Source: Bacteroidales bacterium (lineage in GTDB: Bacteria; Bacteroidota; Bacteroidia; Bacteroidales; UBA932). Taken from it: 64,000 nucleotides of DNA. The first letter of the stretch is position 1. The number at the start of each line of letters is the position of its first letter. This document shows, one piece after another, positions 1-64,000 of this stretch. The position numbers were made by a program, and so were the translations under genes. Location of the stretch: NCBI GenBank assembly GCA_024398125.1, contig JAKSJO010000005.1, forward strand, positions 30,436-94,435. The letters run 5' to 3'. Below the pieces are notes generated by a model. It was given only the letters and a program-made list of their open reading frames with translations, made no database searches and was not told the DNA's origin.

Positions 1-777
1 CACGGTGTCAAGCCTGAGTCCTTCGCTTATGATCGGAACCTTGACATACCTGCTGTACATCCTTCCGCTACGGGCGCGGCGTCTGTCATTCATTGTCCTT
101 GCAAACCTGTTTGAATAATGCTCGATGGCCTCTTTCTCGGTTACGCCGTATAGAGATTCGAACACTTCGTCAGAGACAAAGCTGCTGTCCCGTTTCAATG
201 CATACACCTCCGGAATGTTCCTTTCGATGAATACTTCCAGCTGCGCCATATTAATGAACAGGGTAGTGTCATTAATGATCGAACTAAGGAATTTCTCGTA
301 TTGCTGATAGCCCCTGAGCTGCTGATTCCTATAGGCACTGCCTGTTATCAGGATCGGTTCCAGGGCAACGGTATCCTCCATAATATGCAGGAAGGGTCTG
401 AAACGGAGCTGCCAGCGGCTGTCCTGCATGCTTGCGGGAACAGTTACACGGAAAGTCAGGTCAACCTTTCCCATTCTCTCGGCGACATTCCTGAATTTCG
501 CACTGACTACGGCAGCATCAAGCACATCCGTGGCCACCATCTCTCCATCCTCATCCCTGACAGCCTTCATGATCAGCATCTCTTTCCCCTCATCATCAGT
601 AACTTTCAGTGTATCTCTCTGTGGTGCTGGACTGTAATTGGCCTCCATAGGGCTCAGGACTTCGTCGCTCTGGGATAGGTACGGTGTTACCTCTCCTCTC
701 CTGATCACTTCAATCTTTCTCTGGGTCGAGCAGGCAATGCATAGAAACAGCATGCCTGGCAGCAATATCCGTTTCAC
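1..777 (-). CDS. Hypothetical lipoprotein, 3' end missing (left edge)
   Basis: The reading frame is open from a GTG at 777 to the window edge, so the C-terminus is not seen. The first residues (MKRILLPGMLFLCIACS, reading GTG as Met) are a short basic stretch, a hydrophobic core and a lipobox ending in Cys, which supports the GTG rather than the in-frame ATG at 753 that would remove the charged residues. About 259 residues are visible. They are hydrophilic and rich in charged residues, with no catalytic motif I recognise. The gene begins 11 bases after the ssb stop on the same strand, so the two are probably co-transcribed. I do not recognise the family with confidence. A cell-envelope role is inferred only from the lipoprotein signal. 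Confidence 0.7.
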   Translation of the reverse strand, partial: MKRILLPGMLFLCIACSTQRKIEVIRRGEVTPYLSQSDEVLSPMEANYSPAPQRDTLKVTDDEGKEMLIMKAVRDEDGEMVATDVLDAAVVSAKFRNVAERMGKVDLTFRVTVPASMQDSRWQLRFRPFLHIMEDTVALEPILITGSAYRNQQLRGYQQYEKFLSSIINDTTLFINMAQLEVFIERNIPEVYALKRDSSFVSDEVFESLYGVTEKEAIEHYSNRFARTMNDRRRARSGRMYSRYVKVPIISEGLRLDTV

Positions 778-788
778 CTTACTCTCGA

Positions 789-1136
789 TTAGCTTTCACA
801 CAGGAACTCATCACCCGGGTTGATCAACTCAACCCTTAAAGCTGCCACGTCGTATGAGTAGCGCTCGGACCCGTCTGCCGCGGTGTATTGCTGCGAACGC
901 ATCCTGCCGATCACATGAAGTGGCGCTCCTTTCTTTATCTGCTCAAGGTTCTGGATATCCCTGCCTTCCCATGCTGACACGTTATGCCAGGTCTCTTCTA
1001 TGACAGGCTCTCCTTCTCTGTTCTTGTAGGCTCTGTTGGTCACCATCCATATTCTGGCGACCTTTCTGTCGGAAACCGTCTGGATTCTGATGGTTCCCAC
1101 GACTCCTTTCAACTCGATTCTGTTCAGTTGTTCCAT
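789..1136 (-). CDS. ssb: Single-stranded DNA-binding protein, secondary Bacteroidetes type
   Basis: This is a 115-residue OB-fold protein. The start MEQLNRIELKG at 1136 follows AAAGGAAA, while a longer frame from 1193 adds a non-conserved leader. SSB-like features are the opening beta strand (IELKGVVG), the WHNVSAWEG segment and the GRMRSQQY strand. It should bind single-stranded DNA in replication or repair. The C-terminus ends DEFLCES and lacks the acidic DDxPF tip that recruits partner proteins in canonical SSBs. This fits the short second SSB that I recall as common in Bacteroidetes, alongside a main SSB elsewhere. It is followed by a lipoprotein gene on the same strand. Confidence 0.85.
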   Translation of the reverse strand: MEQLNRIELKGVVGTIRIQTVSDRKVARIWMVTNRAYKNREGEPVIEETWHNVSAWEGRDIQNLEQIKKGAPLHVIGRMRSQQYTAADGSERYSYDVAALRVELINPGDEFLCES

Positions 1137-1228
1137 TGTTTTCCTTTTTTTGTTGTTTACTGCCGCTGCGCGCTTCAGGCAGGTTTGTGGCACAAAGGAA
1201 ACCTAATGGAAACTAATTGCTAAGAAAA

Positions 1229-1265
1229 GGTAAAAAACACTATCAATGTTTTTCTCTTTTTTACC
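1229..1265. repeat. Inverted repeat upstream of ssb
   Basis: GGTAAAAAA at 1229-1237 is the exact reverse complement of TTTTTTACC at 1257-1265, with a 19-base loop. It lies in the 229-base gap between ssb and the zinc-ribbon gene, about 95 bases upstream of the ssb start. It could be an operator or only AT-rich chance. I see no clear -7 box in this gap. Confidence 0.35.
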
Positions 1266-1365
1266 AAAATGTATTTGCAACCCGTCAGGAACATTTTTTT
1301 GAGACGGTAGAAAATATAAAAATGACAATCCATCATCTTGTTTTTATCTTTTTGATACACTGGAA

Positions 1366-1821
1366 ATGAATGACAGATTATCTTTAGCGGACAAAATGAT
1401 GTCAAGTCAAATACAGAAAGATATGGAGAGAAAGGAAATGAAGATGGACGGATATTCAGTCCCTATGGAAAATGATCTGACATGCCTGGAGTGTGGCCGA
1501 ACAGTGGCTAATTATGGCCGTTCGGACAAGAAATTCTGCTGCCCGGAGTGCAAGAACAGATATCATAACAGAAATGCTGGACTGCACAGGAATGTACGAT
1601 CCAGAGCGCTGCGTGCCCTGGACCGTAACTGGTCGATACTGGATGCCATCCTTAAGAAAGGAAAAACCTGCATCCAGCTTGCTGAATTGCTGGATGCAGG
1701 TTTCAATATAGGTTTTGTGACCTCCGTTGTCAGAAGCAGGGGACAGGTAGAGTACTACTGCTATGACATACGTTACAGAAGGTCTGTCGGCCGTGTCTTT
1801 GGAATAAGACGTGAGGTCTAG
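1366..1821 (+). CDS. Small zinc-ribbon protein of unknown function
   Basis: The protein has up to 151 residues. An N-terminal zinc-ribbon pattern CLECGR...KFCCPECKNRYHNRN (two Cys pairs) is followed by a basic helical part and a C-terminal region rich in Tyr and Arg. It resembles a widespread Bacteroidetes family of about 115-130 residues whose function I do not know. The start is uncertain: ATG 1366 gives the longest form, but ATG 1444 has AAAGGA seven bases upstream and would place the zinc ribbon near the N-terminus, as I recall for relatives. The stop overlaps the end of the convergent transporter gene by four bases. Nucleic-acid binding is plausible from the ribbon but unproven. Confidence 0.6.
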   Translation: MNDRLSLADKMMSSQIQKDMERKEMKMDGYSVPMENDLTCLECGRTVANYGRSDKKFCCPECKNRYHNRNAGLHRNVRSRALRALDRNWSILDAILKKGKTCIQLAELLDAGFNIGFVTSVVRSRGQVEYYCYDIRYRRSVGRVFGIRREV

Positions 1822-3098
1822 TTCTGCTGCTGCTTTGAAGGATCCTTGAAGAGGATCATGAATGAAACGGCAACTACAAATGAGTAGCCGGCAAAGATGT
1901 ACCAGGCGGTGTCCCATGCTGGAACAGCGGCATTATAGACACATGCATTGACTACCTTGCCAGCAGCCCAGGTTCCGATTGATGCACCAAGACCATTGGT
2001 CATGAGCATGAAGAGGCCCTGTGCGCTTGAACGGATGTCGCTGGATGTGTTCTGGTTGACATAAAGCGATCCCGAAATGTTGAAGAAGTCGAAAGCGACT
2101 CCGTATACGATACAGCTGAGAACGAAAAGCCATACTCCGGAACCAGGGTTTCCAAGTCCGAAGAAACCAAAGCGGAATACCCATGCGAACATGGCGATGA
2201 GCATTACTTTCTTGATTCCGAACTTCTTCATGCAGAAAGGGATGAGAAGGATACAGAGAGTTTCGGATATCTGGCTGAGAGATATGAGTGCATTTGCATT
2301 GTTGGCACCCCAGCTGTTGGCAAACTCTGCGCTTTCCTTGAATGAGGTGATGAAGGTGTTCGCATATCCGTTGGTAATCTGGAGAGCTGCTCCAAGAAGC
2401 ATCGAAAAGATGAAGAATATTGCGAACTGACCCTGCTTGAATAGCTTGAAGGCGTTAAGGCCGGTAGCTTCTATGAAATTCTGGGATCCTGCGTTCTTTG
2501 GCTTGCAAGGGCAATTCGGCATAGTAAGTGCGTATGCGCAGAGCACGAGACTGAGGATTCCGCTTACGAGGAACTGCTCATATGAATGCTGGAACTGGAT
2601 GCCGTTGCCGTTCTTGACGAAGTTCACGAAGAGCATGCAGCAGATGAATCCTATGGTTCCGAACACGCGGATAGGAGGGAAATCTTTGATAGGGTCCTTG
2701 CCGCTGACCTCAAGTGCATTGAATGCTACAGAGTTTGAGATGGCGATGGTCGGCATGAAGAACGCGATGCTCATGGTGTAGAGTGCATAGAACGGACCGA
2801 ATGCGATTGCATCGCCTGCGCTCATGGCATATGCTCCGGCACCGATCATGAATGCTCCTGCAAGACCCTGACAGAGTGAAAGAACCTTCTGGGCAGGAAT
2901 CCATTTGTCAGCCACGATTCCCATGAGGGCGGGCATGAAGATGGATACGAATCCCTGGGTCGCGAAGAAGAGCCAGATGCGGGAGCCGAAACCAGAGTTG
3001 GCAAGGAAGCTTCCCATTGAGGTAAGATAAGCTCCCCATACAGCGAACTCCAGGAAGTTCATGATGATAAGCCTAAGCGTAATGTTCTGATTTTTCAT
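1818..3098 (-). CDS. NupG-family nucleoside:H+ symporter (MFS)
   Basis: This is a 426-residue integral membrane protein with about 12 hydrophobic segments. The start MKNQNITLRLIIMNFLEFAVWG is typical of the nucleoside:proton symporter branch of the major facilitator superfamily, as are the following GAYLTSMG and FMPALMGIVADKW stretches. It should import nucleosides across the inner membrane. It is divergent from tgt, with facing -7 boxes in the 122-base gap, and convergent with the zinc-ribbon gene. The full length is typical for the family and nothing looks broken. The exact substrate (purine or pyrimidine nucleosides) cannot be told from sequence. Confidence 0.85.
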   Translation of the reverse strand: MKNQNITLRLIIMNFLEFAVWGAYLTSMGSFLANSGFGSRIWLFFATQGFVSIFMPALMGIVADKWIPAQKVLSLCQGLAGAFMIGAGAYAMSAGDAIAFGPFYALYTMSIAFFMPTIAISNSVAFNALEVSGKDPIKDFPPIRVFGTIGFICCMLFVNFVKNGNGIQFQHSYEQFLVSGILSLVLCAYALTMPNCPCKPKNAGSQNFIEATGLNAFKLFKQGQFAIFFIFSMLLGAALQITNGYANTFITSFKESAEFANSWGANNANALISLSQISETLCILLIPFCMKKFGIKKVMLIAMFAWVFRFGFFGLGNPGSGVWLFVLSCIVYGVAFDFFNISGSLYVNQNTSSDIRSSAQGLFMLMTNGLGASIGTWAAGKVVNACVYNAAVPAWDTAWYIFAGYSFVVAVSFMILFKDPSKQQQN

Positions 3099-3163
3099 TC
3101 TTTATGTAGTGTTTTTGTTTATGCGGTACAAACTGCCCTCCGACAGTGCTTAACTCGGTCATG

Positions 3164-3171
3164 CAAAAGTA
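3164..3171 (-). promoter_or_regulatory. -7 promoter box for the nucleoside transporter
   Basis: On the minus strand these bases read TACTTTTG, an exact match to the Bacteroidetes -7 consensus TAnnTTTG, about 65 bases before the ATG at 3098. No clear -33 TTTG is found at the usual spacing. Confidence 0.5.
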
Positions 3172-3193
3172 AGAGATTCTGCTCTATTTTTAC

Positions 3194-3201
3194 TATCTTT
3201 G
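3194..3201 (+). promoter_or_regulatory. -7 promoter box for the tgt operon
   Basis: TATCTTTG matches TAnnTTTG exactly and lies 19 bases before the tgt ATG at 3221. Transcription would start about 7-10 bases before the start codon. No -33 TTTG is seen at the expected distance. Confidence 0.5.
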
Positions 3202-3220
3202 AAAGTTAAAATGAAGTAGA

Positions 3221-4354
3221 ATGAAGTTCGAAAAGATATGTACCGACAAGCATTCGGCGGCACGCTGCGGCGTTATCACGACTGACCACGGTACAATTAA
3301 TACTCCTATTTTCATGCCTGTGGGAACGCTTGGCGCAGTCAAGGGTGTGTACCACAAGGAATTGAAGGAGGATATAAAAGCCGAAATCATCCTCGGAAAC
3401 ACATATCACCTGTACCTTCGTCCTGGACTTGATACCTTGTACAAGGCAGGTGGATTGCATAAGTTCGAAAACTGGGACAGACCGATACTCACCGACAGCG
3501 GCGGCTTTCAGGTATTCTCGCTTGCCGGTATCCGCAAGCTTACACCGGATGGCTGTACATTCAGTTCTCATATCGATGGCTCGCGCCATACCTTCACACC
3601 TGAGAACAATGTCGATACCCAGCGAATCATCGGTGCCGACATCATGATGGCGCTGGATGAATGCTGTCCTGGCGATGCAGATTATGCATATGCGAAGAAG
3701 TCTTTGAAGCTGACTCAGTCATGGCTGGAGAGATACGCCAAGCGATTTGATGAGACCAAGCCTCATTATGGCTATGACCAGACTTTCTTCCCGATCATCC
3801 AGGGCTGTACATACTCGGACCTGCGACGTCAGGCTGTCGAGCATGCCAAGCAGTTCGACCAGGCAGGCGGTTTCGCAATCGGAGGCCTGGCGGTCGGAGA
3901 ACCGACAGAGGTCATGTACAGGGTTCTTGACGATGTCTGTCCGATAATGCCTGAGGACAAGCCACGCTACCTCATGGGCGTCGGAACTCCTGCAAACATA
4001 CTTGAAGGCATCGCCCGCGGAGTCGACATGTTCGACTGTGTCATGCCGACCCGAAACGGACGCAACGGCATGCTGTTTACCTGGAACGGAATAATGAACA
4101 TGAGAAACGCGAAGTGGGAGCAGGATTTCAGCGAGCTGGATCCGCTTGGAACTTCATTCGTTGACCATACATACACCAAGGCATATCTCCGTCACCTGTT
4201 CGTATCGAAGGAAATGTTCGCGGGAATGATCGCAACCGAACACAATCTCGCTTTCTATCTCGATGTCGTCAGACAGGCCCGTCAGCATATCCAGGCAGGA
4301 GATTTCGCAGAGTGGAAGGAAGAGGCAGTTAAAAGAGTTACATCAAGGCTCTAG
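3221..4354 (+). CDS. tgt: Queuine tRNA-ribosyltransferase lacking the zinc Cys ligands
   Basis: This 377-residue enzyme exchanges guanine 34 of GUN-anticodon tRNAs for a queuosine precursor. Visible hallmarks are LTDSGGFQVFSLA near residue 90 (base-binding and catalytic Asp), IIGADIMMALDECC, GGLAVGE and the DMFDCVMPTRNGRNG segment that holds the nucleophile. In well-studied bacterial enzymes the C-terminal part holds a CxCxxC...H zinc site. Here the aligned stretch is DPLGTSFVDHTYTKAYLRHL, with no Cys, although the later His (EHNLAFYL) remains. I recall the same substitution in other Bacteroidetes enzymes. It is the first gene of a tight run, and lptG starts one base after its stop. Confidence 0.95.
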   Translation: MKFEKICTDKHSAARCGVITTDHGTINTPIFMPVGTLGAVKGVYHKELKEDIKAEIILGNTYHLYLRPGLDTLYKAGGLHKFENWDRPILTDSGGFQVFSLAGIRKLTPDGCTFSSHIDGSRHTFTPENNVDTQRIIGADIMMALDECCPGDADYAYAKKSLKLTQSWLERYAKRFDETKPHYGYDQTFFPIIQGCTYSDLRRQAVEHAKQFDQAGGFAIGGLAVGEPTEVMYRVLDDVCPIMPEDKPRYLMGVGTPANILEGIARGVDMFDCVMPTRNGRNGMLFTWNGIMNMRNAKWEQDFSELDPLGTSFVDHTYTKAYLRHLFVSKEMFAGMIATEHNLAFYLDVVRQARQHIQAGDFAEWKEEAVKRVTSRL

Positions 4355-4355
4355 G

Positions 4356-5441
4356 ATGACAGGACTGAAGAAACTGGATTTATACATCACGAAGAAGTTC
4401 ATGACGACCTTCTTCATCTCTCTCGTGCTTATCATCGGTATCGTCATCATATTCGATATCAGCGAGAAGATAGACAAGTTCGTATCAAACAATGCGACCT
4501 TGAAGGAGGTTGTTTTCGACTATTACGTCAACTTCATCCCTTACTTCATCAACATGTTCAGCCCGCTGTTCGTGTTCCTGACAGTCATTTTCTTCACATC
4601 AAGGTTGGCTGCGAATTCAGAGATCATTGCCATACTCAGCTGTGGCATCAGCTACAAGAGACTGATGCGGCCATATCTTTTATCTGCAACCTTAATCGCA
4701 CTTCTTTCCCTTGTGCTTAACCTGTATGTGATTCCAGGAGCGAACAAGGAACGTCTGAGCTTTGAGAACAAGTATGTCAAAAGCGTCCAGACAACGGTGC
4801 GCAACGTACATTACCAGATTGCACCCGGAGAGTTCGTCTATGTGGAAAGTTTCAGCCCATGGAACAACACTGCATACCGTATGACGATCGAGACCATAGA
4901 GAACAACCGTATTGTCAGCAAACTTTCCTGTGAAAGCGCCGCGTGGGACAGCCTCTCTGGCTCATGGAAGCTCAAGAAGTATTTCATCAGAGACTACAGC
5001 GAAGGGCTTGAAGACAAAGTGACGACCGGCGCAGCCATGGATACCGTCATCGCTCTCACCAAACTGGATTTCTATCGCAATCAGCAGACAGTCCAGACCT
5101 TGCCGTATGGCCAGCTTCAGGACCTCATCGCCACCCAGAAGATGAGAGGAGATTCAAATGTCATGTATGCCCAGATAGAAAAGCATACACGCTTTGCGCT
5201 TCCTTTCTCGGCGTTCATACTTACAATCATGGGTTTGGCGTTGTCGTCCAGAAAGAAGAGGGGAGGAATAGGCTTGAACATCGGAGTCGGAATCGCTCTC
5301 AGCTTCTCATATATCCTGTTCCTGAAGTTCAGTCAGATGTTCGTATTTACAGGCATGCTGCCGCCATTTGTCGCACTATGGGTCCCTAACGTTCTCTTTG
5401 CGGCAATTGCGGCATTCCTTTACAAGATAGCACCAAAATAG
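4356..5441 (+). CDS. lptG: LptF/LptG-family LPS export permease
   Basis: This is a 361-residue inner-membrane protein of the YjgP/YjgQ family. It has three hydrophobic helices near the N-terminus ([16 protein letters not shown] onwards), a large periplasmic beta-rich region (about residues 130-255) and three helices at the C-terminus. LptF/G with LptB forms the ABC transporter that extracts lipopolysaccharide from the inner membrane. The start at 4356 lies one base after the tgt stop; a longer in-frame start at 4263 inside tgt would add residues ahead of the family N-terminus. dut begins two bases after the stop. Whether it is the F or the G subunit is not clear from sequence alone. Confidence 0.85.
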
Positions 5442-5443
5442 AA

Positions 5444-5878
5444 ATGAAAGTCAAGATAATAAACAAGTCGGCCTGGCCGCTTCCTCAGTATGCGACCCCG
5501 CTGTCCGCAGGTCTGGACCTTAAGGCTAACATTACAGAATCCATCACTCTTAAGCCATTGGAGCGCGCAATCGTCCCTACGGGTCTTTTCATGGCTATTC
5601 CTGCCGGCTACGAGGCACAGGTACGCCCGCGTAGCGGACTTGCAGCAAAGAAGGGAATCACTGTACTCAACTCCCCAGGAACAATCGATGCCGACTATCG
5701 TGGCGAGGTAGGTGTTATTCTTGTCAATCTCTCAAACTCGGATTTCGTCATCGAACCTGGTGAGCGTATTGCCCAGATGGTATTCGCCCGTCATGAACAG
5801 GTCGAGTGGGACGAGACCGATACTCTTGACGAAACAACCAGAGGAGCCGGCGGCTTTGGAAGTACCGGTGTCAAATAA
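5444..5878 (+). CDS. dut: dUTP diphosphatase
   Basis: This 144-residue trimeric-type dUTPase hydrolyses dUTP to dUMP and PPi, keeping uracil out of DNA and feeding dTMP synthesis. All five family motifs are visible: [18 protein letters not shown], the [10 protein letters not shown] segment with the catalytic Asp, ERIAQMVF and the C-terminal Gly-rich [10 protein letters not shown] that closes over the nucleotide. The length is typical. It sits between lptG and murF with gaps of 2 and 10 bases, so it is very likely co-transcribed with them. Confidence 0.97.
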
Positions 5879-5888
5879 AAAAAGTAAA

Positions 5889-7214
5889 ATGATATCAATC
5901 CCTGAACTCTACGATATTTACCTGAAGTGCGGTGGCAATGTAACGACTGACAGCCGTGCCATCTCGGGAGGAGAGCTCTTCATAGCTCTCAAAGGTGAGA
6001 ACTTCGATGGAAACGCATATGCTCTTCAGGCTTTGGAAAAAGGTGCCGCATACGCCCTGGTCAACGAAGACAGTGATGCGGCTGTCTTGGGAAACCCTCA
6101 GATCTGCTGCGTCCCGGACACATTCATTGCCCTCAAACAGCTTGCAAATCACCATCGTAACCGGTTGACTGTCAATGGTAAAAGGCTTCCGGTAATAGGT
6201 CTTACCGGAACCAATGGCAAGACGACCACAAAAGAACTGCTCCGCCGTGTCTTGGCAACTACCTACAATGTGTCTGCAACAGAAGGTAACCTGAACAATG
6301 ACATCGGCGTTCCTCTGACTCTATTGAAGATCCGTCCAGGCACTGAACTGGCCGTTGTCGAGATGGGCGCGAACCATCCTGACGACATCCTCCATCTTGT
6401 CGAGGTATGTGAACCTGATCTTGGACTTATCACCAATGTCGGCAAGGCCCATCTGCTTGGGTTCGGCAGCTTTGAAGGAGTGTGCCGCGCCAAAGGACAG
6501 CTTTATGACTGGCTTCAAGCTCATGATGGTCAGGCATTTGTAAATGCAGACCAGCCTGTTCTCCTTGAAATGGCGGCATCTAGGGATGGTCTTAATGTTA
6601 TCAGATATGGTGTTGCCCATGATAAGGCTGCCGTGATTGACCCTGACGCCGAGCATCCATATCTTCGCATGGAGGTCGATGGAAAAACTCTCGAAACCAA
6701 TCTTGTAGGTTCATACAATGCCATGAATGTCATGGCTGCCATAGCTGTAGGCAGATATTTCAATGTCCCTATCGAGGCTGCTCTTCATGCTGTAGCATCT
6801 TTCGAACCGGCAAACAAGCGCTCCCAGATGGTACGCACGGCAAACAACACTCTCATCGTTGATGCGTACAATGCAAATCCTTCAAGCATGGCTGTCGCGA
6901 TTGATAATTTCTATGCTATGAATGCAGACAGCAAACTCGCTCTTCTCGGAGACATGAGAGAACTTGGTGAAGATTCCTTGAAGGAACATGTAGCTATCGT
7001 GAAGAAACTTGAGACTGCCGGCATTGAAACAATCTTTGTAGGTGAGGAGTTCAAGAAGGCTCTTGCCATGTGCCCAGACAGCCCTCGGAAGGGATGGTGC
7101 GCTTCTTCAGAAGACCTTGCAGCCTATCTTGGTGAGTATCCAGTGAGGAACACAGTCGTCCTTATCAAGGGCTCGCGCGGCATCATGATGGAAAAGACCA
7201 TCCCGCAGCTTTAA
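5889..7214 (+). CDS. murF: UDP-MurNAc-tripeptide--D-Ala-D-Ala ligase
   Basis: This is a 441-residue cytoplasmic Mur ligase that adds D-Ala-D-Ala to the UDP-MurNAc tripeptide, the last cytoplasmic precursor step of peptidoglycan. The P-loop is GLTGTNGKTT near residues 104-113, followed by the Mur central-domain motif VVEMGANHPDD and VDAYNANPSSM in the C-terminal domain, where MurF proteins have a conserved YNANP. The start MISIPELYDIY at 5889 is chosen because the frame upstream overlaps dut. It lies 10 bases after the dut stop and 24 bases before the TonB receptor gene. Confidence 0.95.
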   Translation: MISIPELYDIYLKCGGNVTTDSRAISGGELFIALKGENFDGNAYALQALEKGAAYALVNEDSDAAVLGNPQICCVPDTFIALKQLANHHRNRLTVNGKRLPVIGLTGTNGKTTTKELLRRVLATTYNVSATEGNLNNDIGVPLTLLKIRPGTELAVVEMGANHPDDILHLVEVCEPDLGLITNVGKAHLLGFGSFEGVCRAKGQLYDWLQAHDGQAFVNADQPVLLEMAASRDGLNVIRYGVAHDKAAVIDPDAEHPYLRMEVDGKTLETNLVGSYNAMNVMAAIAVGRYFNVPIEAALHAVASFEPANKRSQMVRTANNTLIVDAYNANPSSMAVAIDNFYAMNADSKLALLGDMRELGEDSLKEHVAIVKKLETAGIETIFVGEEFKKALAMCPDSPRKGWCASSEDLAAYLGEYPVRNTVVLIKGSRGIMMEKTIPQL

Positions 7215-7238
7215 TATGAACCAACTTACATAACCGTT

Positions 7239-9230
7239 ATGACCAAAAAATTCCTTCTGTCCAGTCTGATTCTTCCCTTGGGACTTGCGCTCAGCGCGGC
7301 TGAGTTGCCTGATCAGGTTGACACAACCGCGTTACATTATGAGCTTGAAGGAGTAGCAGTTACCGGTAGCCGCGTTCCTCTTGCTATCGGCAAGGGTGTA
7401 CGTATGGTGACCGTTCTCGAAGCAGAACAGATCGCCACGACTCCGGCGATGACCATCAATGATATTCTCAAGTATGCTTCTGCTGTGGACGTCCGTCAGC
7501 GTGGACCTTTTGGTATGCAGACAGACGTAAGTATCCGCGGCGGAAACTATAACCAGATAACCATCCTCCTCAATGGCGTTAACATCTGTGATCCTCAGAC
7601 CGGTCACAATGCATTTGACCTTCCGGTCGACATGAGCGAGATCGAGCGCATTGAGGTAATTGAAGGCCCCGCAGGTCGTATATATGGTACTTCATCTCTT
7701 CTTGGTGCTGTCAATATCGTCACCAAGCAGGCCTCCGAAAGCGGCATCTCCGCACATGTAGAGGGTGGCTCGTTCGGCACCTTCGATGGAGGAATCAGCA
7801 TCAACCATGCTGGAAAAAAGGTAAACAACCAGCTTTCAGCAAGCTATATGCGTTCAGATGGTTACAGCCGCAACGCCGCCGGCGGTCTGAACAGCGATTT
7901 CGATGCAGCCAAGCTCTTCTGGCAGAGTACAGCCCAGCTTGGAATCGGCAAACTCAGTGCACATGCAGGACTGAGCAGCCGCGATTTTGGTTCGAATACA
8001 TTTTACAGCGCACGCTACGATGACCAGTTCGAGCATACGCTCAAGACATATACTGCCATTACCCTTGAGACTGATGGCAAGATTCATTTCAAGCCATCGG
8101 TTTACTGGAACCGTTCCCAGGACCGTTTCGAGCTCTTCCGTGGAAGCGCTGCCGTGGTTCCTTTCAATCATCACAGGACTTCAGTCGCCGGTGTCAACAT
8201 GAACGCCTGGTTCGAGACAAGCCTTGGACGCACTTCTTTCGGTGCCGAGGTCCGCAGCGAGGACATCATCAGCACCAACCTTGGAGAGCCACTCGCGAAT
8301 GCAAAGCCGGTTAACGGCTATGATTCGATGTACAAGTGCGGCCTGAACCGTACCGACATCAATCTGTTCTTCGAGCATAATGTGATCCTTCCACGACTCA
8401 CTGCATCTGCTGGTCTTTCCGCAGCAAAGAACACTGGAAACAATGCCGGTCTGGGCTTTTATCCTAGTGCCGATGCAAGTTATCGCATAAGCGATGCCCT
8501 CAAGCTATATGCCTCTTATGGAAGTTCGCTCCGTATGCCGACATTCACCGAACTATATTATTCAGTTGGAGGTCACCTTGCAGACAAGAATCTTCGTGCG
8601 GAGCGCATGCAGTCGCTTGAGACCGGTCTCAAGTATCGTGTAAACGGTATCTCTGCATCCGCTTCAGTTTGGTACAACCATGGAAGCGACCTTATCGACT
8701 GGATCAAGAATCTCAATGAGGGTCCGGATGCTGACTGGAAATCTGTGAATTATTCCCAGATCAATGCTCTGGGTGAGGAACTTAACCTCGTGTTCGATGT
8801 TCCAGCCATGCTTGGCCGCCGCGATGCCTTTGTCCAGAACATCCGTTTCGACTATGCACATATCTCCCAGGACTTCAAGCATGAGGCAAATATCCAGTCT
8901 ACAAGCGTGCTTGAGTATCTCAGGAATAAGCTTTCAGCAAGTACTGACCTTCACATAGCCGGCAATCTTTTCATGCATGTATCGGCTCGTTGGATGGACC
9001 GCAAGGGAAGCTATGAGCTCTTTGAGAATAATGCTCCGACCGGCAGGACCGTGGATTTCACACCTTACACCCTTATCGATGCCAAGCTTTATCTGGATAA
9101 GGGCGACTGGAGTGTGTATCTTGCTGGAGATAATCTTCTCAATCTGGAATACCACGACTTCGGCAACATCCCTCAGCCAGGTATCTGGGTGCGCTGCGGT
9201 GCTGCTTTCCGTATAAAGATGGGTAAGTAA
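7239..9230 (+). CDS. BtuB-like TonB-dependent outer-membrane receptor
   Basis: The 663-residue protein has a signal peptide (MTKKFLLSSLILPLGLALSAA), a TonB-box-like segment (EGVAVTGSR), a plug domain (about residues 50-160, with VDVRQRG, TDVSIRGG and IEGPAGRIYGTSSLLGAVNIVTK) and a long beta-barrel ending in an outer-membrane-like C-terminus. It lacks the N-terminal carboxypeptidase-like extension of SusC proteins, which places it with BtuB/siderophore-type receptors. Substrate unknown. It is in the tgt-lptG-dut-murF run, and a DMT permease starts one base after its stop. Only 24 bases precede it, so there is no room for a cobalamin riboswitch. Confidence 0.85.
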   Translation: MTKKFLLSSLILPLGLALSAAELPDQVDTTALHYELEGVAVTGSRVPLAIGKGVRMVTVLEAEQIATTPAMTINDILKYASAVDVRQRGPFGMQTDVSIRGGNYNQITILLNGVNICDPQTGHNAFDLPVDMSEIERIEVIEGPAGRIYGTSSLLGAVNIVTKQASESGISAHVEGGSFGTFDGGISINHAGKKVNNQLSASYMRSDGYSRNAAGGLNSDFDAAKLFWQSTAQLGIGKLSAHAGLSSRDFGSNTFYSARYDDQFEHTLKTYTAITLETDGKIHFKPSVYWNRSQDRFELFRGSAAVVPFNHHRTSVAGVNMNAWFETSLGRTSFGAEVRSEDIISTNLGEPLANAKPVNGYDSMYKCGLNRTDINLFFEHNVILPRLTASAGLSAAKNTGNNAGLGFYPSADASYRISDALKLYASYGSSLRMPTFTELYYSVGGHLADKNLRAERMQSLETGLKYRVNGISASASVWYNHGSDLIDWIKNLNEGPDADWKSVNYSQINALGEELNLVFDVPAMLGRRDAFVQNIRFDYAHISQDFKHEANIQSTSVLEYLRNKLSASTDLHIAGNLFMHVSARWMDRKGSYELFENNAPTGRTVDFTPYTLIDAKLYLDKGDWSVYLAGDNLLNLEYHDFGNIPQPGIWVRCGAAFRIKMGK

Positions 9231-9231
9231 T

Positions 9232-10170
9232 ATGAGCTATACAGGAGAAATAATATCACTGATCGTGGCCTGCATGTGGACCATAACGGCCCTTGCATCC
9301 GAAATCGGAACAAAGCGCCTTGGCGTCATAGGCTTGAATGTCTGGCGACTTGGTCTTGCAACAGTATTCACAGCTGTTCTTCTTTTTGTCCTTACTGGAA
9401 GCCCTTATCCTGTCTATGCCGACGGCAAGACCTGGCTGTGGATGTCCCTCTCCGGCTTTGTGGGCTTCTTTCTTGGCGACTGGTGCCTGTTCAAGAGCTA
9501 TATCCATATCGGCTCACGCTACGGCCAGCTCTTCATGACACTGGCTCCTGCTGCCACCGCAATAGCTGCCTGGATTACACTCGGCCAGAGCATCACGGCC
9601 ATGAATGTGGTTGCAATGATTGTGACACTGACCGGTATCGCAATCACCGTGCTGGGCAGGGGAGAGGGCGGGAAAAGCATCAGCGTAAAGCTGCCTCTCA
9701 AGGGTATCCTCCTTGGTATCGGCGCCGGAATAGGTCAGGGCTGCGGACTTGTCCTCAGCAAGATAGGTATGAACCATTATACCGAGGCTCTTGATGTTGC
9801 CGGAATCTCCGGAATGGAGAATGTCGTTCCTTTCGCCTCGAATATGATACGCTGCATCATTGGATTTATCTGTTTCGCCCTTGTAGTCCTTCTTAATGGA
9901 GACATAAAGAAATGGTGGGATGATTCCCATGACAGGAAGGGAATGACTGCAATGCTTGTTGCTGTCATCTTCGGGCCGTTCATCGGAGTCGCGCTGTCTC
10001 TCATGGCAGTACAGTTTACTGCGGCTGGTATTGCAAGCACACTCATGGCACTTACTCCTATCCTGATCATCCTTCCATCGCATTGGCTTTTCAAGACTCC
10101 AATCAATGCGAAGGGAATCATAGGAGCCGTCATATCCTGTATCGGAGTATCGCTGTTTTTCCTTATCTAA
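9232..10170 (+). CDS. EamA/DMT-family permease
   Basis: This is a 312-residue integral membrane protein with about ten hydrophobic helices in two EamA repeats: the first about residues 5-145 (MWTITALASEIGTKRLG, GDWCLFKSYIHIG), the second about 160-310. Members of the drug/metabolite transporter superfamily move small metabolites, often outward. The start ATG at 9232 lies one base after the stop of the TonB-receptor gene, so translation is likely coupled. A strong terminator follows at 10193-10225. The substrate cannot be told from sequence. Confidence 0.8.
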   Translation: MSYTGEIISLIVACMWTITALASEIGTKRLGVIGLNVWRLGLATVFTAVLLFVLTGSPYPVYADGKTWLWMSLSGFVGFFLGDWCLFKSYIHIGSRYGQLFMTLAPAATAIAAWITLGQSITAMNVVAMIVTLTGIAITVLGRGEGGKSISVKLPLKGILLGIGAGIGQGCGLVLSKIGMNHYTEALDVAGISGMENVVPFASNMIRCIIGFICFALVVLLNGDIKKWWDDSHDRKGMTAMLVAVIFGPFIGVALSLMAVQFTAAGIASTLMALTPILIILPSHWLFKTPINAKGIIGAVISCIGVSLFFLI

Positions 10171-10192
10171 TAATAGAAATGTATCACAAATG

Positions 10193-10225
10193 AAAGGCCG
10201 GACGAAATCACATCGTCCGGCCTTT
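10193..10225 (+). terminator. Rho-independent terminator after the tgt operon
   Basis: A perfect 13-bp stem, AAAGGCCGGACGA pairing with TCGTCCGGCCTTT, with a 7-base loop, lies 22 bases after the EamA stop. It is followed by a pyrimidine-rich tract. It separates the tgt operon from the polysaccharide utilisation locus. Confidence 0.85.
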
Positions 10226-10524
10226 CTCTTCATTTACCAATAATTAATTCCAATCAAGCTATTACGGCTGATTTTCGACAGCATCATATGATTAGCAGTT
10301 GTGCTTTATTAGCTGGAAAAAGAAAGAAAAATCGCTCCTTTTTCTGCAATGTAAAAGTAGGTATTCCTGTTGAGCCCGGATAAAACGATTTACTCAATCA
10401 ATGCAAGAAATAATATATATGATACGATTCTTACATCGTCTGATTCATTTCTTGCACCGCTCTTATTATTAATAGGGTACATTCGTGTTAGATTTTTCAC
10501 TTAACTAACCATAATCCAAAATTT
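10226..10524 (+). promoter_or_regulatory. susC upstream control region with inverted repeat
   Basis: This gene-free stretch is AT-rich. An exact 10-bp inverted repeat, TGCAAGAAAT at 10402-10411 and ATTTCTTGCA at 10447-10456, overlaps a possible -33 TTG (10452-10454). A -7-like box TACATTCG (10478-10485, one mismatch to TAnnTTTG) lies 23 bases further on, and a 39-base leader precedes the susC ATG. I infer that this is the promoter and possible binding site for the hybrid sensor-regulator encoded at the end of the locus. I see no gene in this stretch. Confidence 0.45.
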
Positions 10525-13500
10525 ATGCTAAAACAACTATTCTCTAAAGTGTTGGCAGCTTCGATGATTCTCATCTCTGCTACCGCTTTCGCACAGTCCG
10601 TGAAAATTACCGGTACTGTTGTTGACGAAGCAGGCTTGCCTGTAGTTGGAGCAGCTGTCATTCAGGTTGGTGCCGCTACCAATGGCGCGGCTACCGATCT
10701 TGACGGTGCTTATTCGCTCTCAGTTCCTAAGGGAGCAAGTGTGGAAGTTTCTTCCATTGGCTATGTAAGCCAGACCTTCACAATCGGTGATCAGACCGTG
10801 TACAGAACTGTACTCAAAGAAGACACCCAGCTTATCGAAGAGACCGTCGTTATCGGTTACGGTGTCCAGAAGAAGTCTGACCTCACCGGATCCGTTGCAT
10901 CAGTCTCTGAGGAGAACCTCCAGAACAGATCTACCACCGATGCTGCTGCTGCTCTTCAGGGTAAGGCTGCCGGTATCATGATCATCAATTCATCTGGTGC
11001 TCCTGGTGCATCAGCATCTATCCGTGTCCGCGGTTTCTCTTCAAACTCAGGCAATATCGGACCGCTCCTCATCGTCGATGGTCTTAAGGTTTCCAGCATT
11101 GACTACCTCGATCCTTCGATGATCCAGTCAATGGAGGTCCTCAAGGATGCGGCTTCTGCAGCTATCTACGGTGCACAGGCAGGTAACGGTGTCGTTCTCA
11201 TCACCACCAAGAACGGTGCTGCCAACAATGGCAATTCAAGCATCACCTACGATTTCAAGTACACTGCCCAGCGTCTTGGAAAGAAAGCCGAGATTTTCCG
11301 TGCACAGGACTGGATCGCTTACAAGAAAGCTTCAGGAATCGACATGGACGGTTATCTCCAGCAGAACAACTACGACGGAACCGACACCGACTGGTTCGAC
11401 GTCGTATTCGAGCCTAGCTTCTCACAGCAGCATGCCATCACCTTCCAGGGTGGTAACAACAAGGGTCATTTCTTCACCTCTATCAACTACTCGAACAATG
11501 ATGGTATCGTAGTTGGTGACAGAGATACCTACACCCGTCTTTCAGCTCAGCTCAACGCTGACTACCAGCTTTACAAGTGGTTTACCGTAGGTACCAACAC
11601 CTCTATCGAGCGCCGTGAGTCAAAGTCTGTATCACAGCAGGGCCGTTACGGCTCCCTCATGGGTTCAGTGCTTACTCTCGATCCTCTTACCCCAGTCTAT
11701 TATTCAGATCCTAGCCAGTTCGCTCCAGGTATGCAGGAGGCTTACCAGAAGGGCAAGAACATCATGAAGGATCCTAAGACCGGTCTCTGGTACGCTACCT
11801 CAAAGTACGTCGATGACGATAACGGTAACCCATTCATCCAGAGAGACAAGACCGATTCAAGCAACGAGTCTATCAACCTTCGTGGTACTCTCTACGCAAA
11901 CATCACCCCATTCAAGGGTCTTACCTACACCAGCCGCTTCGGTTACAGAGCTGGTCTTTCAAACTCTCACAGCTATTCTGCTCCTTATTATGCAACCAAG
12001 CTTGCATATACTGATAACTACAGCATTTCAGCCGGTGCAAACACCAACTGGTACTATCAGTGGGAGAACTTCGCAAACTACAACTTCAATATCAAGAAGC
12101 ATGCGATCACCGCAATGGCCGGTATGTCTTATACCAGAAGCCATTCGGACAATGTCAGCGCATCTGCATCTGGTCCGGACATCCTTCTCGGCTATGAGGA
12201 GAACTTCCGTTACCTCAACTATGTAAACTCTCTTGATACTACAACCAAGACCTTCAGCAACGCTCCTTCAGAGTCTGCCAGCATCGCTTACTTCGGTCGT
12301 CTCACTTATGCTTATGACAACCGTTACAGCTTCCAGGCAAACTTCCGTGCTGACGCGTTCGACTCATCGAAGCTTTCAAAGAAGGCTCGCTGGGGATACT
12401 TCCCTTCATTCTCTGCAGGTTGGACCGTTTCAAACGAGAAGTTCTTCAAGGAGAACGTTTCACGTGACGCTGTCTCATTCCTCAAGCTCCGTGCTTCATG
12501 GGGCCAGAACGGTAACATCAACGTCCTCAGCGGATATCAGTATGACGCTACCATCGGCTTCAACTCAAAGATGTATCAGTTCGATGTAGTTAATCCTACC
12601 TTCACCTACGGTTCAGCACCTAACGGTCTTGCCAACCCTAGCCTCAAGTGGGAGACCTCTGAGCAGCTCGACCTCGGTCTCGATGCTCGCTTCCTCAACA
12701 ACCGTCTCTCAGTAGCCTTCGACTACTTCGACAAGAGAACCAAGGACCTCCTTGTAAACATCGCTCCTATTCCTGAGATCGGTGTGAACAATACCTATGT
12801 AAACGCAGGTTCAGTTCTCAATACAGGTCTTGAGCTTGAGCTCGGCTGGAAGGACACCATCGGTGACCTCAGCTACAGCATCAACGGCAACATCTCGAAG
12901 CTTCACAATGAGGTAACCTATCTCGACCCTTCAATCTACCGTCTCGAGAACAGTACCTACTCTTACAACAACAAGATGACCACCTCATTCGAGGTCGGCT
13001 ATCCTATCTGGTTCTTCCGTGGCTATAAGTTCAATGGTGTAAATCCTGAAAATGGACAGGCTATCTACGAGGATGTAAACGATGATGGTATCATCTCTGA
13101 TGCTGACCGTACCTTCATCGGCAAGGGTATTCCTGATTATACCTATGGTATCACCATCAACCTTGATTACAAGGGCTTCGACTTCACTCTCTATGGTACC
13201 GGTACCATCGGCAACAATATCATGAACATGTTCTATCAGGCTGATTCCAACATGCGTAACTCACTCCGTTATTTCTATGACAACGCATGGACCGAGTCAA
13301 ACAAGAATGCTCCTGTTCCTAGCTGTATCTCAGTTGCCAACGACTGGACATACTGGTCATCATCAGGTGTAGTATTCGACGGAAGTTACTTCAAGATCAA
13401 GCAGATCCAGCTCGGTTACACACTTCCAACCAAGCTTACCAAGAAGGCTCTTATCAACAAGTCAAGAGTATTCGTTTCAGTTGACGACTGGTTCACTTTC

Positions 13501-13623
13501 ACCAAGTATCCTGGTTTCGATCCTGAGACTGCAACCACCGGTAACTCTACCAACATGGGTATGGATAACGGTTCTTATCCTACTGCCAGAAAGATCGTCG
13601 GCGGTATTACAATCACCTTCTAA
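10525..13623 (+). CDS. SusC/RagA-family TonB-linked outer-membrane transporter
   Basis: The 1032-residue protein has a signal peptide ending near AFAQ, a carboxypeptidase-regulatory-like domain (about residues 27-105, GTVVDEAGLPVVGAAV), a TonB-box region (ETVVIGYGVQKKSDLTGS), a plug (about 115-235, RGFSSNSGNIGPLLIVDG, AAIYGAQAGNGVVLITTK) and a long beta-barrel ending ITITF. With SusD it imports oligosaccharides across the outer membrane. Codon use is strongly biased (ctc, acc, tac), suggesting high expression when induced. It opens the locus, and the SusD gene follows after 14 bases. Downstream GH10, GH43 and GH3 genes suggest xylo-oligosaccharides as the substrate. Confidence 0.95.
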   Translation: MLKQLFSKVLAASMILISATAFAQSVKITGTVVDEAGLPVVGAAVIQVGAATNGAATDLDGAYSLSVPKGASVEVSSIGYVSQTFTIGDQTVYRTVLKEDTQLIEETVVIGYGVQKKSDLTGSVASVSEENLQNRSTTDAAAALQGKAAGIMIINSSGAPGASASIRVRGFSSNSGNIGPLLIVDGLKVSSIDYLDPSMIQSMEVLKDAASAAIYGAQAGNGVVLITTKNGAANNGNSSITYDFKYTAQRLGKKAEIFRAQDWIAYKKASGIDMDGYLQQNNYDGTDTDWFDVVFEPSFSQQHAITFQGGNNKGHFFTSINYSNNDGIVVGDRDTYTRLSAQLNADYQLYKWFTVGTNTSIERRESKSVSQQGRYGSLMGSVLTLDPLTPVYYSDPSQFAPGMQEAYQKGKNIMKDPKTGLWYATSKYVDDDNGNPFIQRDKTDSSNESINLRGTLYANITPFKGLTYTSRFGYRAGLSNSHSYSAPYYATKLAYTDNYSISAGANTNWYYQWENFANYNFNIKKHAITAMAGMSYTRSHSDNVSASASGPDILLGYEENFRYLNYVNSLDTTTKTFSNAPSESASIAYFGRLTYAYDNRYSFQANFRADAFDSSKLSKKARWGYFPSFSAGWTVSNEKFFKENVSRDAVSFLKLRASWGQNGNINVLSGYQYDATIGFNSKMYQFDVVNPTFTYGSAPNGLANPSLKWETSEQLDLGLDARFLNNRLSVAFDYFDKRTKDLLVNIAPIPEIGVNNTYVNAGSVLNTGLELELGWKDTIGDLSYSINGNISKLHNEVTYLDPSIYRLENSTYSYNNKMTTSFEVGYPIWFFRGYKFNGVNPENGQAIYEDVNDDGIISDADRTFIGKGIPDYTYGITINLDYKGFDFTLYGTGTIGNNIMNMFYQADSNMRNSLRYFYDNAWTESNKNAPVPSCISVANDWTYWSSSGVVFDGSYFKIKQIQLGYTLPTKLTKKALINKSRVFVSVDDWFTFTKYPGFDPETATTGNSTNMGMDNGSYPTARKIVGGITITF

Positions 13624-13637
13624 AAAATGCTTGCAAT

Positions 13638-15389
13638 ATGAAAAAACATATACTTCCTATAATGGCGGTTCTCGCAGGCCTCGGCTTCTCTTCATGCAGC
13701 GAGTCTCTGCTTGAGATCCCACAGAAGGGTGTCACCTCTATCGACTCCTTCTACCAGACAGATGAAGATGCTCTTTCGGCACTTGCATCAGTCTATCATG
13801 GATTTGCAACCAATCTTGCTACCGTCAAGAATGCAAACCCTATGATCTACACTCCATACATGTTTGCATTCAACCTCCCTGGCGATGATCTCTATGCAGC
13901 TTGCAAGGAGTACGGAAACAATGACTTCCAGGCTGAAATGAATGAGTTCCGCTATGATGATGCAAACTCGATCATTTCCGCGCTCTACAAGAATCTCTAT
14001 CTTGCAGTTTACTACTGCAACCTTATGACTGACTATTTCCAGTACGGAACCAGCGATACCAAGGACCTCTGTATATCTGAAGCCCGTGTCATCCGTGCAT
14101 GGATCTATCTCACTCTTGCTCTTGGTTTCAACGATCCTCCTCTTGTTGACACTGTCCTTGAAGGTGATGCAAAGCCTGCAAATTACGAGGGTGGTCATGA
14201 GGGTCTCCTCCGTTGGGTTGCCAAGGAGTGCGAGGAGTCTGTCCCTTATCTCCAGGAGAGAGCTGATGTAAACGACAAGAACGGTGCAGTACACGCAACC
14301 AAGGGTCTCGCATGGACCATCCAAGGCAAGGCTCTCATGTTCGCAGGCGACTATGCAGCTGCGATGATTCCTCTCCGCAAGGTGATCGACTCAAAGAAGT
14401 ATGCTCTTGTTCCTGGCGAGCGTTTCCATGACCTCTTCCATGTAGAGGGCGACGGTTGCGAGGAGAAGATCTTCGAAAGCAACGTGGTATTCAACCCTAA
14501 CGTTTCAGCATTCACCCAGATGCAGAACTACTCAACCTGGCAGCAGATGCAGATGTGGACATGGCGTACCGACCGTTTCGCAGGAGTTCCTAGCGAGTGC
14601 GGCCCTGGCAAGAACGGCTGGGGTGGTCTCGGTGTCCAGGCTGACTTCGCCAAGGAGTTCGTAGAGAACGATGGTGACTCACCTCGTCGTAAGGCTACCA
14701 TTATCTCATACGATGAGCTTCTTTACGATCTCAACTACCTCAACGATTCAGAGTGTCCTACCAAGGAAGACAAGGCAAAGGATCCTAAGAGAGGTATCAG
14801 CGACATCCGTGGTCTCTACGGTAACTGTGAGTACCTCCAGTACAAGAGAATCGCTCATCCAAGCGACCTCGGCCTTACTGCTGACGGCAAGCTTCTCCAC
14901 TCAAGCTGGAGCGAGGCTAACTACACTCTCTTCCGCTATGCTGAGGTTCTTCTCATGTACGCTGAGTGCTGTGCTCAGACCGGAAAGGATGTGGCTCTTG
15001 GCCTTGCTGCTCTCAATGAGGTTCAGCAGCGTTCAGGTTCAGGCAAGATCAGCGGTTCTCTCACCCTTGACGCTGTCAAGAAGGAGAAGAAGTTCGAGAT
15101 GTGGACTGAGGGCTGCCGTTTCGTGGACTGTGTACGTTGGGGTGACCTCGATGGCATGATGAAGGCTGGTAGCGACATCCCTACATTGAAGGACCATTTC
15201 TTCGATACAGATCCAGCTACCAAGACTGCTACCCACCAGGCTTACGTTACCTTCCATAACTTCAATGACGATCCACAGTATGGAAACGGCAAGACACATG
15301 GCTTCGTAAAGGGTAAGCATGAGTTCTTCCCATTCCCAGTTCTCGAGACTTCGATCAATCCGAACATCAGACAGAACCCAGGTTGGTAG
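13638..15389 (+). CDS. SusD/RagB-family glycan-binding lipoprotein
   Basis: This 583-residue protein begins MKKHILPIMAVLAGLGFSSCSES, a lipoprotein signal with Cys about residue 20. SusD features are the N-terminal region with helical TPR-like repeats (SIDSFYQTDEDALSALASVY), AEVLLMYAECC near residue 440, ALNEVQQRSG, and the C-terminal FFPFPVLETSINPNIRQNPGW, a typical SusD ending. It caps the SusC barrel at the cell surface and binds the incoming glycan. It is the only protein between susC and the sensor gene with a clear lipoprotein signal, so no separate SusE/F-like surface glycan-binding lipoprotein is evident. Confidence 0.95.
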   Translation: MKKHILPIMAVLAGLGFSSCSESLLEIPQKGVTSIDSFYQTDEDALSALASVYHGFATNLATVKNANPMIYTPYMFAFNLPGDDLYAACKEYGNNDFQAEMNEFRYDDANSIISALYKNLYLAVYYCNLMTDYFQYGTSDTKDLCISEARVIRAWIYLTLALGFNDPPLVDTVLEGDAKPANYEGGHEGLLRWVAKECEESVPYLQERADVNDKNGAVHATKGLAWTIQGKALMFAGDYAAAMIPLRKVIDSKKYALVPGERFHDLFHVEGDGCEEKIFESNVVFNPNVSAFTQMQNYSTWQQMQMWTWRTDRFAGVPSECGPGKNGWGGLGVQADFAKEFVENDGDSPRRKATIISYDELLYDLNYLNDSECPTKEDKAKDPKRGISDIRGLYGNCEYLQYKRIAHPSDLGLTADGKLLHSSWSEANYTLFRYAEVLLMYAECCAQTGKDVALGLAALNEVQQRSGSGKISGSLTLDAVKKEKKFEMWTEGCRFVDCVRWGDLDGMMKAGSDIPTLKDHFFDTDPATKTATHQAYVTFHNFNDDPQYGNGKTHGFVKGKHEFFPFPVLETSINPNIRQNPGW

Positions 15390-15406
15390 TCTTTCCGCAC
15401 AACCAT

Positions 15407-16123
15407 ATGAACAGATTACTCAAAACATTTTTTTCTGTCTCGGCTTTAGCTCTGCTGTCTTCGCAGGTAGGCTTTTCCAAGGATGATGGTACCAACCCGG
15501 CACTCCTTGACCAGTACTACACCCATGCTTCTGCAGCACCTGCAAGCCCTGACAAGGATGGTTTCATTACAAGATGGGCTCTTCTCGAGCCCATCTCGAA
15601 ACCAGCTTCCAGCAATAGCGTCTGGATTGATTCTTACCTCCAGGAAGTATCATCAGACGCTTATTTCAAAGATCAGATGACTCTCATGCCATACGATGGT
15701 CTCAAGACCATGGTAGGCAAGGAAAAGCATATCTGGCATGCTCTCGATTCCAAGAACTACTACGTGAATCTTCTCCGTTTCGCGCAGAGTTATGGAAAGG
15801 AGTATTATGGACAGGTCTATTTTGTAGTGACTACAATCAACTGCGAGGAGGATATGGAAGACGTACGCCTTGCCGGTGGTGTAAATTCAGCTGCAATGTG
15901 GTATCTCAACGGCGAACAGGTGCTCATGATGTCAAATGACCGCGATCTCGTTGTCGATGACATCATGTCAAAGCGTCTTACCCTCAAGAAGGGCGAGAAT
16001 GTCGTTCGCGGTATGATTTTCAACGGACCTGGCATGGCGGATTTCTGCCTCAGATTTATTGATAAAGATGGCAAACCGGTGAAGAACATCACCGTGACTA
16101 CTGCTCTCACAAAGAAGAAGTAA
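15407..16123 (+). CDS. Uncharacterised secreted PUL protein, copy 1
   Basis: The 238-residue protein has an ordinary signal peptide (MNRLLKTFFSVSALALLSS) and no lipobox Cys. Copy 2 at 17604-18401 is its clear paralogue. Shared landmarks in order are DGFI.RW..LEPISKP, LT.MP.DG, WHALDS, INCEED, MW.LNGE.VL, TLKKG.NV.RG and NGPGM followed by C.RFID. The pattern suggests a compact beta-sandwich, and the LNGE motif recalls sugar-binding jelly rolls, but I cannot name a family and see no catalytic triad. It occupies the position where a surface glycan-binding protein often sits after SusD. The GH43 gene starts two bases after the stop, so the pair is probably translated together. Confidence 0.75.
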   Translation: MNRLLKTFFSVSALALLSSQVGFSKDDGTNPALLDQYYTHASAAPASPDKDGFITRWALLEPISKPASSNSVWIDSYLQEVSSDAYFKDQMTLMPYDGLKTMVGKEKHIWHALDSKNYYVNLLRFAQSYGKEYYGQVYFVVTTINCEEDMEDVRLAGGVNSAAMWYLNGEQVLMMSNDRDLVVDDIMSKRLTLKKGENVVRGMIFNGPGMADFCLRFIDKDGKPVKNITVTTALTKKK

Positions 16124-16125
16124 CG

Positions 16126-17562
16126 ATGAAAAAGACAAGAATTATCGGTTTGTCGGCTGCATTGATGCTTATTGCTTCGGCAGCCAATGCCCAGATAGGC
16201 AATCCGTTCATCCACGACCCTTCGACTGTCGTGGAGTGTGATGGTAAGTATTATACTTTCGGAACAGGCGGCGGCGGTCTTATTTCTCCTGATGGTTGGC
16301 ACTGGGAGAGCGGTGCAGTACGCCCGGGCGGCGGTGTAGCTCCGGATGCAATGAAGATAGGGGACAGATACCTTGTCGTCTATTCTTCAGGTGTTCAGGG
16401 GTCGAAACTCCAGCATCACTCACGCGTATATGCCCTGTGGTACAATACCCTCGATCCAAACGCTCCTGATTTCAAGATTACCGACCCGATTGATATTGCC
16501 GGCTCTACCGGTTACGATGACTGTGACGGTATCGATCCAGGTCTCCTCATGGGTCCTGACGGCCGTCTCTGGCTTGTCTATGGTACCTATTATGGCTATA
16601 TCCGCGTGGTAGAACTCGATCCTGCAACTGCAAAGGCAAAGGGTGAACCTAAGGATGTCGCTCTCTCATGCGAGGCTGCCGAGATGACCTATCATGATGG
16701 ATGGTACTATCTTCTTGCAACACATGGAACATGCTGTGCCGGCGCCAATTCGACCTACACCATCATTGCTGGCCGTTCAAAGAGCCCTCAGGGACCTTTC
16801 GTTGACAACCTTGGCCGTGATATGATGCAGGGCGGTGGCAAGTATGTACTCTCTTCTGAACCACGTCGTATCGGAGCAGGCCATTTCGGACGATTCGATA
16901 TAGCTGAAGGCATCCAGAAGATGTCCTTCCATTTCGAGGCTGATCTCGACCTCAGCGGCAAGAGCACTCTCGCAATACGTCCTCTCATGTGGAAGAATGG
17001 CTGGCCTGTAGCCGGCGAGCTCATCGACGAGACCTGTACCTACGGAATCCAGTCAGAGCGCAGAGGATATGTCCTCGAGCTCGCATGCGACTTCGTCCGT
17101 ATGAACAATGGCGGCGGCTGGCGTCGTGCAGCTGACGCTCCAATCGAGAAGGTGGCAGGCCAGAAACTTGAAGATATCAATGCAAACTGGCCTTCTGGCG
17201 ATATGGAAGTAAGACTTGGTGCTGACATCATCCGCCCTCATCAGACATGGACCATCACTTCAGTTCCTGATGCAGGTGGCTACCTTGGTGGCGCTTATTA
17301 CAAGATTGCAATCGAAGGAACAGACAGAGTCCTTGAGGCAACCGCAGACAAGGATGTCAAGGCGGCTCCTTCATTCACAGGTGCAGATTCTCAACTCTGG
17401 CGAATCGACCAGCTTATCGATGGCACTTTCAGAATCATGCCGAAGGCTGTTCCTGGAACCAGCGAGGAACTCGTGCTGATGACTGTAGCTGACAGCACTC
17501 CTACCCTTGGTGCATTCAACTTCAATGACGACAACTCGAAGTGGAATCTCAAGAAGCACTGA
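16126..17562 (+). CDS. GH43-family glycosidase with ricin-like C-terminal domain, copy 1
   Basis: This 478-residue secreted enzyme has a signal peptide ending ANAQ. The five-bladed GH43 domain covers about residues 24-330. The putative catalytic base is Asp in FIHDPS (residue 31), the pKa-modulating Asp is in DGIDPGLLMGPDG, and the acid Glu precedes the DGWYYLL strand. GAGHFGR and LAIRPLMWKNGWPVAGE resemble arabinanase-like GH43 proteins. The C-terminal 100 residues (GGAYYKIAIEGTDRVLEAT, QLWRIDQL.DGTFRI) look like a beta-trefoil ricin-type carbohydrate-binding module. It probably removes arabinosyl or xylosyl units from xylo-oligosaccharides in the periplasm. It is paralogous to 18416-19873. 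Confidence 0.85.
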   Translation: MKKTRIIGLSAALMLIASAANAQIGNPFIHDPSTVVECDGKYYTFGTGGGGLISPDGWHWESGAVRPGGGVAPDAMKIGDRYLVVYSSGVQGSKLQHHSRVYALWYNTLDPNAPDFKITDPIDIAGSTGYDDCDGIDPGLLMGPDGRLWLVYGTYYGYIRVVELDPATAKAKGEPKDVALSCEAAEMTYHDGWYYLLATHGTCCAGANSTYTIIAGRSKSPQGPFVDNLGRDMMQGGGKYVLSSEPRRIGAGHFGRFDIAEGIQKMSFHFEADLDLSGKSTLAIRPLMWKNGWPVAGELIDETCTYGIQSERRGYVLELACDFVRMNNGGGWRRAADAPIEKVAGQKLEDINANWPSGDMEVRLGADIIRPHQTWTITSVPDAGGYLGGAYYKIAIEGTDRVLEATADKDVKAAPSFTGADSQLWRIDQLIDGTFRIMPKAVPGTSEELVLMTVADSTPTLGAFNFNDDNSKWNLKKH

Positions 17563-17603
17563 TTATACATTAATATCAAACCATAAACAACAAAAACCCA
17601 AGT

Positions 17604-18401
17604 ATGAGAAAAACTATAAATTTTCTTCTGCTTCTCGCAGCCTTGACACTTGTTCCGTGCATCAATGTAGATGCTCAGAAGAAGAAGGCAAAGGTTGACG
17701 TAAGTGAAGCACTCAAGGGCTATTTCACTCCGGCAGACAACGGTGCAGTGAGACCTGATGGTGACGGTTTCATCCGCAGATGGATGATTCTTGAGCCTAT
17801 CAGCAAGCCAAATCCTACCAACCGTGTATTCACTGAGACTTACACCAGAACCGAGCTCAGCAAGGAGTATTTCCCAGGACAGCTTACCATGATGCCGAAG
17901 GATGGAGATCAGGTTACTGTCAACATGGAGTATCAGGCGCCGGTTGACCTTACTTCAAACAGACCAAGAACTCCACAGGGCCAGGGCCCTCAGGAGCCAA
18001 AGTGGGTAAAGGCGAAGCTTACCTGGCACGCTCTTGACAGCGACCATTTCTTTGTCAAGCTGTTCCGTTTTGCCACCGGTCTCAACAAGGACAGATACGG
18101 AGTTATCTTCTGGACAGTTACTGTCATCAACTGTGAGGAGGACATCGAGAATGTCCGTCTCTCGCTCGGCTCAAACAAGGCCGGTATGTGGTGGCTCAAT
18201 GGTGAAGAGGTACTCCTCGTTGCCGGTGACCGTCATATGGGTGTTGACAGTGCGGTTTCTGACCGTGTCACTCTCAAGAAGGGCAAGAACGTTCTCCGTG
18301 GTGCAACCATGAACGGCCCTGGTATGAGTGAGATCTGCGTCCGTTTCATCGATGGTGATACTGGCAAGCCAGTAACCAACTATACAGTAAGTTGCAACTA
18401 A
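17604..18401 (+). CDS. Uncharacterised secreted PUL protein, copy 2
   Basis: The 265-residue paralogue of 15407-16123 has a signal peptide (MRKTINFLLLLAALTLVPC); the Cys here is not followed by a convincing lipobox context. It keeps every shared block (DGFIRRWMILEPISKP, LTMMPKDG, WHALDS, INCEED, MWWLNGEEVLL, TLKKGKNVLRG, NGPGM). Compared with copy 1 it has about 25 extra residues, rich in Pro and Gln (PRTPQGQGPQEP), just before WHALDS. It lies 41 bases after the first GH43 gene and 14 before the second, repeating the order of copy 1. Function unknown; a carbohydrate-binding or accessory role with its GH43 partner is a guess from position. Confidence 0.75.
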   Translation: MRKTINFLLLLAALTLVPCINVDAQKKKAKVDVSEALKGYFTPADNGAVRPDGDGFIRRWMILEPISKPNPTNRVFTETYTRTELSKEYFPGQLTMMPKDGDQVTVNMEYQAPVDLTSNRPRTPQGQGPQEPKWVKAKLTWHALDSDHFFVKLFRFATGLNKDRYGVIFWTVTVINCEEDIENVRLSLGSNKAGMWWLNGEEVLLVAGDRHMGVDSAVSDRVTLKKGKNVLRGATMNGPGMSEICVRFIDGDTGKPVTNYTVSCN

Positions 18402-18415
18402 AAATGATTACAGCT

Positions 18416-19873
18416 ATGACAAACAAGAATATCATATTGGGTGCAGCTCTCTGCATGCTTTCTGCCGGTTCTGCTTTTGCGCAGGGCGGAAAACCTTTCA
18501 TCCATGACCCTTCCTGCATCGTAGAATGCAATGGCAAGTACTATACCTTCGGAACAGGCGGCGGCGGTCTTATCTCACCTGACGGCTGGCACTGGGAGAG
18601 TGGTGCAGTACGTCCTGGCGGCGGTGCGGCTCCTGATGCCATCAAGATCGGTGACCGCTATCTTATCGCTTACTCGACAACGGGTGGCGGAATGGGTGGC
18701 GGACACGCAAGCGCCATCATGACAATGTGGAACAAGGATCTCGATCCAAACTCTCCTGACTTTGGTTATACCGAGGCGGTAGAGGTCGCTTCATCTCTCG
18801 TTGACGAGGACTGCAACGCCATCGACGCTGGTCTTCTTCTGGGTCCGGACGGCCGTCTCTGGTGTACATACGGAACCTATTTCGGACACATCAGACAGGT
18901 CGAACTCGACCCTGAGACCGGTTTCCGCAAGGAAGGGAACGAGGCTATCGACATCGGCCGCAACATGGAGGCATCTACCATGATGTACCGTGATGGCTGG
19001 TACTATCTCCTCGGAACTCATGGCACCTGCTGCGACGGCGTGAATTCTACCTACAACATCGTTGTTGGCCGTTCACGCAACCCACACGGACCATTCATCG
19101 ACAACGTTGGCCGTTCAATGATCGAAGGTGGCGGCAAGATGGTAATCAACGCAGAGAACCGTCTCATCGGTCCTGGACATTTCGGACGCTACATCGAGGA
19201 CGAAGGTATCGAGAAGATGTCTTTCCACTGGGAGGCTGATATGGACCAGAGCGGCCGCAGCGTACTCGCTATCCGTCCTCTTCTCTGGAAGAACGGCTGG
19301 CCTGTAGCAGGCGAGGCTTTCCAGAGCGGTACTTATGAGATCCAGTCAGAGAGAAGCGGATACGCTCTCGAGCTCGCTACCGACTTCGTTCGTATGAACA
19401 GCGGCATGGGTATGTTCGGACGTGGCAACACCGACCAGCCTGTTGTCAAGGTCGAGCAGCAGAAGCTCTCCGAGGTCATCGACACCTGGCCAACCGGCAA
19501 CGCTGAGGTTCGCAATGGCTACTACATGGGCCGTCCTAACCAGCGCTGGAGCATCATCCCTGTTGACGAGGCCGGCGGATATGTTGGTGGTCAGTATTAC
19601 AAGATTCTCATCGAGGGCACCAACCGCGCACTTGCTGCTACCGCAGCTTGTGAGGTAGAGGCAGTCGCTGAGTATACCGGCGCTGACGAGCAGCTCTGGA
19701 GAATCGAGCAGTGCACTGACGGTACCTTCAGAATCATGCCAAAGGCAATCCCTGGTACCAGCGAGAAGCTCGCTCTCGTTTCTCTCGGTGACTGCAAGCC
19801 TACACTTGCCCCATTCGATTTCAACAACGATAACTGCAAGTGGGCATTCAAGTGCTTCACTCAGATTAAGTAA
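18416..19873 (+). CDS. GH43-family glycosidase with ricin-like C-terminal domain, copy 2
   Basis: This 485-residue secreted enzyme has a signal peptide ending AFAQ. The start is 18416 or, less likely, the ATG at 18404. It is paralogous to the first GH43. Catalytic positions are kept: Asp in FIHDPS, Asp in NAIDAGLLLGPDG, and Glu in the segment before RDGWYYLLGTHGTCC. It differs by a Gly-rich loop (TTGGGMGGGH) and a short insert near MGMFGRGN. The C-terminal beta-trefoil-like domain (GGQYYKILIEGTNRALAAT, QLWRIEQ.TDGTFRI) is retained. Two GH43 copies in one locus suggest split specificity on arabinose- or xylose-linked side groups. GH3 starts seven bases after the stop. Confidence 0.85.
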   Translation: MTNKNIILGAALCMLSAGSAFAQGGKPFIHDPSCIVECNGKYYTFGTGGGGLISPDGWHWESGAVRPGGGAAPDAIKIGDRYLIAYSTTGGGMGGGHASAIMTMWNKDLDPNSPDFGYTEAVEVASSLVDEDCNAIDAGLLLGPDGRLWCTYGTYFGHIRQVELDPETGFRKEGNEAIDIGRNMEASTMMYRDGWYYLLGTHGTCCDGVNSTYNIVVGRSRNPHGPFIDNVGRSMIEGGGKMVINAENRLIGPGHFGRYIEDEGIEKMSFHWEADMDQSGRSVLAIRPLLWKNGWPVAGEAFQSGTYEIQSERSGYALELATDFVRMNSGMGMFGRGNTDQPVVKVEQQKLSEVIDTWPTGNAEVRNGYYMGRPNQRWSIIPVDEAGGYVGGQYYKILIEGTNRALAATAACEVEAVAEYTGADEQLWRIEQCTDGTFRIMPKAIPGTSEKLALVSLGDCKPTLAPFDFNNDNCKWAFKCFTQIK

Positions 19874-19880
19874 TTGATCG

Positions 19881-22175
19881 ATGAAAAAAGTTATTGTCAC
19901 TTTTCTGGCCTTGGCGATCGGTATCACATCGGTCGCCCAGACCTTTTCATATCCTTTCCAGAATCCTGAACTTCCTCGCCAGCAGCGTATCGATGATCTC
20001 ATCGGCCGCATGACTCTGGAAGAGAAAGTCGCTTTCCTTATGAACGGATCCGAGGGTATCGAGCGTCTCGGAATCCCTGAATACAACTGGTGGAACGAGG
20101 CACTTCATGGTGTTGCCCGTGCCGGTGTCGCTACAGTGTTTCCGCAGGCTATCGGCATGGCAGCCATGTTCGACCCCGAGGAGCATGAGAAAACGTTCTC
20201 CATCATCTCGGACGAGGCCAGAGCCAAGTACAACGAGGCTATCCGTCGCGGACAGCATCTCCAATATCTTGGACTATCATTCTGGACTCCGAACATCAAC
20301 ATTTTCCGTGATCCTAGATGGGGACGTGGCCAGGAAACATATGGCGAAGATCCATACCTTACATCAGTGATAGGCATGGCGGCCGTCAGAGGTCTCCAGG
20401 GAAATGACGATAATTACTATAAACTTCACGCATGCGCGAAGCACTTTGCCGTCCACAGCGGACCGGAAAGCCTTCGCCATTCGTTCGATGCAGTAGTTTC
20501 CCAGAGAGATCTCTGGGAAACCTATCTGCCGGCTTTCAAGGCACTTGTGACCGAAGCTGATGTCCAGGAAGTCATGGGAGCTTATAACCGTTACGAAGGG
20601 GTCCCTTGCTGTGGCAGCGATCTCCTTCTAATGGATATTCTTCGCAACCGTTGGAACTACCAGGGACTTGTTGTTTCCGATTGTGGTGCCATCACCGACT
20701 TTTTCAAACCGGGAGCACATGGCACTCATACTGACGCTGCTTCGGCTTCTGCCGATGCAGTCAAGGCCGGCACCGACATCGAGTGCGGCAGCAACTACAA
20801 GACCTTGGTTGAAGCAGTAGAACGGGGCATCATCAGCGAGACCGATATCGATGTTGCCGTACGTCGAGTGCTCAAAGGACGCTTCGAACTCGGAATGTTC
20901 GATCCTGTCGAGATGCTTCCTTGGGCTGACATCCCTTATTCAGTAGTTGCTTGCGATGAGCACAATGCACAAGCCCGCAAGGTAGCAAGACAGTCTATGG
21001 TTCTTCTCAAGAACAATGACGTTCTTCCTATCAGACGCGGCAGCGTAAGGAAGATTGCCGTCATAGGTCCCAATGCTGCCGACAGCACATTGATGCTTGG
21101 CAATTATAATGGAGATCCCACTCATGTGATAACTGTCCTTCAGGGTATCAGGAATGCTTATCCAGATGCAGAGGTTACATACGAGCGAGGCTGCGACCAT
21201 CTTGAGGGCTTCACTCCTGTTCCCAAGGCTCCAAGAGCCGGCATGAACATGGCCGGCGAGTGGGAGGGTGTTCCTGCAGCAGGTGAGTCTGGAAGCAAGA
21301 AGGTTGCCCAGAAGTTGCCTCCAATGGGGCCAGAGTGCTATACAGACGAGGCTATCGCGGCTCTTGCGGCACGTGCAGCCGAGGCTGATGTAATCGTATT
21401 CGCCGGTGGTATCACTCCGGCTCTGGAGGGCGAGGAACTTGGTGTCCATCTTGATGGCTTCGCAGGTGGCGACCGTTCCAGAATTGAGCTTCCTGCAATC
21501 CAGGGCAAGGTCCTCAAGGCACTTCATTCTACCGGAAAACCGGTTGTATTCGTCCTCTGCACAGGTTCAGCAATCGCGCTGGCCCAGAACGAGGCTGACT
21601 ATGACGCTCTTGTTGTCGCATGGTACGGTGGCCAGGAAGGTGGTAACGCTCTTGGCGATGTCCTTACAGGTGACTACAACCCATCAGGAAAATTGCCTGT
21701 CACTTTCTACAAGTCAACTTCACAGCTTCCTGATTTCACAAACTACGACATGAACGGCAGAACCTACCGATACATGACCGAGCCTCCTCTATACGCTTTC
21801 GGCTATGGTATGAGCTATACATCTTTCAAGTTCGGCAAGGCCCGCCTTTCATCAAAGAAGATCAAGCGTGGCAAGCCTGTTACCGTCAAGTTAAAGGTAA
21901 GCAATGTCGGCGCAATCGATGGAGCTGAGACCGTACAGGTCTATGTAAAGCGCCTTAATGACGCTGCTGCTCCAGTCATGTCACTCAAGGGCTTCCAGAA
22001 AGCACGTCTTGCTGCCGGGAAGTCCGTAAAACTCAAGATCACCCTCCCTGCCGAAGCCTTCGAGTACTACGATGTGGCTTCAGATGGCCTTGCTGTCAAG
22101 AGCGGTGATTATCAGATTCTTGTCGGCACATCATCCGCTGATACCGGCAAACCTCTTTCACTCAGAATCAAGTAA
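19881..22175 (+). CDS. GH3 beta-xylosidase/beta-glucosidase
   Basis: This 764-residue enzyme has a signal peptide (MKKVIVTFLALAIGITSVAQ), so it is probably periplasmic. The (beta/alpha)8 domain holds [28 protein letters not shown] and the nucleophile Asp (about residue 267) in GLVVSDCGAI. The second alpha/beta domain carries the [24 protein letters not shown] stretch, and a fibronectin III-like domain closes the protein. It shares its architecture with plant-type and bacterial beta-xylosidases and should release xylose from short xylo-oligomers made by the neighbouring GH10. It has no PA14 insert, unlike the second GH3 at 59181. Confidence 0.92.
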   Translation: MKKVIVTFLALAIGITSVAQTFSYPFQNPELPRQQRIDDLIGRMTLEEKVAFLMNGSEGIERLGIPEYNWWNEALHGVARAGVATVFPQAIGMAAMFDPEEHEKTFSIISDEARAKYNEAIRRGQHLQYLGLSFWTPNINIFRDPRWGRGQETYGEDPYLTSVIGMAAVRGLQGNDDNYYKLHACAKHFAVHSGPESLRHSFDAVVSQRDLWETYLPAFKALVTEADVQEVMGAYNRYEGVPCCGSDLLLMDILRNRWNYQGLVVSDCGAITDFFKPGAHGTHTDAASASADAVKAGTDIECGSNYKTLVEAVERGIISETDIDVAVRRVLKGRFELGMFDPVEMLPWADIPYSVVACDEHNAQARKVARQSMVLLKNNDVLPIRRGSVRKIAVIGPNAADSTLMLGNYNGDPTHVITVLQGIRNAYPDAEVTYERGCDHLEGFTPVPKAPRAGMNMAGEWEGVPAAGESGSKKVAQKLPPMGPECYTDEAIAALAARAAEADVIVFAGGITPALEGEELGVHLDGFAGGDRSRIELPAIQGKVLKALHSTGKPVVFVLCTGSAIALAQNEADYDALVVAWYGGQEGGNALGDVLTGDYNPSGKLPVTFYKSTSQLPDFTNYDMNGRTYRYMTEPPLYAFGYGMSYTSFKFGKARLSSKKIKRGKPVTVKLKVSNVGAIDGAETVQVYVKRLNDAAAPVMSLKGFQKARLAAGKSVKLKITLPAEAFEYYDVASDGLAVKSGDYQILVGTSSADTGKPLSLRIK

Positions 22176-22196
22176 CACAACCCAAATAACCTGCAA

Positions 22197-23348
22197 ATGA
22201 ATCTCAAGTCGTTTTCATGTGCTGCACTTGGACTTCTGGTCCTTTCTTTCGGCAGCGCAGATGCACAGAAGAAACCTACTTCACTGAAGGATGCATACAA
22301 GGATGCATTCAAGATCGGCGCTGCAATCAGCAGCTTCGACATCAGCAGTAGAAACCCTAAGTCTATCGAACTCATCACCAGTCAGTTCAATGCAATCTCT
22401 CCAGGCAATGAGCTTAAGCCTGAGTCGCTTCATCCAAAGGCTGATGTATGGGCATGGGACAGGGCCGATGCATATGTGGAATTCGGTCAGAAGAACCATC
22501 TCTGGACTCTCGGTCACACTCTCTGCTGGCATAACCAGACTCCTGATCATTTCTTCTTCAAGGAGAACGGAGAATACAAGAGTCACGACGAGCTCGTTGA
22601 AACCCTTCGCAGCTATATCGAGACTGTCTGCACCCATTTCGGTAACAAGGTGAATGCATGGGATGTAGTGAATGAGATCATCGGCGAGTACGGTGAGTAC
22701 CGTGAGAAAGGCTGGGTGAAGGCCCTTGGCAATGGCGAGGAAGTCGTGAAGCTTGCTTTCAAGTATGCTGACATGTACTGCCCCAAGGAGGTTGAGCTCT
22801 ATTACAATGACTTCAATGTATGGAGACCTGCTCATCTCGAAGGTATCATCAAGATGGTCAAGATGCTCAAGGCAGAAGGCCTTCGTATCGACGGTGTAGG
22901 TATCCAGGCTCACTGGGGACTCAACTATCCCAAGACCGAATATATCGAGGATGCAATCAACAAGCTTGCAGCTCTTGGCGTCAAGGTTCTGATCACTGAA
23001 ATCGACGTTGACGTTCTTCCTCTCACAAAGGAAGGCCAGATCATCGGCCATGCAATGGAAGAGGCTCAGTTCCAGCTTGAGGAGTTCAAGGAGTTCTTTG
23101 ATCCATATCGCGACGGACTTCCTGCAGAAGTTGAACAGCAGCTTGCTGAGCGTTATGCTGAACTTTTCCGCATCTTCTACAGCCATAGGGATGTGATCGA
23201 CCGAGTGACCTTCTGGGGAACTCATGACGGTACTTCATGGAAGAATGGATATCCGATTCCACGCAGAACAAACTATCCTCTTCTCTGGAACCGTGACTAC
23301 ACTCCACACCAGGCATACTATAACGTGCTTGCTATCCCAGGAAAGTAG
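22197..23348 (+). CDS. GH10 endo-1,4-beta-xylanase
   Basis: The 383-residue GH10 enzyme has a type I signal peptide (MNLKSFSCAALGLLVLSFGSADAQ). The acid/base Glu is in AWDVVNEI (about residue 160) and the nucleophile Glu in LITEIDVDV (about residue 268). Other landmarks are NELKPE, HTLCWHNQTPDHFF, GIQAHWGL and TFWGTHDGTSW. It cuts internal beta-1,4 bonds of xylan. There is no lipobox, so it should act in the periplasm on imported oligomers, whereas many xylan loci also have a surface-anchored endoxylanase. It is the clearest substrate indicator for this locus. Confidence 0.95.
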   Translation: MNLKSFSCAALGLLVLSFGSADAQKKPTSLKDAYKDAFKIGAAISSFDISSRNPKSIELITSQFNAISPGNELKPESLHPKADVWAWDRADAYVEFGQKNHLWTLGHTLCWHNQTPDHFFFKENGEYKSHDELVETLRSYIETVCTHFGNKVNAWDVVNEIIGEYGEYREKGWVKALGNGEEVVKLAFKYADMYCPKEVELYYNDFNVWRPAHLEGIIKMVKMLKAEGLRIDGVGIQAHWGLNYPKTEYIEDAINKLAALGVKVLITEIDVDVLPLTKEGQIIGHAMEEAQFQLEEFKEFFDPYRDGLPAEVEQQLAERYAELFRIFYSHRDVIDRVTFWGTHDGTSWKNGYPIPRRTNYPLLWNRDYTPHQAYYNVLAIPGK

Positions 23349-23356
23349 TATCTTTG
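23329..23356 (+). promoter_or_regulatory. Promoter for the hybrid sensor gene
   Basis: TATCTTTG at 23349-23356 matches TAnnTTTG exactly and begins right after the GH10 stop. A TTG at 23329-23331 lies 17 bases upstream. The predicted transcript starts about 10-15 bases before the ATG at 23376. A separate promoter would let the regulator be made before the locus is induced. Confidence 0.55.
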
Positions 23357-23375
23357 CATATTGCAATAGAAGAAA

Positions 23376-26300
23376 ATGAAAAGACTCCTGTCTATAGCAA
23401 TATTATTTTTTGCGGCTTTGGCGGCCTCCGGTGAGAATAAGCATCATTTCTACATGCATTATTCCCACACGGAGGGCCTGCCGGCCACAAACATCACCTC
23501 GTGCTGCCAGGACGATTTCAACCGTCTCTGGGTCGGTACCAGGGAAGGAGTCTATTTCTATTCCGGAGACGGCTTCATTCAGTTTCTCAACGAGGACTAT
23601 CTTGCTGCCTGTGCTCCGAACATCGTAACCGTCATTACTGACAAGGATAACTGTGTGTGGATCGGGTCTACATCCGGCACCGGTTATTACGATGTAATCA
23701 ATCAGACTTTTCATGGCATCGATGCCCTTGGAAAGTCACAGGTGAGTGACATAGACGTGACCGAGGACGGCACGGTTTGGATCACCTGCAACGACGGTCT
23801 CTGGAAATACATCAAGTCCGGAGACAGGCTGGAGAAGATCAAGGACACCGGATCTCTTTCTCCAAACAAGACCTGTGTCATCGAAAACGATAACCTCGTC
23901 TTTACAGCTAACAACAGCTTCCTTTATGTGTACAACACGACCCTTGATAACCTCCGCGTCGTCAGGATGGAAGGGGAGAACCGCCAGTTCGGCTACATTG
24001 AATACATGGGCGGCTCAGACGTCATGGTGTCTGACGGCATAAAGAAAGTCTGCAGGATCGACATTTCACACGGTACGGAACAGGAAATAGTCGGTTCTGA
24101 CATCCTCGAAAACAAGGCGGAAATCTATTCACTCATGTACCGCTCCGGACTCTGCTGGATCGGCACTGCGTATGGCCTTGTCATTTATGATACTTCAAAT
24201 GGAAACATAGAAAGGCAGTTCCCTGATGTCCTCGATGAAAACCTCATCGGAGGCGAGAGCATCAGATGCCTTTTCACAGATAACACCGGCAGCGTATGGG
24301 CCGGTACCTATAATGGCGGCCTTCGAGGATGGGCTTCATACGAAGATGGCTTCGAACGTTTCGTTTCTGACGAGGGCCCTGGAAGCCTTGTTGGAAATTC
24401 AGTCCGTGCGATCTGCGAAGGATTGCATGGAGAGCTTTATCTTGGAACGGAGGAAGGCTATTTAAACAGATACGATCCCGTCGCTGAAGTTTTCACCGAC
24501 TATACGAACCGTTCACATATTCCTTACGGTACAGCCATAACCGATATGATCCGTGTCGGCAATACCATCTTCATCGCCACATATGGAGAGGGTGTCTATG
24601 CCATGGACGCGAGGACCGGGACTCTTGTCAAGAACTATGCACTTGAATGCAATGATTGTCTCTCGATGTACCGCACTCCATCAGGAACTTTGTATGTGTC
24701 GACCGGTGAAGGTCTGTTTGAATACGACAGTGTTCATGACAGGTTTGATATGGTCGATGCCGTAGGCCGCCGATTCGTTCATTGTCTGATCGAGGATACT
24801 CCAGGCCGTCTTATACTTGGCCTGTATGGCACGGGATTCGGGGTCCTTGACCTTGAGAACAAGTCATTCAGGACTGAAGACGTATTCACAAAAGACTACA
24901 TCATATCCAGCCTCTTCAAAGACTCTTTTGGCGCCATCTGGATGGCAACGTCCGGTGCCGGTCTCTATAGGGTCATTCTTTCCTCTCTCAAGGAGGGCAG
25001 CAAGGTCACGGACGTTGTATGTATCACGACAGCTCAGGGCATGCCTTCGAACACAGTGAGAAATATGCTTGAGGATGACGGGAAGGTGCTGTGGATCACT
25101 ACCAGTGATGGTCTTGTTGAAATGGATGCCAGATCATTCGCAATAAAGAAGACATATCTCCAGAAAGACAACGTCATTGGAAGCCAGTTCTCGTACTGCA
25201 AGGGCTACAAAGCATCTGACGGCAACTTCTATTTTGGAACATACAATGGACTTCTTGGTTTTGACCCTGAGTATTTCCGTGAGATATTCAGGAATGCTCC
25301 ATTGAAGATTACAGCTATCAGCATCCTGTCCGATCTTGGAAACAACCATCTCCAGAACCCTGAAGGCCATTTTGTCATCACAGAAGATTCGTTTACGATC
25401 AGGAAGAAAGATGCCGCTTACGTGAAAGTCTCATTCTCGCCGATGACATATGGCGATCCAAACACATCGAACTATGAGTGCAGGCTTTCTGCTGCCGGAT
25501 TCAATAATGAATTCACAACTAACGAGAGAAGCCTGGCCTTTACGAACCTCCGTCCAGGCTCTTATACCTTTACCGTGAATTATCTTGGCAGTGAAGATCC
25601 TGCCACCGAGGCAAGTATCGATATCGTCATCAGGGCGAACTGGTACTACTCCATCGCAGCCAAGCTTTTCTATCTTTCTCTCATCTGTACTGTTCTCTGG
25701 CTGATCTACAGGTCAAGGAAACGTCGTGACCAGGAGGAAACCGCCCGGAAGAATGAACTTCTTGAGGCAAAGAAAGAGAAAGAAATCGTCCACGATAAGA
25801 TGGAACTTCTTACCAATATTGCCCATGAGATCAGAACCCCTGTTTCGGTGATCCAGATTCTTATGGACAAGATAAGTTCTGTCGGAAAGCTTCCTGCCAG
25901 CATCTCAGGTGAGTTTGACTCAATGAAACTCAACATCGATAACCTGAAGAAGCTATGCAATGACCTTCTTGACTTCCGAAAACTGGAGAGTGGCCAGTCG
26001 ATGCTTGTTTTCGCAGATGAAGATATCCAGCCTGTTTGTTTCAAGGTCGTCGATTCATTCACTACCGCGGCGAAGAACAAAGGTATAAACCTGCAGGCAT
26101 CAATTCCGGATACTCCGATAATGGTTCATTGTGATGACTCGGCAATCGAGAGCGTCCTTTGCAATCTTATCGGCAACGCGATCAAGTATTGCAAGTCCAG
26201 CATAATTCTCAAGGTTATAGATGATGCCGAAATGGTTGTCCTCCGTGTCGAGAATGATGGTGACCGTATTTCCGAGAATGAAAAGGAAAATATTTTCAAT

Positions 26301-27290
26301 GCCTTTTACCAGCTTGACAGCAACAAGGGAACAGGCAGCGGACTAGGCCTTACATATTCAAGGAAGATAGCAGAGATGCATTCTGGAAAGCTCTATCTTG
26401 ATACTGATGTCAGGGATATGACATCCTTTGTGTTCGAAATCCCGAAGAGCAAGTCAGACAGCAAGGTTCCAGCCCAGGATGTCAGTGAGGAATCCATGTC
26501 AACGGTGGATATCGAGGTAAGGTCGATCGAAGATAATCCGGATACTACCATCCTTGTCGTCGAAGACAACAAGCCGATGAGGGAACTGATCCGGGATGAA
26601 CTTTCCAAGGATTATAATACTGTGGCGGCTGCAGACGGTCTGGAGGCGCTCAATATTGTCAAGGCCCAGAAGGTCGACCTTGTTGTCAGTGACATCATGA
26701 TGCCAGGCATGGATGGCTGTCAGCTTTGCAATGCGATCAAGGAAGATATCGAGTTGAGCCATATTCCAGTCCTGTTGCTGACGGCTGCAGTCGGAATCGA
26801 AACTCATATACGCTCGCTCAAGTCCGGTGCTGATGCTTATATCGAAAAGCCGTTCAAGATGGACGTCCTCAAGGAGAACATCAATGCGCTGTTCCGTAAC
26901 AGGGATATCCGCAACCGTCAGTTCTCGACCTCGCCATTGTCTCATTTGTCATGCTCGACAGTAAGCAAGGTTGAACAGGATTTCATCAACAAGCTTCATG
27001 ACTATATCATCGAACACATCTCCGAGACTGAACTGACGATCGGAGTGCTTGCTGATGTGATGAATGTGTCAAAGCCTACTCTTGCCAGAAAGATCAAGGC
27101 CGCTACAGGTCTTACCATGAACGAATATGTCAGACTCTGCCGTCTCAAACTGGCCGCGGAGATGCTGGCGGAGAACAGGTACAGAATAAATGAGGTCGCA
27201 TATCTTGTAGGATATTCTTCTCCTTCGTATTTTGCACAATGTTTCCAGAAACAGTTCAACAAACTGCCTTCTGACTTTATCAAGAATTAG
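23376..27290 (+). CDS. Hybrid two-component system sensor-regulator (HTCS)
   Basis: The 1304-residue protein combines, in order, a signal peptide, a periplasmic two-propeller sensor built of WIG/W-type repeats (about 25-655), a Y_Y_Y-like domain (about 690-752), one membrane helix (about 757-780), a histidine kinase with phospho-acceptor His about 817 (NIAHEIRTP), an ATPase domain (NLIGNAIKY, GTGSGLGLTYS), a receiver with phospho-acceptor Asp about 1106 (VVSDIMMPGMDG, Lys in YIEKPF) and a C-terminal AraC-type DNA-binding domain (about 1200-1304). HTCS proteins bind a breakdown oligosaccharide and activate the adjacent susC operon, here presumably a xylo-oligosaccharide. All key residues are present. 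Confidence 0.95.
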   Translation: MKRLLSIAILFFAALAASGENKHHFYMHYSHTEGLPATNITSCCQDDFNRLWVGTREGVYFYSGDGFIQFLNEDYLAACAPNIVTVITDKDNCVWIGSTSGTGYYDVINQTFHGIDALGKSQVSDIDVTEDGTVWITCNDGLWKYIKSGDRLEKIKDTGSLSPNKTCVIENDNLVFTANNSFLYVYNTTLDNLRVVRMEGENRQFGYIEYMGGSDVMVSDGIKKVCRIDISHGTEQEIVGSDILENKAEIYSLMYRSGLCWIGTAYGLVIYDTSNGNIERQFPDVLDENLIGGESIRCLFTDNTGSVWAGTYNGGLRGWASYEDGFERFVSDEGPGSLVGNSVRAICEGLHGELYLGTEEGYLNRYDPVAEVFTDYTNRSHIPYGTAITDMIRVGNTIFIATYGEGVYAMDARTGTLVKNYALECNDCLSMYRTPSGTLYVSTGEGLFEYDSVHDRFDMVDAVGRRFVHCLIEDTPGRLILGLYGTGFGVLDLENKSFRTEDVFTKDYIISSLFKDSFGAIWMATSGAGLYRVILSSLKEGSKVTDVVCITTAQGMPSNTVRNMLEDDGKVLWITTSDGLVEMDARSFAIKKTYLQKDNVIGSQFSYCKGYKASDGNFYFGTYNGLLGFDPEYFREIFRNAPLKITAISILSDLGNNHLQNPEGHFVITEDSFTIRKKDAAYVKVSFSPMTYGDPNTSNYECRLSAAGFNNEFTTNERSLAFTNLRPGSYTFTVNYLGSEDPATEASIDIVIRANWYYSIAAKLFYLSLICTVLWLIYRSRKRRDQEETARKNELLEAKKEKEIVHDKMELLTNIAHEIRTPVSVIQILMDKISSVGKLPASISGEFDSMKLNIDNLKKLCNDLLDFRKLESGQSMLVFADEDIQPVCFKVVDSFTTAAKNKGINLQASIPDTPIMVHCDDSAIESVLCNLIGNAIKYCKSSIILKVIDDAEMVVLRVENDGDRISENEKENIFNAFYQLDSNKGTGSGLGLTYSRKIAEMHSGKLYLDTDVRDMTSFVFEIPKSKSDSKVPAQDVSEESMSTVDIEVRSIEDNPDTTILVVEDNKPMRELIRDELSKDYNTVAAADGLEALNIVKAQKVDLVVSDIMMPGMDGCQLCNAIKEDIELSHIPVLLLTAAVGIETHIRSLKSGADAYIEKPFKMDVLKENINALFRNRDIRNRQFSTSPLSHLSCSTVSKVEQDFINKLHDYIIEHISETELTIGVLADVMNVSKPTLARKIKAATGLTMNEYVRLCRLKLAAEMLAENRYRINEVAYLVGYSSPSYFAQCFQKQFNKLPSDFIKN

Positions 27291-27315
27291 TATTAACAAT
27301 ATAAACCTAAGAAAA

Positions 27316-27780
27316 ATGAAAGTAGTAATCGACTGCGACGACGCTGCAGTAAACCTGAAGAAGGTCATTGTTGCCCACCTCGAGAAGAAGGGTGTCGAAG
27401 TGACCGATCTTGACTATTATGGATCTCATCCTGGAGCATACTATCCTGAAATCGGATACAACCTCGCTCTCAAGATCCAGGACGGCTCATTCGAAAGAGG
27501 AATCCTTATCTGCGGAACCGGCCTCGGTATGGCAATGATCGCAAACAAGGTAGAAGGCGTATATGCCGGTGTATGCCATGACGTATTCTCGGCTGAGCGT
27601 CTCCGCAAGAGCAATGATGCCCAGATCCTTACCATGGGTGAGCGTGTCATCGGACCTGAACTCGCAAAGACAATCGTTGACGCATGGCTCGTATCAGAGT
27701 TCCAGGGCGGCGGTTCACAGCCGAAGGTTGACCAGATGCGTCAGCTCGAGAAGCAGTCTTTCCATCCAGAATCAAAGTAA
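27316..27780 (+). CDS. rpiB: RpiB/LacAB-family sugar-phosphate isomerase, probably a tetrose-phosphate isomerase
   Basis: This is a 154-residue protein of the RpiB fold. The catalytic Cys66 in ILICGTGLGMAMIANK is present, as are the C-terminal Arg residues. Compared with my recollection of E. coli RpiB, the His of the CDH motif is Asp (CDDA) and the ring-opening His99 is Ser99 (LRKSND). That argues against a furanose substrate such as ribose-5-P and suits acyclic erythrulose-4-P and erythrose-4-P. The start at 27316 follows an A-rich leader 25 bases after the sensor gene; a longer frame from 27232 would overlap that gene. dhaK follows after 19 bases, so it heads a six-gene run. Confidence 0.88.
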   Translation: MKVVIDCDDAAVNLKKVIVAHLEKKGVEVTDLDYYGSHPGAYYPEIGYNLALKIQDGSFERGILICGTGLGMAMIANKVEGVYAGVCHDVFSAERLRKSNDAQILTMGERVIGPELAKTIVDAWLVSEFQGGGSQPKVDQMRQLEKQSFHPESK

Positions 27781-27799
27781 CTAAAACAACCATATAACC

Positions 27800-28801
27800 A
27801 TGCAGAAAATCATCAACAATCCTGATTACGTCGTTGACGAGATGCTCGAAGGCTTCGTCAAGGCGCACAAGAATCTCATTTCTCCAACCGAGAACGAAAG
27901 AGTACTTAAATACAAGAATGCTCCTGTAGAGGGCAAGGTAGGTGTAGTTACCGGTGGCGGTTCAGGCCACAAGCCAGCATTCATCGGCTACATCGGAAAG
28001 AATATGGTTGACGCTGTCGCAGTAGGCGAGCTTTTCTCTTCTCCATCTGCAGCAATGTTCTATGATGCCATCCGCGAGGCTGACTCAGGAAAGGGTGTGG
28101 CTGTTCTTTACGGAAACTACGCCGGCGACAACATGAACGTTGCCATGGCAATGGAACTCGCAGAGGAAGACGGCATCAAGGTAGGCAAGGTTGTCGCAAA
28201 CGACGACGTTCCTTCAGCTCCAAATACCGACCTCGCCAAGAGACGCGGCGTGGCAGGAGAGATTCTCATGTGGAAGTGCGGTGGTGCAAAGGCATCAATG
28301 GGCGGCAGCCTCGATGAGGTGCTTGCAGTTGCCCAGAAGGCTATCGACAACACCCGCAGTATGGGTGTCGGCCTCAGCCCTTGCACCCTTCCTGCAGTAG
28401 GTCACCCTAACTTTACCATCGAGCCAGGTATGATGGAGGTAGGTATCGGTCATCACGGTGAGCCAGGTATCGAGGTTGCTCCGCTCGAGACTGCACAGCA
28501 GATCGCCGAGCGTATGTGCAACGTGATCCTTCCGGACAAGCCGTTCGAGGCAGGTGACGAGGTTGTTGTACTCATCTCAGGTCTCGGTTCAACCCCACTC
28601 CTCGAGCTCTACATCCTCTACAATGAGGTTGAGAAGATCATGGCAGAGAAAGGCATCAAGGTATACCGCTCATTCGTCGGCAACTACTTCACATCTCTCG
28701 AGATGGCCGGTGCAACCCTTTCAGTCATGAAGGTAGACGACGAGCTCAAGGCCTGCATCGACTACGAGGCTGAATCAACCGCTCTTACCGTAACCAAGTA
28801 A
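27800..28801 (+). CDS. dhaK: Dihydroxyacetone kinase subunit DhaK, likely a ketotetrose kinase
   Basis: This 333-residue DhaK-family protein binds short ketoses covalently through a His. VTGGGSGHKPAFIGYIG near the N-terminus matches the substrate-binding loop, GNYAGDNMN follows, and the hemiaminal-forming His lies in GIGHHGEPGIE (E. coli uses the same position). It needs a DhaL partner to supply the phosphate, and dhaL starts 11 bases downstream. Relatives include kinases for D- and L-erythrulose as well as dihydroxyacetone. With an RpiB-like isomerase upstream, a four-carbon ketose is the better fit, but sequence does not prove this. Confidence 0.9.
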   Translation: MQKIINNPDYVVDEMLEGFVKAHKNLISPTENERVLKYKNAPVEGKVGVVTGGGSGHKPAFIGYIGKNMVDAVAVGELFSSPSAAMFYDAIREADSGKGVAVLYGNYAGDNMNVAMAMELAEEDGIKVGKVVANDDVPSAPNTDLAKRRGVAGEILMWKCGGAKASMGGSLDEVLAVAQKAIDNTRSMGVGLSPCTLPAVGHPNFTIEPGMMEVGIGHHGEPGIEVAPLETAQQIAERMCNVILPDKPFEAGDEVVVLISGLGSTPLLELYILYNEVEKIMAEKGIKVYRSFVGNYFTSLEMAGATLSVMKVDDELKACIDYEAESTALTVTK

Positions 28802-28812
28802 TTCCCGTAAAG

Positions 28813-29457
28813 ATGAAAAAGTTCACACAGGACGCAGGCAGCGTCATCGTAGATAATCTTATCCTTGCAATCCAGGAGAACAAGCAGTACCTCAGCGACA
28901 TCGACGGCGCTATCGGTGACGGCGACCACGGCATCAACATGAACAAGGGATTCACCCTTTGCCGTGAGGCTCTCGACAAGGAACCAGGAAACCTCGCTTA
29001 CAGCATAAAGACCCTTGGCCGCATCCTCATGGTCAAGATCGGCGGCTCCATGGGCCCTCTCTACGGAAAGCTCTTCACATCTTTCGCCAAGGCTATCGAG
29101 CCAAAGGAGGAAATCGGCAAGGAGGAGTACCTCGAAGGTCTCCAGGCTGCACTCGCAGGTATCCGCGCCATCTCTCCTGCCCAGGTGGGTGACAAGACCC
29201 TCATGGATGTTCTTATCCCTTCTGTCGAGACTTTCGAGAAGTCAGTGGCAGCCGGAAAGTCATTCGAGGAGTGTCTCGACGACCTTTGCGCTGCAGCTGA
29301 GGCTGGCCGTGACAGCACCATCGACATGGTTGCCAAGCTCGGTCGCTCAAGCCGCCTCGGCGAGAGATCGCGTGGTGTGATGGACGCAGGCTCGGCATCT
29401 TGCTGCCTCATCCTCTGCACCATGGCAAAGACTGCCAAGACACTCATCGGAGCATAA
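28813..29457 (+). CDS. dhaL: Dihydroxyacetone kinase subunit DhaL
   Basis: This 214-residue all-helical nucleotide-binding subunit carries the metal-binding Asp signature DGAIGDGDHGINMNKG (about residues 31-46), which holds Mg-ADP or Mg-ATP. GGSMGPLYGKLF and the C-terminal GRSSRLGERSRGVMDAGSASC are family signatures. It donates the phosphate to the ketose bound on DhaK. No DhaM or other PTS component is seen nearby, so the pair probably uses ATP directly or borrows a distant PTS protein. It lies in the middle of a same-strand run with gaps of 11 and 18 bases. Confidence 0.9.
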   Translation: MKKFTQDAGSVIVDNLILAIQENKQYLSDIDGAIGDGDHGINMNKGFTLCREALDKEPGNLAYSIKTLGRILMVKIGGSMGPLYGKLFTSFAKAIEPKEEIGKEEYLEGLQAALAGIRAISPAQVGDKTLMDVLIPSVETFEKSVAAGKSFEECLDDLCAAAEAGRDSTIDMVAKLGRSSRLGERSRGVMDAGSASCCLILCTMAKTAKTLIGA

Positions 29458-29475
29458 ACCTAATCGCAAGCTGTC

Positions 29476-30810
29476 ATGCTGATCATACTGCTACTCCTTG
29501 CGATCGCTTTCATCGTCGTATCAACGACGAAACTCAAGCTGCATCCATTCCTAGCATTGATCATCGCGGCAATCGCGTTCGGTCTCTGCTCAGGAGTGAA
29601 GCTTGATGCCATCATCAAGTCAGTCAACAACGGCTTCGGCAACACCGTCGGTTCTGTCGGAATCGTCATTGTCATCGGATGCATCATCGGAGCCTTCCTG
29701 GAAGAATCTGGCGGTGCATACGTCATGGCCAGAAGCCTCCTTCGCGTAACTGGCGAGAAGCATGTGCCTTTTGCCATGCTCATTCTCGGCTACTTCATCT
29801 CGATTCCTGTCTATGCTGACTCCGGATTCGTCATCCTGACCCCGCTGAACAGGGCACTGACCAAAAAGGCCGGACTGTCCCTTGCCAGCACTGCGTGTGC
29901 ACTCGGTATCGGTCTGACCCTGACCCACTGTCTCGTTCCTCCTACCCCAGGCCCTATTGCAGCCGCGGGTGAGATGGGCGCAGACCTCGGTCTTGTGATC
30001 CTTACCGGCGTGATGGCCAGCATCCCGGCAATCCTCGTGGCTTGGCTTTTCGTGACCCGCTGGGCTTCACGAATCCACATCGATCCTAATCCACAGGAAG
30101 ATGAGGCTGCCATCAATGCAAAGATGGCTTCCGCTCCATCGGCAGCCAAGTCGTTCATCCCTGTCATCGTTCCTCTCGTGCTGATCGTGCTCAAGTCTGT
30201 TTCGGCTTTCCCTACAGCACCATTCGGTGACGGGGCATTCGCAACGGTCATCGGTTTCATCGGTGAGCCTGTCGTGGCGCTTCTTCTCGGTATGTTCATC
30301 GCCTTCACGCTTCCCAAGAAGTTCGACACTGAGATGCTTTCGACCACAGGTTGGGTAGGCAAGGCTCTCGGCGAGGCTGCAAAGATCATCATGATTACAG
30401 CTGCCGGTGGAGCATTCGGAATGATTCTCCGCGATGCGGGCATTGCAAACGTTCTTGGTGACGCGCTCAAGGACTTCAACCTCGGCATCTGGCTGCCGTT
30501 CATCATTGCGGCATCCCTCAAGACTGCTCAGGGCTCTTCTACAGTCGCCATCATCACCACCGCCGCGATAATCTCGCCGATGATGGACGTGCTTGGTTTC
30601 GTGTCTCCAATGGAGAAGGCGCTGGCTGTGTCTGCTTTGTGCTCGGGAGCAATGGTTGTGTCTCATGTCAATGACAGTTTCTTCTGGGTGGAGACCCAGA
30701 TGTCCGACATGACGATCAAGACCGGCTACAAGCTTCACACACTTGGAACCCTTATCTGCGGTCTCACCTCGATGATCACAGTTTGGTTCGTCTACACTGT
30801 ATTCTGTTAA
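29476..30810 (+). CDS. GntP-family gluconate/sugar-acid permease
   Basis: This is a 444-residue integral membrane protein with about 12 hydrophobic segments. GntP-family landmarks are FVILTPLNRALTKKAG, LTHCLVPPTPGPIAAAGEMG, LKTAQGSSTVAIITTAAI and SHVNDSFFW near the C-terminus. The family imports gluconate, idonate, glycerate, threonate and related hydroxy acids with protons. Its presence between a ketose kinase and a GarR-like dehydrogenase indicates that the substrate of the operon enters as a sugar acid. The exact acid is unknown. Confidence 0.9.
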   Translation: MLIILLLLAIAFIVVSTTKLKLHPFLALIIAAIAFGLCSGVKLDAIIKSVNNGFGNTVGSVGIVIVIGCIIGAFLEESGGAYVMARSLLRVTGEKHVPFAMLILGYFISIPVYADSGFVILTPLNRALTKKAGLSLASTACALGIGLTLTHCLVPPTPGPIAAAGEMGADLGLVILTGVMASIPAILVAWLFVTRWASRIHIDPNPQEDEAAINAKMASAPSAAKSFIPVIVPLVLIVLKSVSAFPTAPFGDGAFATVIGFIGEPVVALLLGMFIAFTLPKKFDTEMLSTTGWVGKALGEAAKIIMITAAGGAFGMILRDAGIANVLGDALKDFNLGIWLPFIIAASLKTAQGSSTVAIITTAAIISPMMDVLGFVSPMEKALAVSALCSGAMVVSHVNDSFFWVETQMSDMTIKTGYKLHTLGTLICGLTSMITVWFVYTVFC

Positions 30811-30822
30811 TAAAACATAGAA

Positions 30823-31821
30823 ATGCAAAAGAAAACAATTCTCAATATAGAGACTGTCTACACCGCAAACGAGTTTGCCGCAAACGGCAAGACCTGTGTG
30901 GCAGGTGGTTCAGAGACCACACCGGCAGTCTATCTCCATGACCTCGCAGCCGGTACATCGGAGCTCGTTGCCGACTGTCCTGGCGGAGTCATGAGCTTCG
31001 TGCCTGTCCCAGGCATCAAGGATCAGTTCTATTCTGTACAGGGCCTTTTCCCTGGCTTCATCGGCTTCGAGGCCGGCATCTACAGACATGCAAAGGTCGA
31101 TGGTGCATGGAAAACCGAAAAGGTGATCGAGCTTCCTTTCGCACATCGCTGCGACGTCATCGAAAAGGACGGCGTCTGCTATCTCTTCGCTGCTTCATGC
31201 AGCAAGTACAAGGTTGATCCTGCAGACTGGAGCAAGCAGGGCGAAGTGCTCGTTGCACGCGTTGACGAGAACGGTCTCGCAGAGGAGCCGAAGGTCATCT
31301 TCACACTTGGCCGCAACCATGGCATGCTCAAGGCCAAGGTCAACGGCGAGGACATGATCTTCGTATCAGGTGAGCAGGGAATCTTCTACTTCGACATGAA
31401 TGACGGCTGCAAGCCTGTCCAGATATTCGACAAGGAGGTAAGTGAGTTCGGTCTCCTTGACATGGATGGTGACGGTGTGGAGGAACTTGTTGCAATCGAG
31501 CCTTTCCACGGCCACATGCTCAACCTCTACAAGCGCAATGGCGAAGCCTGGGAACTCAAGTTTACCGACGAGCTTTCATTCGGCCACGGTCTCAGCTGCG
31601 GCATGTTCAACGGAGAACCTATCTTCGTGGTCGGCAACCGTCGCGGACCTCTCACCCTTGTGAAATACAGCCCAAAGAACATAGCAGAAGGCATCGTAGA
31701 AAAGGAAATCCTCGAAGAGGAATGCGGTCCAACCCAGACCCAGGTATTCAACTTCGAAGGAACAGACTATATCCTCAGCGCTAATCAGCTCAAGAAGGAA
31801 GTCACACTTTACAGCAAATAA
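30823..31821 (+). CDS. Cytoplasmic FG-GAP/propeller-like protein of unknown function
   Basis: The 332-residue protein has no signal peptide. Repeated beta-strand blocks, with FGLLDMDGDGVEELVAIEPFHGH near residues 210-230 resembling a calcium-type FG-GAP/VCBS turn, suggest a seven-bladed propeller. His-rich loops (PFAHRCD, LGRNHGM, FGHGLSCG) could hold a metal or an active site. It lies inside the sugar-acid operon with gaps of 12 and 16 bases on either side. A lactonase, epimerase or aldonolactone-binding role would suit the pathway and fold, but I cannot assign one. I do not recognise a named family. Confidence 0.6.
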   Translation: MQKKTILNIETVYTANEFAANGKTCVAGGSETTPAVYLHDLAAGTSELVADCPGGVMSFVPVPGIKDQFYSVQGLFPGFIGFEAGIYRHAKVDGAWKTEKVIELPFAHRCDVIEKDGVCYLFAASCSKYKVDPADWSKQGEVLVARVDENGLAEEPKVIFTLGRNHGMLKAKVNGEDMIFVSGEQGIFYFDMNDGCKPVQIFDKEVSEFGLLDMDGDGVEELVAIEPFHGHMLNLYKRNGEAWELKFTDELSFGHGLSCGMFNGEPIFVVGNRRGPLTLVKYSPKNIAEGIVEKEILEEECGPTQTQVFNFEGTDYILSANQLKKEVTLYSK

Positions 31822-31837
31822 CAAAAGATTCATAAAA

Positions 31838-32743
31838 ATGGACAACAAGTCAAAAAAGATTGGTTTGGTAGGTCTCGGCGTCATGGGCAAGCCTATGGCA
31901 AAGAACCTCGTCAAGAATGGCTTCTCACTCATCGTATTCGATATCAAGCCAGAGCCCGTACAGGAGCTCGTAGAGCTTGGAGCAGAGAAGCGTGATACAC
32001 CGGCAGCTCTTGCTGCCGATGCAGACATCATCATCACCATGCTTCCAAACTCGCCGCATGTAAAGGCAGTTGTAGCAGGGGAGAACGGTATCCTCGAAGG
32101 CATCAAGCCAGGCTCAGTCTACATCGACATGAGCTCGGTTTCTCCAATCGTCTCAAAGGAGCTCTGCGAGATGATGGCAGAAAAGGGTGTCGAGATGCTT
32201 GACGCTCCTGTAAGCGGAGGTGAGCCTAAGGCTATCGATGGAACCATGTCAATCATGGTCGGTGGCAAGCAGGAAGTATTCGACGCCATGGATGACGTAT
32301 TCCACGCAATGGGTCATGACGTTACCCTCGTGGGCGAGATCGGCAGCGGAAATGTCTGCAAGCTCGCAAATCAGATCATGGTAGCTCTCCACCTCGCAGC
32401 TGTAGGTGAGGCTATGGTATTCGCAGAGAAGGCAGGAGCCGATCCTGAGAAGGTATACCAGGCTATCCGTGGCGGTCTTGCAGGTTCAACAGTCCTTGAT
32501 GCAAAGATGGACCGTATCCTCGACCGCAACTTCAAGCCGGGCGGCCCTATCTGGATGCACACCAAGGATATGCTCAACGTACGTGACGCAGCCCTCGCAT
32601 GCGATGCACCTATTCCACTTTCAACCATGGTGCTCGAGGCCTTCAAGGCATGCAAGTGCGACGGCCATGTAAATGATGACCACTGCGGCATCATCCAGTA
32701 TTGGGAGAAGCTTGCAAACGTGACCGTGAAGAGAAGATCATAA
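31838..32743 (+). CDS. garR: GarR-like 3-hydroxyacid dehydrogenase (tartronate semialdehyde reductase family)
   Basis: This 301-residue NAD(P)-dependent beta-hydroxyacid dehydrogenase has a Rossmann fingerprint at the N-terminus (IGLVGLGVMGKPMAKNL), the substrate motif DAPVSGGEPKAIDGT, and the catalytic Lys in GNVCKLANQ (about residue 175). AIRGGLAGSTVLDAK and DRNFKPGG match E. coli GarR closely. The family reduces tartronate semialdehyde or oxidises 3-hydroxy acids; related enzymes oxidise and decarboxylate sugar acids. No glyoxylate carboligase or glycerate kinase is nearby, so a role on a pentonate or tetronate is at least as likely as the GarR role. It is the last gene before a terminator. 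Confidence 0.88.
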   Translation: MDNKSKKIGLVGLGVMGKPMAKNLVKNGFSLIVFDIKPEPVQELVELGAEKRDTPAALAADADIIITMLPNSPHVKAVVAGENGILEGIKPGSVYIDMSSVSPIVSKELCEMMAEKGVEMLDAPVSGGEPKAIDGTMSIMVGGKQEVFDAMDDVFHAMGHDVTLVGEIGSGNVCKLANQIMVALHLAAVGEAMVFAEKAGADPEKVYQAIRGGLAGSTVLDAKMDRILDRNFKPGGPIWMHTKDMLNVRDAALACDAPIPLSTMVLEAFKACKCDGHVNDDHCGIIQYWEKLANVTVKRRS

Positions 32744-32762
32744 ACATTCAACATATTTTTTT

Positions 32763-32797
32763 AAGCCGTCCATGACTAATTCGTGGGCGGCTTTTTT
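32763..32797 (+). terminator. Terminator after the sugar-acid operon
   Basis: AAGCCGTCCATGA pairs with TCGTGGGCGGCTT (two G-T pairs) around a short loop and is followed by six T residues at 32792-32797. It lies 19 bases after the garR-like stop. Confidence 0.85.
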
Positions 32798-32802
32798 CCG
32801 TT

Positions 32803-32851
32803 ATGAGTCAAATTTTTATTAAATTCGCAAGATTAAAACAACTTGACTCAT
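32803..32851 (+). promoter_or_regulatory. pfkA promoter region with palindromic arms
   Basis: ATGAGTCAA at 32803-32811 and TTGACTCAT at 32843-32851 are exact inverted copies that flank a -7-like box TAAATTCG (32820-32827). The second arm ends one base before the pfkA ATG. The arrangement looks like an operator around the promoter, or an RNA hairpin that could cover the start codon. Confidence 0.45.
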
Positions 32852-32852
32852 T

Positions 32853-33839
32853 ATGGCAAAGATTAATACTGTCGGTGTCCTTACCTCTGGAGGTGATGCG
32901 CCGGGAATGAACGCTGCCATCCGCGCGGTGACTCGTGCCGCAATCTACGAGGGATGGAAGGTCATGGGTATCTACCGTGGATACGAAGGTCTCATCAACG
33001 ACGATATCATCGAATTCACCAGCGCAAGTGTCAGCAACACCATCCAGCGCGGAGGAACCATCCTCAAGACCGCACGTTCTAAGGAATTCATGACTGAAGA
33101 GGGAAGGGCAAAGGCATTCGAGAACATCAAAAAGCATGGAATCGATGCCCTCATCGTCATCGGAGGCAACGGTTCTCTCGCAGGCGCCCAGATTCTTGCG
33201 CAGGAGTACGATATTCCATGTATCGGCCTTCCTGGAACAATCGACAATGACCTGTACGGAACAGACTATACCATTGGATACGATACAGCTCTCAATACCA
33301 TCGTGGAGTGCGTGGACAAGATCCGCGACACAGCGACCTCCCACGACCGCATCTTCTTCGTCGAGGTCATGGGCCGCGATGCAGGCTTCCTTACCCAGAA
33401 CAGTGCAATCGCATCTGGAGCGGAGGCTGCCATCATCCCTGAGGACATGTCCAACATCGACCAGCTGGCCAACTTCATCGGCCGCGGAATCCGCAAGAGC
33501 AAGAACTCCAGCATCGTCCTGGTATCCGAGAGCCCAAAGGTCGGCAACGGTGGCGCTATGTACTATGCCGAGCGCGTCCGCAAGGAGTATCCGCAGTATG
33601 ATGTCCGCGTTACCATCCTTGGCCATCTCCAGCGCGGAGGCAAGCCTAGTGCATTCGACCGTATCATCGCGTCCCGCATGGGTGCTGCCAGCATAACCGC
33701 CCTCAAGGAGGGTCAGCGCAATGTCATGGTCGGCATTTCAAGGGATGAAATCGTATACATTCCGTTCAGTAGAGCAATCAAGTACGCAAAACCTGTAGCA
33801 AAAGAACTCATAGATGTCCTCGCAGTCCTCTCGATCTAA
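32853..33839 (+). CDS. pfkA: 6-phosphofructokinase
   Basis: This is a 328-residue group A phosphofructokinase that phosphorylates fructose-6-P to fructose-1,6-bisphosphate in glycolysis. Landmarks are [15 protein letters not shown], the active-site loop [20 protein letters not shown] with the catalytic Asp, [11 protein letters not shown] and [13 protein letters not shown]. In the nucleotide-binding loop it has GGNGSLAGA, with Asn where E. coli has Asp (GGDGS). Gly in the next position argues for ATP rather than pyrophosphate as the donor. The length matches bacterial ATP-PFKs. Its last 26 bases overlap the start of the peptide-transporter gene. Confidence 0.93.
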
Positions 33840-35259
33840 GATCGGCCAGTTTCCTCGTACCTTCTGGGTCGCCAACTGTATTGAACTCCTTGAGCGTTGG
33901 GCCTGGTATGGCTTCTTCATGCTCTTTGCAAATTACCTGACCAGCTCATCCGATCTGGGCGGCTTGGAGTTCTCCCAGGCCCAGAAAGGAACCATCATGG
34001 GTGTCGGTACAGGTATTCTCTATTTCCTTCCTGTCGTGACAGGAGCCATCGCGGACCGATTCGGCTACAAGAAGGTCCTTGCTGTCGCATTTGCCGTCTA
34101 TGCTTCTGCATTCGTGCTTCTGCCGCAGTTTCATAGCTTTACAGGAGTCTTCCTGATGTACATCTACCTTGCCCTCGGAGCTGCTCTCTTCAAGCCTATC
34201 GTCTCTGCTACCGTTGCAAAGACGACGAACGACAGCAATTCGTCCATCGGCTTCGGCGTATTCTACATGATAGTCAATATCGGAGCCTTCATCGGCCCGA
34301 TGGTAGCTCTCCTTTTCAAGGACCGTTCGGAGATGATTTTCTACATCTCGGCCGGAACCATCCTTCTCAACTACATACTCCTTTTGTTCTACAAGGAGCC
34401 TGGACGTGAAGATGGCAAGGTTGAGAAAACCCCTCTTGCGGATTCGCTCAAGGCTATCTTCGTCAATATGGCGACAATCTTCAAGGATTTCAAGTTCGTC
34501 ATCTTCCTGCTCATCATCGCAGGATTCTGGACCATGTACAACCAGCTTTTCTTCACGCTGCCTGTATTTGTTTCTCAGTGGGTAGACACTTCATCGCTCT
34601 ATAACTTCTTCGTTCAGCACGCTCCTTTCTTCAGCAACAACTACAGCCCTGAACCGGGAGTTATGGATGCAGAGTTCATTACCAATGTCGATGCTCTTTA
34701 CATCATCATATTCCAGGTCCTCGTATCATCGATCGTGATGAAGTTCAAACCTCTCAGATCCATGATGGGCGGATTCCTGCTTTGCTCTCTCGGCATGGCG
34801 CTTACCCTCTTCACGAGGAATGTGTTCTTCCTCATCGCTGTAATCTTCGTATTCTCGGTAGGAGAGATGGCTGGATCGCCGAAGATTACCGAATACATCG
34901 GCCTCATCGCGCCGCACGACAAGAAAGCGCTCTATATGGGATATTCATTCATTCCTGTATTCATCGGCAACGTCCTTGCCGGAGTCATCTCCGGAAGCGT
35001 ATACCAGAGTATCGCGGACAAGGTGGAACTTGCCCACAGATATGTTGCAGACAACGCACTCAGCATTCCTGACGGCCTTAGCAGCAATGCATATATCGAG
35101 CAGGCTGCGTCGGCATCAGGCTTGAATGTAGCCGACTTTACCCAGGTTCTCTGGGACACATACAGCCCTTCGAATATGTGGATGGTCATTTTCGGCATCG
35201 GACTCGCAGCCGTGATCGCACTCTTCATCTATGACAAGGCAATCAGCAAAAACAATTAA
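33814..35259 (+). CDS. POT/PTR-family proton-coupled oligopeptide transporter
   Basis: This is a 481-residue membrane protein with about 12-14 hydrophobic segments. The POT signature [12 protein letters not shown] near residue 25 is the ExxERFxYY proton-coupling motif. [23 protein letters not shown] and [14 protein letters not shown] are further family landmarks. It imports di- and tripeptides. It starts inside pfkA (26-base overlap), which implies coupled translation. Genes for an M28 peptidase and a dicarboxylate/amino-acid symporter follow, so a peptide-use theme is plausible. Confidence 0.85.
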
Positions 35260-35272
35260 TCAACCGTATATC

Positions 35273-36817
35273 ATGAAAAGAATCAGCAGAATTCTTGGCA
35301 CAGCAGCCCTCGCACTTCCGCTTATGGGAGTTCAGGCGAATGCCCAGCAGGCTCTTCCTGGAGAGGCTGTCTACAAACTCAAGACTGAAGCTTTCGATCA
35401 TTCTCAGATCAAGCCTTTGTCAATGTATATGACCGACCTCATGGGTTCGCGTCTTGTTGCGTCAAAGCAGAATCTCCGTGCAGAGCAGCTTATGATTGCC
35501 AAGCTCAAGGAACTTGGCTTTGCAAATGCTCATGTAGAGAAAGCCGTGGACTTCGCCAAGGGAGGTTGGGACAATGAGAAGACATATGTCGCAATGACAA
35601 AGCCCTACTACTGTGCATTTACAGCAAATCCTCTCGGATGGACAGCCGGCACAAACGGCCTCGTGAAAGGGGAGTGCGTACTTGTCGATGCAGAGAATAT
35701 GGCCGAGTTTAACGAAAAGTTCAAGGGAAAGCTTCAGGGCAAGATCGCACTCGTTCCCGAGAGCCAGACATACGAGGTTTCATACGAGCCTCTTGCACAT
35801 CGCTATACTGAAGAAGAGCTTCAGGAGATCGCCCGCGACCCTCGTCCAGGTGTTGAATGGGAACACCCTGCATCAGGCGGAGGAAGCTCAGTCATAGTGT
35901 ATGAAACATATATGTTCCGCCGCAATCTTCCGGCCCTTCTTGCACAGGAAGGCGTTGTCGCCATTGTAAGAGGCAGCGGATCATTCAATGTCCCAGGTGC
36001 GACAAGCGTCAGCTACAAGGTCGGCGATCCATATCCAACAACCCAGATGTATCTTCCTATCGAGGACCATGGCCGTATGTGCCGTCTTCTTAGAATGGGT
36101 GAGCCTGTAGAGATGGAAATGGAGATCAACAACGTCTTCACCGACAACCAGCAGGTGAACAATGTCATTGCCGAGATTCCTGGAACCGATCCTAAGCTCA
36201 AGGATGAGGTGGTTCTTATCGGTGGTCATTTTGACTCATGGCATGGCGGTACCGGTGCTGCAGACAATGCTTCAGGCTGTATTGTGATGACTGAAGCCCT
36301 CCGCATTATCAAGGAGAGCGGCATCAAGCCTCGCAGAACCATCCGTCTTGCTCTCTGGGGCGGTGAGGAACAGGGCCTCTATGGCTCACGCGGCTATGCA
36401 GCCAGCTACCTTTATGACTCTGAGAAGAACAAGAAGAAGAGTGGCTATGACAAGTTTGCACTTTATCTCAATATGGATAACGGCAGCGGCCGTTTCCGCG
36501 GAGTATATCTCGAGCATAACGATATGGCCGTTCCTTACTGGAAAGCGTGGATGGAGCCTGTCGAGTCTCTCGGATTCAACTATCTGACCCTCCGCAGCAC
36601 CGGCAGTACAGACCATGTGATGTTCACACGCATCGGTCTCCCTGCATATCAGTTCATCCAGGATGAGATCGAGTACAACCGTACATACCACACCATCATG
36701 GATACATGGGAGCGTCTCAGCCTTGATGACCTGACCATCGATGCCGCAATCACAGCGATCATCGCACTCAGTGCAGCACAGGACGACAGCCATATCCCAT
36801 ACATGCCACTTGACTAA
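35273..36817 (+). CDS. Secreted M28-family zinc aminopeptidase
   Basis: The 514-residue protein has a signal peptide (MKRISRILGTAALALPLMGVQANAQ). Zinc ligands of family M28 are visible: His and Asp in GGHFDSWHGGTGAADNASGC, the Glu pair in LWGGEEQGLYGSRGY, Asp in NMDNGSGRF, and His near the C-terminus in YHTIMDTWERL. The segment between about residues 120 and 290, including the GKIALVPES strand, resembles an inserted PA-type domain. It removes N-terminal residues from peptides in the periplasm. The start at 35273 is chosen for its signal peptide. It lies 13 bases after the POT transporter, consistent with peptide use. Confidence 0.9.
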   Translation: MKRISRILGTAALALPLMGVQANAQQALPGEAVYKLKTEAFDHSQIKPLSMYMTDLMGSRLVASKQNLRAEQLMIAKLKELGFANAHVEKAVDFAKGGWDNEKTYVAMTKPYYCAFTANPLGWTAGTNGLVKGECVLVDAENMAEFNEKFKGKLQGKIALVPESQTYEVSYEPLAHRYTEEELQEIARDPRPGVEWEHPASGGGSSVIVYETYMFRRNLPALLAQEGVVAIVRGSGSFNVPGATSVSYKVGDPYPTTQMYLPIEDHGRMCRLLRMGEPVEMEMEINNVFTDNQQVNNVIAEIPGTDPKLKDEVVLIGGHFDSWHGGTGAADNASGCIVMTEALRIIKESGIKPRRTIRLALWGGEEQGLYGSRGYAASYLYDSEKNKKKSGYDKFALYLNMDNGSGRFRGVYLEHNDMAVPYWKAWMEPVESLGFNYLTLRSTGSTDHVMFTRIGLPAYQFIQDEIEYNRTYHTIMDTWERLSLDDLTIDAAITAIIALSAAQDDSHIPYMPLD

Positions 36818-36859
36818 TATCATCAGCCTCGACATCCATGCCGGGGCTGTAATCATGAA

Positions 36860-38029
36860 ATGAAGATTCCAAGCTACAAGAATATTCCTCTGCTCGTCAA
36901 GGTTGTCGCGGCGATCATTCTTGGCGTCGGCATCGGTCTGGTCGCCCCAGGCTGGCTTGTCCGCACACTGAATACCTTCAACGGCATCTTTGACCAGCTT
37001 CTCAAGTTCATCATTCCGCTTATCATCATCGGAATGGTTGTTCCTGCTATCTCTGATATCGGAAGACAGGCCGGACGCATGCTTCTTACAACTGCGGCCA
37101 TAGCATACGGATTCACAGTCCTGTCCGGATCATTCGCCTATATGTTCAGCTCGGCCTGGTTCCCGAAGCTTCTTTCCGGTACTGCAATGACAGTTCTGGA
37201 AGACAGCGGAGTCTCGTTCCCTGCTTTCTTCTCAATCCAGATACCTCCACTCATGGAGGTCATGACCTCGCTTGTGCTTTCGTTCATGCTGGGACTCGGC
37301 ATTGCTGCTTTTGATGCTACAGCAATAAGGAAGGCATTCGGAGAATTCAGGAACATTATCGAAAGTACTATCTCGAATGTCATTATTCCGTTGCTGCCGA
37401 TATACATATTCGGTCTCTTCATGGATATGGCAGCAGTCGGCAAGGTTGGAACAGTCCTTCTTGCATTCATAAAGGTCATTGTCATCATCTTCAGCATGAC
37501 GATTGTCCTTCTCATACTCCAGTACTGCATAGCCGGACTTGTATCGGGACGCAATCCGCTGAAATCTCTTTTCAGGATGTTGCCTGCATACTTCACCGCA
37601 CTTGGAACTTCATCATCGGCTGCGACCATCCCTGTGACTTTGCGCCAAACCATCTCGAACGGTGTCGATGAGCGTATCGCTGGCTTTGTCGTGCCACTTT
37701 GTGCGACCATACACTTGTCCGGAAGCACACTTAAGATCACCTCGTGTGCAATTGCCTTGATGATAATGACCGGACATGGCTTCGATTTCCCTATGATGCT
37801 CGGATTCATCATGATGCTCGGTGTCACCATGGTGGCTGCTCCAGGAGTGCCTGGCGGTGCTATCATGGCCGCTCTCGGTGTCCTTGAGAGCATGCTGGGC
37901 TTCGATGCTGCCGAGCAGGCAATGATGATTACACTGTACATCGCAATGGACAGCTTCGGAACTGCCTGCAATGTTACCGGAGACGGCGCAATCGCACTTA
38001 TCATGAACAGATTATCAAAACAGAAATAA
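36860..38029 (+). CDS. DAACS-family dicarboxylate/amino acid:cation symporter
   Basis: This is a 389-residue membrane protein. Landmarks are FIIPLIIIGMVVPAISDIG, the Ser-rich hairpin GTSSSAATIPVT (about residues 250-262), and the substrate and cation site NVTGDGAIALIMNR at the C-terminus with Asp and Asn. The family takes up glutamate, aspartate, serine or C4-dicarboxylates with sodium or protons. It follows the M28 peptidase by 42 bases and precedes the cyclophilin gene by three. Substrate not determined. Confidence 0.88.
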   Translation: MKIPSYKNIPLLVKVVAAIILGVGIGLVAPGWLVRTLNTFNGIFDQLLKFIIPLIIIGMVVPAISDIGRQAGRMLLTTAAIAYGFTVLSGSFAYMFSSAWFPKLLSGTAMTVLEDSGVSFPAFFSIQIPPLMEVMTSLVLSFMLGLGIAAFDATAIRKAFGEFRNIIESTISNVIIPLLPIYIFGLFMDMAAVGKVGTVLLAFIKVIVIIFSMTIVLLILQYCIAGLVSGRNPLKSLFRMLPAYFTALGTSSSAATIPVTLRQTISNGVDERIAGFVVPLCATIHLSGSTLKITSCAIALMIMTGHGFDFPMMLGFIMMLGVTMVAAPGVPGGAIMAALGVLESMLGFDAAEQAMMITLYIAMDSFGTACNVTGDGAIALIMNRLSKQK

Positions 38030-38032
38030 ACA

Positions 38033-38746
38033 ATGAAGAAGATAATGATTCTTTTCGCTGCGCTTTGTATTGCCGCAGCATGCAGCGCTCCTGTAGAGAA
38101 GCGCGCACAGGTAAAGATAGAGACAGATATGGGTGATATCCTCGTTGAGCTTCTCAATGAGACTCCGCTTCACCGTGACAATTTCATCAAGCATGTAGAG
38201 AACGGCGCATTTGACGGAATTCTCTGGCATCGTGTAATCGACGGATTCCTTGCCCAGACAGGTGACTCAACCAGCCGCCACGCACTTCCAGGAGAGGCTC
38301 TTGGAGAAGGCCCGGTTGAAGACCAGATGGAGGAGAACTGGGTTCCGGCCGAGTTCCGCGCCCCACAGTTCTTCCATCGCCGCGGCATGCTTAACGCAGC
38401 GCGCCAGGGTGACGATTTCAACCCTGAGAAGAAGAGTTCGATGCACCAGTGGACCATCATCACCGGCAAGGTATATACCGACGAGGAACTTGACCGCGCT
38501 CAGGCGCGTATCACCGAGTGGACCAATGGCCAGGGTGTTCTTACACCGGAGATGCGCGAGGTCTACAAGACCGAAGGCGGCGCCGCTCACCTTGACTACA
38601 GCTATACCGTGTTCGGACAGGTTCTCGAGGGAATGGATGTTGTCGACAGCATCACCAAGGTCGCAACAGACTCGCTCGACCGTCCTCTTAACGATATCCA
38701 CATCATCAAGGCTACTCTTGTACAGAACTACAAGGAGGTAAAGTAG
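38033..38746 (+). CDS. Cyclophilin-type peptidyl-prolyl isomerase, lipoprotein
   Basis: The 237-residue protein has a lipoprotein signal (ILFAALCIAAACSAP). The cyclophilin core has the strand VKIETDMGDILVELLNETP, GILWHRVIDGFLAQTGD, HRRGMLNAARQGDD and YTVFGQVLEGMDVVDSI. Compared with a minimal cyclophilin there is an insert of about 50 residues between the Gln-containing strand and the C-terminal strand (ARITEWTNGQGVLTPEM), seen in other Bacteroidetes homologues. It should help fold exported proteins at the inner face of the outer membrane. AGGAGGT at 38733-38739, inside its last codons, is a strong ribosome site for the next gene, which starts directly after the stop. Confidence 0.9.
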   Translation: MKKIMILFAALCIAAACSAPVEKRAQVKIETDMGDILVELLNETPLHRDNFIKHVENGAFDGILWHRVIDGFLAQTGDSTSRHALPGEALGEGPVEDQMEENWVPAEFRAPQFFHRRGMLNAARQGDDFNPEKKSSMHQWTIITGKVYTDEELDRAQARITEWTNGQGVLTPEMREVYKTEGGAAHLDYSYTVFGQVLEGMDVVDSITKVATDSLDRPLNDIHIIKATLVQNYKEVK

Positions 38747-39520
38747 ATGAAGATACTCCTTACCAGCAGTCATACTCTTGGTTGGGCTGGAGATCTCAAT
38801 CCTGCCAACGGTCTTCTTGACGAACTGAAGGACTCTCTTGTCGGTCCCATCAGGTGCGTCATGGTGTCGTCATATCCTGATGACGTGGAAATCACCGATA
38901 GGATGGCTTGGGAGATACGTGAATGCTTCGACCGCGCAGACCTTCCGTTCAAAGAGTTCAAGGTACTGGACAGAAGGACACAGAACAGCGTCGGCCGCAT
39001 GCTGCGCCGCGCCAATTTCATAATCCTCTGTGGCGGCCACGTTCCGACTGAGAACAGGTTCTTCAATGACCTTCATCTGAAGTGGAGACTGAGCTCGTTT
39101 GACGGCCTTATGCTCACCATCAGTGCAGGATCGATGAACTGTGCCGAGACTGTATACTCTTCTCCTGAACTGGAAGGAGAGTCTCTTGATCCGGATTATC
39201 AGATTCACATGGAAGGACTGGGTCTGACGAATGTCAATATCCTTCCACATTTCCAGACATTGAAGAAGGCTACCCTTGACGGCCGTAAGCTTGTAGATGA
39301 CATAGTGGCCGGCCACAGCTGGATGCATCCAGTCTGGTGCCTTCCCGACGGCTCATATTTCCTTATCGAGGGCGACAGGACCGAACTCCGCGGCAAGGCT
39401 TACAGGATGAAGGACGGCAAGCTCAGGCTTGTCTGCCACGACAACGAGAGAAAGCTGATTCTTCCAAATGGAAGACTCCAGAGAATCTCGACAATCCCGA
39501 CAATCCCGACAATAGAATAA
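38747..39520 (+). CDS. S51 (dipeptidase E-like) Ser hydrolase / class I amidotransferase-like protein
   Basis: The 257-residue cytoplasmic protein is of the PepE/cyanophycinase type. LCGGHVPTENRFF and the nucleophile elbow TISAGSMN (Ser126) match the S51 pattern, with candidate His in MHPVWCLPDGSYF. The family cleaves small acidic or beta-linked peptides. It is flanked by a cyclophilin and an ATP-grasp ligase, suggesting a role in making or breaking a small peptide-like amide. The C-terminus encodes a slippage-prone Ile-Pro-Thr repeat from a 9-base tandem repeat. It is preceded by the best Shine-Dalgarno sequence I noticed in this window. Confidence 0.75.
   Translation: MKILLTSSHTLGWAGDLNPANGLLDELKDSLVGPIRCVMVSSYPDDVEITDRMAWEIRECFDRADLPFKEFKVLDRRTQNSVGRMLRRANFIILCGGHVPTENRFFNDLHLKWRLSSFDGLMLTISAGSMNCAETVYSSPELEGESLDPDYQIHMEGLGLTNVNILPHFQTLKKATLDGRKLVDDIVAGHSWMHPVWCLPDGSYFLIEGDRTELRGKAYRMKDGKLRLVCHDNERKLILPNGRLQRISTIPTIPTIE
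39489..39515 (+). repeat. 9-base tandem repeat in the S51-like gene 3' end
   Basis: CGACAATCC occurs twice in a row (39489-39506) and a third, partly changed copy CGACAATAG ends at 39515. It encodes an STIPTIPTIE tail just before the stop. A whole-codon unit means that copy number can change without frameshift. Confidence 0.8.
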
Positions 39521-39531
39521 AACACTATAGA

Positions 39532-40728
39532 ATGAACTTTGTCTATATTTCCCCAAATTTCCCCGATGCAGCATGGAAGTTCTGTGCTGCGCTGAAGCGC
39601 AACGGTGTCAATGTCCTCGGCATCGGCGATCAGCCTTATGATGAACTGAGGCCTGAGCTCAAGGCGGCTCTCGGCGAATACTACAAGGTCTCAAATCTTG
39701 AGAATTACGACGAGGTATACCGCGGTGTGGCTCATTTTGCATGGAAACATGGCCGTATCGACTGGCTTGAGTCAAACAACGAATACTGGCTCGAACAGGA
39801 TGCAAGGCTGCGCACCGACTTCAATATCAACACCGGCCTCAAGTCTGATAAGATCGATGCCATCAAGGAGAAATCCGAGATGAAGAAATACTATGCACTC
39901 GGTCATATCCGTACCGCCCGTCAGATCAAGGCTGCCGAAGGTCTCGAGGCTGTCAAGCGCTTCTCCGAGGATGCCGGCTATCCGCTTTTCGCAAAGCCTG
40001 ACGTAGGTGTAGGAGCGAATGGCACATACAAGCTTGAAAGCGAAGCTGAACTTGAAGCTTTCTATAAGGATAACATCCATGCAGACCAGTATGTCATCGA
40101 GGAATACGTAACCGGAGACATCTGTGACTATGATGCAATCATCGACTCGAAGGGAAAGCCTCTTTTCGAATCCATGAGCGTGTGTCCTCCTTCTATCGCG
40201 GATATCGTTAAGAACAATCTCGATTCAGTCTACAATGTCGAGAAGGAAATGAACGAGAATCTCCGTTACTGGGGTCGTCAGACAATAAAGGCATTTGACG
40301 TACGCAGCCGCTTTGTCCATCTGGAGTTCTTCCGCCTCGACCGTGCTCATCGCGGTCTCGGCAATGTTGGAGATTTCGTTGCTCTCGAGGTCAACATGCG
40401 TCCAGGAGGCGGCTTTACCCCTGATATGCTGAATTATGCTCATTCGCTCGACGTATACAAGATCTGGGCAGACATGATCGCCTTCGACAAGACTGAACTC
40501 CCTGAAGAGCATGAAGACTATTATTGTGCATTCGCAGGTCGTCGCGACGGCGTCCAGTACCGTCTGGACCATGCTGCGATGATGTCCAAGTATGCTGCCA
40601 ACCTTATGCAGTGGGACCGTGTTCCTGACGCTCTTTCGGCAGCCATGGGCAATCAGTCATACATCGCCCGCTTCAAGACCGAGGCAGAGATGAATGCATT
40701 CCTCGACGATATTTACGATAGAATCTAA
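39532..40728 (+). CDS. ATP-grasp ligase of unknown substrate
   Basis: This is a 398-residue cytoplasmic protein with an ATP-grasp fold. The central part shows a Lys in PLFAKPDVGVGANGTYKL, an acidic hinge YVIEEYVTGDICDYDA and the metal-binding FVALEVNMRPGGGFTPDM. Family members join a carboxylate to an amine or thiol using ATP. The start at 39532 lies 11 bases after the S51-like stop, and the upstream frame overlaps that gene. An esterase follows after three bases. The substrate is unknown; co-occurrence with a PepE-like hydrolase and an esterase suggests an amide- or peptide-forming pathway. Confidence 0.82.
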   Translation: MNFVYISPNFPDAAWKFCAALKRNGVNVLGIGDQPYDELRPELKAALGEYYKVSNLENYDEVYRGVAHFAWKHGRIDWLESNNEYWLEQDARLRTDFNINTGLKSDKIDAIKEKSEMKKYYALGHIRTARQIKAAEGLEAVKRFSEDAGYPLFAKPDVGVGANGTYKLESEAELEAFYKDNIHADQYVIEEYVTGDICDYDAIIDSKGKPLFESMSVCPPSIADIVKNNLDSVYNVEKEMNENLRYWGRQTIKAFDVRSRFVHLEFFRLDRAHRGLGNVGDFVALEVNMRPGGGFTPDMLNYAHSLDVYKIWADMIAFDKTELPEEHEDYYCAFAGRRDGVQYRLDHAAMMSKYAANLMQWDRVPDALSAAMGNQSYIARFKTEAEMNAFLDDIYDRI

Positions 40729-40731
40729 GCC

Positions 40732-41469
40732 ATGAACGTACAGTATCACAAGTGGTACAGCCATAACCTGAACCGCGACATGGAGTACAAGATCTATGGA
40801 GACGGCGGTCACGGAATGATTGCATTCCCGTCCCAGGACGGACGATTCTTCGACTACGCAGAGCGTGGAATGATCCATCAGCTCACTCCATGGATCGAAG
40901 CCGGCAGGCTTCGCGTCATATGCGTTGACGGCATCGACTGGGAGACCTGGTCGAATATGGGTGGAGACTGCCGCTGGCGCATTGAACAGCATGAGCGCTG
41001 GTTCCACTACATCATCGACGAGCTGATGCCGAATATCCGCTATTGGGATGATGAGACCTTCATGGTGACGGGATGCTCGCTCGGAGCACTCCATGCGGCG
41101 AACTTCTTCTTCCGCCGTCCGGATATCTTCGACACCCTTATTGCCATGTCGGGCCTGTACCATACCCGCGACAGCTTCCCATACTATTCTGATGACCTTA
41201 CCTATGCAAATTCTCCACAGGACTTCCTCCGCAACATGCCAGAGGATCACCCATGGATGGACATGTACCGTCACCGCAGGATTGTCGTGACCATAGGACA
41301 GGGACGCTGGGAGGACATCACCCTTGACTCGACCCGTGAACTCGACACCATTCTCTGCCAGAAACATGTTCCGGCATGGTTTGACTACTGGGGACATGAT
41401 TCGGACCACGACTGGCCTTGGTGGCAGAAGCAGATTTATCACGTAATGTGCAATATTGACCCGCTTTAA
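40732..41469 (+). CDS. Esterase-family alpha/beta hydrolase
   Basis: The 245-residue cytoplasmic protein has no signal peptide. The nucleophile elbow TGCSLGALHA places Ser about residue 116. A His-rich C-terminal segment (YWGHDSDHDWPWW) could supply the catalytic His. It resembles the putative-esterase (esterase D-like) family, where a glycine-rich oxyanion strand and SxG elbow are typical. It is the last of the S51 / ATP-grasp / esterase trio with a gap of only three bases to the ligase. Substrate unknown. Confidence 0.75.
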   Translation: MNVQYHKWYSHNLNRDMEYKIYGDGGHGMIAFPSQDGRFFDYAERGMIHQLTPWIEAGRLRVICVDGIDWETWSNMGGDCRWRIEQHERWFHYIIDELMPNIRYWDDETFMVTGCSLGALHAANFFFRRPDIFDTLIAMSGLYHTRDSFPYYSDDLTYANSPQDFLRNMPEDHPWMDMYRHRRIVVTIGQGRWEDITLDSTRELDTILCQKHVPAWFDYWGHDSDHDWPWWQKQIYHVMCNIDPL

Positions 41470-41496
41470 CAGGTCAGCTTCCAATCCGGGTCTCAG

Positions 41497-43953
41497 ATGC
41501 TTCCTGTCGAGGAAATAAGCGGGCAGGCCTGCCAGCTTCTCAAAGAGAAGGGGATAGTGGTCGTTACAGCGCCTCCTGGTGCCGGCAAATCGACGATGCT
41601 TCCTCTTGCCGTGCTTGATTCCCTTGGTGATGGAGGAAAGGTGCTCATGCTCGAGCCCAGACGAATCGCTGCCCGCCAGGTCGCGGAGCGCATGTCTTTC
41701 CTTTCCGACGACAAGGTCGGAGGAAAGGTAGGCTATCGCATACGTTTTGAGACCAAGGTATCTTCCCGGACCCGCATCGAGGTCCTCACAGAAGGCATTC
41801 TGACCAGAATGCTTGTGGACGATCCTGGGCTTGACGGTGTATCCGTTCTGATATTCGATGAGTTCCATGAGCGAAGCCTGAGCAGCGAGATCTCTCTTGC
41901 CCTGGCGATGGAGTGCCGCAACCTGCTGCGCCCGGACCTTAAGATTCTCATAATGTCGGCGACCATCGATGCCGAGGCCATCTGCAAGGCCTTGGATGCT
42001 CCTCTTGTCGAAAGCAAGGGCCGGATGTTCCCAGTCGACATTGTCTACGGAAATGAGGAAGCGACTCCCGAAAATGCCGCGGAAGCGGTTACCAGAGCCA
42101 TCAGCCGCGCGCATCGGGAGGAAGAAGGAGATATTCTGGCCTTCCTGCCTGGTGAGGCCGATATCCGCCGCTGTCAGGCCTTGATCGGAGATTCTCTCGG
42201 CAGTACGGATATATGTCCATTGTATGGAAACCTGCCCCAGAATGAACAGAGAAGGGCAATAGCTCCAAGCGAACCGGGAAAACGCAAGGTCGTTCTGGCT
42301 ACCCCGATAGCTGAAACGTCACTGACCATAGAAGGTGTACGTATCGTCATAGATTCCGGCCTTTGCCGCAAGCTCATTCATGACGGCCGCACCGGACTGG
42401 ATGTTCTTGCGACAGTCCGCATCAGCAAGGATATGGCGACTCAGCGAAGTGGCCGTGCTGGACGTGTTGCCGCTGGAACATGTCACAGGCTTTGGTCAGC
42501 AGCCACAGAACGTTCAATGTCAGAGACCAGAACCCCGGAGATACTGGATGCGGATCTTTGCGGCCTCTGTTTGGATATTGCCGCATGGGGAGAACCTGAT
42601 CCATGTGCCCTTCCTTGGCTGACTCCGCCTCCTTCGGCAAGTATATCATCAGCATGCTCATTGCTTCTTTCCCTTGGCGCTTTGGATGAAAAGGGACATA
42701 TTACAGCCCATGGCCGCAGACTAGCTGCACTGCCATGCCATCCGCGTGTTGCTCAGATGCTCATCGCATCGGAAGATGCAGGTCTGCGCGCCCTTGCCGC
42801 AGACGTCGCAGCTGTTCTGGAGGAAAAGGATCCTCTTGCGACAGAGGAATCCGGATCATCTCTGGACCTGCGGGTGTCAAGGCTTAGACAGGCACGCCGC
42901 AATGCGTCAGCCGGTCGATGGTCGCGCATATCCATGGTCGCCCAGCAGTACCGTTCGCTTGTCCATGTCGAAGAGGATAATACCGATCCGGACCCATATT
43001 CAGTCGGAAAGATCGTTGCCCTGGCTTATCCGGAAAGGGTCGCCAAGGAAATGAATGAGAACTGCCGCTACCAGATGGCAGGCGGTGAGACTGTCCGACT
43101 GGAACAGTCCGACGTCATGAATTCCTACACTTGGATTGCAGTTGCCAGTCTGAACTCACGCCCCTGGGCGGATGGCCGTGTCTTCCTTGCTGCACCTATA
43201 CATGAGGAAGACCTCAGGCTTATGGCAAAGCCGTTCGAGAACGTCTCGTGGGATTCCAGAAAGGGGAGTGTCGTTGCTCGGAAAGAACAGCGTATCGGCC
43301 GTCTGGTTCTCGATGCCTCTCCGGTAGATTGTTCCCGTGACAAGATCGTCGATGTAATCTGCGAAGCCTGCCGCAAGGAAGGAACATCCATGTTCGATTT
43401 TTCGGACGAGGTGGGCAATCTGCAGCGCAGGGTCGCATGCGTGGCTGACTGGCATCCTGAAATGGAACTGCCGGACCTGTCGACCTCGGCCATTCTTGAA
43501 CGCGCCGGTGACTGGCTCCCCATGTTCATCGGCAAGGCCAGGACTGTGGCTGAACTGAAGAAGATAGATCTTGTGGAAGCGCTATGGAGCCTTCTTGAAT
43601 ACGATCAGCGCAAGGAAGTGGAAAGACTGGCTCCATCCCATATCGAAGTGCCTACGGGAAGCAGGATACGTGTCGAATACCGCCAGGGAGCCGAAGCTCC
43701 GGTCCTTCGTGTGCGCCTGCAGGAATGCTTCGGTCTTGTCGATACTCCACGTGTCGACGCAGGCCGCCGTCCGGTCCTGATGGAGCTTCTTTCGCCTGGC
43801 TTCAAGCCTGTCCAGCTGACCGGCGACCTGAGGAGCTTTTGGGATAATACTTACTTCGAAGTCAGGAAGGATCTGAAAAGACGGTACCCGAAGCACTCCT
43901 GGCCAGACAATCCTCTCGAGGCGGAAGCCGTAAGAGGCGTCAGGAAGAAGTAG
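41497..43953 (+). CDS. hrpB: HrpB-type ATP-dependent RNA helicase
   Basis: This is an 818-residue DExH helicase. Walker A APPGAGKSTMLPL lies near residue 28, DEFHERS is motif II, MSATID motif III, and TPIAETSLTIEGVRIVIDSG and QRSGRAGRVAAG are motifs V and VI. The long C-terminal half (about 430-818) includes the HrpB-specific domain. The family's cellular role is not well established. The length matches HrpB rather than HrpA. An inverted repeat spans the 3' end (43884-43965). It converges on the xanthine permease gene with a 32-base gap. Confidence 0.9.
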   Translation: MLPVEEISGQACQLLKEKGIVVVTAPPGAGKSTMLPLAVLDSLGDGGKVLMLEPRRIAARQVAERMSFLSDDKVGGKVGYRIRFETKVSSRTRIEVLTEGILTRMLVDDPGLDGVSVLIFDEFHERSLSSEISLALAMECRNLLRPDLKILIMSATIDAEAICKALDAPLVESKGRMFPVDIVYGNEEATPENAAEAVTRAISRAHREEEGDILAFLPGEADIRRCQALIGDSLGSTDICPLYGNLPQNEQRRAIAPSEPGKRKVVLATPIAETSLTIEGVRIVIDSGLCRKLIHDGRTGLDVLATVRISKDMATQRSGRAGRVAAGTCHRLWSAATERSMSETRTPEILDADLCGLCLDIAAWGEPDPCALPWLTPPPSASISSACSLLLSLGALDEKGHITAHGRRLAALPCHPRVAQMLIASEDAGLRALAADVAAVLEEKDPLATEESGSSLDLRVSRLRQARRNASAGRWSRISMVAQQYRSLVHVEEDNTDPDPYSVGKIVALAYPERVAKEMNENCRYQMAGGETVRLEQSDVMNSYTWIAVASLNSRPWADGRVFLAAPIHEEDLRLMAKPFENVSWDSRKGSVVARKEQRIGRLVLDASPVDCSRDKIVDVICEACRKEGTSMFDFSDEVGNLQRRVACVADWHPEMELPDLSTSAILERAGDWLPMFIGKARTVAELKKIDLVEALWSLLEYDQRKEVERLAPSHIEVPTGSRIRVEYRQGAEAPVLRVRLQECFGLVDTPRVDAGRRPVLMELLSPGFKPVQLTGDLRSFWDNTYFEVRKDLKRRYPKHSWPDNPLEAEAVRGVRKK

Positions 43954-43965
43954 CGCTTCGGGTAC
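43884..43965. repeat. Long-loop inverted repeat across the hrpB stop codon
   Basis: GTACCCGAAGC at 43884-43894 (inside hrpB) and GCTTCGGGTAC at 43955-43965 (after the stop) are exact 11-base inverted copies 60 bases apart. No T-tract follows, so an ordinary intrinsic terminator is not seen here. Confidence 0.6.
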
Positions 43966-43985
43966 GCGACTATTCTATATGCGAA

Positions 43986-45287
43986 CTATGCTTCCAGCTC
44001 CTTTGGAAGTGCAAGGTTCAGGATTACAGCGATAAGGAATACCACTGCAACGCAGTTGTCTGCAAATACGGTGCGGATGATGTCAGGGAAGATGTTGAAC
44101 ATCTCTGATGCTGCGGTGAAGCCAAGACCTACGCTGAGCGCGGTAGAAACGATGATCATGTTGCGCTGGCTGAAGCCGCACTTTGCCATCATGCCGAAAC
44201 CTGCGAAAAGGATTGAACCGAACATCATGATGGTACATCCACCGAGAACGGCCTGAGGAATGGTGGTGAGAACAACACCTACTGCAGGGAAGATACCTCC
44301 GACAACCATGATGATTGCACCGGTAGCGATTGCGAAGCGGTTGACAACCTTTGACATTGCAGCAAGACCTACGTTCTGGCTGAATGAAGTGATAGGGGTA
44401 CAGCCGAAGACACCGGCGATGGTGCTGACGAAACCGTCGCAGGCGATTGATCCTGAAATCTCCTCCTCCTTGATGCCGCGTCCAAGAGCGCTGGAAGCGA
44501 GAGCGGTGGTGTCACCGATTGTCTCGGTAGCGGAAACGAGGAAGATCGCGATGATCGAGAGGATTGCACCGAGGTTGAACTCAGGAGCGAATGGAAGGAT
44601 CTTTGGAAGTGAGATGAATCCGCAGCCAGAGAGGCCTGAGAAGTCAACCATACCCATGCATACTGAAAGGATATAACCCACGATTAGGCCGATGAGCACT
44701 GAAAGCGAACGGAGGAAACCCTTTGCGAAAACCTGGCATCCCATGCAGACGAGAAGGGTGACGGTACCTACGATCCAGTTGTGTGCAGCGCCGAAATCAG
44801 CTGCATCCTGACCGCCTGCGAATGAGTTCGCACCGATAGGAAGGAGTGAGAAACCGATGGCGATAACGACGGTAGCTGCAACTACAGGAGAGATTATCTT
44901 GATCCAGTACTTTGCGAAGAGACCGAGAAGACCCTCTACGAGACCGCCGATGATGACAGCTCCCATGAGGACACCCATGCCCTGGGTGGTTGCGATTCCG
45001 ATTGCAAGTGAAAGGAAGGTGAAGCTGATACCCATCACGATAGGAAGCCTTGAACCGATCTTCCAGATAGGGAAGAGCTGAACGAGTGTACCGATACCGG
45101 CGATGACCATACAGTTCTGGACAAGTGCTCCGCTCATGCCCTGGTCAAGACCTACGATACCTGCGAGGATGATGATAGGTGTGATGTTGCTCACGAACAT
45201 TGCGAGCACGTGCTGGAGTCCGAATGGAATGGCCTGAGCTACAGGAACCCTGCCGTCCAGCTGATAAAGATTACTCTTGTTACTCAT
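43986..45287 (-). CDS. NCS2-family xanthine/purine permease
   Basis: This is a 433-residue membrane protein with about 14 hydrophobic segments. NCS2 signatures are FGLQHVLAMFVSNITP at the N-terminus, SATETIGDTTALA (with the substrate-binding Glu) and the QNVGLAAMSKV region. It is the second gene after xpt, with an 18-base gap, an arrangement that favours xanthine or guanine over uracil. It would import purine bases for salvage by Xpt. There is no purine riboswitch space between it and xpt. Confidence 0.9.
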   Translation of the reverse strand: MSNKSNLYQLDGRVPVAQAIPFGLQHVLAMFVSNITPIIILAGIVGLDQGMSGALVQNCMVIAGIGTLVQLFPIWKIGSRLPIVMGISFTFLSLAIGIATTQGMGVLMGAVIIGGLVEGLLGLFAKYWIKIISPVVAATVVIAIGFSLLPIGANSFAGGQDAADFGAAHNWIVGTVTLLVCMGCQVFAKGFLRSLSVLIGLIVGYILSVCMGMVDFSGLSGCGFISLPKILPFAPEFNLGAILSIIAIFLVSATETIGDTTALASSALGRGIKEEEISGSIACDGFVSTIAGVFGCTPITSFSQNVGLAAMSKVVNRFAIATGAIIMVVGGIFPAVGVVLTTIPQAVLGGCTIMMFGSILFAGFGMMAKCGFSQRNMIIVSTALSVGLGFTAASEMFNIFPDIIRTVFADNCVAVVFLIAVILNLALPKELEA

Positions 45288-45304
45288 AAGGTTGATGGTT
45301 TTTG

Positions 45305-45883
45305 TTACTGTCTGAACTTGATGGTCTGGGTCTTATAGTCCATCTCGTCGATGATTGCAATCGACTCGAGATGGTAGCCAGCCTCGCGGAGCTTCTTTCC
45401 TCCGTTCTGGACGCCCTTCTCGATCGCAACACCGATGCCGGTGACGGTGCCGCCAGCCTGGTTGACGATGTCGATGAGAGCCTTTGCAGCCTCACCGTCG
45501 GCAAGGAAGTCATCCACGATCAGCACCTTGTCGCCTGATGACAGGTAAGGGCGTGATACGAACACGTTGTTCATGTGCTTGTGGGTGAAGGAATATGCCT
45601 GTGACATGTATTTGTCATCAGTGCTGTTTACGGTGATGCCCTTCTTCGCGAATACAACAGGTACATCATACAGATCTGCAAGCATTGTAGCGATAGCGAT
45701 GCCGCTGGCCTCGATGGTGAGAACCTTGGTTACAGGCTTGCCTTTGAATCTGCGCTTGAACTCGTATGCAATCTGGCGCATGATGTCGATGTCGATCTGG
45801 TGATTGAGAAAGTTGTCTACCTTGAGGACATTGCCCTCATAGATCTTTCCATCTTCAAGGATTTTTTCTTCAAGAAAATTCAT
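45305..45883 (-). CDS. xpt: Xanthine phosphoribosyltransferase
   Basis: This is a 192-residue type I PRTase. The PRPP-binding loop VLIVDDFLADGEAAKAL is at about residue 125. The N-terminal MNFLEEKILEDGKIYEGNVLKVDNFLNHQID is characteristic of Bacillus-type Xpt. It converts xanthine and PRPP to XMP for purine salvage. A permease follows on the same strand, and a secreted hydrolase gene ends 12 bases upstream, so the operon is of mixed content. Confidence 0.95.
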   Translation of the reverse strand: MNFLEEKILEDGKIYEGNVLKVDNFLNHQIDIDIMRQIAYEFKRRFKGKPVTKVLTIEASGIAIATMLADLYDVPVVFAKKGITVNSTDDKYMSQAYSFTHKHMNNVFVSRPYLSSGDKVLIVDDFLADGEAAKALIDIVNQAGGTVTGIGVAIEKGVQNGGKKLREAGYHLESIAIIDEMDYKTQTIKFRQ

Positions 45884-45895
45884 GGTAGGTATCTG

Positions 45896-46747
45896 TTAGT
45901 ATCCGATTTCGATTCTGAGCCAACGCTCGAGGTCAGCCTGCCAGTCGCTCTTGTAAGGGAAGCGGTCGCCGATGCCCCAGCCGTGTCCGCCGACAGGGTA
46001 TATGTGCATGGTAGCCGATACCTTGTTCTTCACGAGTGCCTCGTAGTAGAGAAGGCTGTTCTTCACAGGAACGAGGGTGTCGTCGGTGCTGTGCATGATG
46101 AATGCAGGACAGGTGTCAGGGGTAACCTGCTTCTCGTTGCTGAACAGGATCTCGTCAGCCTCGCTTGCATTCTCGCCGAGGAGAAGGTCGTGTGAGCTCA
46201 TGTGGGTGTAAGCCTTGTCCATGGTGATCACAGGGTAGAAGAGAATCTGGAAGTCTGGCTTGGTCGCAGCGTCTACATAATGGGTTGCAACGGTCGATGT
46301 GAGGTGACCGCCTGCAGAACAGCCGAGAACGCCGAGCTTGGTGATGCCGAGCTTCTCAGCACGCTCGCGGAGGAGACGCATTGCCTGCTGTGCATCGCTG
46401 AGAGGAATTTCCTTGTGTCCCTTAGGGAGACGGTACTCGAGAAGTGCGAAGGTGACGCCCATGGAGTTGAACCATGTAGCCATGTCGCCGCCCTCATGAG
46501 TCTTTGAAAGCATTGCATAGCCGCCGCCAGGGAGGCAGAGAATAGCCTGGCCGTTAGGCTTCATTGCCGGATAGATGGTAAGCTTTGCGACAGGAGCGTC
46601 GGCAGAAGTGTCACCGTTAGAGTTCGGCGCGCCGTTTGGCCAGATTTCGATTACCTCATTCCTCGAAAAACGAGGCTGGGCGAATGCACTGGCAGCGCAT
46701 ACCATGCTGAGGATGGTAACGCATGCGATGATAAGAGATCTTTTCAT
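45896..46747 (-). CDS. Secreted alpha/beta hydrolase (BD-FAE / acetylxylan-esterase-like)
   Basis: The 283-residue protein has a signal peptide (MKRSLIIACVTILSMVCAASAFAQ). The oxyanion strand CLPGGGYAML, the elbow GCSAGGHL with Ser144, Asp in HSTDDTLVP and His in VGGHGWG form a complete catalytic set. It resembles the family of secreted esterases that deacetylate or deferuloylate plant polysaccharides. It may act on xylan, but the two loci are 20 kb apart and the substrate is not shown. It sits between an FNT-family channel and xpt. Confidence 0.85.
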   Translation of the reverse strand: MKRSLIIACVTILSMVCAASAFAQPRFSRNEVIEIWPNGAPNSNGDTSADAPVAKLTIYPAMKPNGQAILCLPGGGYAMLSKTHEGGDMATWFNSMGVTFALLEYRLPKGHKEIPLSDAQQAMRLLRERAEKLGITKLGVLGCSAGGHLTSTVATHYVDAATKPDFQILFYPVITMDKAYTHMSSHDLLLGENASEADEILFSNEKQVTPDTCPAFIMHSTDDTLVPVKNSLLYYEALVKNKVSATMHIYPVGGHGWGIGDRFPYKSDWQADLERWLRIEIGY

Positions 46748-46774
46748 ATCGTTTGTTTTATTTTGATTGTTCAG

Positions 46775-47371
46775 TTAAAGGTCTTCCTTGTCGACGAAAA
46801 GCCTGTACAGGTTGCAGCCAGCCAGATTTCCGATAACGACCAGGATATATGTCAGAAGGATCATGCCCGCATTCCCGGCAAGCATGTCGATCGAAGCCAT
46901 GCAATAGTAGAAGGCATCTGCGATGCAGTGGGTGAAACCACAGAGAATGAATACAGGCACGCCGAACAGAAGCGGCAGCCACTCTCCCTTCCTGCCGAAC
47001 TGGACGGCGGTGGTCATGATCAGTCCGCAGCCTATGCCCATGAGTCCACAGCGGACAGGACCGGCAGCGATGCGCTTTGCCACTATGGCGTCAGCCGCAT
47101 CGACCAGCTGCGGCGCTCCGGTACGGACCAGGAGTGCGGATGCAAGGCATCCGATGATGTTGAAGAGGAGGATGATTCCAAGCTGGCCCCAGCTGTCTTT
47201 AGTAACAAAACCGGCTGTTCCGGTGTACAGCTTGAGCTTGTAATGGATTACCGTGATGAGTCCGAAGCTGAAAAGAACGGCACCGGCCAATCCTCCTACA
47301 TTGAGGAAGACGGTACCTCCAACGGAGATCGCGATGCCCGCAAAGATTGCCAGTTTGATGAGCTTGCCCAT
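46775..47371 (-). CDS. Short FNT-family (formate/nitrite transporter-like) channel
   Basis: The 198-residue protein has six hydrophobic segments. The start KLAIFAGIAISVGGTVFLNVGG matches the first helix of the formate/nitrite transporter family, and GFTHCIADAFYY corresponds to the conserved GFEHxxANMF helix that holds the central His. It is shorter than typical family members (about 260-280 residues), mainly in the loops and C-terminus. It probably passes small monocarboxylates such as formate or acetate. It starts three bases after the thioredoxin-like gene, so it is tightly coupled to it. Confidence 0.7.
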   Translation of the reverse strand: MGKLIKLAIFAGIAISVGGTVFLNVGGLAGAVLFSFGLITVIHYKLKLYTGTAGFVTKDSWGQLGIILLFNIIGCLASALLVRTGAPQLVDAADAIVAKRIAAGPVRCGLMGIGCGLIMTTAVQFGRKGEWLPLLFGVPVFILCGFTHCIADAFYYCMASIDMLAGNAGMILLTYILVVIGNLAGCNLYRLFVDKEDL

Positions 47372-47373
47372 GA

Positions 47374-47850
47374 CTATTTACCGCTGACAGCCTTAGGAGT
47401 CCAACCATTGAGGAAACGGAGCACCTTGTCCTTGTCGTAGCCATCACCAACCTCGAGGAAGCTGCTGTCCTGGATGTGAATGACATCACCCTTGTCGTTC
47501 ATGACGACCAGGGCCGGATATCCGAAACGACCAGCGTTGGAAATCTTGTCGGTAAGCTTCTGGGATGCATCCTTGCGAGGATAGTTTACATGGATGTACA
47601 CGTAGTTCTTGTCGATGACTGATTTTATCTCAGAATCCTTGGTGATGAAATCTGCGAAGCGCAGACACCAGATGCACCAGTTGCCGCCGACCTGACAGAT
47701 GACATACTTGTTGGACGCCTTTGCCTTTGACACAGCTGTGTTTATCTGGGCGATCGGATCTATTGTCTCATCATAGAGCTTTGCCTTCTGGGCCTGTGCC
47801 TGTCCGATGGAGAGCACTGCCACCATCAGCACGATCAAGAATCTTTTCAT
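47374..47850 (-). CDS. Secreted thioredoxin-like protein with WCIWC motif
   Basis: The 158-residue protein has a signal peptide (MKRFLIVLMVAVLSIGQAQAQ). The redox motif WCIWC (Cys59 and Cys62) sits after strand VICQVGGN, followed by the cis-Pro strand YPALVVMNDKGD. It should reduce or shuffle disulphides in the periplasm. It heads the minus-strand run that continues with the FNT-like gene, hydrolase, xpt and permease, and a -7 box lies 25 bases upstream. Confidence 0.8.
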   Translation of the reverse strand: MKRFLIVLMVAVLSIGQAQAQKAKLYDETIDPIAQINTAVSKAKASNKYVICQVGGNWCIWCLRFADFITKDSEIKSVIDKNYVYIHVNYPRKDASQKLTDKISNAGRFGYPALVVMNDKGDVIHIQDSSFLEVGDGYDKDKVLRFLNGWTPKAVSGK

Positions 47851-47874
47851 GCGGTGTTTTTTTACGTGTATCTA

Positions 47875-47882
47875 CAAATATA
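47875..47882 (-). promoter_or_regulatory. -7 box for the thioredoxin-to-permease operon
   Basis: On the minus strand these bases read TATATTTG, an exact TAnnTTTG match, 25 bases before the ATG at 47850. No good -33 element is seen. Confidence 0.5.
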
Positions 47883-47903
47883 ATCTCTTTTGCATAGAAT
47901 GCC

Positions 47904-47911
47904 TATATTTG
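47904..47911 (+). promoter_or_regulatory. -7 box for the formyl-THF cycloligase gene
   Basis: TATATTTG matches TAnnTTTG exactly, 21 bases before the ATG at 47933. It faces away from the minus-strand box at 47882, giving a compact divergent promoter. Confidence 0.5.
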
Positions 47912-47932
47912 TATGAGAACATTTCCCCATAC

Positions 47933-48478
47933 ATGTCGACTGACGATATCAAAAGAGAGATCAGACGCCGGATAAAGGCATTGAGAGAGGCAGATCCACA
48001 CCCGGATCCGTCAAGTATCATCAATGCGGTCGTTTCGCTTCCCGAGTGGCAGAATGCCGGTACTGTCATGCTTTACTGTGCTCTCCCGGGAGAGGTCGAC
48101 CTTGCCGCTCTGATGGACATGCCTGGCAGGAAAGTCGTCCTTCCTCTGGTCTGCGGCGACGATCTGCTGCTGAAGGAGTATGTTCCTGGAAGGCTCGTTC
48201 CAGGCTATGCCGGAATCATGGAACCAGCCGCCGATGCTCCCGATGTCGCCCCATCCTCGATCGACCTTGTGATCGTTCCCGGAGTCGCATTCGACAGAAA
48301 TGGAGGCCGGCTTGGACGTGGCAAAGGCTATTATGACAGGACACTTTCAAAGATCGCTGCAGTGAAAATCGGTGTCGCTTTTTCATGGCAGCTTGTCGAA
48401 ACCGTACCTATGGATGCATGGGACAGGCCTATGGATATCCTTATCGTCGACGGCGATGTCATAAAAGGTCGAAAATGA
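47933..48478 (+). CDS. 5-formyltetrahydrofolate cyclo-ligase family protein
   Basis: This is a 181-residue enzyme. Family signatures are VVLPLVCGDDLLLKEY, the nucleotide-binding motif RLGRGKGYYDRTL, and PMDILIVDGDV near the C-terminus. It uses ATP to turn 5-formyl-THF into 5,10-methenyl-THF, recovering folate. The start at 47933 is supported by a -7 box 21 bases upstream; the longer frame upstream is not protein-like. An AT-rich 67-base gap precedes the next gene. Confidence 0.88.
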   Translation: MSTDDIKREIRRRIKALREADPHPDPSSIINAVVSLPEWQNAGTVMLYCALPGEVDLAALMDMPGRKVVLPLVCGDDLLLKEYVPGRLVPGYAGIMEPAADAPDVAPSSIDLVIVPGVAFDRNGGRLGRGKGYYDRTLSKIAAVKIGVAFSWQLVETVPMDAWDRPMDILIVDGDVIKGRK

Positions 48479-48545
48479 CTTTGGATCCGGCTTTTTTTCT
48501 TACTTTTGATTCTTGAAGCATCGAACCGCATAATAATACACATTG

Positions 48546-49559
48546 ATGAAAAAACTGTCGTTGGCAAACCTGCCGACCAAGATCCAGAAGCTTGAAAGGC
48601 TGTCCAAGGCACTCGACAGCAATATCTATATCAAGCGAGACGACCAGACCGGAAGCGAATGGTCCGGCAACAAGATCAGAAAGCTTGAATTCTCAGTCCA
48701 GGAAGCCCTTCAGCAGGGTGCAGACCTCCTCATCACTACGGGAGGCATCCAGAGCAACCACTGCCGCGCCACTGTTGCCGTTGCGACATACTATGGTTTG
48801 AAGTCGGCGGTTCTTCTCCGTATCAGCGAACAGCCTCCGGTAGAAGGTAATTATTTCCTTGACCTCCTCATGGGCGCGGATGTAAGATTCTGTAACAGGG
48901 AGGAATACAGCAACAGCCGCAATGAAATCATGGCTGCTATGGCCGAGGAGTACCGCAAGCAAGGCTATCATCCATACATCATCCCCGAAGGCGCATCGAA
49001 CGGAGTCGGAACTCTCGGATATTACAATGCATTCCATGAAATCCTGGAACAGGAAAAGGAACTCGGCATCGAGTTCGATACCATCGTGATCGCTACAGGT
49101 TCGGGCGGAACCGCAGCCGGACTGAATCTCGCAAACATTCTCGGCGGCTATGGCAGACGCATCGTCGCCATGGCTGTCTGCGATGACGTGAAGTATTTCC
49201 AGAATTATTGCCACAAGATTTCGCTTGAGGCCCTTCCTTATCTTGTCGAACAGGGCGAGATCAGCCAGGGAAAGGCAGATGAGTGCACGGCAACCCTCAA
49301 ACCAGAGAATTTCGAGATCAATGACGGATATGTCGGCATAGGTTACGCCCTCAGCAGACCTGAGGAGCTGGAGCATATAAAGAACATCGCTCGCATGGAA
49401 GGTGTTGTATTCGATCCCGTTTATACAGGCAAGGCGACATACGGTCTGTGGAACGAGCTCCAGGAGGGAGGCAGCCTCCGCGGCGCGAAGAACATCCTCT
49501 TCATCCATACAGGAGGCCTCTATGGCCTTTTCCCTGTGTCAAGATCATTCAATCTCTAG
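48546..49559 (+). CDS. D-cysteine desulfhydrase / ACC deaminase-family PLP enzyme
   Basis: This is a 337-residue fold type II PLP enzyme. The PLP Lys lies in WSGNKIRKLEF, TTGGIQSNHCRATVAVA follows the ACC-deaminase pattern, and ATGSGGTAAGL is the phosphate loop. The family cleaves D-cysteine to pyruvate, sulphide and ammonia, or deaminates ACC. Sequence does not decide between them; enteric relatives prefer D-Cys. The start is ATG 48546. The acetyltransferase gene follows after 14 bases. Confidence 0.88.
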   Translation: MKKLSLANLPTKIQKLERLSKALDSNIYIKRDDQTGSEWSGNKIRKLEFSVQEALQQGADLLITTGGIQSNHCRATVAVATYYGLKSAVLLRISEQPPVEGNYFLDLLMGADVRFCNREEYSNSRNEIMAAMAEEYRKQGYHPYIIPEGASNGVGTLGYYNAFHEILEQEKELGIEFDTIVIATGSGGTAAGLNLANILGGYGRRIVAMAVCDDVKYFQNYCHKISLEALPYLVEQGEISQGKADECTATLKPENFEINDGYVGIGYALSRPEELEHIKNIARMEGVVFDPVYTGKATYGLWNELQEGGSLRGAKNILFIHTGGLYGLFPVSRSFNL

Positions 49560-49573
49560 AACCATCGAACCTG

Positions 49574-50701
49574 ATGATAACCATCATAAAAGCTGAAACA
49601 CGCAAGCAGCTCAGACTATTCGCAGAATACCCAAACACTCTATACAAAGGCAATCCATATTACGTTCCGACCTTGGCTGCGGATGATGCCAAGACCTTCG
49701 ACAAGTCATACAATGCCGCTTTTGAATTCTGTGATGCAGACTTCTTCCTCGCCTACAAGGACGGCAAGCTGGTTGGCAGGATCGCTGCAATCCTGAATCC
49801 TCGTGCAAATGAAGCCTGGAAGAAGAATTCCGCACGTTTCGGATGGATTGACTTCATCGATGACGAGGAAGTCTCTTCTGCATTGATGGAGACGGTGGAA
49901 AAGTGGGCAAGGGAAAGAGGCATGGAGGAAATCGAAGGACCTCTTGGATTCACCGACTTCGACACTGAAGGCATGCTGGTTGATGGTTTCGAGGAACTCG
50001 GTACCATGATCACGTTCTACAATCACCCGTATTACATGGCACATATGGAGAAGCTGGGCTATGCCAAGGTGACCGACTGGGTTGAAAGAAGGATAACGCT
50101 TCCTGATGCGCTCACAGATAAGATTTCCAGATTCTCGAAGATCGTTATGGACAGATGCGGTCTGCATACGGTACGCTATACCAAGAAGGACATCACCTCG
50201 AAAGGCATCGGCTACAAGCTGTTCGACCTGGTCAACAAGACCTATTGCGTTCTTTTCGGCTACTCTCAGCTTTCGGAGAAGCAGATGAAGCAGTATGTCG
50301 ATGCATATCTTTCAATGGTCAACCTCGACTTCGTTTCATTCATCGAGAATGAACAGGGCGAACTGGTTGCATTTGGCCTTATGTTGCCATCAATGTCAAA
50401 GGCTCTCCAGAAGTGCAACGGCAAACTTTTCCCGATCGGCTGGTATCACATGCTCCGCGCCCTGTACGCAAAGGGGACCGATACCATCGACATGATGCTG
50501 ATAGCGGTTCACCCGGATCTTCAGTCGAAGGGTGTACCTGCACTCGTGATTGCAGATATCTTCCCACGTCTGCTCAAGGCCGGTTTCAAGTATGCCGAGA
50601 CCAATCCTGAACTTGAGACCAATCACGCTGTCCAGAACCTCTGGAGCGATTTTGACTCAAGACTTCATCGCAGAAGAAGAATCTACGGAAAGACTCTCTA
50701 A
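49574..50701 (+). CDS. GNAT-family N-acetyltransferase-like protein
   Basis: This 375-residue protein resembles a two-domain GNAT family. The N-terminal part (FAEYPNTLYKGNPYYVPTL, ADFFLAYKDGKLVGRIAAI) is common in Bacteroidetes proteins of unknown substrate. The C-terminal part (FVSFIENEQGELVAFGLMLP, MLIAVHPDLQSKGVPALVI) looks like the acetyl-CoA-binding half, with an Arg/Gln-x-x-Gly-type segment. The start MITIIKAETRKQL is at 49574. The stop overlaps the convergent transglycosylase gene by four bases. The acceptor is unknown. Confidence 0.75.
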   Translation: MITIIKAETRKQLRLFAEYPNTLYKGNPYYVPTLAADDAKTFDKSYNAAFEFCDADFFLAYKDGKLVGRIAAILNPRANEAWKKNSARFGWIDFIDDEEVSSALMETVEKWARERGMEEIEGPLGFTDFDTEGMLVDGFEELGTMITFYNHPYYMAHMEKLGYAKVTDWVERRITLPDALTDKISRFSKIVMDRCGLHTVRYTKKDITSKGIGYKLFDLVNKTYCVLFGYSQLSEKQMKQYVDAYLSMVNLDFVSFIENEQGELVAFGLMLPSMSKALQKCNGKLFPIGWYHMLRALYAKGTDTIDMMLIAVHPDLQSKGVPALVIADIFPRLLKAGFKYAETNPELETNHAVQNLWSDFDSRLHRRRRIYGKTL

Positions 50702-51600
50702 TTCTTCGGAATCACGACTTCATAGACCTTGCCGGACTTGTCCTGCAGGGAAGTCTGTCGCAGCCATGGGTTTGCAAGCCTGATCTGGCGATAGGTAGTG
50801 CCGTTCTTCTTTGCGAATGCAGCAAGGTCGGGGATGGTAGTGGTAACCTTGATGACCTTCTCGGGCTCTTCGTACTGATAATAGTCATCCTCCTCGAGCT
50901 GGAAGCCATAGGCTGCAGGGTTCTCGAGGAAAAGCTTCGCTGTAAGGATGCGGAACATGTAGCGGCTTGTCTCCTCGACCAGCCAGAGGTCCATTGCACT
51001 GTCGACCTGCTGCTTGGCCAGCTCGCTGGAAATGCGTCCCTGACCCGCATTGTAGCTTGCAGCAACAGTCATCCAGTCGCCATATTTCTTGTAAGCGTCA
51101 CTAAGGTACTTGCAAGCCGCGCGGGTGGCTTTCTCAATGTGATATCTCTCGTCGATGTTCTCGTTTACCTCCAGTCCGAACTGTCTGCCTGTCGCAGCCA
51201 TGAACTGCCAGAGACCTGCAGCGCCGGCGGTCGAAACCGCGGTAGGCGACAGGTTGCTCTCAATGGCCATGAGATACTTGAGGTCATCAGGAATGCCGCA
51301 CTCCTTGAGGATAGGCTCGATCTGGGGGAAGATGCGCTTGGTGCGCTTAAGCATGAGAATCGTGTTCTGGTGCGCATATGTGAATGCCAGCATCTCACGG
51401 TCCATCCTTTCACGCAGATCGTTGCTGTTCAGGTTTACAGTAGAGCCAGCAAAGTCAATCTTCGATGGTACTTTTGGCGCTGTATAGACCATCTGCAGCT
51501 GTCCCTCAGGATAAGGATTGAATGATTCCTGCTGATTATTCTGGGCGCAAGCTGAAATCGCGAGAAGAAGCGCCGCAGATAGGATGATAGCTTTTTTCAT
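50698..51600 (-). CDS. MltD-type lytic transglycosylase, lipoprotein
   Basis: This is a 300-residue protein with a lipoprotein-like signal (LLLAISAC, Cys18). The catalytic Glu114 lies in YLMAIESNLSPTAVS, followed by GAAGLWQFMAATGRQFGLEVN and AASYNAGQGRI, all typical of the SLT family 1 fold. The C-terminal 40 residues (TTIPDLAAFAKKNGTTYRQIRLANPWL) look like a LysM-type cell-wall-binding repeat. It cleaves peptidoglycan glycan strands, leaving 1,6-anhydro ends. It is the second gene of a two-gene minus operon, eight bases after the upstream gene. Confidence 0.88.
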   Translation of the reverse strand: MKKAIILSAALLLAISACAQNNQQESFNPYPEGQLQMVYTAPKVPSKIDFAGSTVNLNSNDLRERMDREMLAFTYAHQNTILMLKRTKRIFPQIEPILKECGIPDDLKYLMAIESNLSPTAVSTAGAAGLWQFMAATGRQFGLEVNENIDERYHIEKATRAACKYLSDAYKKYGDWMTVAASYNAGQGRISSELAKQQVDSAMDLWLVEETSRYMFRILTAKLFLENPAAYGFQLEEDDYYQYEEPEKVIKVTTTIPDLAAFAKKNGTTYRQIRLANPWLRQTSLQDKSGKVYEVVIPKN

Positions 51601-51608
51601 ATCAGGTG

Positions 51609-52283
51609 TTACTTTATCGAGGTCAGGATTTCGGTCGTCTGGAGCTTCATCTTCTTGTCATACGTGTCATGACGGATCATGCCGACGCCCTTTGCGTACC
51701 AGGTATCGTTGATCTTGACCTTGCTTATTCCCATACCTTTTTCTGTCTTATGCTCACGGACAACGACGCAGTCGAATTCTCCTGCTTTGGTTCTGAGCTT
51801 TTCGAATCTTACGACCTTGCGTTCCGTGACTGTGCTCTTGAACTCCATGCCCATCGCGCTGATGGAAATGTTCACGTCAGGCAGCACGTCGCCCGGCTTC
51901 ATGTTGCTTCTGAGTACCGATTTCCCTCCAGTAGCCTTTACCGGCTTGTCTGGAATAAGAGTCTTTATTATGGCGGCGGCAGACTCGCCAACGTCCATGA
52001 TTACATCTTTCTCCGAAGTTATGGTAGCCTCCATCGAAAGGGGAGCCTTGAAATATGACTCTCCATTTGGTTTGAGCATGTCGTTCGTGAAGCGGACCTT
52101 GCCGGTGGAAGCGTCGTAGGATGTATTCTTCTGGATTCTTATATAGACCAGCTTTTCTTTGCCGGCCTCATTCCTTTCATACCTGAGAACAGCCCCGGGC
52201 TTTGTACAGAAATATGCCTCGTTCTGGGCAAAGGCGCAGATCGAGACAATCATCGCAATGGCTATTGAGAGAAATCGTTTCAC
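51609..52283 (-). CDS. Secreted TapB/DUF3108-like protein, GTG start
   Basis: The 224-residue protein has a signal peptide (MKRFLSIAIAMIVSICAFAQ) and starts with GTG at 52283. The rest is beta-strand rich, with FDCVVVREHKTEKGMGISKVKINDTWYAKGVGMIRHDTYDK near the C-terminus, reminiscent of the DUF3108/TapB family of envelope proteins. A role in the periplasm is inferred only from the signal. It is followed eight bases later by a lytic transglycosylase, which suggests an envelope function. I cannot name the family with certainty. Confidence 0.6.
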   Translation of the reverse strand: MKRFLSIAIAMIVSICAFAQNEAYFCTKPGAVLRYERNEAGKEKLVYIRIQKNTSYDASTGKVRFTNDMLKPNGESYFKAPLSMEATITSEKDVIMDVGESAAAIIKTLIPDKPVKATGGKSVLRSNMKPGDVLPDVNISISAMGMEFKSTVTERKVVRFEKLRTKAGEFDCVVVREHKTEKGMGISKVKINDTWYAKGVGMIRHDTYDKKMKLQTTEILTSIK

Positions 52284-52306
52284 GGCTGGGTTGTGCTTCT
52301 ATTTCT

Positions 52307-52324
52307 CAAAAATAAGTAAATTTG
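52307..52324. promoter_or_regulatory. Back-to-back divergent -7 boxes
   Basis: TAAATTTG at 52317-52324 (plus, for the PfkB-type kinase) and TATTTTTG on the minus strand at 52314-52307 (for the DUF3108-like gene) are separated by two bases. Both match TAnnTTTG. Transcripts in both directions would begin within the same 30 bases. Confidence 0.5.
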
Positions 52325-52339
52325 TGAAAACAAGCGAAT

Positions 52340-53281
52340 ATGAGCCACAAAAGGAAAGTCATAGGAATAGGCGAGACCGTATTTGACATAATCTTCAAGG
52401 AAGATAAACCTGTCAGCGCAGTTCCGGGCGGCAGCACGTTCAATTCTATGATATCCATGGGCCGCTGCGGACTTGAAGCAACTTTCCTCTCCGAGACAGG
52501 GGATGACCACATAGGCGACCTCGTCTGTGCCTATCTGGAGAAGAATGGCGTTTCGTCGGCAGATGTCGACAGGGGAGGCAAGAGCCATCTCTCGCTTGCC
52601 TTCCTCGATGAATCGAATGACGCCAACTACGTTTTCTACAAGGATCACCCGCACGACAGGGCGGATATGCGTATCCCGGAAATCAACACCGAGGACATCG
52701 TCCTGTTCGGATCATACTACGCTGTCAATCCAGTCATCCGTACGAAGGTCAAGTCGCTGCTGGAATATGCCCGAAGCCGCGGAGCTATCATCTACTACGA
52801 TATCAATTTCAGACCCTCCCACAAGGCAGAGCTTCCGCAGCTGATGCAGGCGATAGAAGAGAACTGTGCCTTTGCGGACATAATACGCGGCAGCAACGAA
52901 GATTTCTTCCATGTTTATGGTTTGACCGAATATGAGAAGGTACTGGAAATCCCAATTCTAGCCGGCAAGAATCTTATCTACACTTGCGGATCAAAGCCGA
53001 CCAGGCTGAAAGCCAACGGCGGTGTCGATGTGGAACAGGTCATCGAACCAGTCGATACAGTCAGCACCATCGGCGCCGGAGATAACTACAACGCCGGCGT
53101 GATATACTCGCTTGTGAGGGATGGCATTACCAGAAATGACCTTTCAACGGGTCTCAGCCCTGAAGAATGGATCTCGATTCTCGATACTGCACAAAGTTTC
53201 TCCCGTGAATGCTGCATGAGCATAGACAATGTTGTCAGCCTGGCATTTGCGGAACAGATGAAAAACAAAATCCAACAATAA
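52340..53281 (+). CDS. PfkB-family carbohydrate kinase
   Basis: This is a 313-residue ribokinase-fold kinase. PGGSTFNSMISMGRCGLEATFLSETGDDHIGD is the N-terminal sugar-binding part, and DTVSTIGAGDNYNAGVIY near residues 243-260 carries the catalytic Asp with the anion-hole GAGD. Relatives phosphorylate fructose, ribose, nucleosides or 2-keto sugars; the exact substrate is not evident. The DJ-1-like gene starts two bases after the stop, so the two are coupled. Confidence 0.9.
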   Translation: MSHKRKVIGIGETVFDIIFKEDKPVSAVPGGSTFNSMISMGRCGLEATFLSETGDDHIGDLVCAYLEKNGVSSADVDRGGKSHLSLAFLDESNDANYVFYKDHPHDRADMRIPEINTEDIVLFGSYYAVNPVIRTKVKSLLEYARSRGAIIYYDINFRPSHKAELPQLMQAIEENCAFADIIRGSNEDFFHVYGLTEYEKVLEIPILAGKNLIYTCGSKPTRLKANGGVDVEQVIEPVDTVSTIGAGDNYNAGVIYSLVRDGITRNDLSTGLSPEEWISILDTAQSFSRECCMSIDNVVSLAFAEQMKNKIQQ

Positions 53282-53282
53282 C

Positions 53283-53867
53283 ATGATCTACGTATTTCTC
53301 GCAGAAGGCTTCGAAGAAAGCGAAGCTATCATCCCAATCGACATCCTTCGCCGTGCAGGCAAGGACGTCGTTACAGTCAGCATCAGCGACAGCAAGGCTG
53401 TAACCTCTTCTCATGGTGTAACCATAATGGCGGACACCCTTTTCGACGATAATGATTACGAAGGTGCAGAGCTTGTCGTCCTCCCTGGCGGTATGCCTGG
53501 CGCAGCCAATCTGTATGCCTGCGAGCCATTGGCCGACCTTCTTCTTGCCCGCAACGGAAAGGGTCAGCGTATCGCTGCCATCTGCGCTGCTCCTGCAGTC
53601 GTTCTTGGACAGCTCGGTATCGCAAAGGGCAGGCGTGTAGCCTGCTATCCTGGCTTCGAGGATATGTTGGAGGGAGCGGACTACACCCGCGAGCTTGTCG
53701 AGACTGACGGCAACATCACCACCGCTGAAGGTCCTGCTGCAGCATTCCCGTTCGGCTATGAGCTTGCATCCCTTGTCGCTTCTCCGGAGATGGCATCCAA
53801 GATTGCTGAGGGAATGCGTTTCAAGCATTTAATGGGAGAAGAAGAAGCAGTTTTGAAACAATCCTAA
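53283..53867 (+). CDS. DJ-1/PfpI-family protein
   Basis: This is a 194-residue DJ-1/ThiJ fold. The conserved nucleophile Cys101 is in RIAAICAAPAVVLG, and the Glu of AEGFEESEA at the N-terminus is the usual partner that stabilises the thiolate. Related proteins act as glyoxalases or deglycases or in stress protection. It follows the kinase closely, and a bidirectional terminator lies 28 bases downstream. Confidence 0.9.
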   Translation: MIYVFLAEGFEESEAIIPIDILRRAGKDVVTVSISDSKAVTSSHGVTIMADTLFDDNDYEGAELVVLPGGMPGAANLYACEPLADLLLARNGKGQRIAAICAAPAVVLGQLGIAKGRRVACYPGFEDMLEGADYTRELVETDGNITTAEGPAAAFPFGYELASLVASPEMASKIAEGMRFKHLMGEEEAVLKQS

Positions 53868-53871
53868 AAGT

Positions 53872-53894
53872 GGTGCACGGGGTCAGACCCCGTA
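53872..53894. repeat. Palindromic repeat, GGGGTC-type, copy 1
   Basis: The sequence GTGCACGGGGTCAGACCCCGTAC contains a perfect 6-bp stem GGGGTC/GACCCC around one A, framed by TGCAC/GTAC. It lies five bases after the DJ-1-like stop and just before a terminator. Related elements occur at 56446-56476 and 62335-62366. Confidence 0.6.
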
Positions 53895-53895
53895 C

Positions 53896-53934
53896 AAAAA
53901 AAGAGTCATCCAGAAACCGGATGACTCTTTTTTT
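53896..53934. terminator. Bidirectional terminator
   Basis: A 16-bp stem, seven A then GAGTCATCC pairing with GGATGACTC then seven T, lies between the convergent DJ-1-like and GH97 genes. The A and T runs allow it to end transcripts on both strands. Confidence 0.9.
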
Positions 53935-53951
53935 CATATGAGGACTTGTCC

Positions 53952-55907
53952 TTACTGCATTACGACGAGGCCGCCGTTGCAAGGAACAGAGAGCTTTACG
54001 ATGCCCTTCTTGTTTGCCTTGACGCTCTTCACGCTGCCTGCGAGCTCAGGAGTGTCGCTGTAGACTGTGACAGCCTCATTGCCGTTGAACAGGTCATTGA
54101 CATTGTACTGGAGCTCGAGAGGCTTCTCTTCTGCGTTGATGGCAGCAAGGATCCACTTGCCCTCATGCTTGCGGGCCATAATGAGATACTTTCCAGGATA
54201 TCCGTCGATGTACTTCATGTCTTCCCATGTTGTAGGAACCTTCTTCATGAAATCGATAGCCCAATCAGGAGCATCGGTAAGGTTGTTTGGAGCAAGAGCG
54301 AAGTTCTGGATAGGGGACTGGAAGAGGACTGCGGTTGCGAGAGCATATACGTCGCTGGTGCGGCGGTAGGTTCCGCGGTCGTTGCCCTTTGAGTAACGCT
54401 TGTTAAGGGCTGATCCGCCGAAGTCCATGTTTGCCACTGCATTGCGGAGAACAGGATGCATTGTTCCTGCCATAGCCTCGAGATCGTTGTCGTTCTGGCC
54501 GAAAGAAAGGTTCTCGCTTGCGCGTACAGCCTCTGCTGCTGCGAAGTTAGGATACATTCTTTCCCAGCCGCGTGGAAGTGTACATCCATGGAAGATGACC
54601 ATGAGGCCGAACTCGTTTGCGTCGAAGAGGATGTCCTCATACATCTGCATGCACTGCTGCTTGTCGCCGCCGATGAAGTCGATCTTGAGACCCTTGATGC
54701 CGGCCTTCTGGAGCCATGCCATCTCTCTGCGGCGGTCCATGAGACGATGAAGCTTGCCGCGAGGGCCCTGAGGAGCGTCATTCCAGTAGCCATTGGAGTT
54801 GTACCAGAGGAACAGGCATACACCCTTGCTCTGGGCGTATCTTGAAAGCTCTTCGATCTTCTCGTAGCCGATGTTTCTGTCCCACCATGCGTCGATGAGA
54901 AGGTACTCCCAACCCATCTCGGCTGCGAAATCGATGTATTCCTTCTGCTCGTCATAGTTGCAGCTGTCATCCATGCGGATGATCCAGCTCCATGCCGAGC
55001 GGCCATACTTATAGTCGATGGAAGCCTCATACTGTGGCTTTACAAGGTCCCACTGGATGGTGGTCTCTGCGAGCGGAGCCATTGTGCGGCCGACGGTGAT
55101 GGTACGCCATGGAGTGTCACCAGGAAGCGAAAGACCTGGCTTTGCCGAGCCGACGCCGCCGAATTCCCTTTCGTCAGGGTAAGCGATGGTATATGCACGG
55201 TCGCCGGCACAGTCGATGCGTGAACCGCAGTAGTTGCCGCCGACGTTTGTCTCGTTGAGCATCACCCAACCCTTGTCACCGATCTTGAAGAGGGCAGGGA
55301 AGACATAGCCGAGGCCGCTGCCGTTCTTGCCCAGAGGAGCGTCATACTCGTAGAAAGTTTCATAGCTAGGGGTAGTGCGTGCGAAGCCGCCCTGTGGAAG
55401 CATCTGTGGACAGTTGAATGAGGTTGTTCCCTCAGGGAAGGTGTAAATGGTATTCTCTTCCTCTACCAGGCAGGAGAGACGCTCGCCGCCACGACCCCTT
55501 ACTGAATGGATCGTGTACTTGAAAGCAACGTTAGAGTCATCGACATGCATGGTGACGTCGAATGCAGGAACGGATCTCTCGGCATCTGTGGCGAAGCTGT
55601 ATGTAGCCTCGTTGGCTGTATAGCTGATGCTTGCGATCTTGCTCTGCGGAAGGCTGTAGTTCTCGCTGACGCTCTTGATCTCGCTCATTCCTGTGAGCTT
55701 GACGTTCTTGGTGTAGTCTGCGATGGTGGTCCTGAGACCGAGAGGAGACTTGCAGATGAGTGTGTCGTTGTCGAGAACGACGCTGTAGTTTGCGATGCCG
55801 TTCTCGCAGCCTACGTTGACCTTGAGCTGGCCGTTCGGGCTGGTGATCACCTGTGCGTTGAGCGCAGTTCCTGCCAGCATGAACAGCATGGTGTTGAATA
55901 GTTTCAT
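53952..55907 (-). CDS. GH97 glycosidase, retaining (alpha-galactosidase-type) clade
   Basis: This 651-residue secreted enzyme starts MKLFNTMLFMLAGTALNAQ and should act in the periplasm. The N-terminal beta-sandwich (residues about 20-270) is followed by a (beta/alpha)8 barrel (DACNYDE-like region, EYLLIDAWWD, GIKGLKIDFIGGDKQ). The Asp about residue 410 in KIDF corresponds to the nucleophile of retaining GH97 enzymes, as in the Bacteroides alpha-galactosidase, rather than the Glu used by the inverting alpha-glucosidase SusB. The C-terminal sandwich holds LVVMQ at the end. No susC/D is adjacent, so it may serve other loci. Confidence 0.9.
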   Translation of the reverse strand: MKLFNTMLFMLAGTALNAQVITSPNGQLKVNVGCENGIANYSVVLDNDTLICKSPLGLRTTIADYTKNVKLTGMSEIKSVSENYSLPQSKIASISYTANEATYSFATDAERSVPAFDVTMHVDDSNVAFKYTIHSVRGRGGERLSCLVEEENTIYTFPEGTTSFNCPQMLPQGGFARTTPSYETFYEYDAPLGKNGSGLGYVFPALFKIGDKGWVMLNETNVGGNYCGSRIDCAGDRAYTIAYPDEREFGGVGSAKPGLSLPGDTPWRTITVGRTMAPLAETTIQWDLVKPQYEASIDYKYGRSAWSWIIRMDDSCNYDEQKEYIDFAAEMGWEYLLIDAWWDRNIGYEKIEELSRYAQSKGVCLFLWYNSNGYWNDAPQGPRGKLHRLMDRRREMAWLQKAGIKGLKIDFIGGDKQQCMQMYEDILFDANEFGLMVIFHGCTLPRGWERMYPNFAAAEAVRASENLSFGQNDNDLEAMAGTMHPVLRNAVANMDFGGSALNKRYSKGNDRGTYRRTSDVYALATAVLFQSPIQNFALAPNNLTDAPDWAIDFMKKVPTTWEDMKYIDGYPGKYLIMARKHEGKWILAAINAEEKPLELQYNVNDLFNGNEAVTVYSDTPELAGSVKSVKANKKGIVKLSVPCNGGLVVMQ

Positions 55908-55948
55908 GTGTTATTGATGATTTATGTGTTTCCGATGTATGTATTGTA

Positions 55949-55987
55949 CAAATATATGCTTTTTCTTTAAACAACTTTTTAACTTTG
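55949..55987. promoter_or_regulatory. Divergent -7 boxes of GH97 and yccF-like genes
   Basis: TATATTTG on the minus strand (55956-55949) serves GH97, and TAACTTTG on the plus strand (55980-55987) serves the yccF-like gene. Both match TAnnTTTG. The plus-strand leader would be about 40 bases. Confidence 0.5.
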
Positions 55988-56037
55988 TCTGGAATTGGAA
56001 TCATGGAACAATTTTCATCAATTATAATTTGTATATC

Positions 56038-56406
56038 ATGTCGTTCATTGGAAATCTTCTTTGGTTGATACTTGGAGGCCTCCTTGTATCGATAGGCTAT
56101 TTTGTTGCCGGCATAATCTGCTGCATCACCATTATCGGCATTCCTTTCGGCGCTCAGCTGATCAAGTTTGCCGGATTTGCCCTGCATCCGTTCGGTCGCG
56201 ATGTGGACATGTCAAAGAGCACTGACGGCTGCGTCAATCTCGTGTTGAATATCCTCTGGATTATCTTCGGATGGTGGGAGATCGCCCTGACGCACCTGGT
56301 GTTCGGCCTTATCTGCTGCATCACGGTTGTCGGAATTCCATTCGGAATGCAGCACTTCAAGATGGCAAAGCTCTCATTGTTCCCGTTCGGAGCAAGATTC
56401 AAATAA
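56038..56406 (+). CDS. YccF-family inner-membrane protein
   Basis: The 122-residue protein is built of two matching halves, each with a hydrophobic helix and the motif ICCITxxGIPFGxQ (FVAGIICCITIIGIPFGAQL and FGLICCITVVGIPFGMQH), a YccF/DUF307 signature. Two to four membrane helices are likely. Its function is not known. The start MSFIGNLLWLILGG at 56038 has a -7 box about 50 bases upstream. It precedes a hairpin that ends transcription from the opposite strand. Confidence 0.88.
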   Translation: MSFIGNLLWLILGGLLVSIGYFVAGIICCITIIGIPFGAQLIKFAGFALHPFGRDVDMSKSTDGCVNLVLNILWIIFGWWEIALTHLVFGLICCITVVGIPFGMQHFKMAKLSLFPFGARFK

Positions 56407-56434
56407 AAAGAGCGAGGGACTGACCTCTCGCTCT
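56407..56434 (-). terminator. Terminator for the carboxylesterase transcript
   Basis: AGAGCGAGGG pairs with the CTCTCGCTCT arm (one G-T pair). On the minus strand the hairpin is followed by a run of five T, so it should end leftward transcription from the carboxylesterase gene. The plus strand has no T-run after the stem. Confidence 0.7.
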
Positions 56435-56445
56435 AAATAGTTGAT

Positions 56446-56476
56446 AGATGATGCACGGGGCCAGCCCGTGCATCAC
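56446..56476. repeat. Palindromic repeat, copy 2
   Basis: GATGCACGGG and its complement CCCGTGCATC flank a four-base centre (GCCA). It lies between convergent genes, like copy 1 at 53872, and shares the GTGCACGGGG-type outer arm. Confidence 0.6.
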
Positions 56477-56481
56477 TTTAT

Positions 56482-57918
56482 TTACTTCTTACGGATGGTG
56501 CACTTGTTGTCGAAGATCATCGTGGTTCCCTTCTTCTCGGTGTATGGCTGCCAGTTTGGAAGCCCCTTTACGTTGGGATCTCCGGTTTTGATGAAACTGA
56601 TCCATGCCGAACTCATCTTGTCGCTGAGCTCGTAAGCCTCCCTGGTGCCGCCGTTCATCTCGGTCTGGAGCGCGATGTTGTTGAACATGAACGCAAGCTC
56701 CATTCCATGGCAAGCGCCGAGAACGTTGCCCGCAGGCTTCCAGTTGAACATATAGAGATAGACCGGAGCCTTGCCCTGGCTTGACTTGACGTTGGCCTGG
56801 TTGATTGCACCGTCGCGGAACCTGATGTCCTCCTTGCCGGTAGCGTAGTCGAACTCGTTGTAGTTCCAGCCGATGATCATAGGAACGTCCGCGCTGATCT
56901 CCGGTGCTTTCTGGTCGAATCCCGGACCGACGACATACTTGCCGTCGATGACAGGGGAGTTGTTTCCTCCCGGAGCAGGAAGCCCCTTGGCCTCGAGTGC
57001 GGCGTTGACCATCCTGACGGCCTTGTTTGCAGCCTCTACAAGCTCGTCGTAAGGAACAGCGTCGAGCGCAGCCTTGTCGTCAGCTTTGATGCCGAGCTCA
57101 TTCAGGAGCGCATTGGCGTAGAGCTTCGAGTCCTCGTTGGTCTGGTAGCGTACATATGAACCGCTCTGGACGATGGCGCGATGGAAGAGACCCTTGGCTG
57201 AAGGCATCATCATGACTGTCGAAACCTTTCCGCCGCCACCGCTCTGGCCTGCGATCGTGACGCAATCAGGATCGCCTCCGAATCTCTCGATGTTCTTGTT
57301 GATCCATTCGAGGGACTTCACGAGGTCCTGCTGGCCGAGGTTGACAGATTCTGAGAAACGGCCGCCGAGACCCGACATGTCGAAGTAGCCGAGAACATTG
57401 AGTCTGTGGTTGACTGAAACCACCACGATATCGCCCTTCTCCGCAAGAGCGCGGCCCTCATAGGTAGGAAGGTTGACAGCCGATCCGTTGACGAAACCGC
57501 CGCCATGGAACCATACGAACACAGGACGCTTCTTGCCGTCATTGATGCCCTTTGACCAAACATTGAGCACGAGGCAATGCTCCTCGCTCATTGGCTCGAT
57601 CTTGAACTGGAAGCCGAAGTCGTAGTCGCTTTGCCAGTTGCTGTTATAGTTCAGCGAAAGGTTCTGGGGCGCTACAGGACCATATCTGCGGCACATCAGC
57701 GTGCCCTCGTGGACCTTGGGCGCGGTAGGCGGCATGAATCGCTCCGCTTCGGCATAAGGAATGCCCTTGAATGTGTATACATTGCCGTCCAGATATCCCT
57801 GAACCTTTCCGTAGACCGTATTGACAACAGTGCTCTCATCGGAAATGACAGGTCCCTGGGCAAAGACTGCGGCTGCGCCAAGAAGGAATGCAGCCATCGT
57901 TACCAGCATTTTTTTCAT
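56482..57918 (-). CDS. Secreted type-B carboxylesterase
   Basis: This is a 478-residue protein with signal peptide MKKMLVTMAAFLLGAAAVFAQ. The elbow IAGQSGGGG places the nucleophile Ser226, and FHGGGFVNGSA is the oxyanion loop. NYNEFDY and the ACHGMELAFMFNN segment are candidates for the acidic and His members of the triad. It is somewhat shorter than animal-type relatives. Substrates may be acylated plant or host esters in the periplasm. A phytase-like esterase gene lies just upstream on the same strand. Confidence 0.88.
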   Translation of the reverse strand: MKKMLVTMAAFLLGAAAVFAQGPVISDESTVVNTVYGKVQGYLDGNVYTFKGIPYAEAERFMPPTAPKVHEGTLMCRRYGPVAPQNLSLNYNSNWQSDYDFGFQFKIEPMSEEHCLVLNVWSKGINDGKKRPVFVWFHGGGFVNGSAVNLPTYEGRALAEKGDIVVVSVNHRLNVLGYFDMSGLGGRFSESVNLGQQDLVKSLEWINKNIERFGGDPDCVTIAGQSGGGGKVSTVMMMPSAKGLFHRAIVQSGSYVRYQTNEDSKLYANALLNELGIKADDKAALDAVPYDELVEAANKAVRMVNAALEAKGLPAPGGNNSPVIDGKYVVGPGFDQKAPEISADVPMIIGWNYNEFDYATGKEDIRFRDGAINQANVKSSQGKAPVYLYMFNWKPAGNVLGACHGMELAFMFNNIALQTEMNGGTREAYELSDKMSSAWISFIKTGDPNVKGLPNWQPYTEKKGTTMIFDNKCTIRKK

Positions 57919-57974
57919 GATATCGGTTGTTTAGTGTTCTATTGCTTGTAAAGTTAGCAAAAGGATGGGAAAAA

Positions 57975-59009
57975 CTAGAGCCCGCCAAGCCTGATGCAGA
58001 GGAACCAGTCGCTGAGAATGCCGAGATACTGGTTCTGGGAATCGGCAATCAGTACAAGAGGACGCGAGCCGTCTTTCAGCTCAGGTCCGAGGCACAGCCC
58101 CTCGTAGTTCGCGAATGAGCGGTCGGAAACAAGGCCGATACCCGTCCTGAATGCTAACAGAAGCTGTTTTTCAAGTTCAGTCCCTTCGTTGCCGGCCGAA
58201 GGCTTAGTCACATAGATCTTGTTGATGACGAACGCTCCGATGCCGCCGCCTGGCACATTGCACTCGCGCTCCAGCACCAGAAGCCTTCCGTCGCTTACCA
58301 TCAGCAGCTCGCTGATTCCGAAGACGTATGCTCCAGTGTGGTCCGATACAGTCGGTCTGTCCATGGAATACAGCCAGAAGCCGTCAGGCTCCAGCTTGTC
58401 GTTGAATCTCTGGATGCGGTGCATGGAACCGGAAAGGGGAGACTCCGTGGTCGTCCAGATATTGCCTTCCTTGTCGCTGCACAGCGATTCCAGACCCAGG
58501 TTGCCGTTCTCCGGGAAGATGCTCCCTGTCGGGACAGCTCGTCCTGTAGGTTTTGCGCCGGGGTCGTATTCGAGAATGCTGTTGTCGGCCTCTCTGGAAA
58601 TGAAGACTGTCCCGGTCGCGGCATTGAGGGTTATGCCTTCGCCGTCACGGTTCGGCATGCCTGAACTCCTGAACCCGAGGTCGTCCATCCTGGTGATGTT
58701 GCCGCTGCGGCCGTTGAAACTGACCCTGACCATACGGAAACCATCACTTTCGGATTTGTCGTCCACGAGGGCGTAGATATCCCTGGACAGATGGGCCATG
58801 CCGCTGTAGTTGCCTGCCGGAAGGGTTTTGGAAAAGCTGCGCTGCCGGTTCAGCCTGTCTATGTATAGACCGAAGGCAGGGGATTCCTTTGTCGCCTGCC
58901 CGAGGACGGTCAGACCGTGGCGCGACGGCTCTTTCTCCGCTCCGCTGAGCGGAAGAGACATGATGACCGCAACGGCTGCGACCGCAAGTATTCTGTTTCT
59001 GATAGCCAT
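57975..59009 (-). CDS. Secreted phytase-like esterase (beta-propeller)
   Basis: The 344-residue protein has a signal peptide (MAIRNRILAVAAVAVIMSLPLSGA). It matches the esterase-like activity of phytase family (PF13449-type), with propeller blades such as DGEGITLNAATGTVFISREADNSILEYDP and NYEGLCLGPELKDGSRPLVLIADSQNQY. The start MAIRNRI at 59009 is supported by the signal; a -7 box sits only about 11 bases upstream, so the mRNA may be nearly leaderless. It is convergent with nothing and shares an operon direction with the carboxylesterase 56 bases downstream. Confidence 0.8.
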   Translation of the reverse strand: MAIRNRILAVAAVAVIMSLPLSGAEKEPSRHGLTVLGQATKESPAFGLYIDRLNRQRSFSKTLPAGNYSGMAHLSRDIYALVDDKSESDGFRMVRVSFNGRSGNITRMDDLGFRSSGMPNRDGEGITLNAATGTVFISREADNSILEYDPGAKPTGRAVPTGSIFPENGNLGLESLCSDKEGNIWTTTESPLSGSMHRIQRFNDKLEPDGFWLYSMDRPTVSDHTGAYVFGISELLMVSDGRLLVLERECNVPGGGIGAFVINKIYVTKPSAGNEGTELEKQLLLAFRTGIGLVSDRSFANYEGLCLGPELKDGSRPLVLIADSQNQYLGILSDWFLCIRLGGL

Positions 59010-59019
59010 ATCTTTGATG

Positions 59020-59027
59020 CAAATGTA
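59020..59027 (-). promoter_or_regulatory. -7 box for the phytase-like esterase
   Basis: On the minus strand these bases read TACATTTG, an exact TAnnTTTG match. The ATG at 59009 lies about 11 bases away, so the leader would be only a few bases long. Confidence 0.5.
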
Positions 59028-59075
59028 AGCATATTGCGGCTTATTTATACTTCTAATATAAATACTCAACTTTTT

Positions 59076-59107
59076 TTTGGATAAGGGAGACGCTCGGTTT
59101 ATATTTG
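59076..59107 (+). promoter_or_regulatory. Strong promoter for the second GH3 gene
   Basis: TTTG at 59076-59079, 20 bases of spacer and TATATTTG at 59100-59107 match the Bacteroidetes consensus in both boxes and spacing. A leader of about 65 bases precedes the ATG at 59181. Confidence 0.8.
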
Positions 59108-59180
59108 TGGATTAGACAAATTCCGGCTGTTTGCCAATCGCTGGAACCAGATGGATACTATCAACTAATCAATACAATTT

Positions 59181-61778
59181 ATGAAAAAATTCTACTTGCT
59201 TCTGGCAGGTGTACTCGGTCTCGTGATAGCTTCATCATGCGACAACAGCAAGTACGAGTATCCTTTCCAGAATCCGAAGCTCTCAGTTGACGAGAGAATC
59301 GACAACCTCATCTCGCTTCTTACCGTAGATGAGAAGATCGGAATGATGATGAACCGCTCACAGGCTGTCGAGCGTCTTGGAATTCCTGATTACAACTGGT
59401 GGGGCGAGGCTTGCCACGGACTTATGGGCTGCAGCGACATTACTGTATTCCCACAGTCCATCGCGCTTGCCGCAACCTTCGACGACGCTTCACAGCTGAC
59501 CACCTTCACCATGGTATCAGACGAGGCACGTGCACGTTACAACAATCCTGAGTGGAAGGACATGGAGATCGGCCCATACGTATCACGCCGTCCTAACCTC
59601 TCTTTCTGGGCACCTAACATCAACATCTTCCGTGACCCAAGATGGGGCCGTGGCCAGGAGACCTACGGTGAGGACCCTTACCTCATGGGCAACATGGGTC
59701 TCAACGTAGTCCTCGGTATGCAGGGCAACGATGACAAGTACTTCAAGACCCACGCATGTGCAAAGCACTACGGTGTACACAGCGGTCCAGAGCCACTTCG
59801 TCACAAGTTCAACGCTGTCGTTTCAATGCGCGACATGTGGGAGACCTACATGCCTGCATTCGAGAAGCTCGTCGTAGAGGGCAACGTCCAGGAAGTGATG
59901 TGCGCATACAGCGCATACGAAGGAGTTCCTTGCTGCGGTAGCGACCGCCTCCTCGTGGACATCCTCCGCAACCGTTGGAACTATCAGGGTCTCGTAGTTT
60001 CAGACTGCGACGCCATCAACGACTTCTACACTCCTGGTAACCACGGTTACAGCGAGGGTCCAGCAGAGGCTGACGCAGCTGCAGTGCTCGCAGGTACCGA
60101 CCTCGAGTGCGGAAAGAGCTACCAGAAGCTTGGCGAGTCTCTCGAGAAGGGTCTCATCACCGAGGCTGACCTCGACGTATCACTCCGCCGTATCCTCCGT
60201 GGCCGCTTCACCCTCGGTATGTTCGATCCTGACGAGATGATTCCTTGGTCAAAGATCGACATGAGCGTAGTTGACTGCCAGGCACACCGCGATCATGCTC
60301 TCCTTACCGCACGCGAGTCACAGGTTCTTCTCAAGAACAACGGAGTCCTCCCTCTCAGCAAGGATCTCAAGAAGATCGCTGTCGTTGGTCCGAACATCGA
60401 CGACAAGGAGGTTATGCGTGGCAACTACAGCGGCGAGGCTACCCACTATGTTACCATTCTCGATGGTATCAAGGCCAAGATGCCTAACGCGGAGCTCGTT
60501 GTCGAGCGCGGTTCAGAGCGCGAGAACGAGTATCTCATCTTCCCTAAGATGGCTAACGTGAAGAGCGGCGACCAGACCGGCTTCAAGGTTGACTACTACG
60601 GCAACACCAAGTTCAGCGGCGCTCCTATCAAGTCTGAGGTTCTCGAGACCATCAACCTCCGTACAGAGGGTGGTTACGGCTTCGGCGAGGGCATCCCTGC
60701 AAATGATTTCTCAGCACGTTTCAAGGGTCAGCTCACTCCTGACTTCACCGGTACCCTTTGCGTTGCAGTTCGCGGAAACGAGTACACTGTAACCGTAAAC
60801 GGCAAGAAGATCGGTGGCTCAGACACCGCTCCTCAGGGCATGATGAGCTTCAGAAGCGCCAACGTAATGCCTGTAGAGGTTGTAGAGGGCAAGACCTATG
60901 ACATCCAGGTTGACTACAAGGCACAGGGCGAAGGCCGCATGAACTTCATCAACGTCGATGTATATCAGCGCAAGCTCGCTGAGTTCGATGACCTCAAGGC
61001 AAAGGTTGCTGACTGTGACGCTATCATCTACGTCGGCGGTATCTCTCCTACCGAGGAGGGTGAGGGTCACGAGCGCAGCCGCATCGAGCTCCCAGCTGTA
61101 CAGGCACGCTTCCTCAAGGCAATGCGTGAGACCGGCAAGCCAGTCGTTTACGTAAACTGCTCAGGTAGCTGTATTGCATTCGGCGAGGTTGAAACCTACT
61201 ACGATGCACTTCTCCAGGCTTGGTATTCAGGTCAGGAAGGTGGTACCGCAGTTGCAGACGTCCTCTTCGGCGACTACTCTCCATCAGGAAAGCTCCCTGT
61301 TACCTTCTATGCTTCAACCGATCAGCTTCCTGACTTCCTTGACTATGACATGACCGAGCGTACCTATCGCTACTTCACCGGCGAGCCTCTCTACGCATTC
61401 GGTTACGGTCTCAGCTACGTTGATTTCCAGTTCGGCGACGCCAAGCTCAGCAAGAACAGCATCAAGGCAGGCGAGAGCGTAAACATCAACATCCCTCTTA
61501 CCAACGCCGGCAAGATGGACGCAGGCGAGGTTGTACAGGTATATGTAAAGAGCCTTACCAACCCAGACGCTCCTATCAAGGCCCTCAAGGCTTACAAGCG
61601 TGTAGACGTCAAGGCTGGCCAGACTATCAACGTGAAGCTCGAGCTCGAGCCTAACTCATTCGCATACTACAGCGAGGATGTTGACGGTCTCAAGGTTTTC
61701 CCTGGCTCATACAAGATTCTTTATGGCAATTCATCTCGTGACTGCGATCTCAAGGCTCTTGATTTCGTAGTTGAATAA
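59181..61778 (+). CDS. GH3 glycosidase with PA14 insert, lipoprotein
   Basis: This 865-residue enzyme has a lipoprotein signal ([11 protein letters not shown], Cys about residue 20), so it should be membrane-anchored. The (beta/alpha)8 domain holds [28 protein letters not shown] and the nucleophile Asp (about residue 275) in [10 protein letters not shown]. The second domain is interrupted at about residues 450-600 by a PA14-like beta-sandwich ([33 protein letters not shown]) and resumes with [18 protein letters not shown]. It is probably a beta-xylosidase or beta-glucosidase of wider substrate reach. Codon bias is strong, suggesting high expression. Confidence 0.92.
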
Positions 61779-61791
61779 AATCATCATTATT

Positions 61792-62331
61792 ATGGCAAAC
61801 AAATACGCAGGAACACAGACCGAGAAGAATCTCGAGGCTGCATTCGCAGGCGAGTCACAGGCTCGCAACAAGTATACTTACTTCGCGTCAAAAGCAAAGA
61901 AGGAAGGATTCGAGCAGATCGCCGACATCTTCCTTCACACCGCTGAGAACGAGAAGGAGCACGCAAAGATGTGGTTCAAGGAGCTCGAGGGCATCGGAAC
62001 AACCGCAGAGAATCTCGCAGCAGCTGCTGCAGGTGAGAATCACGAATGGACCGACATGTACGAGGGCTTCGCAAAGACCGCTGAGGAAGAGGGCTTCAAG
62101 GCTCTCGCTGCAAAGTTCCGTCTCGTAGCCGCTATCGAGAAGCGTCATGAGGAGCGTTATCGTGCACTCCTCGGCAACATCGAGGCTCAGGAGGTATTCA
62201 AGAAGAGCGAGGTTAAGGTTTGGGAGTGCCGCAACTGCGGTCACATCGTAGTAGGCACCGAGGCACCTCAGGTATGCCCTACATGTGCACATCCACAGGC
62301 TTACTTCGAAGTATCCGCAAACAACTATTAA
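61792..62331 (+). CDS. rbr: Rubrerythrin
   Basis: The 179-residue protein has a four-helix di-iron domain (ExxH pairs in [11 protein letters not shown] and [23 protein letters not shown]) and a C-terminal rubredoxin-like Fe(Cys)4 domain ([20 protein letters not shown]). It reduces hydrogen peroxide in anaerobes. The start ATG 61792 lies 13 bases after the GH3 stop; a TTG 21 bases further upstream is less likely. A terminator follows 39 bases after the stop. Confidence 0.95.
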
Positions 62332-62334
62332 TGG

Positions 62335-62366
62335 ATCAAGGGGTAGACCCCTTGATTCAGATTCAT
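62335..62366. repeat. Palindromic repeat, copy 3
   Basis: GGATCAAGGGGT and ACCCCTTGATTC form inverted arms around a short AG centre just after the rubrerythrin stop. The GGGGT/ACCCC core matches the other copies, but the outer arms differ. Confidence 0.5.
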
Positions 62367-62370
62367 TATA

Positions 62371-62398
62371 GGTCGGCTGTTTCAGCCGACCTTTTTTT
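62371..62398 (+). terminator. Terminator after rubrerythrin
   Basis: GGTCGGCTG pairs with CAGCCGACC around a three-T loop, followed by seven T residues at 62392-62398. It is a classic intrinsic terminator. Confidence 0.92.
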
Positions 62399-62418
62399 GT
62401 AAAACGTGATGCATTGGA

Positions 62419-63309
62419 TCAAACTCCGCGATCCTGATCCGAGTCAATCAGGTTGGGGATGAAGGTGACGGGAGCAGGGGACTGGCAGTTTGCGAGCTGC
62501 CAGAGGATGAAAGGAATATCGAATCCTGCTGCAATCTGGGTATTGATTCCACCGCTGAAACGAGGATTACATTCGAGAAAGAATGCTTCACCGGTCTTGT
62601 CATCGATACGGAAGTCAACACCGCAGACTCCTTTATAATCGCAAGCATCAAGAATGGTCCGCACATGCGAGACAAGTGAAGGAGCGCATACGGTCTGGCG
62701 GACAAGGGAAATGCCTTTGCCCTTTGGAAGAAGAACCTTGTAGCATTCTGCATGGAAATAACCGTCCCATCTTATTGCATCGACGCAGACGTCGTCACCT
62801 TCGATGAAATCCATAACAAGATGAGGTCTGCCCTTTGTGGATGCAACCAGATTGTCCAAAGCAATCCTGTCCTTTGGGAAATATACTCCGGATCCACTCA
62901 GACCATGATTTCTCTTGAATACGACAGGGTAATCGGTGATGGCGTCAAACTCGTTGTCCGCATAAAGATGAGGCTGAGGAATGCCCAGCGAGCGGCATAT
63001 ATCCGAGGCGCTGACCTTGTCATCTAAAAGGCGCATAACATCAGCATCGGCCACAGGCAAAATCACGCCTTCGGGCAGCTCTGAACGATGTCTTGCAACA
63101 GTTTCACTGCGGAAGATCGGAAGAATCATTGAAGGGGAGTATGACTCCAAAGAAGCACGCAGGAGACGCAGGAAGCCAGGTTCGTCGTTGAGAACGTTCC
63201 TGTCGTCAATCTGCTCAACCATGAGACCATGACGGCGAAGAGACTCCACAACAACAGTCCCGATCTTCCCACCATGCTCTGGGATCAATATATCGATCTT
63301 TCCCATCAT
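62419..63309 (-). CDS. ATP-grasp ligase (CarB/PylC-like)
   Basis: This is a 296-residue ATP-grasp protein. It opens with a Rossmann-like MMGKIDILIPEHGG, then an ATP-grasp core: Lys in YPVVFKRNHGLSGSGV, the hinge LVMDFIEGDDVCVDA and the metal site AFFLECNPRFSGGINTQ. Such enzymes ligate a carboxylate to an amine. ATG 63309 or 63306 are both plausible, with GAGG eight bases upstream of 63309; a TTG at 63348 is less likely. A -7 box lies on the minus strand at 63353-63346. Substrate unknown. Confidence 0.82.
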   Translation of the reverse strand: MMGKIDILIPEHGGKIGTVVVESLRRHGLMVEQIDDRNVLNDEPGFLRLLRASLESYSPSMILPIFRSETVARHRSELPEGVILPVADADVMRLLDDKVSASDICRSLGIPQPHLYADNEFDAITDYPVVFKRNHGLSGSGVYFPKDRIALDNLVASTKGRPHLVMDFIEGDDVCVDAIRWDGYFHAECYKVLLPKGKGISLVRQTVCAPSLVSHVRTILDACDYKGVCGVDFRIDDKTGEAFFLECNPRFSGGINTQIAAGFDIPFILWQLANCQSPAPVTFIPNLIDSDQDRGV

Positions 63310-63345
63310 ATAATAAGCCTCTTTGAGATAATCCAGCTTCTCCGA

Positions 63346-63353
63346 CAAAAGTA
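63346..63353 (-). promoter_or_regulatory. -7 box for the second ATP-grasp gene
   Basis: On the minus strand these bases read TACTTTTG, an exact TAnnTTTG match, about 37 bases before ATG 63309. Confidence 0.45.
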
Positions 63354-63354
63354 A

Positions 63355-63385
63355 TAAAAAAGCCGGACTCGAATGAGCCCGGCTT
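63355..63385 (-). terminator. Terminator after the fucose isomerase gene
   Basis: AAGCCGGACTC pairs with GAGCCCGGCTT (one mismatch). On the minus strand six T residues follow (63360-63355), so it ends the leftward fucI transcript just before the ATP-grasp promoter. Confidence 0.85.
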
Positions 63386-63404
63386 CTCCATATAGAGGAA
63401 TGAA

Positions 63405-64000
63405 TTAGATTGCGAATGGGTTCTCGCCTGGATAAAGCTGACCTGCAGGAAGTGGGGTGTTGATATCCTCAACGCCGAGCATCTTGAGAGCCTCGAAGAG
63501 AACCTTACCGCAGTGCTCGAATGCGTATGCTCCGTGGTGTGGGAAGCGCTTGCCAACGAGGACGTGACGATAGAAGCGTGCGAAGCCTGGGATAGCGTGG
63601 ATACCGATGCCACCGAATGAGCATGGATCAACGTCAAGGAACTCACCCTGTGCGATGTAAGAAACGAGCTTAGCATCAGAGTTAGACTGGATACGGAACA
63701 TGGTAGACTTGCCTGGCATGATCTGACCCTCGAGAGTACCCTTGGTGATATCTGGGCTCATGAGACGAGCCTGGATGAGCTGGTACTTGATCTTGCAGTC
63801 CTTCATGCACTGTGAGCAGGTATTACCGCAGTGGAAGCCCATGTAGAGGTCCTTGAGGTCTGCACCTGCGAGGTTAGCGCCGGCAGGGATAACGTCAGCA
63901 GGAACTGAGTTGTTGATGTCGAGGAGAGTTGCTGGCTTCTCGGTTGCGCACTCAGCCATGAACTCAGAGAGAGCACCATAGAGGTCAACCTCACAAGCTA
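63405..64000 (-). CDS. fucI: L-fucose isomerase, 5' end missing (right edge)
   Basis: The frame stays open to the window edge, so about the last 198 residues are seen. The visible part has EVDLYGALSEF, LLDINNSVPADVIPAG, FHCGNTCSQC, GTLEGQIMPGKSTMFRIQS, FGGIGIHAIPGFARFYRHVLVGKRFPHHGAYAFEHCGK and ends GQLYPGENPF. This matches the C-terminal half of the fucose/arabinose-isomerase family as found in Bacteroidetes, which converts fucose to fuculose. Metal and substrate residues in the C-terminal half (His in FPHHGA) are present. A terminator follows. Confidence 0.88.
   Translation of the reverse strand, partial: ACEVDLYGALSEFMAECATEKPATLLDINNSVPADVIPAGANLAGADLKDLYMGFHCGNTCSQCMKDCKIKYQLIQARLMSPDITKGTLEGQIMPGKSTMFRIQSNSDAKLVSYIAQGEFLDVDPCSFGGIGIHAIPGFARFYRHVLVGKRFPHHGAYAFEHCGKVLFEALKMLGVEDINTPLPAGQLYPGENPFAI

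Follow-up and report, generated by a model that had tools for sequence, protein, structure and literature searches.

In a Bacteroidales bacterium, six tightly linked genes probably serve to import a sugar acid and convert it to the phosphate of a four-carbon sugar. An earlier note on the window (the whole stretch of 64,000 nucleotides analysed) had reported six closely spaced genes for an RpiB-like isomerase, DhaK, DhaL, a GntP-type permease, a propeller-like protein and a GarR-like dehydrogenase. All six ORFs were verified on the + strand between positions 27316 and 32743, with intergenic gaps of 11-19 bp (19, 11, 18, 12 and 16 bp across the cassette), and the family identities of their products were verified with Pfam and NCBIfam, the propeller excepted.

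Organization of the six-gene cassette

The cassette and its surroundings comprise the following features:

10525..23348, + strand: adjoining fibre-degradation genes (context only): SusC/D-like pair, two GH43, GH3, GH10
23376..27290, + strand: hybrid two-component sensor/regulator, 25 bp upstream of the cassette (Reg_prop, HisKA, HATPase_c, Response_reg, HTH_18)
27316..27780, + strand: RpiB-family isomerase, proposed to act on a tetrulose phosphate (DerI/EryI-type) from its residues and tree position; PF02502, 161.8 bits
27800..28801, + strand: DhaK, ketose-binding kinase subunit (LYGNYxGDNMNV), in the tree a clade distinct from DhaKLM; PF02733, 382 bits
28813..29457, + strand: DhaL, nucleotide-binding kinase subunit; TIGR02365, 169.2 bits, above the cut-off of 138.3
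29476..30810, + strand: GntP-family sugar-acid permease; PF02447, 350.7 bits, far above the cut-off of 22.5; TIGR00791, 291.0 bits, marginally below the cut-off of 292.75
30823..31821, + strand: 332-aa beta-propeller, distant AUDH relative; candidate metal-dependent decarboxylase or lyase acting on a keto acid
31838..32743, + strand: GarR-like beta-hydroxyacid dehydrogenase, which would act at C3 of the imported acid; NF008592, 436.7 bits (cut-off 397); TIGR01505, 381.8 bits (cut-off 340.75)
32763..32793, + strand: terminator-like hairpin after the last gene, with a 13-pair stem and a T tail

The hybrid sensor is the probable regulator of the cassette; in another locus (L038), the same cassette is preceded by a copy with 49% identity. 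The hairpin starts 20 bases 3' of the final stop codon of the cassette, and terminator-like sites as a class were not enriched across the window (5 vs 4.3 in shuffles). Searches of the window for Rfam families and tRNAs gave no match.

Distribution of the cassette

Scanning of named genomes with two peptide patterns for the propeller yielded 24 loci. The identical six-gene order and strand, which the earlier note had proposed to look for in other Bacteroidales, was found in ten of them, including one (L015) that is nearly identical to the window. Contig ends cut the cassette in two further loci, whose remainder agrees with this order; GarR was upstream and divergent in two, and one locus was cut. 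The propeller was accompanied by GarR in five loci where the other four genes were absent from the stretch covered, three loci carried a variant lacking GarR, and in one the propeller stood alone on a 3-kb contig. The six-gene arrangement is not due to chance. Within the family to which the window belongs, 8 of 199 genomes carry the propeller, and these were exactly the eight with a GarR above the TIGR01505 cut-off. No propeller relative was found on the plasmids searched, and the exact gene set was not described among the matches listed in the open-licence PMC literature.

The kinase and the isomerase group with tetrulose-type operons

At E. coli RpiB positions 10, 99, 113, 133, 134 and 137, the cassette isomerase carries D, S, R, G, S and K vs H, H, R, R, H and R. 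The five residues that differ (H10, H99, R133, H134 and R137) were all kept in 11 other RpiB copies from the same genomes. The protein scored below the cut-off of TIGR01120 (129.6 vs 138.65 bits) and above that of the broad PRK05571 model (166.1 vs 135). In the RpiB tree, it formed a 20-row group with rhizobial EryI and RpiBs linked to Dha kinases, set apart from 13 canonical rows by a branch with 99/98 support; one context row of this group (L040) lacks annotation, and several long rows were flagged (Rubrobacter, Pasteurella, G199, E. coli, G605a and S. meliloti). The context operons of the group contain Dha kinases and transaldolase, and in three operons transketolase too. The cassette copy is not the pentose-phosphate enzyme, and a housekeeping role was rejected, since ten genomes with a propeller-linked RpiB hold a second, canonical copy elsewhere. 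We also dropped the idea that its altered phosphate-site residues point to a non-phosphorylated uronate as substrate, because EryI, which acts on phosphates, shows similar changes.

Cassette DhaK fell within a 14-row group (100/100) together with kinases encoded beside RpiB and transaldolase or beside D-threitol dehydrogenase, and the DhaKLM kinases stood apart (100/100 and 100/99). The KNY of four DhaKLM rows is replaced by GNY, a change that is not specific, being common to all 21 non-DhaKLM rows. Four of the seven kinases labelled as tetrulose-context fell outside the cassette group, and the two transketolase genes also present in the Shinella locus, as in the apiose transketolase route, make tetrulose only a candidate substrate of its kinase. 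DhaM is absent from the six-gene cassette. PTS enzyme I (PF05524) was missing from all 12 genomes searched, so ATP is the likely phosphate donor. An ordinary dihydroxyacetone kinase is weakened as an explanation by both the DhaK tree and the missing enzyme I.

The interpretation in the earlier note is supported in part. Its tetrulose-phosphate branch, drawn from DhaKL and RpiB, is backed by both tree groups; counting against it, the isomerase stayed below the cut-off of the NCBIfam DerI model (154.7 vs 240 bits; rhizobial EryI, as a control, 256.7 bits). Taken alone, this half of the pathway is likely to lead from tetrulose to erythrose-4-P.

Similar enzymes serve tetritol catabolism in Mycobacterium smegmatis, which uses DerK/LerK, LerI and DerI. 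Both LerI and DerI have been shown to function in E. coli (PMC10733421). The cassette resembles that system in that a Dha-type kinase and an RpiB-type isomerase, the latter sharing a tree group with rhizobial EryI, would feed erythrose-4-P; unlike it, the cassette has neither a polyol dehydrogenase nor LerI, and the source of its tetrulose would be a sugar acid, not a tetritol.

The propeller is distantly related to aldos-2-ulose dehydratase

The propeller gave no Pfam or NCBIfam match, and PHROGs, phmmer against the PDB and a first PDB profile search returned nothing useful. Fold comparison produced a match to the propeller of Phanerochaete AUDH (aldos-2-ulose dehydratase/isomerase, PDB 4a7k) that covers the whole propeller (326 residues) and stands above other propellers. 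The PF22301 model matched 18 of 24 members weakly, below its gathering score (best E 0.0017); for the copy in the window FG-GAP alone was listed (E 0.16), and the linking homologues L060 and L061 passed the gathering score. Through L060, H108 in the HR motif aligns with AUDH His-155, and an E-x-F-H-G motif is aligned as well. Judged by these comparisons, the cassette protein, to which the earlier note had assigned no function, is a distant relative of AUDH; unlike AUDH, with which it shares 12% identity, it consists of the propeller alone and is encoded in a sugar-acid operon. Two distant Bacteroidota matches were set aside as longer FG-GAP proteins rather than cassette members; one of them adjoins Gfo/Idh/MocA-like genes (by eye).

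The GarR-like dehydrogenase has an altered substrate segment

The two models whose cut-offs the GarR-like protein passed are equivalog models of tartronate-semialdehyde reductase, and it shares 57% identity and the SGGEPKAIDG and GLAGST motifs with GarR (PDB 1vpd). Unlike GarR, all 20 copies compared carry the segment PGGPI(W/R/K)MHTKD, in which PGF has become PGG; the substrate loop thus has Gly-Gly vs Gly-Phe in the five solved homologues shown, a phenylalanine whose role we presume from related reductases. Classical galactarate/glyoxylate use is disfavoured, as GarL and Gcl, the two sources of tartronate semialdehyde searched for, were not found above cut-off (0 of 14 and 0 of 10 genomes, with sub-threshold matches to the GarL model in two and to the Gcl model in all ten).

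No GarR over cut-off was found genome-wide in the variant genomes of Bacteroides oleiciplenus (G199), G599 and G600, nor in G604, which indicates that an initial dehydrogenase step is not universal. B. oleiciplenus carries RpiB, propeller, DhaK and DhaL together with a cupin, a racemase-family gene and, judged by eye, TRAP-type genes.

A proposed pathway and its alternatives

In the best model, to which we give somewhat less than an even chance, GntP would import a sugar acid, the simplest candidate being a five-carbon aldonate. The GarR-like enzyme, with NAD(P)+, would oxidise its C3 hydroxyl to give a 3-keto (beta-keto) acid; we infer both the acid and the position oxidised. The propeller, aided by a metal ion and by the histidine that corresponds to AUDH His-155, may then stabilise an enediolate as CO2 leaves, yielding a tetrulose. 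This would be bound by DhaK and phosphorylated through DhaL, at a presumed position, and the RpiB-family isomerase would convert the tetrulose phosphate into erythrose-4-P, which enters the pentose phosphate pathway.

The main evidence against this model comes from the three genomes with propeller and RpiB and no GarR over cut-off. Against it stand also the equivalog scores of GarR, the DerI score, the kinases outside the DhaK group, the unspecific GNY, the Shinella transketolases and the fact that AUDH dehydrates its substrate and does not decarboxylate it. Moreover, RpiB and propeller form a single ORF in L034, tying RpiB to the propeller and not to the kinase alone, and genome G200 (L036), with propeller and GarR, has no PF02502 protein in our search and holds a sub-threshold GarL relative (180.5 bits). 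No free pentonate source was identified in fibre breakdown.

An unlikely alternative, which would start from a hexuronate or 5-keto-aldonate, is a triose route in which RpiB would isomerise the uronate and the propeller, as a metal retro-aldolase, would cut C3-C4 to dihydroxyacetone and tartronate semialdehyde, to be converted by DhaKL into DHAP and by GarR into glycerate. This reading accords with the reductase scores of GarR, the retained histidine of GHHGEPG in DhaK, the L034 ORF, and AUDH chemistry, which goes via the same C2-C3 enediolate. It would more easily accommodate the variant lacking GarR. In its favour are also the GH3 or GH10 genes near seven of the ten six-gene loci and the three unrelated acid-type transporters found with the module, namely GntP, TRAP (L037, by eye) and, in L112, an MFS protein whose best NCBIfam match is a D-galactonate transporter model, below cut-off. 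However, the trees place both RpiB and DhaK with tetrulose-type operons, the GarR segment is altered in every copy, RpiB adjoins DhaK and not the propeller in type III genomes, and glycerate kinase showed no association (7/8 vs 114/191, p 0.15). UxaC, also counted against this route, is not discriminating, being present in all ten genomes searched.

Apionate pathway I (Carter et al. 2018) reportedly runs through an oxidoisomerase, a TIM-barrel decarboxylase, LerK, LerI and DerI. The cassette would share with it an acid, oxidation, decarboxylation to erythrulose, a Dha-type kinase and DerI, differing in its GarR-like dehydrogenase and propeller, which would stand in for the oxidoisomerase and the decarboxylase. 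It is improbable that an apionate-like or 2-C-hydroxymethyl acid is itself the substrate. RpiB relatives occur in an annotated OiaX locus and in a similar operon of Pantoea. In the type III locus L112, RpiB/DhaK have a DUF5060 protein next to them, and in a Rhizobium another such protein is found close to DhaKL and to a sugar ABC transporter; yet the six-gene cassette lacks any OiaX-, oxidoisomerase- or LerI-like gene, and the GH3/GH10 surroundings also count against this reading.

About equally improbable is a true dehydratase or lyase, in which the propeller would perform beta-elimination on a modified uronate such as 4-O-methylglucuronate, the other genes processing the product. AUDH, its closest relative by fold, eliminates water and itself carries cupin domains, a cupin gene adjoins the propeller in L034, L037 (Pfam-checked) and L082, and the setting is one of GH3/GH10 genes; this scheme, however, gives DhaKL and GarR no native substrate.

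The L-threonate/D-erythronate pathway, which uses a DUF1537 kinase, resembles the cassette in its GntP or TRAP transporter, beta-hydroxyacid dehydrogenase, isomerase and decarboxylation; unlike it, the cassette has a Dha-type kinase in place of the DUF1537 kinase, and it lacks a decarboxylase of the class II aldolase type. Least probable is a tetronate route, in which the GarR-like enzyme would produce 3-oxotetronate by oxidising threonate or erythronate, the propeller would decarboxylate this acid to dihydroxyacetone, DhaKL would form DHAP and RpiB would have a side role. It draws on Rhizobium and Sinorhizobium operons that combine TRAP and a 62-64% identical DhaK with a TIM-barrel protein and an NAD(P)-dependent oxidoreductase (in L116 with threonate dehydrogenase as best match, 272.9 bits, below the 350 cut-off). 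RpiB would have no step in this route, despite lying with DhaK in six-gene and type III loci, and the three variant genomes lack GarR over cut-off.

Returning to the pentonate model, a wider proposal is possible, rather than likely: linear pentonates would be turned into tetrulose phosphates through a new oxidative decarboxylation, with an AUDH-type metal propeller as decarboxylase, paired or sometimes fused with a GarR-like dehydrogenase, in gut Bacteroidales and, with no such dehydrogenase in the locus, in Verrucomicrobiota.

If the pathway is correct, a sugar-acid branch would join the small set of tetrulose-phosphate pathways, a first function would be assigned to a family of bacterial propellers with a fungal enzyme as relative, and the presence of a sugar-acid permease next to genes for fibre degradation in bacteria of the herbivore gut would be explained. 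Should the decarboxylase reading hold, it would extend the propeller fold to a new chemistry and define a new route from C5 acids to C4 phosphates. The labels RpiB, DhaK/DhaL and 2-hydroxy-3-oxopropionate reductase in such genomes may mislead as to substrate.

Genomic context of the six-gene cassette

The six open reading frames of the cassette were borne out at the coordinates of the earlier note, on a single strand and with intergenic gaps of 11-19 bp:

27316..32743, + strand, genes for an RpiB-like isomerase, DhaK, DhaL, a GntP permease, a propeller protein and a GarR-like dehydrogenase

In the window, a 13-pair terminator-like hairpin was found 3' of the last cassette gene, and a hybrid two-component regulator gene ends 25 bp before the cassette, with a SusC/D-like pair and GH43 (two), GH3 and GH10 genes further upstream. 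The closest record in a scan of named genomes was a Bacteroidales MAG from horse faeces, whose propeller is 97% identical. The window also encodes a pair of related proteins, 265 and 246 aa long (17604-18401 and 15383-16123), that share an FI(R/T)RW motif and have no Pfam match; relatives with 43-74% identity were observed near the propeller in 6 of the 24 loci described below (L023-L028).

Distribution and gene order of propeller loci

The propeller was found in 8 of 199 genomes and 2 of 25 genera of the window's family. Profile searches of 395 genomes from the phylum detected it in three, including that of the window, the other two matches being distant FG-GAP proteins; in the class to which an Opitutaceae MAG belongs, 38 of 286 genomes gave a match (5 strong and 33 weak, the latter with E values from 1.6e-14 to 7.8e-4). 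The named-genome scan, carried out with two peptide patterns, yielded 24 loci. The complete six-gene set, with order and strand kept, was present in ten of them, counting one (L015) almost identical to the window, and GH3 or GH10 relatives accompany seven of these ten. Two loci interrupted by contig ends are consistent with the same order, two carry GarR divergently in an upstream position, and one is cut. Propeller and GarR are convergent in five loci, with the remaining four genes absent from the stretch covered; three (two Verrucomicrobiota MAGs and Bacteroides oleiciplenus) lack GarR but combine RpiB and propeller with a racemase-like gene, and a 3-kb contig holds the propeller as sole cassette gene. 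Altogether, GarR is present at 19 of the 24 loci. Uroporphyrinogen-decarboxylase-like genes adjoin the propeller-GarR pair at L030:6955-7902, L036:11948-12988 and L036:15785-16939, the second being the one backed by a Pfam match.

Kinase and isomerase

The earlier note had proposed that a sugar acid is converted through a beta-keto acid and CO2 loss to erythrulose, and by DhaKL and RpiB to erythrose-4-P. This scheme was upheld in part as a whole, with clear support for its kinase-isomerase half from the groupings in the DhaK and RpiB trees.

A 25-row tree placed the DhaKs from cassette loci and from type II and type III loci (the last with RpiB/DhaK apart from propeller and GarR) in one 100/100 group with kinases from E. 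coli and Salmonella plasmids, which share 63-64% identity with the window DhaK, and with those from Shinella, Rhizobium and Sinorhizobium, at 62-66%. LYGNY(A/S)GDNMNV is common to the 14 rows of this group; the four rows of PTS-dependent DhaKLM kinases constitute a separate 100/99 group with KNY at the GNY position, although GNY by itself is not diagnostic, since it also occurs in the other seven rows. Four further kinases classed as tetrulose-context (Rubrobacter, Pantoea, Pasteurella and a second Rhizobium locus) fell outside the window's group. PTS enzyme I was absent from all 12 genomes searched.

The Shinella kinase gene follows a gene annotated as D-threitol dehydrogenase, whose product scores 408.6 against a cut-off of 286 for the GolD/DthD subfamily. 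Two transketolase genes at this locus recall the apiose transketolase route described in PMC13001218. In the Rhizobium and Sinorhizobium plasmids (L116, L119) the kinase gene is accompanied by TRAP genes and by genes for DhaL, a TIM-barrel protein and an NAD(P)-dependent oxidoreductase (best model for the Rhizobium protein threonate dehydrogenase, 272.9 bits, under the 350 cut-off); the set resembles a parallel acid-to-ketose arrangement, RpiB and propeller being absent from the stretch covered. The enteric plasmids L121 and L125 carry an operon of DhaL-DhaK-MFS-alcohol dehydrogenase and RpiB-tal, with tkt in L121, which looks like a candidate tetritol or tetrulose catabolic island; its kinase and isomerase are both close relatives of those of the window.

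A PF02502 protein was present in 13 of 14 genomes searched, G200 being the one without. Ten genomes carrying a propeller-linked RpiB have a second copy elsewhere, and H10, H99, R133, H134 and R137 are kept in these ten copies and in one more from G605. At the same positions the window RpiB and the other four cassette RpiBs in the tree have D, S, G, S and K, type III copies D, S, G or S, S and K, and type II copies P, S, R, S and K, with R113 replaced by Q. The derived RpiB is the sole copy in G602 and G603, and G605 has both forms. In a 34-row tree, nine context rows fell on the same side of a 99/98 branch as the RpiBs from cassette, type III and type II loci; several long rows were flagged, so that the finer positions within the tree are uncertain. 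The nine come from two erythritol loci, a Rubrobacter locus that also encodes a Dha kinase, an apionate locus with an OiaX annotation, a Pantoea operon (Dha kinase, TIM barrel, TPI-like, transketolase, transaldolase), plasmid operons of E. coli and Salmonella (DhaKL, alcohol dehydrogenase, transaldolase, and transketolase in the former), a Pasteurella operon and one unannotated Sinorhizobium row. The window RpiB scored 154.7 bits with the NCBIfam DerI model, under the 240 cut-off, and therefore no membership of the curated DerI family is claimed. PMC10733421 describes how erythrose-4-P is formed in E. coli by the joint action of LerI and DerI, and attributes a potential DerI activity to RpiB; PMC3522698 places a tpiA2-rpiB pair after eryABCD in Brucella.

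GarR-like dehydrogenase

The window GarR-like enzyme scores above the cut-offs of both curated models for tartronate-semialdehyde reductase and shares 57% identity with 1vpd from Salmonella. PGGPI(W/R/K)MHTKD is present in each of the 20 GarR copies compared, that of the window and those of 19 loci, whereas the five solved homologues shown contain Gly-Phe at this point. In related reductases this Phe lines the substrate site, which makes a larger substrate plausible. Gcl was over its cut-off in none of 10 genomes, with sub-threshold matches in all ten, and GarL in none of 14, with sub-threshold matches in two (G200 at 180.5 bits). In the window's family, GarR over cut-off was found in 8 of 199 genomes, exactly the eight with the propeller (p 1.9e-14), a co-occurrence expected from the shared operon. 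A rival triose route, in which a keto-uronate would give dihydroxyacetone and tartronate semialdehyde, is possible and fits the fibre-degradation setting.

Proposed pathway

In the tetrulose scheme, GntP would import a C5 sugar acid, C3 of this acid would be oxidised, the propeller would perform a metal-assisted beta-decarboxylation, and the tetrulose would be phosphorylated and then isomerised to erythrose-4-P. This is the simplest chain employing all six genes, and it is the scheme of the earlier note plus a step assigned to the propeller. Were the acid a D-pentonate, the tetrulose would be D-erythrulose and LerI unnecessary; none is present in the cassette. The fungal aldos-2-ulose dehydratase AUDH, a distant propeller relative, eliminates water via a metal-bound enediolate. 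We infer decarboxylation for the propeller because decarboxylation or retro-aldol cleavage would share such an intermediate.

G602, G603 and G605 carry derived RpiB and DhaK at a separate site (L112 in G605, L113 and L114 in the other two) with an MFS transporter, and propeller and GarR elsewhere. The second loci of G603 and G605 also encode DhaL and TIM-barrel proteins, whereas that of G602 lies on a cut contig; the transporter of G602 and the transporter and barrels of G603 were assigned by eye. In G605 the barrels are AP_endonuc_2 and the best transporter model is a D-galactonate transporter, under cut-off. A DUF5060 protein was observed at L112. These separate loci, together with the uninterrupted 638-aa propeller-GarR ORFs of two rumen MAGs (L023:9995-11908 and L024:9995-11908), suggest that GarR and propeller supply the ketose consumed by DhaKL and RpiB. 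The single 504-aa RpiB-propeller ORF of an Opitutaceae MAG (L034:6512-8023) is at odds with this split.

GarR over cut-off was not found in B. oleiciplenus, although RpiB, propeller, DhaK and DhaL are kept, accompanied by a cupin, a protein of the Asp/Glu-racemase family and, by eye, genes of TRAP type; nor was it found in G599 and G600, of the same GarR-less variant, or in G604. The Opitutaceae genome G827 is of this type too and GarR-less within the stretch examined. The racemase-family gene lies directly 5' of RpiB in this variant (L037:8775-9512 and L082:3426-4115, both Pfam-checked, L034:5711-6487 and L032:1848-2534), and the L037 copy, from B. oleiciplenus, seems by eye to retain one of the two usual cysteines. 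More distant propellers adjoin AP_endonuc_2 TIM barrels (identified by Pfam at L083 and L085 and by eye at L084). Given the GarR-less variants and these neighbours, the variants may act on different substrates, or another enediolate reaction may be the one catalysed by the propeller. Altogether, the sequence data point to a tetrulose-phosphate type of pathway containing one enzyme family, the propeller, with a proposed activity.
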